Source: Tetrahymena thermophila SB210
Lineage: Eukaryota; Ciliophora; Oligohymenophorea; Hymenostomatida; Tetrahymenidae
Direction: 5' to 3'
Assembly: GCF_000189635.1 (NCBI RefSeq)
Contig: NW_002475984.1
Location: forward strand, 23,957-87,956
DNA: 64,000 bases
Positions 1 through 64,000 of this stretch are shown here, one piece after another (the first letter of the stretch is position 1; every line of letters begins with the position of its first letter). The position numbers and the translations under genes are program-made. The notes under the pieces are model-generated. The model ran no database searches, was not told the origin of the DNA, and saw only the letters and a list, made by a program, of their open reading frames with translations.

Positions 1-3000
1 TCTTTTTACTAAAGGTATAATGTCAAAGTTAAGAGATTAAGGCAATTTGCTAAAGCAGAACCTAAATCCGAAGCACCTTTATCTCCAATTTAGTTGTAAC
101 TTTTTGTATATTGAAGAAAAAATTTCTAATTAAAAAGTTAATTAGAAGGAATAAATGAAGAAAAAATATGAAATAATAAGATTAATTAATTAATAATAAA
201 AGCGAAATTTAAAAATGAAATTATAATTATATTAACAAAGAAAGAAAGAAGAAAAATAAGCAAGAGCAATAAAAAAAAAGAGCTTTGTTTTTTTAAATAA
301 GTTTTTATAATTAAAAGTATCACAACCCAAAACTAATAAACTGATTTTACTAAAGGTATAGTGTCAAATTTTAGAGATTAATAAAATTTGCTAAACCAGA
401 ACCTAAGCCTGATGCACCAATTGCGCCAATTTTATTATCACTTTTTGAATATTGAAAAAAAATTTGTAATTACTTAGCTAATTAGATGGAAAAAGTGGGA
501 AATAAAATAAAATAATAAGATTAATTAATAATAAAGGTAAAAGTTCAAAATAAAATTATATGCTAAATTAGCAAAGAAAGAAAGAACAAAAAAAAGCTTC
601 ACAATAAAAATAAAAGAAAAAAGAGATTTATTGTTTTCGATAATTTTTTTAAATAGAAAATCATAATTTAAAAAAAGTAAACTTTTTTACCTAAGGGTTA
701 GTACCAAATTAGAGAGATTAATACAATTTGCTAAAGTAGAACCTAAGCCTGTTACACCTACATCACCAATTGAATTGTTACTTTTTGAATATTAAAGAAA
801 AAATATATAATTAATTAGTTTATTAAAAGGAAAAAATGAAGAAATCATATGAAGTAATAAGATTAACTAATTAATTAAATAAAATCAAAAGTTTAAAATA
901 AAATTATGAGTTAAATTATATAACAAAGAAAGAACAAAAAAAAGCAATCACAATAAAAAGAAAAAGAAATATGAGCTTTTTTGTTTTAAATTAGTTTTTA
1001 CAATTAATAATATCATAATCCACAAATATTAATAAATAAACAAAATTTACTCAAGGTATAGTGCCAAATCTGAGATATTAATGCAATTTGTTAAAGCAGA
1101 ACCTAAGCTTGATATACTTTCATCACCAATTTAATTACCACTTTTTAAATATTGAAGAAAAATATATATAGTTAATTAGAAGGATATAATGAAGAAAAAT
1201 GAAATAATAAGATTATTTAATAATAGTAGCTAAAATTGAAAATAAAATAATTAGTTAAACTAACAAAGAAACAACAAAATAAAGCAAGAACAATAAAAAT
1301 AATAAGAAAAAAAAATAAATATTTTTTAGTTAGTTTTTTAATAAAAATAATACAATTCAAACAAATAAAATTTTTTTACCGAAGATCAAGCGCCAAATTT
1401 AGTAAATTAATGCTTTTTGCTAAAGCAAAACCTAAGTTTTATGCACCTTTATCACCAATTTAATTGTCACTTTTTGAATATTGAAGAAAAAATATATATT
1501 TAATTAGTTTATTAGAAGGAAAAAATGAAGAAAAAATATGAAATAAATAGAATAAATCATAAAAACCAAATTTAAAATAAAATGATGAGTAAAATTAATA
1601 AAGAAAAAAGAAAAAAACCAAGCAAACACAATAAAAATAAAAAGAAAAAAGACCATTATTGTTTTAAATAAGTTTTTTTAATTAAAAATATCACTATCTA
1701 AAACAACTAAACTATTTTTACCTAAGGCTAAGTGTCAAATTCGAGAGATTAACGCAATTTGCTAAAGCAAAACATAAAGCTGATGCACCAATTGTACCAA
1801 TTTTATTACCACTTTTTAAATCAAGAAAAGAAAAATAATTACTAAGCTAATTGCATGCTAAAAATTACATAAAATATGAAATAATAAGATTAATTAATAA
1901 TAAAATCAAAGCAAAAAATAAAATGGTGAGTTAAATTACCAAAGAAAAAAGAAAAAAAAGCAAGCAAAATCAATAAAAAGAAAAAGAAAAAAAGAGCTTA
2001 ATTGCTTTAAATTAGTTTTTATAATTAAAAATATGATAATCCAAAACACATAAACTGTTTTTACACGAGATCAAGTTTCAAATCTGAGAGATTAATGCAA
2101 TTTGCTAAAGCAGAACCTAAGCCTGATGCACCTTCATCACCAAATTAATTGTCACTTTTTAAATATTGAAGAAAAAATATTTATTTAATTAGTTTATTAG
2201 AAGGAAATAATGAAGAAATAATAGGATTAATTAAAAACAAAAGTAAAAATTTAAAAATAAAATGATAATTAAATTAGCAAAGAAAGAACAGAAAAAGCAA
2301 ACACCATAAAAAGAAAATGATAAAAGATATTTATTGTTTTAAATTAATTTTTTTAGTTAAAAATATCACTATCCAAAATAAATAAACTATTTTTACCTAA
2401 AATATAGCGTCAAATTAGAGAGATTAATGCAATTTGCTAATTAAGAACCTAAGACTGAAGCACCTTCACAACTAATTTAACTGTTACTTTTTAAGTAATG
2501 AAGAAAAAATAAATAACTAATGAGTTATTTTGCAGAAAATGCGAGTTAAATTATTAAAGAAAGAACAAAAAAAAATAGCACAATAAAAAGAAAATGATAA
2601 AAAATTAGTTTTTATAATTAAAAATATAACAATAAAAAATTAACAAACTAGTTTTACTAAAGGTATAGTGTCAAATTTGAGAGATTAAAGCAACTTGCAA
2701 AAATAGGACCTAAGCTTGATACACCTTTATCACCAATTTAGTTGCCACTTTTGAATATTGAAGAAAAATAAATATATAATTAATTAGTTAATTAGAATGA
2801 AAAAATGAAGAAAAAATATGAAATAATAAGATTAATAAATAATAATATCAAAAATTGAAAATAGAATTATGATTAAATTTACAAAGAAAGAAAGAAAGAA
2901 AGAAAGAACAAAAAAGTAAGCATAATAAAAAGAAAAAAGAGCTTTATTGTTTTAAATAAGTTTTTTTAATTAAAAATATAACAATCCAAAACAAATAAAC

Positions 3001-4345
3001 TGTTTTTACCTAAGGCTTAGTTTCAAATTTGAGAGATTAATACAATTTGCTAAAGCAGAACCTAAGAATGAAGCACCTTTATCAGTTATTTAATTGGCAC
3101 TTTTTAATTTCCAAGAAAAAATATATATTTAATTAGTTAATTAAAAGGAAAAAGTGAAGAAAAAATAATCAACATTAAGATTAATAAAATATGAAGAAAA
3201 TAAAAAAGCAGGCACAATAAAATGAAAAACAAAAAAGAGCTTTATTATTCTAAATTAGTTTTTTTAATCAAAAATATCACAATCCAAAATAAATAAGTTA
3301 TTTTTACTCAAGGTAAAGTGACAAATTTGTGAGATTAATGCAATTTGCTAAACCAGAACTTAAGTTTGATACATCTTCATCATTAATTTAAATGTCACTT
3401 TTTTAATATTGAAGAAAAAAAATAATTAATTAGTTAATTAGAAAGAAAAATGAAGAAATAATATGAAATAATAAGATTAATTAATTAATAATTAAAGCCA
3501 AAGTTAAAAATAAAATGATGAATTAAATTAACAAAAAAGAATAAAAAAATTAAAGCACAATAAATAGAAAAATAAAAAAGAGCTTTATTGTTTTAAATTA
3601 GTTTTTACAAATTGAAAATATTGCAATCTAAAAATAAATAAACTATTTTTACTGAAGATCAAGTGTTAAATCTGAGAGATTAATACAATTTGATAAAGCA
3701 GAACCTAATTTTGATCTACATTCATGATTGATATAACCGTAACTTTTTAAATATTGAAGAAAAAATTAATGAGTTTATTAGAAGGAAAAAATGAAGAAAA
3801 AATATGAAATAATAATATTAATTTATAATTAGTTAAATTAACAAAGAAAGAAAAGCAAGCAAGCCCAATAAATAGTAAAAAGAAAATAAATCAAACAAAT
3901 TGAAAGAGCTTTCATATTTTAAATTTATTTTTATAATTAAAAATATTACAGTTCAAAATAAATAAATAAACTGTTTTTATCAAGCGTAAGTGTTAATATC
4001 AAAAAATTAAGAAAAAATATCAAATAATAAAAAATGAACAATAAATACTTATAAATTGAAATTAAAATAGTTTTTAAATTTTTGTTTTAATAAAATCAAT
4101 AAATAATGATGACAATTTCTATTTTAAAATTATTTTTTTAAAATAAATTGAAAGTGAATTTTTAAAAATATATTAATAATATTTATAAATTAAATATACG
4201 TGAGATCAATATGGAGAACCTAATGAGACTAAAGCGAAGAGTTTAAAAACTTTTTTTATTAATAAAGATAAATTTAAAGGATATTAATAAAAAAATTAAT
4301 AATTACTTCTTCCAATTCTTAGTAATATTTACTCTATTATATCAT
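1..4345 (-). CDS. LRR protein, paralogue D (partial, runs off the left edge)
   Basis: This is the 5' part of a ribonuclease-inhibitor-like leucine-rich-repeat gene, read with TAA/TAG as Gln. Exon 1 is 4345-4307 (13 codons, MIQQSKYYQELEE) and exon 2 is 4249-4200 (FLNSSLQSHQVLHIDL). At least 12 LRR exons follow, with cores near 3674, 3330, 3031, 2680, 2417, 2085, 1742, 1400, 1071, 711, 372 and 31. Each exon begins with one base of a split codon and ends with two, then GTAAAAA. The repeat pattern is xNxIGDxGAxxLGSALANC followed by xNLSNLTLxL. These copies are more diverged from each other than those in the two rightmost array genes, suggesting an older array. The 3' end lies outside the window. 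Such LRR proteins are usually intracellular binding scaffolds; the ligand is unknown. Confidence 0.8.
3955..4045 (-). pseudogene. Fossil LRR exon
   Basis: Between exon 2 and the first intact LRR exon, the unit's donor-side sequence (plus strand, ctgtttttatcaagcgtaag) is followed directly by sequence resembling the far side of the exon. Most of the 90-nt exon is missing. The same remnant sits at the same place in the other three array genes (near 10,115, 15,965 and 24,975), so the deletion predates their duplication. Confidence 0.5.
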
Positions 4346-4839
4346 TTATTTTATTTTATTTTTTTCAAAAATATTGAATAGCAATTTATATGGAATTTAA
4401 TTAATTATTAATAGATAAAAAGTACAAAAAAATATAATTAATAAGTATCAAATTTGAGTTTATAAAAGAGATATCATAAAAAAAATTAATTAATTATTTA
4501 AACTTAATATTTGTATTTGAAACATATATTTAAAAATATAGTAGGAATTAGAGATGGTTAGTTAGTCTTATTTGAAAAAAAATCTAGTAATTATTCTAAA
4601 ACTATTGTCAATACTCCTACAGGGGAGGCTTGTTAATTTTTTGTCTAAATTCTCTTGGGGTAATATGCAAATTTACTAACAAAAATATGATTTATAAATA
4701 AAAAAAAAATAAAATTTATCTCTCTATATTTTAGATAAAAAGAATTTTTTCAAAATAAATATTATATAACAAAACTTATAATATTCAGCTATTCAAACAT
4801 TTAATATTTATCAATATTTTTTGCGCTACTTTTTTATTA
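4346..4839. other. Intergenic joint between LRR genes D and C
   Basis: This spans the sequence between the start of gene D and the stop of gene C. It holds the conserved upstream element and a slightly GC-richer patch at about 4,615-4,670 with no counterpart in the other joints. I see no further gene. Confidence 0.6.
4541..4557 (-). promoter_or_regulatory. Conserved upstream element of the LRR genes (copy D)
   Basis: The 17-bp plus-strand sequence gtaggaattagagatgg lies 196 bp upstream of the start codon of LRR gene D. It recurs almost unchanged at 10,701, 16,539 and 25,578, each time about 200-225 bp upstream of the paralogous start codon. The surrounding AT-rich DNA is much less alike for the older pairs. 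That position suggests a promoter or transcription-start element; function is inferred from position only. Confidence 0.4.
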
Positions 4840-7800
4840 TCAATAATTATTTTTAAAGACAACTAATCTTTTTTATTTAAGACACTTTCTTATTACTTTG
4901 AATTTTTATGATTCATTCATTAAGTTACCTCTTCTATATATATTTGTGTATATTTTAATAAATATTAAATAAAAAAAACTTTTAAATTAAAAATTATTTC
5001 TTAAATTAATAAATAAATTAAAAAACATTATTGGAATAAAAAAGAAAGAAAAATAAATCAAATAAAACCTATCAAATAAATTGAATGATATTTATTCTTA
5101 TAAATTTCATTTTATAATTAAAAATATAGCAATCCAAAACAAAAAAACTATTTTTACTTAAATTAAAGTGTCAACTTTGAGAGATTAATGCAATTTGCTA
5201 AACCAGAACCTAAGTCTGATGCACCTTTGTCACCAATTTAATTTTAACTTTTTAAATATTGAAGAAAAAATAAATAATTAATTTGTTAATGAGAAGGAAA
5301 AAATAAAGAAATAATATGAAATAATAAATCAGATTAATTAATTAATTAATAATAAAAGCAAAAGTTGAAAATAAAATAAATTATGAATGATTAAATTAAA
5401 AAAGAAAGAAGAAAAAAAAGCAGGCACAATAAAAAGTAATAGAAAAAAGAGCTTTATTCTTTTAAATTAGTTTTTATAATTAAAAATATCTCAATGCAAA
5501 ACAAGTAATTGGTTTTTACATAAGGAGAAGTTTCAAATTTGAGAGATTAATACAATTTGCTAAACCAGAACCTAAGCCTGATGCACCCATCGAACCAATT
5601 TTATTGCTACTTTTAAATTTTGAAGAAAAAATATATAATTAATTTGTAAATTAGAAAAAAAAAATAAAGAAATAATATGAAATAATAAGATTAATTCATT
5701 AATAATAAAAGCAAAAGTTTAAAATAAAATTATGAATGATTTAAATCAAAAAAGAAAGTAGAAAAAAAAGCAGGCACAAAAAAAGTAATAGAAAAAAGAG
5801 CTTTATTCTTTTAAATTAGTTTTTATAATTAAAAATATGTCAATGCAAAACAAGTAAACTGTTTTTACGTAAGGGAAAGATTTAAATTTGAGAGATTAAT
5901 GCACTTTGCTAAACCAGAACCTAAGTCTGATGCACCTTTGTCACCAATTTAATTTTAACTTTTTAAATATTGAAGAAAAAATATATAATTAAATAGTTAA
6001 TTAGAAGGAAAAAATGAAGAAAAAATATGAAATAATAACATTAATTAATAAAAAAAAAAAATTGATAATAAAATGATGAGATCTATTAACAAAGAAAGAA
6101 GAAAAAAAAAAAGCAAGCACAATAAAAAGAAAAGAAAATAGAGCTTTATTCTTTTAAATTAGTTTTTATAATTAAAAATATCTCAATGCAAAACAAGTAA
6201 ACTGTTTTTACTAAAGTTCAAGTGTCAAATTTGAGAGATTAATGCAATTTGCTAAACCAGAACCTAAGTCTGATGCACCTTTGTCACCAATTTTATTGCC
6301 TCTTTTAAATGTTGAGGAAAAAATTAATAATTAATCAGATAATTAGAAGGAAAAAATGAAGAAATAATATGAAATAATAAATAAGATTAATTAATTAATA
6401 ATAAAAGCAAAAGTTAAAAATAAAACTATGAGTTAAATAAACAAAGAAAGAAGAAAAAAAGCAAGCACAATTTAAAGAAAAGAAAAATGAGCTTTATTGT
6501 TTTAAATTAGTTTTTATAATTCAAAATATCTCAATGCAAAACAAGTAAACTGTTTTTACTCAAGTAAAAGTGTCAAATTTGAGAGATTAATGCAATTTTC
6601 TAAACCAGAACCTAAACCTGATACACCTTCATCACCAATTTAATTTTCACTTTTTAAATATTGAAGAAAAAATATATAATTTATAAGTCAATTTTAAAGA
6701 AAAAAATGAAGAAAAAATATGAAATAATAATAAAAGTAAAAGTTGAAAATAAAATTATGAGTTAAATTAATAAAGAAAGAAAAAAAAAGTAAGCACAATA
6801 AAAAGAAAAGAAAAAAAGAGCTTTTTTGTTTTAATTTAGTTTTTATAATTAAAAATATCTCAATGCAAAACAAGTAAACTGTTTTTACCTAAGGTGAAGT
6901 GTCAAATTTGAGAGATTAATGTAATTTGATAAACCAGAACCTAAAACACCTACATCACTAATTTAATTCTTACTTTTTAAATTATTGAAGAAAAAATGTA
7001 AATTTAATCAGAAAATTAGAAGGAAAAAATGAAAAAAAAATATGAAATAATAAGATTAATTAATTAATAATAAAAGCAAAAGTTGATAATAAAACGATGA
7101 ATTGAATAAACAAAGAAAAAAGAAAAAAAAAGCAAGCACAATAAAAAGAAAAGAAAAAAGAGCTTTTTTGTTTTAAATTAGTTTATAATTAAAAATATCG
7201 CAATCCAAAACAAATAAACTGTTTTTACCCAATTTGAAGTGTCAAATTTGAGAGATTAATGCAATTTACTAAACCCGAACCTAAACCTGATACACCTTAA
7301 TCATCAATTTAATTGTAACTTTTTAAATATTAAAGAAAAAATTTATAATTAAATAGTTAATTAGAAGGCAAAAATGAAGAAATAATAATATCAAATAATA
7401 AGATTAGAAGAAAAAAAAAAGCACAATAAAAAGAAATGAAAAAAGAGCTTTATTCTTTTAAATTAGCTTTTATAATTAAAAATATCACAATCCAAAACAA
7501 ATAAACTGTTTTTACCTAAGGTAAAGTGTCAAATTTGAGAGATTAATGCAATTTGCTAAACCAGAACCTAAGCCTGATGCACCCATCGAACCAATTTTAT
7601 TGCCACTTTTAAATATTGAAGAAAAAATATATAATTAATCAGATAATTAGAAGGAAAAAAATGAATAAAAAATATCAAATAATAAGATTAATTAATAATA
7701 AAAGAATAAGTTGATAATAAAATGATGAGTTAAATTAATAAAGAAAGAAGAAGAAAAAAGTAAGCCCAATAAAAAGAAAAGAAAAAAGAGTTTTTTGTTT

Positions 7801-10500
7801 TAAATTAGTTTTTAAATTCAAAATATCTCAATGCAAAACAAGTAAACTGTTTATACCTAAGGACAAGTGTCAAATTTGAGAGATTAATGCAATTTGCTAA
7901 ACCAGAACCTAAACCTGATACACCTACATCATCAATTTAATTGAAACTTTTTAAATATTGAAGAAAAAATATAATTAAATAACGAATTAGAAGGAAAAAA
8001 AAAGAAAAAATATTAAATAATAAGATTAATTAATTAATAATAAAAGCAAAAGTTTATAATAAAATGATGAATTAAATTAACAAAGAAAGAAGAAAAAAAA
8101 AAAGCAAGTAAAAAAAGAAATGAAAATAGAGCTTTTTTATTTTAAATTAGTTTTTATAATTAAATATCATAATCCAAAACAAATAAGCTGTTTTTACCTA
8201 ATATCAAGTGTCAAAATTGAGAGATTAATGCAATTTACTAAATCAGAACCTAAGCCTGATGCACCCATTGCACCAATTTAATTTTCACTTTTTAAATATT
8301 GAATAAAAAATATTTAATTAAAAAAATGATGAATTAAATTAACAAAGAAAGAAGAAGAAAAAAAGCAAGTACAATAAAAAGAAAAGAAAATAGAGCTTTA
8401 TTGTTTTAAATTAGTTTTTATAATTAAAAATATCTCAATAAAAAACAAGTAAACTGTTGTTACTCAAGGAAAAGTGTTAAATTTGAGAGATTAATGCAAT
8501 TTGCTAAACCAGAACCTAAGCCTGATACACCTTCATCACCAATTTTATTGCCACTTTTAAATATTGAAGAAAAAATATATAACTAATCAGATAATTAGAA
8601 GGAAAAAATGAATAAAAAAAAATATGAAATAATAAGATTAATTTATAATATAAGAAAAAGTTGATAATAAAATGATGAGTTAAATTAATAAAGAAAGAAG
8701 AAAAAAAAGTAAGCACAATAAAAAGAAAAGAAAAAAAGAGCTTTTTTGTTTTAATTTAGTTTTTATAATTAAAAATATCTCAATGCAAAACAAGTAAACT
8801 GTTTTTACCTAAGGTGAAGTGTCAAATTTGAGAGATTAATGCAATTTGCTAAACCAGAACCTAAACCTGATACACCCATTGCACCAATTTAATTGTAGCT
8901 TTTTAAACATTGAAGAAAAAATATATAATTAATCAGAAAATTAGAAGGAAATAAATGAATAAAAAATATGAAATTATAAGATTAATTAAGAATAAAAAAT
9001 AAAGTTGATAATAAAATGATGAATTAAATTAACAAAGAAAGAAGAAAAAAAAAGCAAGCACAATAAAAGAAAAAGAAAAATGAGCTTTATTCATTTAAAT
9101 TAGTTTTTATAATTAAAAATATAGCAATGCAAAAAATTAATTGTTTTTACCAAAGTTTAAGTGTTAAATTTGAGAGATTAATGCAATTTGCTAAACCAGA
9201 ACCTAAGCCTGATACACCCATTGCACCAATTTAATAATTGTAGCTTTTTAAACATTGAAGAAAAAATATATAATTAATCAGAAAATTAGAAGGAAAAAAA
9301 TGAATAAAAAATATCAAATAATAAGATTAATTTATAATAAAAGTAAAATTTTATAATAAAATGATGAGTCAAATTAATAAAGAAAAAAGAAAAAAAAAAA
9401 GTAACCACAATAAAAAGAAAAGAAAAAAGAGCATTTTTGTTTTAAATTAGTTTTTATAATTAAAAATATCACAATCCAAAACAAATAAACTGTTTTTACT
9501 CTAGATTAAGTGTCAAATTTGAGAGATTAATGCAATTTGCTAAACCAGAACCTAAACCTGATACACCTTCATCACCAATTTTATTGCCACTTTTAAATAT
9601 TGAAGAAAAAATTAATAATTAATCAGATAATTAGAAGGAAAAAATGAAGAAAAAATATGAACTAATAAGATTAATTAATAATAAAAGAAAAGTTATATAA
9701 AATGATGAGTTAAATTAACAAAGAAAGAAGAAAAAAAAAAGTAAGCACAATAAAAAGAAAAGATAAAAGAGCTTTATTGTTTTAAATTAATTTTTATAAT
9801 TAAANNNNNNNNNNNNNNNNNNNNNNNNNNNNNNNNNNNNNNNNNNNNNNNNNNNNNNNNNNNNNNNNNNNNNNNNNNNNNNNNNNNNNNNNNNNNNNNN
9901 NNNNCTTTTTAAATATTAGAAGAAAAAAAATATAATTAATCAATTAATTAGAAGGAAAAAATGAAGAAAAAATAAGATTAATAAATAATTAATTAAATTA
10001 ACAACAAAACAAAAAAAAGCAAGCGAGAACAATAAAAAGAAAATAAATCGAATAAATTAAAAGACCTTTAATTTTTAAATAAAATTTTTTTATTGAAATA
10101 TTACAATTAAACTATTTTTATCAAGTGTAAGTGTTAATAGCAAAAAATGAAGAAAAAATATCAAATAATAAAAAGATGAATAATAAATAATTAAAAATTA
10201 AAATGAAAATTTAGTTAAAATAGTTAAAAAATTTTTGTTTTAATAAAATCAATGAATAATAAAGAGAATTTGTATTAGAAAAATTAATTTTTTAAATAAA
10301 TTCAAAGTCAAATATATAAATAATTTCTTTATAATATTTATAAATTAAATATACGTCATATCAATATGGAGAACCTAATGAGATTAAAGTGTAGAATTTA
10401 AAAACTTTTTTTGTTAATAATAATAAATTTAAAGGTTATTAATAAAAAAATAAATAATTACTTCTTCTAGTTTGTAATATTCTTTAATCTATTATATCAT
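4840..10500 (-). CDS. LRR protein, paralogue C
   Basis: This is a complete gene in outline, interrupted by an assembly gap. Exon 1 is 10500-10462 (MIQQIKEYYKLEE). Exon 2 is 10404-10355 (FLNSTLQSHQVLHIDM). LRR exon cores lie near 9521, 9172, 8830, 8484, 8219, 7876, 7537, 7249, 6909, 6581, 6233, 5889, 5541 and 5176, and at least one more lies in the gap. The last exon is 4930-4840: it starts in LRR phase, carries KRLVVFKNNY and stops at TGA. Each LRR exon encodes about 30 residues of the type NQIGDEGASGLGSGLANC then NLSNLTL, so the product is an alpha/beta solenoid of at least 15 repeats. No signal peptide or membrane segment is evident, so a cytoplasmic or nuclear scaffold is likely. Spacing of units is about 340 bp. 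Confidence 0.8.
9805..9904. other. Assembly gap (100 N)
   Basis: A run of exactly 100 N falls inside LRR gene C, between the first LRR unit and the next. The round length suggests a placeholder of unknown true size. Near-identical tandem units are the likely reason assembly failed, so the LRR count of gene C is a minimum. Confidence 0.95.
10090..10165 (-). pseudogene. Fossil LRR exon in gene C
   Basis: The remnant has the donor-side motif (tatcaagtgtaagtgttaat on plus) fused to downstream unit sequence, with the LRR core missing. It corresponds to the remnants near 3,970, 15,965 and 24,975. Confidence 0.5.
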
Positions 10501-11611
10501 TTATTTTTTTTTTCAAAAATATTGAATTGCAATTTATGTAATTTAATTAATTACAAATGTATAAAAAGAACAAACAAAATATAATAATTATCAAATATTA
10601 ATCAATAAATTTGCTTTTACCAAGAAATATCATAAAAAATTAATTTAACATTAATTTTTTAATCTTAATATTTGTTTTTAAACCTATACTTAAAAATGTA
10701 GTAGAAATTAGAGATGGGGAGTTAGTCATATTTGAAAAAATTCTAGTAATTAATTAATTAATTAATATTCTTAAAAATTATAAAATAATATTTTTTATTA
10801 GATTGTTCTGTTTTATCCAAGTAATGATGGGAATATTTCTAAAGCTGTTCCATGATTTGAAATTTAGTTGATTGTAGGTTCTAAATCAGCTGAATTTCAA
10901 TAATTATTAAAATAAAAATATTTTATATGTAGTTTCCTTCTTCTTTATGAAAGAATATATACATCAGATAGAAATGATTAATTATTTATTATCATTGATT
11001 AAAAAACAAAAAATATTTTTTTTAATCTTTTTTCTGATATATTCTGATTAAATCTAAAAAAAAAAAATATATATATATAGCAAGATGCCATTCATAAATT
11101 CCATCTTTTGTATCTCACTTGTTATGAAATAGATTTTTTATTTATCCAAAAAAATTAAAATAAAAAGTAAAATTTAATTTATCCCTGAGATTTTATTTAA
11201 ATCATGGTATCTAATTAATTAATCGTGAAAAATAAAAAAAGGATAGAAATATGATTGATGAATAATATTTAAGATTAAAATATAACTGGTATATAAAAGC
11301 TTAGCATTTATATAATTTAATAAGATTTAATATAACACTAAAATTTTCAAATTATTTGATCGTTTTTGGAGAAACAAGGTCAAATTACTTTAGAGGATTT
11401 AATTTATTTAAGTAAATTTAATTTTTAAATTTTTTTATTTTTTATAAATAATTTATTTACTTACAAAAATGAATGATATTTATAAAAAAAAATTAATAAT
11501 AAAATCTATTTATCTATCTATTTATATTTTAGGTTAAAAACACTTTTACAAAATATTAAATAATAAAATATATAATATTATACAAACATTTTATATTTAT
11601 TCATCATTTTA
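10501..11611. other. Intergenic joint between LRR genes C and B
   Basis: This is AT-rich sequence between the gene C start and the gene B stop. It contains the conserved upstream element (10,701-10,717), a block at about 10,780-11,140 that is absent from the otherwise matching B/A joint, and from about 11,145 a block duplicated at 16,585. Short minus-strand readings here (for example MEQLQKYSHHYLDK near 10,845) look protein-like but have no splice context I can support. Confidence 0.55.
10701..10717 (-). promoter_or_regulatory. Conserved upstream element of the LRR genes (copy C)
   Basis: gtagaaattagagatgg is one substitution away from the other three copies. It lies 201 bp upstream of the gene C start codon. 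Confidence 0.4.
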
Positions 11612-11900
11612 TCACCAGTTAATTGTTTACATAATGAAATTAAAGACAACTAATCTTTTTGATTTAAGATACTTGTTTAATACTTTGATTTTTTATGATT
11701 CATTCATTAAGCTTTAACTTTTATAATTAATTTGTATAAGTTTTAAATAAATTTCAAAATAGAATAAACTTTTAAATTTAAAAATTATTCTTGAAATTAA
11801 TAAATAAAATAATATTAGTGGAATAAAAAAGATAAAAAAATAAATAAAAGCTATCAAATAAATTCAAAGAGCTTTATTGTTTTTGATTAGTTTTTTGAAT
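11145..11900. repeat. Segmental duplication, copy 1 (pairs with 16,585-17,330)
   Basis: About 750 bp covering the last exon of LRR gene B, the following intergenic DNA and part of the last intron is nearly identical to 16,585-17,330, the matching 3' end of LRR gene A. It includes non-coding stretches such as ttatccctgagattttattt. High identity in non-coding DNA points to a recent duplication of a whole gene block. Confidence 0.85.
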
Positions 11901-14900
11901 TTAAAATATCACAATCCAAAACAAATAAACTGTTTTTACCCAAAGAAAACTGTCAAATTTGAGAGATTAATGCAATTTGCTAAACCAGAACCTAAGCCTG
12001 ATGCACCCATTGCATCAATTTAATTGTCACTTTTTAAATATTGAAAAAATATATCATTAAATAGTTAATTAGAAGGAAAAAATGAAGAAAAAATATGAAA
12101 TAATAAGATCAATTAATTAATCATAAAAGCAAAAATTGAAAATAAATGATGAGTTAAATTCACAAAAAAACAACAACAAAAAGCAAGTACAATAAAAAGA
12201 AAAGAAAAATTAGCTTTATTGTTTTTAATTAGTTTTTTGAATTTAAAATATCACAATCCAAAAAAATAAACTTTTTTTACTCTAGACTAAGTGTCAAATT
12301 TGAGAGATTAATGCAATTTGCAAAAGCAGAACCTATGCCTGATGCACCTTCATCACCAATTTAATTGTAACTTTTTAAATATTTAAGAAAAAATATGTAT
12401 CAAATAGTTGATTAGAAGGAAAAAATGAAGAAAAAATATGAAATAATAAGATTAATTAATTAATAACAATAGCAAAAGTTGAAAATAAATGATGAGTTAA
12501 ATTAACAAATAAAAAACAAAAAAAAGCAAGCACAATAAAAAGAAAAAAAAAATGAGATTTATTGTTTTTAATTAGTTTTTTGAATTTAAAATATCGCAAT
12601 CCAAAAAAATAAACTTTTTTTACTATAGATTAAGTGTCAAATTTAAGAGATTAATGCAATTTGCTAAAGCAGAACCTAAGCCTGATGCACCTATTGCACC
12701 AATTTTATTGTAACTTTTTAAATATTGAAGAAAAAATATATCATTAAATAGTTAAATAGAAGGAAAAATGAAGAAAAAATATGAAATAATAAGATTAATT
12801 AATTAATAATAAAAGCAAAAGTTGAAAATAAATGATGAGCTAAATTATCAAAGAAAGAACAAAAAAAAGCAAGCATAATAAAAAGAAAAATGAGCTTTAT
12901 TGTTTTTAATTAGTTTTTTGAATTTAAAATATCGCAATCCAAAAAAATAAACTTTTTTTACTATAGATTAAGTGTCAAATTTGAGAGATTAATGCAATTT
13001 GCTAAAGCAGAACCTAAGCCTGATGCACCCATTGCACCAATTTTATTGTAACTTTTTAAATATTGAAGAAAAAATATATCATTAAATAGTTAAATAGAAG
13101 GAAAAATGAAGAAAAAATATGAAATAATAAATTAATTAATTAATAATAAAAGCAAAAGTTGAAAATAAATGATGAGCTAAATTATCAAATAAAGAACAAA
13201 AAAAAGCAAGCACAATAAAAAGAAAAAGAAAAATGAGCTTTATTGTTTTTAATTAGTTTTTTGAATTTAAAATATCACAATCCAAAACAAATAAACTCTT
13301 TTTACCCAATGTTAAGTGTCAAATTTGAGAGATTTATGCAATTTGCTAAAGCAGAACCTATGCCTGATGCACCTATTTCACCAATTTAATTGCCACTTTT
13401 TAAATATTGAAGAAAAAATATATCATTAAATAGTTAATTAGAAGGAAAAAATGAAGAAAAAATATGAAATAATAAGATTAATTAATTAATATAATAATAG
13501 CAAAAGTTGAAAATAAATGATGAGCTAAATGATCAAAGAAAGAACAAAAAAAAAGCAAGCATAATAAAAAGTAAAAGAAAAATGAGCTTTATTGTTTTTA
13601 ATTAGTTTTTTGAATTTAAAATATCACAATCCAAAAAAATAAACTTTTTTTACTCTAGATTAAGTGTCAAATTTGAGAGATTAATGCGATTTGCAAAAGC
13701 AGAACATAAGCCTGATGCACCTTCATCACCAATTTAATTACCACTTTTTAAATATTGAAGAAAAAATATATCAATAAATAGTTAATTAGAAGGAAAAAAT
13801 GAAGAAAAAATATGAAATAATAAGATCAATTAATTAATAATAATAATAGCAAAAGTTGAAAATAAATGATGAGATAAATTAACAAAAAAACAACAACAAA
13901 AAAGGAAGTACAATAAAAAGAAAAAGAAAAATGAGCTTTATTGTTTTTAATTAGATGCTTAGAAGGCAGAAAAAAATGGCGTGATAGGTTGTTTTTTACC
14001 CCTATTGCCCTAAAATGCCCCGATTGTAAATTCTCTAATAATAAGATTAATAAATTAATAATAATAGCAAAAATTGAAAATAAATGATGAGCTAAATTAT
14101 CAAAGAAAGAACAAAAAAAAGCAAGCACAATAAAAAGAAAAAGAAAATTGAGCTTTATTGTTTTTAATTAGTTTTTATTATTAAAAATATCACAATCCAA
14201 AACAAAAAAACTGTTTTTACTCTAGATTAACTGTCAAATTTGAGAGATTTATGCAATTTGCTAAACCAGAACCTACGCCTGATGCACCTTTATCACCAAT
14301 TTTATTTGCACTTTTTAAATATTGAAGAAAAAATATATCATTAAATAGTTAATTAGAAGGAAAAAATGAAGAAAAAATATGAAATAATAAGATTAATTAA
14401 TTAATAATAATAGCAAAAGTTTAAAATAAATGATGAGCTAAATTAACAAAGAAAGAACAAAAAAAAGCAAGCACAATAAAAAGAAAAAGAAAATGAGATT
14501 TATTGTTTTTAATTAGTTTTTTGAATTTAAAATATCACAATCCAAAACAAATAAACTGTTTTTACCCAATGTTAAGTGACAAATTTGAGAGATTAATGCA
14601 ATTTGCTAAAGCAGAACCTATGCCTAATGCACCCATTTCACCAATTTAATTGCCACTTTTTAAATATTGAAGAAAAAATATATCAATAAATAGTTAATTA
14701 GAAGGAAAAAATGAAGAAAAAATATGAAATAATAAGATTAATTAATTCATAATAATAATGGCAAAAGTTGAAAATAAATGATGAGCTAAATTATCAAAGA
14801 AAGAACAAAAAAAAGCAAGCACAATAAAAAGTAAAAGAAAAATGAGCTTAATTGTTTTTAATTAGTTTTTTGAATTTAAAATATCACAATCCAAAACAAA

Positions 14901-16326
14901 GAACTGTTTTTACTATAGATTAAGTGTCAAATTTGAGAGATTAATGCAATTTGCAAAAGCAGAACATAAGCCTGATGCACCCATTTCACCAATTTAATTG
15001 TAACTTTTTAAATATTGAAGAAAAAATATATAATTAAATAGTTAATTAGGAGGAAAAAATGAAGAAAAAATATGAAATAATAAGATTAATTAATTAATAA
15101 TAATAATAGCAAAAGTTGAAAATAAATGATGAGCTAAATTATCAAAGAAAGAACAAAAAAAAGCAAGCACAATAAAAAGAAAAAGAAAAATGAGCTTTAT
15201 TGTTTTTAATTAGTTTTTATTATTAAAAATATCACAATCCAAAACAAAAAAACTGTTTTTACTCTAGATTAACTGTCAAATTTGAGAGATTTATGCAATT
15301 TGCTAAAGCAAAACCTAAGCATGATGCACCTTCATCACCAATTAATTTCTGAGTGTATAAATACATATATTTATGTACGAGTATATTATTATTATCACCA
15401 TTTTAATTGCGACTTTTTAAATATTGAAAAAAAAAAAATATGATTAAATAGAGTAAGTTGCCATACAAACTTACAAAAAGCGAGATTTATAAACCAGTTT
15501 TTACATTTTAAAAAATTAAAATTTTAAATATTTTATATGAATTTTTTTTAATTTAGGTTTTCAAAATTTATTTTTTTCAAAAAAAATTACAGATAAGAAT
15601 ATGCGATATATATTATTTAAAATTTTACGTTTTTTAAATTTAAAGCTTTCTAAAAATTAAAAAATAAAGCTGCTTTAAGCTTATTTAGCTTTATTTATTA
15701 TGTTATTAAGATTTATTAAATTTCGCCTTTTATAAATTAAATAGGCATTTAACTCTAGTTAATTAGGAGGAAAAAATGAAGAAAAAATATGATAAGATTA
15801 GTTAATAATTAATAAATTTAACAAAGAATGAATAAATAAGAAATAATAATATAAAGAAAAAGGAAAACAAATCAAATCAAATAAATTAAAATATCTTTAA
15901 TGTTTTAAATTAACTTTTATAATTAAAAATATTACAATGCTAAAAAAATAAACTACTTTTATTTAGTGTAAGTTTTAATAGCAAAAAACGAAGAAAAAAT
16001 ATCAAATAATAAATAATTAAAAATTGGAAAGAAAATTAAGTTAAAATAGTTAAAAAATTTAATTTTTGTAAAAATCAATCAACAAATAATGATGATAATT
16101 TCTTTAATTAAATAATTTGAAAATTAAATGTACAAAAAATATTAATAATAATAAAAGTAATTTTTTTAATTAATTATACTTCAGATCAATATGGAGAACC
16201 TAATGAGATAAAAGAGAAGAGCTTAAAAACTTTTTTTTATTAATTAATATAAATTTAAAGGATATTAATAAAAAAATTAATAATTACTTCTTCTAAATTG
16301 TTATATTTTTTAATCTATTATATCAT
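11612..16326 (-). CDS. LRR protein, paralogue B
   Basis: Exon 1 is 16326-16288 (MIQQIKKYNNLEE) and exon 2 is 16229-16180 (FLSSSLLSHQVLHIDL). Ten LRR exons follow, with cores near 15285, 14937, 14590, 14243, 13677, 13327, 12981, 12650, 12301 and 11963. The last exon is 11717-11612 and encodes KRLVVFNFIMQTINW followed by TGA. All LRR exons are symmetric (one base in, two bases out), so the array keeps frame whatever its copy number. Two blemishes are visible. The first LRR exon (near 15,285) carries a 48-bp insertion close to its acceptor. The unit expected near 13,96x has lost its exon and holds an unrelated 82-bp sequence. Introns and exons are nearly identical to those of gene A, indicating recent duplication. 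Confidence 0.8.
13955..14036. other. Unrelated GC-richer 82-bp segment replacing an LRR exon
   Basis: The repeat unit is normal up to gtttttaattag and resumes at ataataagattaat. In between, the LRR exon and about 250 bp of unit are gone, and an unrelated segment with runs such as taaaatgccccgattg is present. I found no clear target duplication. It could be filler captured during break repair or an element fragment. Confidence 0.5.
15346..15393 (+). mobile_element. 48-bp relic resembling the SINE-like element's 3' end, in an LRR exon of gene B
   Basis: Inside the first LRR exon of gene B, 48 bp separate two near copies of the target atcaccaattta (15,334-15,345 and 15,394-15,405, each with mismatches). 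The insert ends in tgtacgagtat plus a short (ATT) run. This resembles the 3' end of the 407-bp element at 20,902 (tgtgcgagtat plus a (GTAT) run). It is best explained as a 5'-truncated copy of the same family at the same site of a paralogous exon. Confidence 0.5.
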
Positions 16327-16570
16327 TTATTTATTTTTTCAAAAATATTGATTAGCAATTTATGAAATTTAATTAATTATAAATGGATAAAAAGAACAAA
16401 TAAATACAATAATTAATTATCAAATATTAATTTATATATTTGGTTTTATGAAGAGATAGATATCACAGAAAAATTAATTTAACATTCACTATTATAAATT
16501 TAATATTTGTATAAAACATACACTTAAAAATATATATAGTAGGAATTAGAGATGGCCAGTTATTTATTTA
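15470..16570. repeat. Segmental duplication, copy 1 (pairs with 24,500-25,620)
   Basis: About 1.1 kb covering exons 1-2, the fossil unit and the upstream region of LRR gene B is nearly identical to the matching part of gene A. Only small indels differ, including length changes in (taat)n and (ttta)n runs. Genes A and B are therefore recent duplicates. Confidence 0.85.
16539..16555 (-). promoter_or_regulatory. Conserved upstream element of the LRR genes (copy B)
   Basis: gtaggaattagagatgg lies 213 bp upstream of the gene B start codon. Here the flanks are also duplicated, so on its own this copy adds little beyond the A copy. Confidence 0.35.
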
Positions 16571-16584
16571 TTTATTTAGTCATA

Positions 16585-17330
16585 ACCAAAAAAATTAAAA
16601 TAAAAAGTAAAATTTAATTTATCCCTGAGATTTTATTTAAATCATGGTATCTAATTAATTAATCATGATAAATAAAAAAAGGATAGAAATATGATTGATG
16701 AATAATATTTAAGATTAAAATATAACTGACATATAAAAGCTTAGCATTTATATAATTTAATAAGATAAAATATAACACTATTAAATTATTTGATCATTTT
16801 TGGAGAAACAAGGTCAAATTACTTTAGAGGATTTAATTTATTTAAGTAAATTTAATTTTTAAATTTTTTTATTTTTTATAAATTATTTATTTACTTACAA
16901 AAATGAATGATATTTATAAAAAAAAAATAAATTATAAAATCTATTTATCTATCTATTTATATTTTAGGTTAAAAACACTTTTACAAAATATTAAATAATA
17001 AAATATTTAATATTATACAAACATTTTATATTTATTCATCATTTTATCACTAGTTAATTGTTTTTATAATGAAATTAAAGACAACTAATCTTTTTAATTT
17101 AAGATACTTGTTTAATACTTTGATTTTTTATGATTCATTCATTAAGCTTTAACTTTTATAATAAATTTGTGTAAGTTTTAAATAAATTTCAAAATTGAAT
17201 AAAATTTTAAATTTAAAAATTATTCTTGAAATTAATAAATAAAATAATATTAGCGGAATAAAAAAGATAAAAAAAATAAATCAAATAAAAGCTATCAAAT
17301 AAATTCAAAGAGATTTATTGTTTTTTGAAT
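16585..17330. repeat. Segmental duplication, copy 2 (pairs with 11,145-11,900)
   Basis: This contains the last exon of LRR gene A and the A/B intergenic joint, nearly identical to the 3' end of gene B and its flank. Confidence 0.85.
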
Positions 17331-20300
17331 TTAAAATATCACAATCCAAAACAAATAAACTGTTTTTACCCAATCCGAAGTGTCAAATTTGAGAGATTAA
17401 TGCAATTTGCTAAAGCAGAGCCTATGCCTGATGCACCCATTTCACCAATTTCATTGCCACTTTTTAAATATTGAAGAAAAAATATATCATTAAATAGTTA
17501 ATTAGAAAGAAAAAATGAAGAAAAAAATGAAATAATAAGATTAATTAATTAATAATAAAAGCAAAAATTGAAAATAAATGATGAGCTAAATTCACAAAAA
17601 AACAACAACAAAAAGCAAGTAAAATAAAAAGAAAAAAAAATTTAGCTTTATTGTTTTTAATTAGTTTTTTGAATTTAAAATATCACAATCCAAAAAAATA
17701 AACTTTTTTTACTCTAGATTAAGTTTCAAATTTGAGAGATTAATGCAATTTGCAAAAGCAGAACATAAGCCTGATGCACCTTCATCACCAATTTAATTTT
17801 CACTTTTTAAATATTGAAGAAAAAATATGTATCAAATAGTTGATTAGAAGGAAAAAATGAAGAAAAAATATGAAATAATAAGATTAATTAATTAATTAAT
17901 AATAATAGCAAAAGTTGAAAATAAATGATAAGTTAAATTGTCAAATATAAAACAAAAAAAAGCAAGCACAATAAAAAGAAAAAGAAAAATGAGATTTATT
18001 GTTTTTAATTAGTTTTTTTGAATTTAAAATATCACAATCCAAAAAAATAAACTTTTTTTACTCTAGATTAAGTGTCAAATTTGAGAGATTAATGCAATTT
18101 GCAAAAGCAGAACATAAGCCTGATGCACCTTCATCACCAATTTTATTGTAACTTATTAAATATTGAAGAAAAAATGTAGCATTAAATAGTTAATTAGAAG
18201 GAAAAAATGAAGAAAAAATATGAAATAATAAGATTAATTAATTAATTATATATAATAATAGCAAAAATTGAAAATAAATGATGAGCTAAATTATCAAAGA
18301 AAGAACAAAAAAAAACAAGCACAATAAAAAGAAAAAGAAAAATGAGATTTATTGTTTTTAATTAGTTTTTTGAATTTAAAATATCACAATCCAAAACAAA
18401 TAAACTGTTTTTACTTAATGTCAAGTCTCAAATTTGAGAGATTTATGCAATTTGCTAAAGCAGAACCTAAGCCTGATGCACCTTCATCACCAATTTAATT
18501 GTCCCTTTTTATATATTGAAGAAATAATATATATTAAATAGTTGATTTGAAGGAAAAAATGAAGAAAAAATATGAAATAATAAGATTAATTAATTAATAA
18601 TAAAAAAAATAAATGATGATCTAAATTATCAAAGAAAAAACAAAAAAAGCAAGCACAATAAAAAGAAAAAGAAAAATGAGATTTATTGTTTTTAATTAGT
18701 TTTTTTGAATTTAAAATATCACAATCCAAAACAAATAAACCGTTTTTACATAAAGTTAACTGTCAAATCTGAGAGATTAATGCAATTTACAAAAGCAGAA
18801 CATAAGGCTGATGCACCTTCATCACCAATTTAATTGCCACTTTTTAAATATTGAAGAAAAAATGTAGCATTAAATAGTTAATTAGAAGGAAAAAATGAAG
18901 AAAAAATATGAAATAATAAGATTAATTAATTAATTAATAATAATAGCAAAAATTGAAAATAAATGATGAGCTAAATTATCAAAGAAAGAACAAAAAAAAA
19001 CAAGCACAATAAAAAGAAAAAGAAAAATGAGATTTATTGTTTTTAATTAGTTTTTTGAATTTAAAATATCACAATACAAAACAAATAAACTATTTTTACC
19101 TAATGTCAAGTGTCAAATTTGAGAGATTTATGCAATTTGCTAAAGCAGAACCTAAGCCTGATGCACCTTCATGACCAATTTAATTGTCACTTTTTATATA
19201 TTGAAGAAATAATTTATATTAAATAGTTGGTTTGAAGGAAAAAATGAAGAAAAAATATGAAATAATAAGATTAATTAATTAATTAATAATAAAAGCAAAA
19301 ATTGAAAATAAATGATGAGCTAAATTAACAAAGAAAGAACAAAAAAAAGCAAGCACAATAAAAAGAAAAATGAGCTTTATTGTTTTTAATTTGTTTTTTG
19401 AATTTAAAATATCACAATCCAAAACAAATAAACTGTTTTTACACGATCTTAAGTCTCAAATCCGAGAGATTAATGCAATTTACAAAAGCAGAACATAAGG
19501 CTGATGCACCTTCATAACCAATTTAATTGCCACTTTTTAAATATTGAAGAAAAAATGTAGCATTAAATAGTTAAATAGAAGGAAAAAATGAAGTAAAAAT
19601 ATGAAATAATAAGATTAATTAATTAATAATAATAGCAAAAGTTGAAAATAAATGATGAGCTAAATTATCAAAGAATGAACAAAAAAAATCAAGCACAATA
19701 AAAAGAAAAAGAAAAATGAGCTTTATTGTTTTTAATTAGTTTTTTGAATTTAAAATATTGCAATCAAAAAAAATAAACTTTTTTTACTCTAGATTAAGTG
19801 TCAAATTTGAGAGATTTATGCAATTTTTTAAACCAGAACCTACGCCTGATGCACCTTTATCACCAATTTAATTGTGACTTTTTAAATATTGAAGAAAAAA
19901 TATATAATTAAATAGTTAATTAAGAGGAAAAAATGAAGAAAAAATATGAAATAATAAGATTAATTAATTAATAATAATAGCAAAAATTGAAAATAAATGA
20001 TGAGCTAAATTATCAAAGAAAGAACAAAAAAAAGCAAGCACAATAAAAAGAAAAAGAAAAATGAGCTTTATTGTTTTTAATTAGTTTTTTGAATTTAAAA
20101 TATCACAATCCAAAACAAATAAACTGTTTTTACTAGATTTTAAGTGTCAAATTTGAGAGATTAATGCAATTTGCTAAAGCAGAACCTAAGCCTTATGCAC
20201 CTTCATCACCAATTTAATTGTAACTTTTTATATATTGAAGAAATAATTTATATTAAATAGTTAATTAGAAAGAAAAAATATGAAATAATAAGATTAATTA

Positions 20301-23300
20301 ATTAATAATAATAGCAAAAGTTGAAAATAAATGATGAGATAAATTAACAAAAAAACAACAAAAAAAAACGAAGTACAATAAATAGAAAAAGAAAAATGAG
20401 CTTTATTGTTTTTAATTAGTTTTTTGAATTTAAAATATCACAATCCAAAACAAATAAACTGTTTTTACCCGATGTTAAGTCTCAAATCCGAGAGATTAAT
20501 GCAATTTACAAAAGCAGAACATAAGGCTGATGCACCTTCATAACCAATTTAATTGCCACTTTTTAAATATTGAAGAAAAAATGTAGCATTAAATAGTTAA
20601 TTAGAAGGAAAAAATGAAGAAAAAATATGAAATAATAAAACAGATTAATTAATTAATAATACTAGCAAAAATTGAAAATAAATGATGAGCTAAATTATCA
20701 AAGAAAGAACAAAAAAAAGCAAGCACAATAAAAAGAAAAACAAAAATGAGCTTTATTGTTTTTAATTAGTTTTTTGAATTTAAAATATCACAATCCAAAA
20801 CAAATAAACTATTTTTACATAATTTCAAGTGTCAAATTTGAGAGATTTATGCAATTTGCTAAAGCAGAACCTAAGCCTGATGCACCTTCATCACCAATTT
20901 AAGAAGGGCTAAGCGGCTCGAGTGGGCGAGTCGGAGGGTCTTAGCAGTGATATCGGGGGTTCGAATCCTATACCGCCCCCTTTATTTCGAAAAATTCCAT
21001 GTAAAAATGTGAATGTTACCAGCGGTCTCCTTGGTAGGAGGGAAGGGCCAAATCTGATAGGTGGTAAAGAGGAGGCCCCATTCTGAACAGAAGATCTGGA
21101 ATACAAATGGGAAGCGAGCATAATGCGTAGTCAAATCATGGAAGATTAGTAGAAATGCCATTAGGGTGTAGGTGACCCTTCCCTTCTAGTATATTACCCA
21201 CAATTATATATAAATAAATTGGTATACGTATAATAATAATGTATAAGTAATTATATATAGGGCCCCTATCCCGAGTGCATGTCACCATGTGCGAGTATGT
21301 ATGTATGTATGTATCACCAATTTAATTGTCCCTTTTTATATATTGAAGAAATAATATATATTAAATTGTTGATTTGAAGGAAAAAAAGAAGAAAAAATAT
21401 GAAATAATAAGATTAATTAATTAATAATAATAGTAAAAGTTGAAAATAAATGATGAGCTAAATTAACAAAGAAAGAAAGAAAAAAAGCAAGCACAATAAA
21501 AAGAAAAATGAGCTTTATTGTTTTTAATTAGTTTTTTGAATTTAAAATATCGCAATCCAAAAAAATAAACTTTTTTTACTCTAGATTAAGTGTCAAATTT
21601 GAGAGATTAATGCAATTTGCAAAAGCAGAACCTAAGCCTGATGCACCTTCATCACCAATATAATTGTAACTTTTTATATATTGAAGAAATAATTTATATT
21701 AAATAGTTGATTTGAAGGAAAAATGAAGAAAAAATATGAAATAATAAGATTAATTAATTAATTAATAATAATAGCAAAAATTGAAAATAATTGGTGAGCT
21801 AAATTATCAAAGAAAGAACAAAAAAAATCAAGCACAATAAAAAGAAAAAGAAAAATGAGCTTTATTGTTTTTAATTAGTTTTTTGAATTTAAAATATCAC
21901 AATCCAAAACAAATAAACTGTTTTTACCCGATTTTAAGTGTCAAATTTGAGAGATTAATGCAATTTGCTAAAGCAGAACCTAAGCCTGATGCACCGATTG
22001 CACCAATTTAATTTGAACTTTTTAAATATTGAAGAAAAAATATATAATTAAATAGTTAATTAAGAGGAAAAAATGAAGAAAAAATATGAAATTATAAATA
22101 AGACTAATTAATTAATAATAATAGAAAAAGTTAAAAATAAATGATGAGCTAAATTATCAAAGAAAGAACAAAAAAAAGCAAGCACAATAAAAAGAAAAAG
22201 AAAAATGAGCTTTATTGTTTTTAATTAGTTTTTTGAATTTAAAATATTGCAATCAAAAAAAATAAACTTTTTTTACTCTAGATTAAGTGTCAAATTTGAG
22301 AGATTAATGCAATTTGCAAAAGCAGAACCTAAGCCTGATGCACCTTCATCACCAATTTAATTGTAACTTTTTATATATTGAAGAAATAATTTATATTAAA
22401 TAGTTGATTTGAAGGAAAAAATGAAGAAAAAATATGAAATAATAAGATTAATTAATTAATTAATTAATAATAATAGCAAAAATTGAAAATAATTGGTGAG
22501 CTAAATTATCAAAGAAAGAACAAAAAAAAGCAAGCACAATAAAAGGAAAAAGAAAAATGAGCTTTATTGTTTTTAATTAGTTTTTTGAATTTAAAATATC
22601 ACAATCCAAAACAAATAAACTATTTTTACCTAATGCCAAGTGTCAAATTTGAGAGATTAATGCAATTTGCAAAAGCAGAACCTAAGCCTGATGCACCTTC
22701 ATCACCAATTTAATTGTAACTTTTTATATATTGAAGAAATAATTTATATTAAATAGTTGATTTGAAGGAAAAAATGAAGAAAAAATATGAAATAATAAGA
22801 TTAATTAATTAATTAATTAATAATAATAGCAAAAATTGAAAATAATTGGTGAGCTAAATTATCAAAGAAAGAACAAAAAAAAGCAAGCACAATAAAAGGA
22901 AAAAGAAAAATGAGCTTTATTGTTTTTAATTAGTTTTTTGAATTTAAAATATCACAATCCAAAACAAATAAACTATTTTTACCTAATGCCAAGTGTCAAA
23001 TTTGAGAGATTTATGCAATTTGCTAAAGCAGAACCTAAGCCTGATGCACCTTCATCACCAATTTAATTGCCACTTTTTATATATTGAAGAAATAATATAT
23101 ATTAAATAGTTGATTTGAAGGAAAAAATGAAGAAAAAATATGAAATAATAAGATTAATTAATTAATTAATTAATAATAATAGCAAAAATTGAAAATAATT
23201 GGTGAGCTAAATTATCAAAGAAAGAACAAAAAAAAGCAAGCACAATAAAAAGAAAAACAAAAATGAGCTTTATTGTTTTTAATTAGTTTTTTGAATTTAA

Positions 23301-25353
23301 AATATCACAATCCAATACAAATAAACTATTTTTACCTAATGTCAAGTGTCAAATTTGAGAGATTTATGCAATTTGCTAAAGCAGAACCTAAGCCTGATGC
23401 ACCTTCATGACCAATTTAATTGCCACTTTTTATATATTGAAGAAATAATATATATTAAATAGTTGATTTGAAGGAAAAAATGAAGAAAAAATATGAAATA
23501 ATAAGATTAATTAATTAATAATAAAAGCAAAAATTGAAAATAAATGATGAGCTAAATTAACAAAGAAAGAACAAAAAAAGCAAGCACAATAAAAAGAAAA
23601 AAAAAAGAAAAATGAGCTTTATTGTTTTTAATTAGTTTTTGAATTTAAAATATCACAATCCAAAACAAATAAACTATTTTTACCTAATTTCAAGTGTCAA
23701 ATTTGAGAGATTTATGCAATTTGCTAAAGCAGAACCTAAGCCTGATGCACCTTCATCACCAATTTAATTGTCCCTTTTTATATATTGAAGAAATAATATA
23801 TATTAAATTGTTGATTTGAAGGAAAAAATGAAGAAAAATATGAAATAATAATATTAATTAATTAATTAATAATAATAGCAAAAGTTGAAAATAAATGATG
23901 AGCTAAATTATCAAAGAAAGAACAAAAAAAGTAAGCATAATAAAAAGAAAAAGAAAAATGAGATTTATTGTTTTTAATTAGTTTTTTGAATTTAAAATAT
24001 CACAATCCAAAACAAATAAACAGTTTTTACCTAAGCTAAAGTGTCAAATTTGAGAGATTTATGCAATTTTTTAAACCAGAACCTACGCCTGATGCACCTT
24101 TATCACCAATTTAATTGCGACTTTTTAAATATTGAAGAAAAAATATATAATTAAATAGTTAATTAAGAGGAAAAAATGAAGAAAAAATATGAAATAATAA
24201 ATAAGACTAATTAATTAATAATAATGGAAAAAGTTAAAAATAAATGATGAGCTAAATTATCAAAGAAAGAACAAAAAAAAGCAAGCACAATAAAAAGAAA
24301 AAGAAAAATGAGCTTTATTTTTTTTAATTAGTTTTTTGAATTTAAAATCAAAACAAAAAAACTGTTTTTACTCTAGATTAACTGTCAAATTTGAGAGATT
24401 TATGCAATTTGCTAAAGCAGAACCTAAGCAAGATGCACCTTCATCACAAATTATTTTAGGCTTTTCAAAAATTGAGACAACTGGCTGTATACCAATTAAA
24501 CTAAAAAATAAATAAATAAAATTTGTTAAAAAAATTATTTTTTTTTTATTTTTTTTTTTAATTATAGGTTTTCAAAATTTATTTTTTTCAAAAAAATTAC
24601 AGATAAGAATATACGATATATATTATTTAAAATTTTACGTTTTTTAAATTTAAAGCTTTCTAAAAATTAAAAAATAAAGCTGCTTTAAGCTGATTTAGCT
24701 TTATTTATTATGTTATTAAGATATATTAAATTTCGCCTTTTATAAATTAAATAGGCATTTAACTCTAGTTAATTAGGAGGAAAAAATGAAGAAAAAATAT
24801 GATAAGATTAGTTAATAATTAATAAATTTAACAAAGAATGAGAAAATAAGAAATAATAATAAAAAGAAAAAGGAAAACAAATCAAATCAAATCAAATAAA
24901 TTAAAAGATCTTTAATGTTTTAAATTAAATTTTATAATTAAAAATACTAGAATTCAAAAAAAATAAACTGCTTTTATTTAGTGTAAGTTTTAATAGCAAA
25001 AAACGAAGAAAAAATATCAAATAGTAAATAATTAAAAATTGGAAAGAAAATTAAGTTAAAATAGTTAAAAAATTTAATTTTTGTAAAATCAATCAACAAA
25101 TAATGATGATAATTTCTTTAATAAAAATTATTTATTTAAATAAATTGAAAATTAAATGTACAAAAAATATTAAAAATAATAAAAGTAATTTTTTTAATTA
25201 ATTATACCTCAGATCAATATGGAGAACCTAATGAGATAAAAGAGAAGAGCTTAAAAACTTTTTTTATTAATTAATATAAATTTAAAGGATGTTAATAAAA
25301 AAATAAATAATTACTTCTTCTAATTTGTTATATTTTTTAATCTATTATATCAT
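17047..25353 (-). CDS. LRR protein, paralogue A (20 LRR exons, one broken by an insertion)
   Basis: Exon 1 is 25353-25315 (MIQQIKKYNKLEE) and exon 2 is 25257-25208 (FLSSSLLSHQVLHIDLR). Twenty LRR exons follow, with cores near 24389, 24051, 23707, 23357, 23004, 22649, 22297, 21946, 21599, 20839, 20488, 20156, 19808, 19466, 19118, 18768, 18436, 18084, 17736 and 17388. The last exon is 17152-17047, with LKLKRLVVFNFIIKTINQ then TGA. A typical exon encodes GNQIGDEGASGLGSALANC followed by INLSNLTL. Spacing is very regular at about 350 bp and units are almost identical, implying recent unequal exchange or conversion. The exon near 20,839 is split by a SINE-like element. Because every LRR exon is symmetric, skipping that exon would keep the frame and cost only one repeat. 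The first LRR exon (24,389) also has an unusual acceptor side that I could not resolve. Function of the product is unknown. Confidence 0.8.
20902..21308 (+). mobile_element. SINE-like retroelement insertion
   Basis: This 407-bp insert is far richer in G+C than anything around it. It is flanked by a perfect 12-bp direct repeat, atcaccaattta, at 20,890-20,901 and 21,309-21,320. About 60-70 bp into it is ggttcgaatcc, a match to the tRNA B box of RNA polymerase III promoters. The preceding gctaagcggctcgagtggg is A-box-like at a plausible distance. The 3' end is a (GTAT)n run. A tRNA-like head, unrelated body, simple-repeat tail and target duplication are the marks of a SINE mobilised by a LINE machinery. 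No protein is encoded. It interrupts an LRR exon of gene A near the acceptor side. Confidence 0.7.
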
Positions 25354-25620
25354 TTATTTATTTTTTGAAAAATATTGATTAGCAATTTATGAAATTTAAT
25401 TAATTAATTAATTATAAATGGATAAAAAGAACAAATAAATACAATAATTAATTAATTATCAAATATTAATTTATATATTTGGTTTTATGAAGAGATAGAT
25501 ATCACAGAAAAATTAATTTAACATTCACTATTATAAATTTAATATTTTTATAAAACATACACTTAAAAATATATATAGTAGGAATTAGAGATGGCCAGTT
25601 ATTTATTTATTTATTTAGTC
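24500..25620. repeat. Segmental duplication, copy 2 (pairs with 15,470-16,570)
   Basis: This is the 5' part of LRR gene A and its upstream region. It is nearly identical to the same part of gene B and includes a fossil LRR unit at about 24,960-25,020. Confidence 0.85.
25578..25594 (-). promoter_or_regulatory. Conserved upstream element of the LRR genes (copy A)
   Basis: gtaggaattagagatgg lies 225 bp upstream of the gene A start codon. Sequence similarity among the LRR genes stops shortly beyond it, near 25,640, so this marks about the upstream limit of the duplicated block. Confidence 0.4.
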
Positions 25621-25639
25621 ATATTTGAAAAAATCTAGG

Positions 25640-26087
25640 AAATTATTTGATGAATAAATAATTATTTCTTTTAAAATAATTAAGCATATTATATAAAAAA
25701 AATAAAAACTATTATAAATTAAAAATATAATATATTTATATTAAAAAGTTATAAAATAAATATTTTATGATAAAAAGTAAAATAAAATTATTTAATTAAT
25801 ATAATTAATTATTCTATTTTAAAGCAAATCCATGAATTAATTAAATTCTTAATTCTCCACATCAATAAGAATTTAATACATGGAAGTGCTATAATTGATA
25901 TATAGATTGATAGATAGTTTTTGTTAATAATATATTTAATGAACGTTTTTAGTTTCTTCTTTTTGATATTGTTTGTATCTATCTAATTAAAAAATATTTG
26001 ATAAGATTCTACTTTTATTGTGATTGATATTAATTTCAATTAACAAAGCAGACAAGCAAATCAACTGATTAATTTAGAAATAAATTC
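25640..26087. other. Intergenic region between divergent genes
   Basis: This is plain AT-rich sequence between the start of LRR gene A (minus) and the start of the plus-strand gene at 26,088. It presumably holds both promoters. I recognise no specific motif. Confidence 0.5.
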
Positions 26088-28806
26088 ATGAATAGATCAA
26101 TTAGTTAACTAAGTAAGACTATTGAATCCACAGGAGGTGGATAAGATGAGATTTTAGAGATATCACAGTCATCAATTACTATACCTTAAGGTGAAGGTAG
26201 GAAATTTGGAGATATTGGCAAATTATTATCAGCCGCATCAGCGATTTAAAAATTTAAGTCAAATTTTGTAGCAAATGTAAAAGAAAATGTTGCAAATTAA
26301 TAAGATATAAAAAACATAACAGAGAGCTATATGATAGAGCAAATTATATTAATGACAGAGTTTTGTTATACTCTTAAGGATTATGATAAGCAAGTATAAA
26401 ATGCTGATTCTTTAAAATAGCGCTAATAAATAGAAGAATAAAGAGATATGTAAGTAAAAGAATTGTTTGTTAGGCTGCAGGAAGACTAAGTTATAGATTT
26501 TTTGTAAAAAGGAAACTACGAAATAGAGATACTGCAAGATATCTTAGATATTTGCTTGGTTATATTTAATGAGTTTATGCTGAAAGATTAATACATTTAT
26601 CAAGAATCTCCTCTCTGTAGTTTATTTAGTTTTCTTTAATAACTCACTCTTCTCCCAGAGGCTTAGAATCTCTTGTTAAATAGCAAAACTTTTTATGAGC
26701 TCAGTTCAAAATTCACTAAAAAGTCAATCAAAGATTTAACATTCTGGTAGCGTGAGTTAGAATTTATAACTGTAATCAGTAATATAGTTTCCTATTAAGA
26801 AATAACTGATTTTACAAGTGTTATGTTTTTACAATATGCTGAAATCCTTATATAATTTTATGACTTCATTCAAAAAGACCATTCTAAAGTTATTGAACAG
26901 CGTTAAAAAGAGACCAAAAGAAAAGATATAGAGAGGACACCCAAGTTTCTATAAGAGGAAGGAAAGGAGTAAATCAGACTCTATCTGGCATTATTACCTG
27001 CTTATTTAGTTGAATTTTCTGCCTTCACAAAATACAGTTTTACACTCAATTTTGATAACTTGTAAAATGATAAAAAACAAGGATTATCTAACTCAGAAAA
27101 ACTATAGAGGCAATACACCAAAATAGGTAAAATATTAAATAACTATATTTTCTAAGGAAATTTAATTGCTTTAAGTAATATCAATACTAACTATTTTTCA
27201 TACCTCCACTATAAAAGTTTATTTAATTGAATCATTTGTTGTTCTTGTTGTTTTTAAAATAAGAAATAAAAATATTTGTTTCACTTTAAAAGTTTAAAAA
27301 TGTAATAAAAATTAAAATTTAAGAAGAAATAAATGATGAAAATGTCATTCATTTAAATTGTGAACCCATGAGGGAGGGATTATTGTTGGATTTTAAAATT
27401 TATAATAGGCTCTCAATCAAATGTGATAATTGAAATTATTTTTTGAAGATTTTTCTATTTCAAAGTCTTAAAATCCAAAAAAAGAGAAGTGTCTTTCTAA
27501 AAAAACGAATTTAAAGATAAATTTAATTGATGGTTTGATAACTCAATCAAAAATACTTTTGATAACATATTTTAATTATTTATTATGTATGATTGATTTG
27601 TTATTAAAATTTAATAAAAAATAGCAATTTTATGCAGAATGTGTTTAGATAGCATAGAAAAAAATGAGCTTTCAAAATGTTTAGGCGAGATTGTAACAAA
27701 AATGAAAGACATGCTTCCTACTTCATCTTCAATTATAAAGAGAATGATTTTATCATTTTTTAAATATTATGTAAAGACAAATGATATGAGGTGCTGGTTT
27801 AAGTTTTCATCACCTCATTTAGCTATAGACTCAACTAACACAGTTCAGAATGTTATTGTTTTAGGAAATCCTTATTACTTTGGTAACGAAATAGGTCTTT
27901 ATACCAATTGGGGTGCTTTTTTCGATGAAGGAGATGTTATTTACCTCAAAGACAGAATAAAATTTGATTAAACTTCTTAAATACGTTCGTATTCTATCAG
28001 TTTATGGTTTATATATCCTTTTCGTACTTTGAATGAGTATTTAAATCCAGATGAAACTACATTCATAGATATAGCTGCTCAGAGTTCCACACCAATAAAC
28101 AGAATGTAGCGCAAAATTATTAAAAATTTCCGCTGCTTTCTGTAATGCGAGTCAGGAAATGGCTGTATTTTAGGCATTTTAAATGAATAAAAAGTAGTAT
28201 TTTTTGATGATGAATTTCGTATGCATTCATTTGATATGGTAAACAAAAATGAAGGATGGAATAATATAATTTTGAGCGTTGATAATATGACTTAAAATGT
28301 AAAAATATATATGAATAGCAAAGAAATTTCAAATAAATTCAATGTCACTATATCTAGAAATATTGCCTTCATTGGAAACTCCATTTAAAAAACAGAGCCT
28401 TGTGGTACTATTTGTGATTTGAGGTTTTTTGATTCAATTATACCAGATGAGCTTGTAAATTTAAATATATTTGATTTAAATTTATTTTAAAAATGATATT
28501 TTTATTAATAAATAGAAAGATAAAATTGTGCATTATAATAGAATCTAAAATATGCCCGACTTTTTATATTTTGATTTAGAGTAATTTGGAGTCTGTGAGG
28601 CAATCGATTAAGCTTTAGAAAAAAACAAAAAAGATGATAGATTTATTCAAGACACAGTTAAATGCATAATTAGCCTCACAACCAATCAATACACTAAAGG
28701 AAAACTAATATCATAAGGAGTCTTCAATAAAATTGTACCCTTAACATTCCATAAAAGCTATGAAATAAGATTGCTTAGTTAAAAAGCTCTTTTGTATTTT
28801 TACTGA
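26088..28806 (+). CDS. ARM-like/concanavalin-fold protein, resembling the N-terminal part of BEACH proteins
   Basis: Exon 1 is open from ATG at 26,088 to TGA at 27,230 (380 codons; helical, rich in Q, L and F). A second open block from about 27,625 contains a beta-rich lectin-like region: SLWFIYPF, GWNNIILSVDN, VKIYMNSKEI, then GTICDLRFFD. It continues through a 61-bp intron (28,455-28,515, in phase) into a helical tail ending at TGA 28,806. Exon 1 can be joined to the second block in frame by a donor at about 27,211 and an acceptor at 27,624. An extra small exon near 27,330-27,410 is also phase-compatible. Large ARM repeats around a ConA-like lectin domain is the N-terminal layout of neurobeachin/LRBA-type proteins, but no PH-BEACH-WD region follows. 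It may be a shortened paralogue, or two separate genes (26,088-27,230 and about 27,639-28,806). Coding is well supported; family assignment is tentative. Confidence 0.5.
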
Positions 28807-29820
28807 TAGCAAATTTTTATTTTTTATTAAGTTTTTTGTTAAAATATTATTTATTTTTAAAGAATATTTAATCTTCTAAATAAATCTCTTAAAAAATAAA
28901 TAAATAAATCAGTGTAAAATTTTAAATAAAAAACATTGAAATTTATATTTTTATTATTTTATTTAATAAATTGATAAATATAAATTTATTTTTATTTAAT
29001 ATATTTTAATAAATATTTAAATCAATTAAAATATAATCTTCAATAAGAATAAGAGAAGGAAAGTAAAATAAAATAAAAACAAAATTTAATTTTTTGAAAA
29101 TAAATAAATTAAAAAATTTTATAAACTATTTTATGAAAATATTTAATAATAGTTCAATCTGATAATATGATTAGTTAAAAATTATAAAAATAAAGACTCC
29201 TTTGAGCATGGCTCATTGTGAAGATTACATTTGTTAATAGTAATTGTCAGAATTTTATTTAATTAAAATTCAGTATTTTTCTGAAAAATTTATCTTATTT
29301 CCAAATTAGTATTACTAACTAACGGCCTTAAAAATAATGTAAATTAATTAATTTATGTGCCAGTAAAAAGAATTCCTTTTTTTACAAACATATTTGAAAA
29401 ACAATAAATTGAATTCTCTATTCAATTGCATTAAATAATGATAAGTGTTTAAGCATGCATTTTGGATTATGAAGACTTTTTTTAATATCAAAGTTATTAA
29501 CAACCTTAAAAAAATATAAGATTGTAAAAATTTCAAATGATATGATCAGAAATAAGCGATTAAAAAGTAAATAAAAATGATTTGAATACTTAATAGATTT
29601 AACATATTAAACAGTAATTTTTGTTGTATAAAGTATTTTATTATAAATTTAGTGACTTAGAAGTACGTAAAAAAAATTTAAATATATTTTGTCCATATAT
29701 ATATTTAATATAAGAAATTACTTCATATAACAATCTCATTTTATTTAATTCAGTTTAACTTACTTCCAAATTATTTCAGTGCAAATTTTCTACCAAACTT
29801 CAATCCATGATGAATTTGTT
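28807..29820. other. Convergent intergenic region
   Basis: About 1 kb of AT-rich DNA lies between the ends of two genes pointing toward each other. Short open frames exist on the minus strand near 29,350-29,530 but have no coding-like composition or splice context. I see nothing else. Confidence 0.6.
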
Positions 29821-30954
29821 TCAGAATTATTGATAAGAGTAGGGATTTTATTGTTGTAAGACAGGGTATCTTCTTACATTTTATGCATCAACAACTTCTA
29901 CTGATTATCTGCTTGACTGATCATTATTGATGCTTAATTAAGGAAGTTCAACAGTCATGAAGTTTTAGTTGCTGGGGATAGCTACAGGTCTTTGAGGAAC
30001 CGAAGCGTGTTCATTGGATGGAACAGCATAATATGGCTAGGCGTGAACAACTGGAATGGCAACTCTTGGTTGTTAAGGTTATAATTGTTATTAGCTAATT
30101 AGAGTATTGGTTAATTGAGGATATTAGTAATTCATTTAAACAGGTTATCCGACAGGGATGCTAGGTTAGCTGTTTTATTGAAGGAAGAGCTCGTGAGGAT
30201 TGTTAGAACTATTCAATTATTATTAGACAGTTTGTTATTAAACGTATTATTCTCTCATAGTTCTCTATCTTTCTCTTCTTTGTTATCTCTTTCTCTTGCA
30301 GCACTTGACTAACTTTACTAGAACAGCAATAACTAATAAAATGGAGGCAATATTTATTGCGATTCTTGCAGGCTTAGGCAATCTTTTGTAGGCCATTTTT
30401 AATTTAGATCCTTATTTTTTGAATTAGCTGTGATAACCAGATCCTTTAGATTCAACAAGGTTAGAAGAGCTTCTCAAATGACCTTAATCATTCTTTTCTT
30501 CGTGTTTTCCTTATTTTTTTCTCATATCACCGCCACGTCTGTTTTCGTGATCACTTTCTTCTTCTCTGTGGTGTTTTTCTCTCTTATGATTTTGGTGTCT
30601 TTTTTCATCTTCTTCTCTTTCATGCTTTTTACCTTCATGATGTTTCTTTTCCCATTTATGTTCTTCACGTTGTTTTTCGTGATTTTTATGATCTCTTTCA
30701 CCATGTTTTTTGGTTTTATTAAATGAGCTTACATCTGTCGAATTCTATTCATCGATTTCATGAGGATATTATTGAGGAACAGGTGGCAATTATTTTTGAG
30801 TCCAAGCTGAATTATTTAAATATTATTCAGTTTAGTTATAGGTAGTAGCACCGTGAGTAAAATTGTACAATTATTTTAAGTCTTCGTTATCGACTTAGAA
30901 AGCCTGAGCTTAAATGCAAATTAGTGCAATTGATAAAACAATCAGTGTTTTCAT
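29821..30954 (-). CDS. Secreted-type single-pass membrane protein with His/Lys/Glu-rich ectodomain
   Basis: A single exon, 377 codons with the ciliate code, ends in TGA at 29,823-29,821. Residues 1-18 (MKTLIVLSIALICIQAQA) are a clear signal peptide. The ectodomain carries several N-glycosylation sequons (NFT, NQT, NNS, NST, NKT). It then becomes extremely charged and His-rich over about residues 83-165 (for example KKHHEGKKHEREEDEKRH). One transmembrane helix follows at about 197-216, then a cysteine pair and basic cluster (KCCKRKR) as a stop-transfer signal. A Gln/Pro-rich cytoplasmic tail of about 155 residues follows. The layout predicts a type I plasma-membrane or vesicle protein. The His/Glu-rich domain might bind metal ions, which is inference. 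I recognise no named family. Confidence 0.8.
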
Positions 30955-31441
30955 CTGGTTTTAGTTTATTTTTAATAAAATTAATATTTATTATTATTAT
31001 TAATTATTTAATTAATTATAAGATTTAGCTGGAACTTTATATTCTAAATTTGAGTCAAGGCCTTATAAATAATTAATTTTGTAATGAAATTCTTTCTTTT
31101 TTTTCTATCTCACTTTTTTCCTTTTTAATTTCAGGCAAAGAAGAAAATAAGATTAAAGTTTCTAATTAATTAAATGAAGAATGAAAAATGTAATTTAATA
31201 ATTAAATCAATTTTTGTCGCTAACTCTTGCTAACTCAAGTCAAAAATTAATTAGAAAAAATAGACTAATTTTTTTAATAAAATTTTGCGCTTACATGCGC
31301 TTTAAGCATGTTCAGGCAAAAAATAAATTAAAAAGTAACTCTCAATTATAAATATGAATACAAAGAATATTTCATTGATTTTAAAAATCTAATTAAAGCA
31401 AATGTTTTTTAAATTATTGATTAAAATTATTTTTAGTTGTC

Positions 31442-34400
31442 TCATTTAGAGATCATAGAATCTTCTAATTCATAAAACGCATCTTGAATTTGATTGAACT
31501 TCACAGGCACAAGTAAATCCACTTCATACCTATTTAAAAATATAAGCAAGCATTAATCAAAAATAATTAACGTTAGATTAAAATATTATTTAAATTTATT
31601 TACTCCAAAACAAAGCGCTTAGACTCTTCATCTAACAGTCTGTAAGAAATCCATAAAACTTTATTATAAATAAATAATTTATTAGATTGAAGCAATCATT
31701 ATAATATATTAGAATAAATGAGGGGAACCTAATAAGAAAAATTGATAGATAGATAAATAGATTCAATGTAAAATTGCGGAAATTAATAGACTCTGCAATT
31801 TTCTAAATCGATTTTACTTCCAAAATTAAACATTCTAGATTAGTCGATTAAAATAAGTTTTTTGGTCAAAAATTTTTGAAATTCAAACAAATTCAGAGCA
31901 GAATTAATTAACTTAATTTAAAAATTAAAAACTTTGCTTTCTTATAAAATATATCAATCATTAATTAATTAATAAATAAATAAATTGATTGTTTATTTTA
32001 AATAGCTACTCTTTCCAACTTAATCTAAATTCTATCAAAACTACAAAACGCATTATAAATTTTTACATTAATCTTTATCAAGCTTCTGTTTCAATTAGCT
32101 ATCAAGATTCTCTATTATTTCTTTGAAGCTGTCAGTATAAGAGTTGCATCTCATTAGTCGCTTCTTAATTTTAGAGCAAATGTCTTTCCAGCAAACCCTT
32201 AACTGGTCAATGTTTCTAACAAAATCCTAATTTTTTCCAGAATAAAAAGAGAATGTGCTTTTTAAATTCAAATATCTTTGAATAACTTATTTTACGTTAT
32301 GCGAAATTTAATTAGAAAATGCTGTCTGTTTATCAATTTTAAATAATCCTTCTTAAAGGGAGATGCTTGCAAATTTATTCAATGAAAGATTTCTTTCACC
32401 TAATTTTTAAAAATTTAAATGAAAAAAGTTAGCAAAAGGTTTTTTTAAATAAAAAACTCCATTTTTTCTTGTTTTTTTAATAAAAAGGATGCATTTTTGA
32501 GTAATAAAATTTTAAACAATTTTTGATTGTGATTATAATTACCATCAGAGGAGATAATATCAGCTTCACTTAAAAACAAATCCTAAGCTTTTTTTAAATC
32601 AAATCTTTCTTTTTCTAAATGACGATACAAAGTAATAAATTCATCAATTTCTATTTAGCCATTTTTATTAAGCTAATTTTATAATTTAAAGTTTTTTAAA
32701 AATAAAATAAATGCCAAAAAAAATATGTTTACATCTGCTGCAAAAAATAAATCTTCTACATTTCCTAGGACATTATTTTTTGTTTAATTATATTTTTCTA
32801 ATATTTACTCCATCATATCATCAAAGTCTATTCAAAAATATTAAAAATTTTTAAAACTAATTTAAATAATAAGTAAATTTAAATTTTAATATAAATTTAT
32901 TGTAAAAAATTTAATTTAAAAAAGCTTAAAGTTTCTTTTTAATATTAGGTAATCCAAATGCTTATTTTATTTATCAAGATAAAAATTTTATTTCTGAAAA
33001 ATAAGTTTAAATTGAATTATTTAATAGTGGGAATTAAATAAAGAATATATGATTATTTAAAAAATTAAAAATTTTAAATAAAATGTTTAAATATTACCTA
33101 TTAAATCTGATTTATTCTTATCCTAAATCTTGTTTTTGTTAATCTAATTTATAAATTATGAAATAAATTATATTTAATACAAATAAATTTTTATTTTTAC
33201 CCAATCAACTAATTCTATTACTTTATCTTGACTTATGATATCTTGAAATTAATTTGTTAACGCTTATAGCGAAAGTTCCTAATTTTTTAAGTAAGAATTT
33301 AAATATTTAAACAATAAATAACTTCATTTTAATTTAGAATATCAAAACTAAATTATTTAGAAGCAATTAAAAAGAGATTAATAACATTGCTGATTGCATT
33401 ATCGTAAATTTAAAATTTATAAAAATTTAGTTTAGTAAAAAAACTAAAGCCATAAAAATAAACCATTAAAAAATAAAAATCTAATTTCACAAAAAAGATA
33501 AAAAGCTGTTAATTAATTGATTAATAAATTAACTTAAATAAGAATATTAACTAATTTTTTTAAGAAATAATTAATTAATCTATTTACATGAGAAATGAAC
33601 ATTCTATCAAATGGCTAATTTATAATTTGCATGCCACTGTTTCCAGACTCTTCAACGAATTTAAGACATTTAATATAGAGCTCAAAATCTTAACTATCGT
33701 AAGGATCATAAATTCTAGCAAATCGTGAAAACATTTTGATTCTAGAGTTATCTAAGTATTTCATTGTGCTCTCTAAAAATTATTAAAGTTTAGTCTCAGC
33801 AACTTTCTTTAAACCGTATTTCTACATCATGTTGTCGTAAGCTATAACATATAAAGGGTTTTACACATTTTAAGGGTTTTTAATTCTATCTTAATAAACA
33901 TTCAATACAAATTTTATGATATTGTTTTTTGTTTATGAAATTTAGTGCTTATTTTCCTTTATCCTATCTTAAACTTTGCTTAATAATTTAAGAGCAGGTT
34001 CTGCATTAGCACTGATAGTTCTGTCCTTTTTTTAAACTTATCCTAATTTAAATTCATATGTCTTTGTTTTCTTATTAGTAAACAGTCTCATCGACGATCT
34101 TCTCACATTATGAATCTGAGGAAGGTAGTCATCAAAGTCTACATCTTCTTTACCATCTTCGTCATTGATTATAAAATCGTTAGTTAAATCTCCTAACTAG
34201 TTTATTAGAGCATCAAACCTAGACCTTCTAGCTTACTTATTTTTGAATATTTATGTGGGAGAATTTTCTATTTTTAAATTTATTAAAATTTTTTATTTTA
34301 AGAAATATTTGAAAAAAAAAGCTTTAGAAAGAAAGAAATAAAGAAAGTAATTTAAAATTTTTAAAACACCTCCACCTCCAGGTTTAGAAATACTTTTCTT

Positions 34401-37400
34401 TGACTAAGGTTGTGACATTTTAAAGTTCTTAGCCATGCTTTTAGTCTTAGAAGTTGGAGAGCTCTATTGTTCTATTGGAACAAATTCAATTATGGAAATA
34501 TTTTCAGGTTCATCTGATTTAATTTCTTCTTTAGGAAAAGGAATATCGTTAAATGATTCTTAAGTATTTTATCCCATATCTTATATTGAATATTCATTTG
34601 TTTATTATTATATTTTTCTATTTTCTTGTACTAGCTACTTAGCAATATCTTATATTTTTATTATAGTATTCTTTTAACTCCTTATGATGTCCTTGAGTTA
34701 CTTTACCTTGTTAATTAGTTTCTTATTTTTATTAGTCAAATCAGAGACATTGTCTTTGATTTCTTCTATCTCCAGCTTGGCATCTTCTAACTATAATTAT
34801 TAATTTTATTTAATAAAATTTAAGTTTCAAACTAATAAAATTCAATTAAAATTAAAAATAAATTATGAAATTTTTTAATAGAAATTTTAATCTACCAAAA
34901 TCATATCAAAGAAAAAATCAATAAATCTATTTTAGATTTTGAAATCTACAATAATTCATAAATATTCTCGTTTTTTTGTTTGAGTTTAACCATATATTGA
35001 TAGATAGATATAATTAAGGTAAAATATTTTTGTAAAAATGAGAGATAACTATGATGCAAAAATAGGAAAACTGAACATTAAATTTGATTTTGTTTGTTTA
35101 AATAAATTTTAAATTTGAAAAAATTTAAATTGTTATCATTTTGTTTATTAAATTAACATCTTTTTAATCAAAAAATAATTTCTGAGTTTTATTTAAAAAT
35201 ATTTCTTTATATTAAAGCTATTAAATGTGGATCAAGAGCTGAAAAGGATAAATAAATATCTGATCATTTATTAGATTTTATTTGTTTGTTTTACAAAATT
35301 TTTATTATTAAAAAATAGACATAAATAAAGAATTAAAAATTAAGTTCATCTTAAAAGATTAAAGAATTATTTACTTCTTTCATCTGCTGGATTTTTTCTT
35401 CCTAGTCTTATTGAGGATCGGGATTGATATTTTAAAATTGATTTTCATTTTAATTTTAAAAAGATTTTGAGGATTGTTTTATCAAAGATTGTTCATTCTC
35501 AATTGGTTATTGCTCAGTTATTTCATTCTAGTTTTGAGGACTTGTTTCTTAGTTTTTAGCTTTTTGCTCTTCTTACTCTTTAGTAATCAGATTCAGCATT
35601 ATGTCAATATTTTATTTAATGATATCTGGCAGATCAGAATTATCTCTGATTGCTTAATAAATAGACCTCCAATCTGTTTAATTTATTTCAACATTACCAA
35701 ATTAAGAAGTAGTGGAAGAAGTTAATTAAATCTTTTCTTTTTCGATATATTTTTTTAATTACTCTTCAATTTTATCAATTTTATTCTAAAATTCTTTTGT
35801 TTATTTTTTTTAATCTTACTGTAATTGTTGGATTTCTTTAGTTTTAATCTAAGATCCCATTTCTTTTTCTTTTATAATTTTCTCTTTTTGTGTTATTAAT
35901 TAATCTTTTTCAGCTAATAATTACTCCATTTACTCTATTTCCTCCTCTTGTTGTTAAATCTTTTATTCCTGATCCTTCTTTATGTTTTAGATTTCTTATT
36001 AAAGCTGCTACTTTTCCAATTACATTTACTATTTCTCTAAATTAAGTTATTCTATCAATTACTTAAGTTATTAATTTTAATTTGGCTATTTTTATTTTTA
36101 ATTTGACTGTTGCTTACTATCCCTTTGCAATCTCTACGACTGTTAACTATTTTATTTTTCTTTTTATTATTATTGCTAGCTATATTTTTGCTATAATTCA
36201 TTTTCTATTTATTCTCTTAGTTATTATTTTATTTAACTTCTTAAATTGCTCTCTATTTGCTCCTTCAATTCCTACTCTATTTATTGTCTTAATTAGTTTT
36301 CTCTTTCTTAAATTGCTTGATTTATTATATCACTTTGATCTTTTTCTATTCTTTCTTATTAACTATTGGTTTAATGCTTTTCTTAGTTTATTTCAATATT
36401 CTCTGTCTAAGTTTCTTCCTCAGTAAAAGTTTCTTTGTTTTTAAGTATTTATTTATCAAATTTAATAAATAATTTTAAAGAATTTGGTTTAAAATAAAAT
36501 AAACAAACAGACAAAAAAATCTTACTTATTGGGAATCTTAACTTCGAAAATTCATAAAGTGATTCCATTTCAATATTTAATTCCTCTAAATGTAGAATAG
36601 AATTGTTAGCTGATTTACATCTTTTTTCAATTTTCAACTGCTATGTTTAGTAATTAGCTGCTTTGAAATCAATGAAATTATTTTACTTAGGAGTTTTTTA
36701 CACATTAGGAGTTGACAATTGTATAGAATTGCTTTATTTTTAATAGTTTTAAATGCTTTAATACTTTTAGTCTTCTAACTGCTTTAACCTAATATAAGCT
36801 TTTTCTTCCATTTTTTATCGATTTTCTTAATTCTTTTATTAATTTACATATTCAGTTTAGTAGAAATCATTATCCCAAGATAGCAATTTTATGTTTTGCT
36901 TCAGAGATTCTATTTCTGCATCTTTAATTTTTATTTCTGACTAAAATTTATCATTAACTTCTTTCAATACATGATTATTTTATATCGCCATATCCAAATT
37001 ACTTGTAAGTTCATCAATGCTTATTTGCATTTAAGAGAGACTCTTGCTTAACTAATTTATATTAGCTTCATAACCTTTTGATATTCTATTAACGTCCTCA
37101 ATATATAACTTTTCTAAATTCCTTTTTTCAGTAGCATTTAATTCTATTAGCTTCTCAAATAAAGTTAAATATGCATCCCAAACTTTTTATATGAGCAATC
37201 CTCTCTCAGTACACTAAAGGCTAACCTATAAAAAAGTTAAAAATTATTTAATATTATAAAATTAATATGTATATTATATATTGCTTATAACTAATATGCA
37301 TAATAATTAAACAATTTATTTGAGATATTTCTTATAAAAATATTTGATAAATATTTTATTTTCTTATTTATTATCTATAATAAGTTATATTATTGTTCCT

Positions 37401-39415
37401 ATTTTTAAAAGAATTACTTGGCGAATGAGTTCTTTTAAACAAGCTGTATAAATTAGCTAAACATTTTCTAAAACTTAATCGGCTTTCAAGTTATTTTCTG
37501 AATAAATTTGTTAGAGCATTACTTCTAGCCAGTTCTCAAGGTCTTATACATCTTATCTGCTGGTAGTATTTTTATATTATTGCTATTAATTTTCGCTTTA
37601 CTAAAATTTGTTATTATCTCTGACACTTTGAAAATGCTTAGAATTTAAATCTGTATTACTACCTTTGATCACATTTTGATATTATTTTTGGTTCATAGTT
37701 TCTGAAAATCTTCTCTATGGGGATAAGGAATTTACAATAGATCTTTACAAGTGAAAAGACTGATAGGATTCCTTTTTATTTTCAGTAACCTAAAAAACAC
37801 TCTACTTAAACTGTTCACCGTTACTGTCAGTAATATTAACTAAAACCGGGTCTATGAGCTTTTAATCAGAAACATAGCTTAGATTTTTGTTTTCCATAAT
37901 TTTCTTCAAGTCTGCTTAATACTAAACCTTTATATTCCCTAGTGCCACTAATGAAAAAAATGTTTTAATAAAAATATTTATTAAATTTAATGTTGTTTGT
38001 TACTCTTGACCCAAAACTTATTCTTATTTAATCTACTTTTATGTAAAGTTTAAATGTCTTTAGGTGTCAAAAGCATAGAGTCATATATTTTTTATTTACA
38101 TTTAGGATAATCCATTATATTTGTAAAATGTTATTCAAGGTGAGAAATGTCAGAGAATACCTTTCGTTGCTTGCCTGTAAATGATGAAGTAGTCTGTAAA
38201 TTTTATATTTTCCTATATTTTTAATTAATTATTTAATATATAATTTTCAAAATATACATATTTAAATATAGATTTCATATACTTTAATTTCTCTTATATC
38301 TATCTCCACTCACTCCAAAATTTTAAAATAGTTTTAAAGAATAAAAACAAAATATTAATAAAAATATTTTTTGTGAGTTGGTCTTATTTATAAGAAATTT
38401 CAGTATTTAAAAATAAAGAAGAGAATTCTTTATTAAAAAAAATATTATTTATTTACTGCAACATAGACGATGGCTTGCTAGATTATATTAGGTCTGATTA
38501 GCTTTTTAAATTATAGGATGAATTACGAAGGAAATTGCTCTTATGTAGTAAATTTTATCTTTTAATTGCTTCAGAATTAATATCTACTGATTTATTGTTA
38601 ACGTTACTGCTATTCATTTGAGAAGAATTTAGTATTCCTATTATCGATTTGCTCTAATCAAATTTCATGCTTGACTAATTCAATATCGAATTTAAACGCT
38701 AGTCACTTTTAGATTTACTAAGAGTCTATGTATCTTATGTTGTTAAATTGCTCTTCAACTAAAATTTTGGAATAGTTTGTGTACTTCCGAAAATAGAAAA
38801 ATCGCTTCCTTCAGTTAAAACAGGCCCATTAAGTAAATTTTACGAAAAATTCCCTCTTTTTGTTTTGCTTTAGTTAATAACTATATTATCATCATCTGGT
38901 AGAGTGATTTATTGCTTTTCTTCATTTAGAGATATTAAATCGTAAGTTTATTCTGTTTTTGAATAGACATTGCTAGTTTAAGGTTGCTTTGTCTCTATTT
39001 AAAATATTGGATTTAGCTTTAGAGTTTAATTTTATTATTATTTATGCAATGCTTCTATTTTTTTAATTCCTCCATTTCCTTCCTAATTTTTAAAATCAGT
39101 AAAGATAGAAACCTAAGTATTATGTTTCCTACCTTGATCTAATTGCTCCTTAAGTTTAGAAGCTGGCGAAATGCATATTAATTATTTAGAAATTTGCTTG
39201 ACTTGTAGCTTTTCATCGCTATACTCAACAGGCATATTAAACTCATTATAATAATCTTTATTATTTGTTGACTTCTACATCTTATTATCTTGCAAAACTA
39301 ACTATTAATTCCCATTTTTACTATATGTTTTGAGCATTAGCTTCTAACTTAATTTTTAATTTATCTATTAGTCGTCCAAGCTATTAGGTTTATATCTATT
39401 CCTAATTCCATTCAT
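31442..39415 (-). CDS. Large coiled-coil protein with an EF-hand loop (15 exons, about 1,797 aa), possibly ciliary
   Basis: Exons: 39415-38457, 38212-38004, 37947-37418, 37225-36526, 36432-35375, 34790-34370, 34267-33588, 33278-33201, 33143-33098, 32827-32733, 32672-32543, 32399-32067, 32040-32010, 31639-31604, 31529-31442. Every junction has GT..AG and all phases close; total 5,394 nt. The N-terminus is low-complexity (S/N/Q/K). At about 562-581 is ELIRQVSLQCTERGLLIQKV, which to my reading resembles a motif found in axonemal coiled-coil proteins of the TSNAXIP1 or axonemal light-chain kind. Residues about 800-1,150 are a very Q/E-rich coiled coil, with another coiled coil at 1,153-1,200. At 1,592-1,603 is a canonical EF-hand loop, DLNKNGQIEIDE, assembled across an intron. 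The C-terminus ends SMISK. It is probably a structural, calcium-responsive cytoskeletal or ciliary protein; the role is inferred. Confidence 0.75.
32041..32066 (-). other. 26-nt candidate mini-intron
   Basis: Within the coiled-coil gene, reading on past 32,067 meets an in-frame TGA. Removing 26 nt that start GTAAAA and end TTGTAG restores the frame and gives FLIEFRLSWKE, whose split last codon then joins the next exon perfectly. All other introns of this gene are 57 nt or longer. Confidence 0.45.
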
Positions 39416-40572
39416 TTTTATTTGTGGGCTTAGTTCCTAATTTTTATAAAATTTAGTTGAAATTAGCAGCCAGTCTACTTACTTACTTATTTAATTAATT
39501 AATATATTTATTTATAATTGGGTTCAATAAGAATTATTGAAAAACAGTAGAAATTGTTTAAACAACTAGTTTGAAAATTAAAATAAATACATGCATTAAT
39601 TCATTGATTCTTTTATAGATTGACTGCCATTTACAATTACAATTAATTTTTTACAATGAGTATGAAATTCCATATATTTTTATTTATAATTCTACTTTTT
39701 CTATTAAATATGTATTTATGTATAAATACTTGGTTGTATTTATATAGTACATTATCACTTTATTTCAATATAAATCTTCTATGACAAATATAACTTTTTT
39801 AAATTCAATTAGATATCATAGTAATTTATTGAGCTAGAAACAATTAGCTATTATAGAAACTATTAAATCAAAATTTATTTTTTTCTAACAAACATCATAA
39901 ATTTATCATTTGCTTTAAAAATATAACAAAATGTCAAGAAGTAAATAATCGGTTTTATTAACAAAATATTAATATTATATCAACTTTACTTTTCTGTGTA
40001 AAGATTAAAGGCTAATAAATTTTAAAATTGAATTATTTATTTATTTTATGTCTGAAAAATTTAAATAATTTAAAATTTAATAAAAACAAATAAAAAATGA
40101 GAAAGAAAAAATATTTTAAAAAAACTAAAATTTTTTGAGTCAAGTAAGATTACCTTAACTTAATTAATTAGGATTGATTGATTGATGACAATTTAAAATC
40201 TGAAAATAAAAGTTTTTATTTTTTGATATTTAAAACATTTTTCCTTTTATTATCATTTTTTATGGAATTCACTAAAATTATTTAGTAAAAGATTTAAATG
40301 AAATTTTTCTTTTAAAAACTTTTCTCAATTTGTAATAAAAGATTTTTTTTCTTAAGAATTTTCTAAATTATTCTGGATTAAATTGTGAGAATAAATGTTT
40401 TTCTATTATATTTATAATTTTGATTTTGCTTATTAGTGTTGTTGTATTGAAATTTTTTTGTTCATCTTCTATTAAATAGTTTTTTTGTGGGTTTATATTA
40501 TATTTTTTTTAATTAGAATTAATTGGTAGAGTAGGTAGGTAATAAATAAGTAGTTACTAAACAAAAGAAGAA
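39416..40572. other. Divergent promoter region
   Basis: This is 1.16 kb of AT-rich DNA between the start of the coiled-coil gene (minus) and the start of the 850-aa protein gene (plus). It must carry both promoters. I see no further gene. Confidence 0.6.
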
Positions 40573-43125
40573 ATGAAAATTAACCAAAAAGCCCTGCTTT
40601 CAACTATCGCAGGAGTAGCTATTGCTGCAGGAGCTGGATTATATATGTATAAAAGATAGAAAACTAAACAAAATTAAATGGAACACCTAATTTAAAAACT
40701 TTGTGAAGCTGCATTTGGTGATTTATCTTCTTTAGCAGATATCAATTAAGATGAAATTAGATCTTTGATGCAATAATCTTTTGCTTCTTATGTTGGTGCT
40801 TATTTGATTGAAAGAGAAAAGAAGGGTATTTCTTCTGAAGCATAAACTCAGTTAAAAATAAAAAATTTTTTCAAATTCATAATTGAAAGTGTTATTGATG
40901 CATTTGGAGAGTTTTTGTTTTACTCTTAGCATATAGAGAAAACAGAAAATTTAGACCATTAATTGATTTAGGATTAAGGATTTGAAAAATATAATTTTGT
41001 GATCAATCTTGTTTTTAATCTGATTTCACAATTTTTATAAGATAACAAATTATACTCTCACTTATTATCGTAAATTTTAACAGAAGGAATCGATTAGCCA
41101 ACAAGGTATTTAATTGGCATCGATTCTTATGAATTATTTGAATAGAAGTTTGAAGATAAAAATCATTCTATTTTTGAATATATTTTAATACACCAATCAA
41201 GACTATTCACTGAAAATATCAACATTTTAGTCAAAATTTTAGATGAACTAGGCAATTAAGATGCACAATTTCTTCGATTTATTAATTTGAAATTTTTGAA
41301 GCTTATTAAATTTGCTATAAAATAAGTAAAATAGGAATCTGAATAAGTGGAGTTGTTCAAATTTACAGAGTTAAGCAGCGTTTGTTCTAAATTATTCTCA
41401 AGTGAAGAACTTATTACATCTATATTAATTTAAAATGAATATATATTTATTAATATAGCTAATATCATAAAAGATTGTCTTCAAAAAAGTGAATAAAATT
41501 TGGAAATAATTCAAACAAATTTATTAGTTTTAAAGAATTTGTTTTATAAAAGTGAGAATTTAAAATAATTCAACAGAATTGATGATTTAGTAGAAATTTT
41601 ATTAGATTGTTAAGAAATTCTTTTTGAAAATATCTAAATTTATAATTAAAATGGCTAAGATTCTTTACAATTTTTAATATAAAACAGCAATAAAATTATT
41701 TAGAATATTAAAATTCAAAAGGATTTTTATGAATTGTTTTACAATTTAAGTTATTTTTCATGTGTTGATTTGGCTAAAAATAAAAAGAATAACCTTATTA
41801 ATATCATGTGCACTAAATACAGGCAATTCGTAGAGAAATTTTATGATCAAAGCTAATAAATCAGTTAAAATATAAGAGAGGATAAAAATTACATTGGATT
41901 TTCAATATGTAATTTATTAGTTTTTATTACTTTGATCTCACAAGGACCTGATTTAAATACAAATACTCTTGTTTATACTTTAGAAAGCCATTTTTAGTAT
42001 CAAAATTAATAGGAATTAGATTAATTTGTAAATAAAATAGCTTATTTATTACATACCAATTTGTTATATTATTCTTTCCATTACAATTCATAATTGTTGA
42101 ATCAGTTTGAGAATTAACAAAACTCTAAATAAAATAGCAATATTAATGATTTTTGGGATTTAATTTTAAGCGCTGAATCAGGAGTTTACGATTTAAATAC
42201 TTTCACATATTAACTTATCAGCTCAATTTAGTCAAGTGGGAATTAACTTATATTTAAATATGTTAGCCACTACCACTTTTAATTTAGAAATTAAGCTGTG
42301 TATGAGCAAGTGCAAATCCTTAAGCCACAAATAGTAGTGAAGAATATGATTTATGACCAAACACCTCTACTAAATATAGACTATAAATTAAACCAAATTA
42401 TATCAAGAAACAATAAAGAAATTTAAGAAAAGAAATATTTTGTTATAAGACAAATAATTAGAAAAATATTATTCTAAAACAAAGATAAAAATTTTATGAA
42501 AGAAAAACTTGTAATTTCAGCAAAGTAATACATTAACAATGAGAAACTGATAGATGAAGTATTAAAAGAATTTAATTTTAAAGAAGGATAGTTAATTAAA
42601 ATAAACGAATAAGACTTAGACTATTCTTATGATATTCTCAATACTGGTAGATCTCTTTATTGCTCGGATCAATCTAATATCATAAAGAGTAATGTGAATG
42701 TTCTAAAAAAGACATAATTCTTTAACTTATTTAAACATTAATAAGATTTGATAGTAAACAGTTTCACAAATGAGTACTTAATTGAGCTATTTATAGAAAA
42801 ATTAGGAGTTTGCTCTATAAATGATGACCTCTGCAAGGATATGATTTTAACCTTTGACTTTTATATATATACCTGGGCTGAATTGATAGAAATGTTGTAA
42901 AACTAATAAAACCTACTTACTTAATAATAAAAACTAGCAATAACCAGCCTAAAAGAAAATATACTTTCTGAATATAGCCAATCCCTTTTAAGTCTTCACT
43001 TAAAAAATTTAATTGATAATTTTAATGGTAGATAAGAAAAGGCACCTTTAGGAGCTCAAAATCTTCAATTATTCTTTTCTAATCATGAAAAAAGTGAAAG
43101 TAAAAAGAAAATTAGTACAAGTTGA
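40573..43125 (+). CDS. Membrane-anchored helical protein of unknown family, 850 aa
   Basis: A single uninterrupted exon of 851 codons reads through many TAA/TAG (Gln) codons to TGA at 43,123. The N-terminus (MKINQKALLSTIAGVAIAAG, then AGLYMYKRQK) is one hydrophobic helix followed by basic residues, a signal-anchor like those of mitochondrial outer-membrane or peroxin-type proteins. The rest is a long helix-rich sequence (L, I, F, K, N and Q) with no repeats obvious by eye. It lacks cysteine clusters, kinase, ATPase or zinc motifs, so an ARM/HEAT-like scaffold is the best structural guess. The start is the first ATG after a long AT-rich leader, directly preceded by agaagaa. I do not recognise an orthologue. 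Confidence 0.75.
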
Positions 43126-43776
43126 ATAATAAGTAAAAAATATCAGATAAATTAATTGTAGATAAGTGCATCTAAAAACAGCTATAATTCTAAAATAAGA
43201 TAAGATATTATGAAAATATTAAAGTAAATTAATTCAAAGATTAGCATTATATTTTTTTGTGTTAGGAAATATAATTCAATAAGAGATTTATCCATTTAGC
43301 AAGAAATATATTTTATAGACCAAGTAAATATTTTTATTCTAAAATATATTTTTTTTATTTTATTCTTACTTTTTGAATGATTTTTTAAAAAATTAAATCA
43401 TTTAAATTGTAATTTTAATTTAAAACTTAAATTAAAACAGAATAATTAAAAATGAAATTTAAAATGGTTTCATATTTTTAATTATGTGCTTTTAATTGCA
43501 ATTTATATAGCTTTTAATTTTTATTTCCTTCTATTAATTTTTAATAAAAATTAATTATTTAAAATATACAAAAATATGATTTTAAATCAATCAATTAATT
43601 TGATTTTTATTTTGGATTTTATGTTTGTTTGTTTGTTTTAGGTGTTAAATAGAGTTTACTTTTAAAAAATAAATGTTGTGTTATATATTTTTTGTTTTTT
43701 GAATTGATTTATTGATATTTTGTTTAAGAAGAAAAGAATAATGTTTTGTTTAATTAATTAAGGGGGGGTTAATCTA
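43126..43776. other. Intergenic region downstream of U3
   Basis: AT-rich sequence lies between the end of the 850-aa gene and the 3' end of the U3 gene. A run of seven G at about 43,762-43,768 sits just beyond the RNA 3' end. No gene seen. Confidence 0.55.
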
Positions 43777-44027
43777 GTCAGAAGCACTCACACCCTCCAA
43801 CCACTGGTGACTTCTCGTATAGACGATCGGTCAAACACAGCGATGGATGATCATCGTGAAACGCAAAAATACCTATTCTCCGAAGAGAATAAAATACTAA
43901 TGGTTTCTGTATCCCATTTACGGATGAGAGTGTCCTTTTAATCATCCTAGATTGAGTTGTTGTCTTCAAATGAAGAAACTTACAGTAAGTAATTACTATA
44001 AGAAAGATCCTGTATAAGTACAGTCTT
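43777..44027 (-). ncRNA. U3 small nucleolar RNA (box C/D)
   Basis: This about 250-nt segment is markedly richer in G+C than its surroundings. Its minus-strand 5' end reads AAGACUGUACUU, then CAGGAUCUUUCUUAUAGU. That is the conserved box A/GAC region at the start of U3, which pairs with 18S pre-rRNA. Near the middle (43,860-43,841) is UUCACGAUGAUCAUCC, fitting boxes B and C. The 3' end is CUUCUGAC, with the box D CUGA at 43,781-43,778. U3 guides the early cleavages of pre-rRNA in the SSU processome in the nucleolus. Ends are set by homology of the 5' AAGAC start and box D. An 89-codon standard-code ORF across this segment is spurious. Confidence 0.85.
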
Positions 44028-44057
44028 AAAGAAATTCTTATAGGCATGCGGTTTTGC

Positions 44058-44067
44058 TTTATATACC
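44058..44067 (-). promoter_or_regulatory. TATA box of the U3 gene
   Basis: On the minus strand ggtatataaa lies about 31 bp upstream of the U3 5' end. This is the position and sequence expected for a TATA box of a ciliate or plant-type U3/U6 gene. No T-run terminator follows the RNA, so which polymerase is used cannot be decided from the sequence. Confidence 0.65.
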
Positions 44068-45530
44068 AAACTTGCTTTTCAATTTTTATGGTTTTCTCTT
44101 GAATTATTATTAACTAAATTTAGTTTTAATAAAAATAGATCTATTTCTTTACTATTTTTTTAGATTTATAATTTTTAGTCAATCTTATTGCTACAAATTC
44201 TAGCTCAAAAAAGCAAAGCTCAAATATGAGTCTAAATATTTTTATTTAACATTAGCACCAGAGTAAAAAGTTATTCTTTAAAGAGATGAAACTGTTTAGC
44301 TTTCATGATATACTCCAACATACATTTTATTGAAGTGTATGATGGAAATTTTTAAGTCATAAATATAATAATAGGTTGGATAATACAATAATGTTGAGAA
44401 CAATAAATATATTTTATAAATAGATTGAAGCAGCTCTAAATAAGCAATTAAACTAGAAAAATTTAATTTTTGAGTAAAATCATACAAAATAAATATGAAT
44501 TTTTAAAAACAATAGCGAAATAATTTAACTTAAATCCATATTGAAATGATTTTTTCTTTTTTTTTGTTTGATCTGCAAATATATATAACAAAATAAGCTA
44601 AAGAGCTAAAGTAGCAATAGCATTTTAGAGAAATTGCTTGAAATTTATTTTAATAATATATTTATTAAAATGTTTTAAATGAAAATCAATGTACATATTT
44701 AATACCTTAAATTGAAAAGGCTACTTAGATAAAATTACTCATTTTTATTTTGGATAAGAATATATAATATAAAAAAAATAATAAAGTAGCAATAAAGTAA
44801 TATAAAAAATTAAAAATTTAATATTTTAAATTGAATAATTAAAATCTAAATTATTTTAATTGTATTTAAATGCTTTTTTTAATATCATTTTCATAATATT
44901 TAGTTTGTTCATAATAAGTAGAAGTAAGTTTAACTTTACATAATTTTAATAATAATTTAGTCTCTTATGGTAAAAATATCAATAACAAATAGCAATTTAT
45001 AAATAATAATTAAATAATAAAAATAAAAATAATAAAAATAAATTAATTTATTTTATAATTATGAAGCTTATTATAAAGTCATCATATTTATTTTTCAGCT
45101 TGAAATAAAAAAAATTATTTTTAAAAATAATTTAAAATATTAAAAAATATACATTTTTAAGCTAATTATGAAATAAAATTATGAAATATTTAATAAAAAA
45201 AGAACTTTTTAACATTTAAAATAATTTGAGAATTTATTTTTTTAATGTAAAGTTAATTTTAAATTTATTTTAGTTTAATATTTTGTTTGTAAAATACAAT
45301 TTTATTAAAACTTTTTCATCCAATTTATTTGCAAAGATGCTTTTGAATAATAATTTCAATGATATTAAGAATTTAATATGCGATTTGTTTTGAAATTTTT
45401 ATGTCTCGAAACAATTTTTATAAGGCTGTTTATTTATTGATGATATTTGATAATTTATCATTAATTGAATTAATAATTACTTTATCTTTTATAGAAGATA
45501 TAATTAATTACAATATTTTTATTAGGTAAA
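44068..45530. other. Intergenic region between U3 and BUD13
   Basis: About 1.46 kb of AT-rich DNA. It holds the upstream part of the U3 promoter and the BUD13 promoter. A 102-codon minus-strand frame (44,487-44,179) is open with the ciliate code, but this is not unusual by chance in AT-rich DNA. Nothing else seen. Confidence 0.55.
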
Positions 45531-46628
45531 ATGTCAGTTTAACAAATAAGTAAACTAGGTTATCTCAAAAAATATATGGATGACACCTAACCATAAAAAA
45601 AAAAGGGGAAGAAAAAAAAGAAAGTAGAGAAATAGACTGTCAAATTGATTGATGAAGAGGATTTTCTTGGGTAGAATAAGAAAAGTGATGATGAGAATGA
45701 TGATATTTTAGATGATGAAAATATTCCAGTTTTTGTAGACAACCCTGAGACTTCAAAGTTGACTGCAAATCAAAAAATTTTAGCTCTTTCTAATTTATAA
45801 ACGCAAGATGAAAATAAAAAGAAATAAAAAAAATAATCATCTAGTTCTTCTTCAAGTAGATCTTAGAGCTCTTCTTCATCAGGTGACTCGTCTGATGATG
45901 AAAAAGATAAAAAGAAAAAGAAAAGTAAAAAGGATAGCAAAAAAAAGAAGAAAAACACAAAGAAAAGAAGACATGACAGTGATAGCGAACCAGATGACGA
46001 AATCATGAAACTTGAAAAAGAAGCTTTGCATGAAAAGAAATTTAAGAGCTAAATGAATAAAGCATTGGGAATTGAAGGGAGTGATGATGATGGAAATAAT
46101 GAATAGCCTACTTAAACAATACATCGTGATGAATTTGGTCGTAAAATAGACATAGACAAGATTATTTAGGAAAAACTTTCAAAGAAAGAGCAAATAGAAG
46201 AGTTAAAGAAAAAAAATTAGGAAAGAATAGATTAATGGGGAAAAGGTATGAAGTAAAAAGAGTAAAAACTATAATAAAAGTAAAACGAAATAAATGCAGC
46301 TAAAGAGACTTATAATGGAGATTACACAATATCAAAGCAAGCTGATATAGAATTAATGAAACAAGAAAAATTCAATGATCCTATGAGATTGCTTATATAA
46401 AAAGAAGATTAAAAAATTGCATCTGCCTAGTTAAATTTGCAAAATAAGCAATTTTGCAGACTGAAATGTAGATTCCCAGGAGTAACCAATAGATTTGACA
46501 TTCCTCCTGGCCACATGTGGGATGGAGTAGATAGAGGTAATGGTGCTGAAAAAAGATATTTCAATATGGTTAATTAAAAAAAAGATAGAGCCAATAAGGC
46601 TCATGAAATGGCTACACTTGATCTATGA
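45531..46628 (+). CDS. BUD13: BUD13, pre-mRNA splicing factor of the RES complex
   Basis: A single exon of 365 codons. The N-terminus [18 protein letters not shown] fits the BUD13 start. A long Lys/Ser/Asp-rich low-complexity middle follows ([18 protein letters not shown], poly-K). A helical stretch (about 215-300) leads to the C-terminal signature [20 protein letters not shown] and then [11 protein letters not shown], the most conserved part of BUD13/CWC26. In yeast and animals this tail docks to Snu17/RBMX2 in the retention-and-splicing complex, which binds the activated spliceosome in the nucleus. The length is shorter than metazoan BUD13 but near the yeast-to-protist range. It ends tail-to-tail with the diverged LRR gene. 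Bulk TAA/TAG = Gln use confirms the genetic code. Confidence 0.93.
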
Positions 46629-47178
46629 AAAAATACTTTATCTAAATATAAATTATCAGTAATAGATTTATTGCTTTTATGTAGAGTAAGCAATCTATCT
46701 ATTATCTATCGAAAAAACAACATAAATAAGTATTAATAATTAATTTATAATATCTTAAATAAAAAATAAATAAGTTAATCAATTTTAAAAACATTATTTA
46801 TTTACTATCTGTAATTATTTCAATTAATAGAACAATTTAAACCAAACAATAAATAAGTTATTAGTAATTAATTATACACATATACAAATACCTACCTGCT
46901 ATATTTTTTAGATTTAGTTTAATAATATATTCTTATAAAACTATTTATTCATTTTTATTTACTATTTTTATTAAATATTTTAAATAATTGTAAGTAAACT
47001 TTGTATTTATTTCTCATAAATAAACAAAAATTTGTTATTAATTACATTTAACTTCATACAAATAATTTCAATTTTTTAAGTTAAAAGTTTATTAGATATT
47101 TATTAGAATATGAATGAGTTGATTAATTTTATTATAATTATTACTAACTTATTATTTTAAATATAATTATAGAGATTA
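46629..47178. other. Convergent intergenic region
   Basis: 550 bp of AT-rich sequence between the BUD13 stop and the stop of the diverged LRR gene. No feature recognised. Confidence 0.6.
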
Positions 47179-50100
47179 TCAAAAAAAACGAATACTTCTC
47201 TTAACTAATCTCTTTAATTTGAGACTTTTACTCTTTATTTGATCTGTCATAACAAAAATTGGATTGCAACTATAATAAATAATTTTAAGAAAATTAAGTT
47301 AAATTCTAGTTTTATTGAAGAAGCCTTGAAAATTTTTTAAAGTTCTTAAATTAAAGTGATTAAAAAATAGTAATTAATTTATATTCGTGATAACTTAAAA
47401 TTTAGATATTAATAAACAGTTTATTACCATAAATCTATGTGAAGTGATTATAGATACTAAAACTTAATTAGACTAGAACCAATAGTAGATACATCATTAA
47501 TTTCATTGTAGCTTAAAATTTATAATAAAATATTTTACAAATTTATTTTACTTAAATAAAAAAAATTTATGTTAATCCTAAAAAATGATTAAATCTAATA
47601 AAAATAGAATCAAATAAATAATAAATGAGTATACTTTAAACAAAGAACCAAATTTTATAGAGGTTTACAGCTTGATAAAGCAGAAATTAAACCTGATGCA
47701 GCCTCACTTTTCATACCTATACCTCTATCAATTAAATAAAAATGTTCATTGTTATTAAACATATTTCAATCAAGAAAAATTAAAGAATTTATAATTAAAA
47801 TCTTGAATTATAAATGATAAACTAAAATTTTTAAATTTATTTTTATTTATATTTATAAATTAATTATTAGAAATAACTTATTTGTTTATCATATAAAGAG
47901 ATCTTTAAACTAAATTTATTATATCTTTTGCTAAATTTTATTTTAGTAGTTGAGAGATAAAATATTTAATTAAAAATAATTAAAATCTTCTAATTTGTTA
48001 ATATTTTTTTTAAATTGATATGTTTTAAATTCAAAAGCTTTAAAAACAAAAAAATACTAAAAAATAAATTAAATTAATTTTTAACTCTGCCCAAAATCTT
48101 TAAAAAGTGTTTTCTAACTTATTTTATTCATATTCAAATTATTAGTTTTAAAATATACTGTAAATGCTCATTAATTAAGGCATTCCTTAAGTATCTTTTT
48201 TGCTCAAAAAAAAGTGCAAAAAAAAAATTATTTTTTAAGAGTTTTTCTTGCAAAAATTAAAGTGGGTTGATAATGGAAGCATTAAGGTAAGGTAAATTTT
48301 AAAAAAAATTTTTTAAATAATAAGCTTTACGTCATGCTGAGATAAAGTGATTTTAATTGAGTACAATTCGCTAAATAGGAACCAAAATCTATTATGTCTT
48401 CTTAATTAATAATATCCCAACTATTTTTATTCAATAAAATAGTATTATTGAATTTATAAGTAACAAAATAATTAATTTAAAAAATAAATACAAAATAAGA
48501 TAATTTAATTTGATGTAAATAAATATCAAATTTATTTTTTATTTGCTTTGCTTTTTTAAATTGTTTAGTCTTTGATTTATAATTTGAATTAAAACAATTA
48601 AAACAGATAAATAAAATGTATAAATAAATGTCTAAATAATTTGAATGAATGAATATCTTTTTTACCCAACGTAGAGATCCAGGATTTAGAATTTGCCTCT
48701 AGATAGAGATTAGCCAAAATATGCTAAACTTTTTGATTTATACTGATTTGAACTGTTTAGTATAAATTTATTTATTTACATATTAACATGATTTATAAAT
48801 AGTTAAAATAAAATTTAATAATAGTAATATCCAAACAGTTTTTAATTTTAAATGAGTATTTCATTTATAAATTTTTAAATTTAATTTATTCATAATGAAT
48901 ACAAAAAAAAGAATGTATTTTAGTAAAAACTTCTCTAGATAGATAAGATTTTTTATATATAATTAAATGATATATCTATACTTTATTAAAAATTAACTAT
49001 TTGGTTGATAATTATTTTAATATTTTTTAAATTTAAATCAGATTTTTGAATATATATTTAATAACTAAGTAGACAATTTTACGTAACTGAGAGTGTCAGT
49101 TTCTTGATACTAATGCAATCTGCAATACCAGAACCAATATCCAATAAGCCTTAATCACCGAAATTATTGTTACTTTTTTTATAATAAAGAATGTACTTAG
49201 TAAATTAATGGTATTATTTATTTAGTAGTTTCCCATAAAATTTAAAACATAAAAACATAAATTAATATTTAATTTTTTACCTATTTGTAAAAGTTAAATC
49301 TATAAGATTCGTGCAACCTTACAAAGCAGAACTAAAACCTTTTATTCCTTCAAATCCAATTTAATTTGAGCTTTAAATTTTAATTATTTAATATTTCATT
49401 TTTATGGTGTTAAAATGATTATTATTTTTAAATGAGATTTTCTGGCTTAAATTTTGTTTTTGTTTTTTAAATTTTCTAAAGTAAAACTAAAATTAAATTA
49501 AAGAATTGAGATTTACTTCAAGCATATATTCAAAATAGAGATATTTTTAAGGTTTTTTAAAGCTAAACCTAAATTCTAGACATTTTAATTTCCAATTTTG
49601 TTGTCGCTTTTAATAAATTTTATATTTAAATATTTAATTAAACATATTCAAATAAATTTTTCGTAAGAATTTATTTTTGATATTTTAGAAAAAAAATTAA
49701 TAAACAATTGTTAATTAAAAGATTAAATTTATTTTTTATAATTTAAATCTAATTTTATTATCAATCTTATTTTTAATAATGAAGTTACTCCAAAGACAAT
49801 ATCAAACTTTAGAGATTAATACACTTTGCTAAAGAACTGCCTAAATTTGAAGCTCCTTATTCTCCAATTTTGTTATTGCTTTTGTTCAATTCATAAAATT
49901 TATCAAATTAAAAAAATATATTTAAAAGTGAAAAATCTATTTGCTCTAAATTCGATTAATAAATTTAAAAATAAAATCTAATTTATAATGAAATTTTTGT
50001 TAAAATTTGAGAAAAGTGAATAATTAATTAACTAAAAATGAAATAGAATATTTACCTTAAGTCTAAGACTAAATGAGTAAGATAAGTGCATTTTTCTATT

Positions 50101-50389
50101 GCAGAAAACAGGCAAGAGACTTTTTCATCTCCTAGTTTTTACCATCTATTATTACATTTTATGTTGTAATTTATATAATTTAAAAAAAATTAAGATTGAA
50201 TAATTCTATATCAATCAATTAATAAAACATTATTTTCTTCTACCTGAACTCAATATTGATTTTCTTATGAGATGAAAATGAAGAGCTTAAAAACTTTTTT
50301 TTTAATAAAATCTAATATATTTGTGTTAATTAAAGAGGAAAACAATTTACTTCATCTAAATTGTAAAATGTAATTTCTTCTTAAGCCAT
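47179..50389 (-). CDS. LRR protein, diverged paralogue E (9 LRR exons)
   Basis: This has the same architecture as the array genes but is strongly diverged. Exon 1 is 50389-50351 (MAQEEITFYNLDE) and exon 2 is 50293-50244 (FLSSSFSSHKKINIEF). LRR exons are 50145-50056, 49878-49789, 49606-49517, 49370-49281, 49172-49083, 48752-48666, 48420-48331, 47724-47635 and 47511-47428. The last exon is 47269-47179, with LKLKRLVKRSIRFF and TGA. Each LRR exon starts with one base and ends with two bases of split codons; lengths are 84-90 nt. One good repeat is NKIGEQGASNLGSSLAKC then INLQSLIL. Introns have lost all similarity to one another and to the main array. This gene shows what the family looks like without recent homogenisation. 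No signal peptide; function unknown. Confidence 0.8.
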
Positions 50390-51269
50390 TTATTTTTTTA
50401 TCTTTCTTAGATTATTAATTTTTGAGATTAGATAGATAGTTAGTTTTAACTTCAAAACAAATAATATTTAAAACAACTTTATTAATTTAATTAATTAATT
50501 ATATTCATTGATTTATTAATTAAGATATTTAGAATAGATAGATGAATAGAAAAATCTGAATAATTAGATATATTTTGAAATCTCAAATTAAATATTATCA
50601 AAAAATAAGTTTCATAAAATTGTTCATAAATTATTTGCTATTTATTAAATATTCCCTTTCATTATTTTAACCTCTTTTTAAACTCTATTTTTGAGAAGTA
50701 AAATTAATTTATTATACAAAATTTTTGAAAAATTAGGGAGGTCTTTTAATAAATAAAAAATGACTTAAAAATTTAGAAATGTTTAAATAAAGAGTTTTTT
50801 TACATCAATTATAATTAAATGTTAATAATGAGAATCAAAACTCTACAGTATATAATTTTTATTTATTTAGTTTGTTTTAATTAATTATTTATGGTCTTAT
50901 AAACCGCTTTTTTACCTCTACTTTAAATTATTCTATCAAATGAAGATTTTATGAATTAGTCTTATTTATTATATTAAATGAATTTAAATATATTAATCAT
51001 TTATTTTTATTTAAATTTAATTTATTCTTAGCTTCTTGTTTTATTTTTTTATTTACATTAAATCATACTCAAAATGGAATATTAAAACTTTCTTAAACAA
51101 AAAAATACTGAATAAATAAATAAAACAATATGAAGATTTTATAAAACCATTTTTAATTACTGAAAAAATTGATTAAAACATTATAAGTATTAATTAAAAA
51201 TTGATATCTATCTAATTTTGAAATATTGTATTTAATTAATTAATTAGTTAATATTGATATAAAATTTTA
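50390..51269. other. Intergenic region upstream of LRR gene E
   Basis: 880 bp of AT-rich DNA. I looked for the 17-bp upstream element shared by the array genes and did not find a convincing copy. No gene seen. Confidence 0.55.
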
Positions 51270-52280
51270 TCAAAATAAATTATTTATTAAAACATTTTTA
51301 ATTTACTTTTGATTTTAATAAAAATTATATAAATCTTAGTTATTTAATATATTTTCTTTGATTAAAACATCCTCCTTAGTTTCTTAATTTTGGTTGCTTA
51401 GCTTTTGGTTACTTTCTTTAGATGGACTAATTCCATAGCCCTTTTTAGATATTTTGAAGGCTTTGCACCTCGGTTTTACTCCATTATATGCAAAATCTGG
51501 GTCTTTTTCAAACTATAACTTTATATTAAATGACTTTTCTAATGTTTTTTCTATCCACATTGTATTGTATGGGGATTAGAATTTTATTTTTTCTCTAATT
51601 AGTCTTGTAGGAGATATTTCCTAAGAGTTTTTATCATTTTGAAATATATCTGAAATTTTAATGTTTCCTTGCTTTTTTTATCTTAAATTAGAGTAATTTA
51701 GTTACCTATTGCTTTGACTTGATTACCTTTATTAAAATAGTAAATTATATTTTAATTTAGATTAACCTTTTAGGATTAATTTTATAAAATTTAAAATACT
51801 CTCTTTAACTTTTCAGGATCAGGTTGAGACTATTTTTTCTTGACTTGACAGAACCTAAAGAAAATTTAATCTATAAAAAGGAGATTTTAAAATTTAATGA
51901 TTACATCTTGCTGAGTTATATGACTTAATTGAGTTGATTGAAAAGTGACTTTTTCTCTCAGGAGAGGCATTTTAAATAGTTTAATTTATTTTTATATTAT
52001 AGGAAAAGAGCAAGCTCGACTAGTTTAAACTTTACTCTTCTTTTTCACTTTCTTTCTCGCACTTTTAATAATCACTTTAAGCCACAGATGAAACGCGTTA
52101 GGTATTTTGATTCTACTATTCATAAAGTTCTTAAATTTAAACTTGATTAAAATTCTACGGTGGGTTATTGAACAAAATATTGACATAAAAATTTTAGAAA
52201 TCCTCAGCTTCATTTTGCTCAATATAAAATTCAAGAGCATTGCCCAGCAAGCTCTATTCTCCTTAGCAACTGTTTTGCAT
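51270..52280 (-). CDS. Protein of unknown family, 295 aa
   Basis: Three exons, 52280-51905, 51854-51800 and 51726-51270, all with GT..AG borders and closing phases (888 nt including TGA). The N-terminal third is acidic and Gln/Asn-rich (MQNSCQGEQSLLGNALEFYI, with EKESEKEEQ near residue 80). The middle is Ser/Arg/Lys-rich. The C-terminal half has the most ordered-looking stretch (SPYNTMWIEKTLEKSFNIKL, then KPRCKAFKISKKGYGIS). No signal peptide, membrane helix or known motif is visible. It lies 670 bp downstream of the LC8-like gene on the same strand. An overlapping frame on the same strand (52,240-52,025) is a shadow. Confidence 0.6.
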
Positions 52281-52948
52281 TGAATATATCTAATCCCTAT
52301 TTGGCTTTAATTAATTTAGTAATAATTTGAGATAATAAATATGTTAAATTAAAATATCTAATTAATATCTATTTATCAATATTTTTTGTTTCTTATTAGA
52401 TTACTTATTGCAACTTTAATAAATCCATAAAATTTCATTTTTGCGTTAAAAAACAAAACAAAAATATTAGCCAATCAATAAATATATCACAACGCTGACA
52501 GTAAATCAGATTTTTGAAGAAAGTATTCACTAAATATCCATTCATTAAATTTTTCGATTTTTAATTTATTTAGCAGCTCTATTCTTCCATTAAAAAATAT
52601 TGTTTTTTAAGATATTCATTTATGCTAATTAAATTTAATTGACATTTGCTTGTTTGATCACAATTATAAATTTATCTAAGAATTTTTAATATATTTATCA
52701 CTAAATATAGATAAAAATTAATGAAGTTATAAATAACTTTTTTCAAACAAAAAAGAGTAATTATTGTATTTTTTCAAAGAAAATATTTTAATTTCAAATT
52801 TTGAAAAAAAATAAAATTTATTTTAAAAATCTTAATAAATTACAAAATAAATAGAATGCTAAATTAATCAATTTTAAATATTATGTCAATATAGTTGGAT
52901 TAAATTATAAATTATGATGAATTGATTATTTAAATATTTTTATCTTCT
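52281..52948. other. Intergenic region
   Basis: AT-rich DNA between two same-strand genes. No feature recognised. Confidence 0.55.
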
Positions 52949-54290
52949 TCATTCAGCTTTTTCTAATTTTAATCTTTTTTGAAGTTCAATTTTTCTTTAT
53001 CTTCTTTCTTTGTATTTGTTAAACATCTTTTATAAAACTACTGATAAGAAAATTGTTAAAGAAACACCCATCAATTCTTGCTTGTGAGGACAGACACCAT
53101 CTCTTATTGCATGATTACCTGTGCTTTCGCTATTTGGGTCAAAGTCTCTACAGACAACTAAACTAACGAAAATCATTAACATAGCAGAAAACCCAAATAT
53201 TTCTTTAAGCTTGAATTTGGCTAGACTGTTTTTATATAAATCAAAATTTATATATTTTTGTTGCAAAATATTCTAAAAAGTTAAATAATTAATAAAAAAA
53301 TAAATATTTTATTTTACTCGATAACATTTGGATCAGAACCTTTTTTATTGAATATAACAAATTTATAGGTACTGTTAATGTTAGGAATGATTCCAGTAAA
53401 GTTCATTTCAACTTCCAAATATTAACTGTATTTTTGATCTTAAGTAAGCAAGACATCTAACTTTCTTCCCATAAAGCAGTGATAATAAGAAGTGCTGCTA
53501 TAGATTGCTAAGTGATTTTTTATTTTTTAATGGAATTCTTCTTCGAACTTAGATCCTTTCATGCCATATTCTTTTTGGTGCTTCAAGTAATACAATGCAA
53601 TATATTCAACTATTTTATTAACTGCATCTTTTCCTTATTCTGTCTCAAATCCTTTCTAATTAACTACCTTCATTTTGCTAAGCATTAAGTCTAACCTTAT
53701 ATTATTAAGATGAAAATAAGCAATTTAATACTTAAATCTAAAATAAATTCTAAAATATTGAAAAATCTTTTACTTATCCTTATAAGTCTCAGGTTCGATG
53801 TATTCCAATTTCAATGCTTTGGGAACTTCGAGATGCTTTGGTTTATAAATGAAGATACAAACATCTCCTAACAAAAGCATTAATAATCCATTAAGTTTTT
53901 ACCTATTTATAATAAAATCAAAATTAGCTACAGAATAAATTAGTTGAATTTTTTTAGCTTAAAAAAATCGTTTAATTAATTACTGTAAGTAATAAGAGAC
54001 ATCGGTAGCTACTACAATAATATATTCCTATTTAATTTCATCGTTGGTGAAATCCTCGAAGACTTTTTCTAATAATTTAATAAGAATTATAAATATGGTT
54101 TGCTTTTGTGAATTGATTACTTACTGATTACTTTAACTCTCTTTTCAGCTATCATATTTTCGGTAATTTAAGACTCGATAATATCTTTGAAATACCTATA
54201 TTCATATTCTTTTAAATCGCATCTAATAATATCTCTTGCATAGATTGTAACAGGCTTTGATTTGTCTTTGCTTGCTGCTTATGTTTACAT
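52949..54290 (-). CDS. Two LC8-like (dynein light chain fold) regions plus two C-terminal membrane segments, 370 aa
   Basis: Exons 54290-54125, 54068-53984, 53902-53318 and 53225-52949 close in phase (1,113 nt). Residues about 55-115 follow the second half of the LC8/DYNLL fold: IKKVFEDF (cf. IKKEFDKKY), YIIVVATDVSYYLQ in place of the WHCIVGRNFGSYVT strand, then LLLGDVCIFIYK (cf. YLGQVAILLFK). Residues about 155-275 repeat the plan: KGFETEQGKDAVNKIVEYIA (cf. the helix after NADM), YYHCFMGRKLDVLLTQ and TYKFVIFNKKG. Two hydrophobic helices follow (about 289-304 and 329-343), separated by a short loop with two cysteines (C304, C324), then a very basic tail. So it may be a tandem LC8-like protein anchored in a membrane, possibly a cargo adaptor or a structural relative with another role. 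The gene model is firm; the fold assignment is by eye. Confidence 0.6.
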
Positions 54291-55810
54291 TTTATTGATC
54301 AATCCTTCCTATATATATTTTTTTTGATTTATCTTTAGATATTTTTAATTAACTATTTGGATATTTTTTAGATAAATTTAAAATTTAACTTCTTTTCTAA
54401 TTATTAATATTTATTTGATTACTATATGTAATACCCGTGTCTTTAATTCATTTAATTAACAATCTAGAAAGATTTATTATCATTCATATCTTAGCAACTA
54501 TCCTTTAGTACTACTTAAAATTCAACTTTTTATTTGTTCTAATTTTAACCAGAAAGTATTTAAAACTATTAATTTGTTTAAGTAAGCTATTATCAATAGC
54601 AAAACAAGCATTCAAATTATAATTTCTTTTTTGATCTATGCTCATGTAATTCTATTTCTAAATTTAATTCAAAAATAAATAAATAAACAAATATAATTAT
54701 TTTTCAATACCAAATTTTTTTTAAGTTCATCTTAAAATTAAGGTTTTTATAAAAAATAAGCTTTTATATATAAAAATAATTTTAGAATTAATCTGCTATT
54801 ATATTTAAATAATTTGATTATAATCAAATGATATTTTTATAGGTTCTTTTAAAAGATGAGTAATAATTGTTGTGATTAATAATATATTTTTATAGGGTAA
54901 AATTATTTATTATTTAAAAAGAAATTATTTTTATTAATGAAAAAATTATTTTTTTTAAACCCAAAAATATGAAAATTATTTCAGGATTATTCAATTTTTT
55001 AATACTTAAATAAAAATTTAAAAACTATATTATTTCCTTTTGTTGAGCCTTTTATGATGAAAAAATGGTCTTTTTAAGTTGTTATAATTGTTTGCTGTAA
55101 AATTAAATTTTATATTATTTATGTATTTAAGTTATGAGGATTGCTATAAATAGTTTTTTAACTTTGAAATTTTATTCTCAACTTAATAGAGCGATTATTT
55201 AATCTTTAGAAATTGCTTATATTTGAATATAATTTTCCATTTACTTAGTTTTTATTTATTTAATTTTAGAAATTCACTTGATATTAAATTTCTTTTTCAA
55301 TTAATAATAAAAATTTAGTAATATTGATATATTTATACTAATTATATAGAAACGAATGATTAAAGAAAATTTAAAGTAAAAGATAATTATAGATAGATAA
55401 GAGCATGTATGTATGTAGTAAAAACTTTTATATAATTTGTATTAAATGATTATATTGGTAATAATAATAATAATAATTAGTTATAAAATATTTTTCAATT
55501 TATTATATTATTAATATGAATGAATGACTTTGTTCGTTTCTATTTGGCAAACAGTTGAGTGCTTTTTTGCGAAACATATACCATCACGAATCAATCAATC
55601 AATTAGCTTGAGAGCAAAAGAAGTTGTTTTAAATTTTAGATATTTATTTTATAGCCTTTTGGTTTATTGAGAGATCTAGGATAGACTGATAGATAAATAG
55701 ATTGATAAAATACTTAGGAATGGGTTGATAAATTAAGTAAGTATATATGTATGTAGGTATGAATGAATGAATAGATATTATTTTTAACTTTAAAAAAATG
55801 AAGATTTTTC
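54291..55810. other. Intergenic region
   Basis: 1.5 kb between two same-strand genes. AT-rich, with tetranucleotide runs (atgtatgtag and gaatgaatga near 55,410 and 55,760). Short ciliate-code frames on the minus strand near 54,640-54,300 are not convincing. No gene seen. Confidence 0.55.
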
Positions 55811-58800
55811 TCAAATTCCAAGATTTTTCAAGTTATTTCTGATTTGATCTGATTTTTTATCTATTTTTTTATATAAAAATTTAGATTTTCATTACAATAA
55901 AAAAATTTATTTTACTTGTTCCATCATCATTTTTCTTGGCTTCTTCTTCTTATACTTCATCTGTTACTTTTTTGAAATTGGATGCGATGCTGCCGAAACC
56001 ACTTTAAGGAGAACCGAATTAGCTTGCTCTCTTTACTTGAGGACTAAATATACTGCTTCTATTCTTATCAGCCATGGAAGAAATTTATCTATCGTTTGCG
56101 AATTAAACACTAGGAGAGTCAAAGCCATCATTTGAAATGGCTTCAGTTCTACCTGTTAAAACGGGAGTGTTGGGCATTTTGAAAGAACCGTGGTCATCTT
56201 GCATGTTTTTCATGGCTCTTGTGGGCATAATTTGAGGAGAAGGCATGGGAGAGTCCTTGTTAGTTGAACCCAATCTTTATCTGTGTCTATTTTAAAGAAA
56301 ATTAATTAATTAAAAATATTTTTAGGCAAAAGTTTTAGCATTTATTTATATAAAATTCTATTTATTTCATTATTTGCTTAAAATATTCTTAAATATTTTA
56401 GAAAAAATTTGATATATATTAAAATTTCTGCTATTTTAATTTAAAAGCTTGAACTTAAATGCTAATTTGGTGATAGCTATCTATTTATTAAATAATTTAC
56501 TCTTCTTAGAGTTATTTCATCTTTTGGGCTTCGGTTAATTGAGGGCTTTCAATTTCCATTTATTCACCTTTCTTTTAGGTAAAGAATTGATGTTGTAAAG
56601 CTTTTTTGGCAGTAATTCTTGTCTTTGGGTCATTGTCTAACATTTTCTTCAATAAATCATAAGCTTTTGAGATTAAAAAAATTGTTATTATTATTTTTAT
56701 TAAATGCTAGAATGTCAAAAAATATTTTGAATCAAATAGTATTTAAAAAAAAAAACAAGGTATACCTGGGAGAGGTAACTTGAGGTATTCAGTTCCTTCG
56801 AAACTAATATTTGAAGCTCTATTTTGTGCCAATATTTCATTGTAGTTCTTTCCATTGAAAGGGGTTCTACCCAATAAACTATTTATTATTTCATAAAGAA
56901 AATTGAGAATAAATTTACTAGTTGAATATTTTTATTGTAAATAAAAAATTTAATGAATGCTTACAGGATGTGGAAAATTAAACCTAGAGAGAAAATATCA
57001 CAAATAACATCATATTTAGTCTTGAGATCTTTGATGTTTATAACTTCAGGGGCAACAAAACCAGGAGTACCGCATCTGACAAACATGAATTCTTCAATAT
57101 CTGCTCTTGTGGCAAGACCCAAGTCTACAATAGCTAAGTCTAAGGAATCTGCAGTTTTAAAGATAAGGTTTTCGGGTTTCAAATCTCTATGCATAATGTT
57201 CTTTGCATGCATTTCAGCAATACCTTCAAGAAGACCTTTCATAATATATTTTGATTCTTCTACTGTAAATCTTTTTTTATTGATAATATTACAATTAGAA
57301 TTTATAAGATTCAGTAATTTAAAAAGTTAATATGCTTTTTTTTTTTTGCTTATTATTAATACTAACTTGACAATAAAGTGCTTAATAATAAATCAAATAA
57401 AAATAGAAAAAAAACAAAATTTGTATTCAAGAAGTCTATCTAAATTAGATAAACGCCAATACACATTGATTTAAATAAAAAAATACTATTATATTTTAAA
57501 AATATTTTAAAATTTACTTGTATTTTGCTTTTATTTTGTCATAAAGCTAACCTCCTTCCAAGAGGTCGAGGATCATGTATAAAGAATTTTCAGTTTCAAA
57601 AACTTCATGCAAACGAATGATATTTTTGTGATTCAAAGCTCTCATCAATTCAATTTCATTAATCAATGCTTCCTAAAGAAAAATAAAAATATAGTTAAAA
57701 ATATATTTTTTGAATGTAATTAGTTGCATTTTTAATATTGTTGGGTATTTTATGCATTTTATAAAGCCTATTTGAAGTAGCACAGCATTATCGTTTGATT
57801 TTATTTTGGACAAGTGACATCATTAAATAAACTTTGCAAAAAATATCAGAGTTATTCCAATGAGCATAAAATAAATTAAAGCATTTATTGGTATTTTAGC
57901 TAATAATAAGTTAATTATTCTTACCTTGCCATTTTCTTAGTTGTATGCTGCTTCTTTGGAGAAAGCCTTTACTGCAAATTGCTTGCTGTCTTCAAGTCTT
58001 TCTGTTAAGTAGACCTAAGTTTAAAATTTTTATTTATTTTAAAGAGTTCATTAATTTCCAAATAAAATAGAATTGTTTAAAATAGTAATGGAAAATCTCT
58101 AACTTTTGAGGTTAATTTGAGTGATTTTCGTTCTCAAAATCGCTAAATTGAAATATGAGATTCCATGAAATTGATAAAAGAATAATTAAAAATTATGAAT
58201 AAAAATATTTCATACACTTGCGAAATTTCCTTTGCCAATTTTCTTATGTGCTTTAAAGAGCTCGTGGAAACCTCTTTAGTTGATTTTATTTCTTAATATG
58301 TCTCTCCACTTGAGGATAAGGGCCTCATCATTAGTAGTTATTTCGGTTTTAGCATTGAGTTTATCTAATCTCAAACCCTTGGGCTATCCAATAATTGAGC
58401 TAGGAGAATTATCCTTTTTGTCAGTCTTTTGACGAATTACTTCAAAGTGCAAGTCGAAATCAATTTTAATATAACCTTTGGGATGATCAGAGTTTTTTTC
58501 CTATGAATAAAAAATATTTTTAATGAGTTAGAAAAGAAGTTTTGATTATTTTTCATAACTTAGTTGACTTTATTTAATCTTAATAATTGAGAACTAATTA
58601 GCTTTAAAAAAATAGCATATCGATAAATCATCATTAAAATATTTGATTATTATTATTTCAACTTTAAAGGATTGCAGATTTCCTAAGCTCACTCATAAAC
58701 ATAATGAGAGAAACAGCAATCCTTGCCAGAAGAGATAAAAATTTAAGTATAGTTTGGGGTTACTGAAAATAGATTAAAGGCAAATTTTATTTGTAAAAAA

Positions 58801-58974
58801 AATAAATGAGGTATTTATTACATCGAAATAGTAAATGAAGTTATCATATAGCTTGAAATAGCGCTTGCCACTCATATAATTTCCTTTTTTAGAGAAGTAG
58901 CCCTCTGCTAAGACGGGTTCTTTGGGAAGCTAGGCACCCTTATTGACTTTAATCCAAAATCCTTTATCAGACAT
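55811..58974 (-). CDS. PH-domain serine/threonine protein kinase (CAMK/AGC-like), 561 aa
   Basis: Nine exons, 58974-58822, 58500-58216, 58014-57925, 57672-57518, 57270-56965, 56878-56766, 56663-56501, 56286-55916 and 55860-55811, close in phase to TGA. A PH domain starts at about residue 24 (EGYFSKKGNYMSGKRYFKLY, then YYFDEKNSDHPKGYIKI). The kinase has a glycine loop IGKGNFASVY (139-148), FAVK with K162, HRDLKPEN (255-262), DLG at 277-279 in place of DFG, and GTPGFVAPE (295-303). DIFSLGLIFHIL and RTPFNGKN follow, with R in DPKTRITA as subdomain XI. The C-terminal tail is Ser/Pro-rich (for example SPMPSPQIMPT), with many possible phosphosites. Catalytic residues are intact, so it should be active. 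PH suggests recruitment to phosphoinositides, as in AKT-like or ciliate PH-kinases. The subfamily is not certain. Confidence 0.9.
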
Positions 58975-61900
58975 TGCTTTGTTTTATAATTAATGATTAT
59001 TTATTGAATTTATTTGCTATTTGATTTTTTGAGTAAATTTTGATTAATTAATTTCTTATTAATTTTTTAATTATTCGTAATAATTAATCTTGGTTTTGAT
59101 CAAGTCTTTATTTTATTACTCAAATTTTATTTTAGAGATTTAAAAAAGACGCAAATTAATTAATTGCTTTTTTTTTTTCGTTTTAAAACAAACTTTGTTA
59201 GATAGAAACAAATAAACAAACAAACAAAAGACTTTATCATTAATCAGTCAATAAATTCATGTATATTTCTTTATTATTTCTTATTATTTATCTATCTATC
59301 TATTTATTTATTTATCAATGCAGGTAGTATGATTTTGTGAATCGTTGATGAATTGACAAGTTTATTTGTGACTGCAAATATAACCAATAATTATATTAAT
59401 TTCTTTATTTATTTATTTTTCAATAGCTCATTTAATCATCTTGAAGATTCATACAGCCTATAATCTATAATTGATAAATAGATAGATTGATTCTTACCTA
59501 CATACTACTCACGATTATAATTCTTCACTACTAATATCATATTTTTTAAGATCTCTTAGCATTCTTTTTATAATTAGTTATATACTTTATTTGCTTTTCA
59601 TTTTCCGCCACAAAAAAAATAAACTCAATTAATTCTCATCAATCATTCATTCTTTTTCCAACTTTAAAATAACTTATCAAAATATAAAATTTCAAGCATA
59701 AAAGTTTTCAATCAAATATTTCTGTTTTGTTTAAAAAATACTGAATAATTCAATAATATTTTAATAAATCAACGCTTTAACTTAATTACATAAAGATAAC
59801 AATCAATATGGACTTTAATAGTAGAAAGCAGCTATTCTAACAAATATACCAAAAATTTCAATCTAAAAAACCCAATGTTTAACTATTTTCTCTATAATTC
59901 TTTATTGTAATCAGATTAGAACTCACTTCTCAAAATTTTTGTAATCTTAATTGATCAATTTAATTTGATCGATGATATTCGAGCTTTCAAATTTTGATAA
60001 AAAATACTAAGATTGCTTACTCCTAGTTACCAATATAGCTAAATATTAATATTAAATATTAGAGGATTAATACTTAATGAATAGTTTTTTGAATTTAAAA
60101 ACATGTTTGATGTAATTTTAAGTTCATAATGTAACAAAGTATTTGTAAATCTAATTTTAATAAAACACATATAACAAATAATATTCACATTATTTCAAAT
60201 GTGCTAAGAATAATCCCTTTTCAAATTATAAAATCTGAAATAAAATTAATTCTAGATACCCTCTTTTGATTATTCAAGCCATTATTAAATATGTTTAAAA
60301 AGCTAATGTAAAAAAGCAAAATTTAAAAATGTGAATGTTAGTATAAACATAAAACAACCAAATTATTTATTCATTTTAATATAAATATAATTTTAAAAAG
60401 TAAAAATATCAACGCCAATTACATTTTTAGTCTAGATTTGTTTTTGTTTTTAGCAGCTTGACTAAAAATACTTAGAACATGTTTTATTTAAATTTTAAAT
60501 CTCTGTTTACAGTGTAAAAATTTTGTTAAATATTTCTCCTAGAACTAAATAAATTTACAATACAATTATTTTTTCGAATAGAAATATCGATGAATAACAT
60601 TTTTTATGCTTGAAAGAAATACAATTCATATAAATATCAAAGATTCTACTTATTACTATATCTATTTCAAATCTTTATTATTTATATCATAAACTAACTG
60701 AACATCTAATTTTCTATCTTTAGAAAAAAAATTACATTTATTTCATGCGGAAATATTTCTATAAGTAAATAAATAGAAAAATACTTTTTATAGTTTTTAA
60801 AATTTTAATATTTCTCAGTTATACTCTTTCTTATTCAATTATTCAAAGAAGGTTAATTGCTAAAATAATTATTAATATATTAATTTTTTATTCTAAAATA
60901 AATAATAATTATAAAAGAAAGAAAATCTTACTTGAAATTAAATTTATTACCTTATCTATTTTTACATTAATTTTTTATTTTAAATTTTTTAGAAATGAAA
61001 GTATTTTTTTAAAACCAAATGTAATAAGTAAGATTCTTAATAAATTAAATAATCAAAAGGCATGAATAAACTAACGAAATAACTTAATCATCTAAATTTT
61101 CTATTAAAGAATAAAGTAATCAATCTCTCATAATTTTTAAACTAAAAATTAATACAATTAAGAATAAAATTAAATATATCAAATTATTTATTGGTTTATG
61201 TTACAGTTTAAAAATACATGTGGAAATTTTAAATGTATACTAATTAAAAATTAGTTTACTTTAAAAGATTTTTGAATATTATATTAATATAAAATTATAA
61301 AAATAAGAAGAATTAAGTCAACTATTTTTGCTGATAATCAATACCCAAAAGTATTCCTTTCATTTTAAAAATAACCTTACTTTTAATAATGAATAGATTT
61401 TAGTGATTTGAATTATCAAAAAATAAAATTTTCTAGAATCTTTAATTTATATAATCAGAAAAAGAAGTTAAGGACAAACCTAATCAAATTACATTTGACA
61501 ATTATTTTGAAAAGTATTTTCCTTAATTTTCTTATTGTTTATTTTATAAGTAATGAAAAATGATATTAATAATTTGCTTTCTTTAAAATAATTTTAAATT
61601 TTTGATTTACATAAATTGTGTTTGTTAAATCTAATTATGTATGAAAATTTATTCATTCCTATTGTTTTATTTAAAATAAATAAATTTAGTTATTTAAAAA
61701 ATATATAATCATATTTATTTTACTATTTTTGACTTTAAATTACTTTTTTTATTTAATATCTATTTTATGAAAAATCCAAACTTTTTTCAATTTAATAACA
61801 TAATGCTATTTTTTATAGTGATTTCTTAAATTGATGAATATGCATTTCTAGGAATAATTCTCTCTCAACAAAACAGTATAAAGCATCCTATAGATAAAAT

Positions 61901-62200
61901 TTAACGTAGATGATTACATATATCTGTGTACTTTTAATATTTAACTTAATCAATAATTTAAATTTATTTTACTTATTCTTAAATAAAAATAATTTATAAA
62001 AAATTTAAATTTAATATTAAATAAGATTTTTATTTAAATATTTCTTTTGATTTTAACTTATCAATTATGTATTAATATATCCAATTACAATATAAAATTT
62101 TTATCATCAAAATGTTAAAAACTATCATTTAATTTTAATTTTAAAAATATATTTTTAATCCCATTTTTTTAAAATTCCTAAATTATAATTGTAGATTATT
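58975..62200. other. Long AT-rich region without recognisable genes
   Basis: More than 3 kb upstream of the kinase gene. I read both strands with the ciliate code and found only weakly coding-like frames, no RNA gene and no repeat family member. The first few hundred bases must contain the kinase promoter. Confidence 0.5.
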
Positions 62201-63750
62201 ATTTTTTATAATTTTCTTTTATAATATTTGTAGCAAATCAATAATATTAATTAATGTTTATTTAAAAAAGATTTTTGATTGTTACTGTTACCAGATAATT
62301 AATTTCCTATAGATCTTTTCATCCATAAAATGGTATGATCTCTTTTTAAATTTATAAGCCTAGTAGACTTTCTTTGTATTTATATTCCAGTGAAAAATAT
62401 CCTTTATAAAATTTTTACTTGCTAATAAAATTATAGTTACAAACTCAATACTTTTTCTTTGATCAAATTAAAAAATAATTAAAAAAATTAGCAGACAGTT
62501 GAATTATTGAAAAAATTATTTTCATATACTAGTTCATTTGAAAGGTCTTTATTACTTTGATTTTTAAGCAAATTCTATTTTGATTTCAATAAAGTTTTTG
62601 TATTCTAATTTGTTTTGCATAATATTAGATCTTTTTACCTTGGATTACACACAACTTTATTTTCTATTCATTCATGTATGTTAGAATATTTGAAGATATA
62701 TTAGAACTGTAAATAAGTGTAGCTTAATTTTCTTTATTAATATTTACTTATCCAAGTAGAGTTATATTATCAATGTTGTAAAGTTGGTATATAATATCTT
62801 TTAAAATTAAAATAATAGTTAAAATGGTCTATCTTGCATCTTTACTTATTGTGAAATTAAAAAGAAGATTAGGTTATGCATTTTATTTTCCTTCATTGAT
62901 AGTAAAACTGATACATCTTATGGCACATTATATTGTTTTTTCAAATAAGTTTAATATTTAAAATAATCACTGGTTGATATTAAATTTCTACAACTCCAAC
63001 TATATTTATTCCTTTATTAGAGTTACTTTTCAGCCCATAATCTCTATCTATACCTGTTATAGTAATTTTACTCTAATAGCTGACATGTAAGAAGACAAAT
63101 ATTTGGAGAAAAATCGTATTAAATTTTTTTACAATTTTAAAATAATCAATTTATAATCTAATTTAAATAAAAATTTTAAAGTTTATATAAATAAAATAAT
63201 AATTATATACTTTAATCTCTCACTTAATTATGTTATTTATATAAAAAATCTTACAAAAAAAATAATGGACCTTTAATTTAATTAAATTTTTAAAAACTAA
63301 ACCCTTTTTTTTATAATTGAATATAGCTTTTTTTATGGTGAATAAATGTTTGATTTCTTATAAATTGTACTTTCTAAGAATAATTATCCCAGTTTTATTT
63401 TCTGTTTATTACTTCAATATTAAAAATTTTGGTTAGAATATTATAAATGCTGTTTACAGATAATAGAAATTAAAGCTTTAGATTTAATTTATTTACAGAT
63501 TTTCTTGAATTTTTTAAACTGATAGAAAACTCTTGATCCATAGAGATACTGATACTCTAACTTTGTTTATAAAAATCCTTCAGTAATCAGCAGACTATAA
63601 TTCATTTGCTATTGATGAATTAATTTTCAAGAAATTTATGCTGCTCAAGATCAGATTAAACTTTATGAAATTCTGCTACAAATTATAGATAAGATCAATT
63701 TAAAATACCTATCATATATTTATTGTTGAGAAGGCTAACGATAGTTAAAA
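62200..63750 (-). pseudogene. Coding-like stretches, possible degenerate or unresolved gene
   Basis: Several minus-strand stretches read like protein. At about 63,115-62,941 is QSKITITGIDRDYGLKSNSN ending at TGA. At about 62,950-62,639 there is INEGKQNAQPNLLFNFTISK, then ITLLGQVNINKENQATLIYS. At about 62,635-62,465, in a frame shifted by one base, is KDLSNELVYENNFFNNSTVC. Further pieces lie near 63,600-63,450. The Asn/Thr/Ser-rich beta-type sequence with sequons suggests a surface or secreted protein. I could not connect the pieces by phase-compatible introns. The one-base shift at an A-run near 62,635 may be a true frameshift or a base-call error. Confidence 0.3.
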
Positions 63751-64000
63751 TTAATAAAATTATTTTCAAAAATCATTAAAATAAATATTATCTAACGCCT
63801 TTTTGTTGTGACACAAATACTTAAATTGACTTTTAAGAGATTTTAAATTCTTGACAGGAAAAAGAATAAAAAATAAAAATGTTTGTGGAATTAATTTTAA
63901 AAAAACAAATAAAATTTTTATATAGATAGATGTATATACAAAGAGGATAACTCTTAAATTTATTTAAAAATTTTTGTAGGCTTATATGATGTAAAAATCA
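63751..64000. other. AT-rich end of window
   Basis: No feature recognised. Confidence 0.5.

Follow-up and report, generated by a model that had tools for sequence, protein, structure and literature searches.

Whether the GC-rich insert that interrupts an LRR exon of Tetrahymena thermophila SB210 is a mobile element, and by what route it came to lie in a protein-coding exon of an apparently somatic genome, is the question raised by this locus. The window, i.e., the whole stretch of 64,000 nt that was analysed, covers positions 23,957 to 87,956 of contig NW_002475984.1 on the forward strand. Arrays of 90-nt, phase-2 LRR exons in Tetrahymena are described in excerpts of Xiong 2019 (PMC6564038), and under the ciliate code the minus strand of the window displays such units, whose 90-nt exons lie between AG and GT and encode NQIGDEGASGLGSALANCINLSNLTL-like repeats. 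The tandem LRR units of ~345 bp found around the insert bear out a sequence-only reading that had placed it in an exon of a uniform array. Two 300-bp stretches, at 11484-11783 and 16919-17218, are 96% identical between LRR arrays, a sign of recent duplication, and a U3 snoRNA is encoded on the minus strand at 43772-44027 (Rfam RF01848, 120.4 bits). The array and the parts of the insert, a copy of a family named LRR-SINE here, are as follows.

1..25000, minus strand: LRR arrays, exon/intron units of ~345 bp in tandem, in which 39 exons of exactly 90 nt were recognised, the SINE-made one included
20890..20902, plus strand: left target-site duplication ATCACCAATTTAA, perfect
20903..21312, plus strand: SINE copy (LRR-SINE), length ~410 bp, placed by sequence and coordinate check
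20923..20934, plus strand: A-box-like stretch TGGGCGAGTCGG, agreeing with 8 of 9 informative positions of TRGYNNARYNGG as judged by eye
20958..20968, plus strand: B box GGTTCGAATCC, exact, beginning 35 nt after the start of the A-box-like stretch
21273..21298, plus strand: 3' tail core GAGTGCATGTCACCATGTGCGAGTAT, a short stem-loop followed by GAGTAT
21295..21314, plus strand: (GTAT)n tail of the window copy
21313..21325, plus strand: right target-site duplication ATCACCAATTTAA, its first letters overlapping the GTAT tail

The insert had been described as 407 bp ending at 21308. It is present, and its end lies about 4 bases further on, giving an insert of ~20903-21312 whose first base may fall anywhere from 20901 to 20903 because of an A/AA ambiguity at the 5' junction. 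The duplication, previously given as 12 bp, is perfect over up to 13 nt, and 12 nt is an equally fair reading since its opening letters can also be assigned to the (GTAT)n tail. The exact B box and the (GTAT)n tail were both recovered at the positions listed, the two box calls being made against the A-box consensus TRGYNNARYNGG and the B-box consensus. The GC content of the insert is 42%, compared with 20.9% in the window, and the longest ORF wholly within the element has 58 aa (code 6). With ~410 bp, 37 full-length copies and no ORF beyond this length, LRR-SINE is short, multi-copy and non-coding in the manner of a SINE; the ORF1 zinc finger and the ORF2 endonuclease and RT are absent, and it is not an autonomous REP LINE.

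Searching the host's own genome (101 Mb, 445 contigs) with a 413-bp query gave 41 matches, 40 of 54 candidates being scored; within this scored set, 36 matches are full length at 99-100% identity and three are 5'-truncated, and a further full-length copy (L040), split by an N gap, accounts for two match rows. Pattern scans of the genome found 44 heads and 43 tails, with 0 in the reversed controls. Both sources were pooled into 50 examined loci (L001-L020, L023-L052), of which 37 carry full-length copies on 34 contigs. These comprise 36 distinct copies, as L012 and L013 have identical flanks, lie 1,447 bp apart and were counted once. The remaining loci are three 5'-truncated copies (L039, L041 and L042, the last at a contig end), five heads without the rest (L043-L047), two tails alone (L050, L051), two diverged heads (L048, L049) and one diverged tail (L052). 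Pairwise identity among the distinct copies averages 99.3% with a minimum of 98.2%, and private substitutions number 11 in 14,154 bases, indicating a very young family. The earlier view of a recently active SINE-like element is thereby supported, the 37 near-identical copies all having target duplications.

The copy number also bears on the possibility that the insert stems from an assembly error or from contamination, which is scarcely credible. The insert is not single-copy; its full-length copies are embedded among LRR units in the host's own contigs, and the number of contigs, the native flanks and the matching duplications refute such an origin. No point was found in favour of an assembly error, one copy (L040) spanning an N gap, and a 25-base head pattern had 0 exact matches in the bacterial/archaeal and viral contig collections. 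It is most likely that the assembly holding these copies is macronuclear, in keeping with the previous suggestion that the element escaped elimination from a somatic genome. The assembly size of 101 Mb approaches the 103.0 Mb tabulated for the macronuclear genome in Xiong 2019 (PMC6564038), well below the 157.7 Mb of the micronuclear one, and the RVT_1 profile has a single match in it. Part of the host TERT agrees with the T. thermophila telomerase reverse transcriptase chain of PDB 6d6v in 38 of 39 and 121 of 123 residues; the three mismatched residues are found at stretch ends beside an intron that the translation had included.

The 37 full-length copies share one position of the LRR exon and one orientation, namely antisense and near the start of the 90-nt exon, where the target codons are N-Q-I-G-D. 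A variant of ..GATGCACCTTCATCACCAATTTAA precedes the element and one of CACCAATTTAATTG.. follows it in 37/37, and the upstream LRR anchor was recognised by regex in 36 of them and by eye in L026. Target sites within three mismatches number 1,959 in the 101 Mb of the genome (control 0). All full-length insertions (37/37) thus being found at a single sequence position, LRR-SINE has the habit of a target-specific retroelement, and this single target is the strongest result of the analysis.

Such a distribution might also be left by a dispersed SINE that inserts anywhere and whose non-LRR copies are removed in macronuclear development, those in LRR genes remaining in the soma. Since 95% of putative transposon DNA is eliminated from the T. 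thermophila MAC according to excerpts of PMC5182062, the somatic sample is indeed a filtered one, and two diverged pieces, L049 and L052, lie off target, the tail L052 being outside LRR sequence altogether. Nevertheless, filtering might enrich copies in LRR genes but would hardly confine 37/37 to a single position and a single orientation, and the introns of the LRR units, with almost three times the length of the exons, contain 0 full-length copies. This explanation is considered improbable. The diverged head in L049 (G000:C121:39676-41500, ~759-869) occupies an LRR intron, is reversed relative to the SINE copies and is possibly an older relative without target specificity.

Target duplications accompany 37/37 copies and the 3' tail ranges from 11 to 83 nt, a combination of duplication and variable tail that is proper to SINEs. 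An exact duplication of 13 nt is the usual case (28 copies), lengths of 12, 14 and 11 nt being found in five, two and one copies, respectively; 36 copies were scored by script, and L015, which the script misread, has 12 nt by eye. Target variants peculiar to a locus recur in both copies of its duplication (e.g., L007, L020, L029 and L032), and therefore each locus was duplicated on its own. By these variants, nearly all copies are independent insertions. The 5' junction differs between loci by 0-4 extra A, which together with the variable tail length agrees with target-primed reverse transcription. The 5'-truncated copies L039 and L041 join the same LRR site as the full-length ones, as this process predicts.

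Spread of units offers another account, in which a few insertions were followed by the dissemination of SINE-bearing LRR units through unequal crossing-over or gene conversion between arrays. LRR arrays recombine heavily, as excerpts of Xiong 2019 (PMC6564038) report, and the neighbouring L012 and L013 with their identical flanks are such a pair. The other loci, however, differ from one another in flanks, in the extra A at the junction and in tail length, and their own target variants are duplicated on both sides of the element, making this account highly improbable and leaving independent, target-directed insertion as the preferred reading.

The 3' end of the element has the form GAGTGCATGTCACCATGTGCGAGTAT(GTAT)n. 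Tails of the form GAGTG..TGCGAGTAT occur 160 times in the genome (control 0); since at most 43 of them belong to the SINE, roughly 115 are non-SINE tails, many of which lie at the LRR site. In 96 cases (control 0) the LRR letters ACCAATTT come no more than 30 nt after TGCGAGTAT, and a hand count assigned GTAT repeats to 29 of these LRR-joined tails and other repeats, mostly TATTC, to 67. Among eleven tails in ten further stretches, the core is immediately preceded by TTAAG(A/T)TGTATTCT in 8 and by a variant of it in 3. Thirteen distinct tail cores, taken from the 100 tails listed first among the 160 and from the further stretches after C17:1497795 was dropped as a likely chance match, each fold into a short stem-loop; its 4-11 pairs occur in two registers that are offset by one position. 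Compared with mononucleotide shuffles, single cores were equalled by 0 to 77 of 300 shuffles, so that not all of them fold better. One longer stem variant keeps the register of the SINE with a C-G to U-A change. This longer stem (GAGTGTATAAATACATGTATTTATATGCGAGTAT) was seen in L073 near 722, at G000:C5:6532-6565 and at C175:58784-58817; in L073 it is combined with an ATT-repeat tail and a similar LRR site, perhaps representing a separate tail lineage.

Tt.REP is reportedly the non-LTR retrotransposon of T. thermophila that goes back to Fillingham in 2004. According to excerpts of Xiong 2019 (PMC6564038), it has a conserved 54-bp tail with 169 copies in the MAC that is tied to young LRR genes, to be compared with the 160 cores of the same type, mostly non-SINE, found here. 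Because count, length and place agree with that description, the shared tails were taken as REP, and the roughly 115 non-SINE tails are very likely Tt.REP tails. LRR-SINE and these other tails have both the tail type and the stem-loop in common, and if the latter are indeed REP tails, LRR-SINE and REP may form a stringent-type SINE/LINE pair.

The assembly itself was searched with the RVT_1 profile, which gave one match, at C134 (L022, G000:C134:179500-189400). This LINE has an open ORF2 with the RT match at 853-3606 of L021 on the minus strand, an endonuclease match just below the cut-off and, by eye, a zinc-finger-like ORF1 upstream; a (CTAT)n tail and TTA repeats on its 5' side were likewise recognised by eye. 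It was rejected as the tail donor, as its 3' end, with (CTAT)n, is without the core; the LINE itself lies in a TTA repeat, not in an LRR exon.

With respect to the head, the B box is identical in four aligned heads and the A-box-like letters are mostly kept in the diverged heads. The proposal of a tRNA-type head is supported by the exact B box and the A-box-like stretch 35 nt upstream, whereas ARAGORN and Rfam are silent on tRNA descent. Neither reported a tRNA in the window SINE or in the heads of L045, L048 and L049, so the scan suggested for the start of the element came back negative; ARAGORN does detect a tRNA-Asn near another copy. Searching the genome with the head alone (E up to 10; 40 of 44 candidates scored) brought up nothing but members of the family, and neither the head (z -0.09) nor the whole element (z -0.15) folds better than shuffles.

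TTTT is found inside 0 of 37 copies (L040 having its N gap), and the first TTTT stands 6-22 nt past the tail, inside the LRR unit, in 37/37. In the window copy it is the following.

21333..21337, plus strand: candidate Pol III terminator in the LRR unit, the first run of at least four T after the element's 5' end

Because the first TTTT lies there and none inside the copies, the LRR host unit could act as Pol III terminator, but T-rich flanks are common here. The internal absence of TTTT was discarded as proof of Pol III transcription, since the motif occurs in 772 of 2,000 Markov shuffles and in 1,462 of the 2,000 mononucleotide ones, and its absence is not significant.

Several loci combine the head with other sequence. 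In L045 (G000:C129:113379-115200) the 107-nt head of the SINE is followed by another body that ends in a TATTC tail; this insertion, too, is at the LRR site of the SINE, and its target copies differ in one letter. This suggests a modular relative, or a head common to REP, and L045 would represent a second family or the remnant of a longer element. In L043, L044, L046 and L047, the head at the LRR target breaks off after 82-107 nt and gives way to other sequence, and these ends are possibly junctions of programmed DNA excision. Both kinds of loci speak for a further explanation, namely that the insert is not a tRNA-type SINE but an internally deleted, SIDE-like derivative of the REP LINE with the REP 5' end as its head and the REP 3' end as its tail. 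The exact B box and the mostly conserved A-box-like stretch argue against it, as do the different start of the C134 LINE (judged by eye) and the middle part of the element, which has no relatives outside the family (40 of 54 candidates scored). We regard this derivation as doubtful while giving it real weight.

Taken together, it is quite probable that the insert is a young, target-specific SINE of T. thermophila that is mobilised by REP via the shared 3' tail and directed antisense into LRR exons. The copies, their site and orientation, the duplications and the shared tail are read directly in the assembly, and the course of events proposed from them is as follows. A Pol III-type RNA would start at the tRNA-like head and would be reverse-transcribed in trans by a REP-type non-LTR retrotransposon, the putative driver, whose machinery would recognise the shared 3' stem-loop/GCGAGTAT tail. 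The coding strand of the LRR would be nicked just after ..AATTAAATTGGTG(AT), within the exon, and cDNA would be primed at this nick from the GTAT tail. A presumably later cut of the second strand, 11-14 nt away, would give rise to the target duplication. From the position of the nick and the priming by the GTAT tail it follows that copies would land antisense in the N-Q-I-G-D codons, near the start of the 90-nt exon. The LRR arrays would constitute a large and tolerant target that is kept in the somatic genome, and we infer that the insertions took place in the germline. At the commonest 5' junction, an antisense AG would let splicing restart an in-frame 90-nt exon and bury the element in a larger intron. 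The position of L052 off LRR sequence and that of L049, reversed in an LRR intron, count against the model, as do the different 3' end and setting of the C134 LINE, the negative ARAGORN and Rfam results and the unremarkable folding of the head and of some tail cores.

The last of these steps rests on the following features of the minus strand.

20819..20908, minus strand: predicted LRR exon using the AG of the antisense SINE 5' end, exactly 90 nt, PSQIGDEGASGLGSALANCINLSNLTLEI
21313..21331, minus strand: initial portion of the original LRR exon, left orphaned behind the normal acceptor AAAAAG

Read along the LRR coding strand, the SINE 5' end is GCTTAG/CCCTTCT and continues into TAAATTGGTGATGAAGG; the putative acceptor AG corresponds, in antisense, to the opening letters of the head (GGCTAAGC). 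In the window copy the frame is kept between this AG and the normal donor. The antisense 5' end may therefore supply an AG at which the 90-nt exon could restart, splicing being predicted. Were this AG used as acceptor, the element would lie inside an enlarged intron, which would fit the REP remnants in introns of functional LRR genes that are mentioned in excerpts of Xiong 2019 (PMC6564038). Among the 36 distinct copies, the predicted exon is exactly 90 nt in 15 (including L033, where the GT at 90 was chosen out of three) and in frame in 3 more (87, 87 and 93 nt). In the other 18 it is out of frame, a further count against the model. The in-frame share of 18/36 exceeds the expected one third (p = 0.028), an excess that weakly favours exon rebuilding as a prediction.

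Comparison with known systems sets the family apart in several respects. SINEs of stringent-type pairs, of which the eel UnaSINE1 is one, are dispersed, whereas LRR-SINE is found at a single coding-exon position. A 3' stem-loop common to LRR-SINE and its probable LINE would be a likeness to such pairs, and several of their LINEs have short tandem-repeat ends, according to excerpts of Ohshima 2013 (PMC3747384); the same source gives CGAG just 3' of the stem for a plant L1 lineage, to be compared with GTGCGAG in LRR-SINE. Tt.REP encodes ORF1 and ORF2 and is mostly excluded from the MAC, whereas LRR-SINE, at ~410 bp, is present there in full length. The tails differ as well, LRR-SINE ending in GTAT and Tt.REP tails mostly having TATTC. 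Moreover, Tt.REP remnants are placed in LRR introns in excerpts of Xiong 2019 (PMC6564038), whereas the junction of LRR-SINE is in an exon.

Sequence specificity itself has precedents. R1, SLACS and CZAR are target-specific non-LTR retrotransposons, as are further elements considered below, and retroelements of this habit have been described mostly for the genes of rRNA, snRNA and spliced leaders. R2, Utopia and the internal-deletion derivatives of R2/R1 resemble LRR-SINE in using one sequence-specific site in a repeated gene (excerpts of PMC3414825, PMC4640811 and PMC5035012). Unlike R2 and Utopia, LRR-SINE has a protein-coding exon array as its target, and it is non-autonomous with a Pol III-type head. 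Among ciliates, the putative SINEs of the Paramecium tetraurelia germline are likewise short, multi-copy and non-coding, with few in MAC-destined DNA, and are defined by copy number and lack of coding potential (excerpts of PMC5405496). In the excerpted text of that source the word tRNA is absent and no LRR targeting was found for these elements. A description of a Tetrahymena SINE was not found among the titles and abstract starts listed from an open-licence library, and the word SINE is absent from the main text of Hamilton 2016 and Xiong 2019.

A young SINE at one position of a protein-coding exon, in the ciliate that has been studied best and in a nucleus from which most transposon DNA is removed, would put such elements in a new setting. 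We tentatively entertain, as a possibility short of an even chance, that a LINE/SINE system has become adapted to an array of protein-coding exons and that a typical insertion restores an in-frame 90-nt exon via its own acceptor. If this is true, insertions become introns at once, the LRR repeats supply target, terminator and somatic shelter, and the so-called REP remnants in LRR introns are exon insertions turned into introns. LRR-SINE offers a concrete mechanism for the published link of REP with fast-evolving LRR genes and a starting point for asking why part of the transposon DNA is spared from elimination, as well as a case, open to testing, in which an insertion may furnish an intron boundary of its own.
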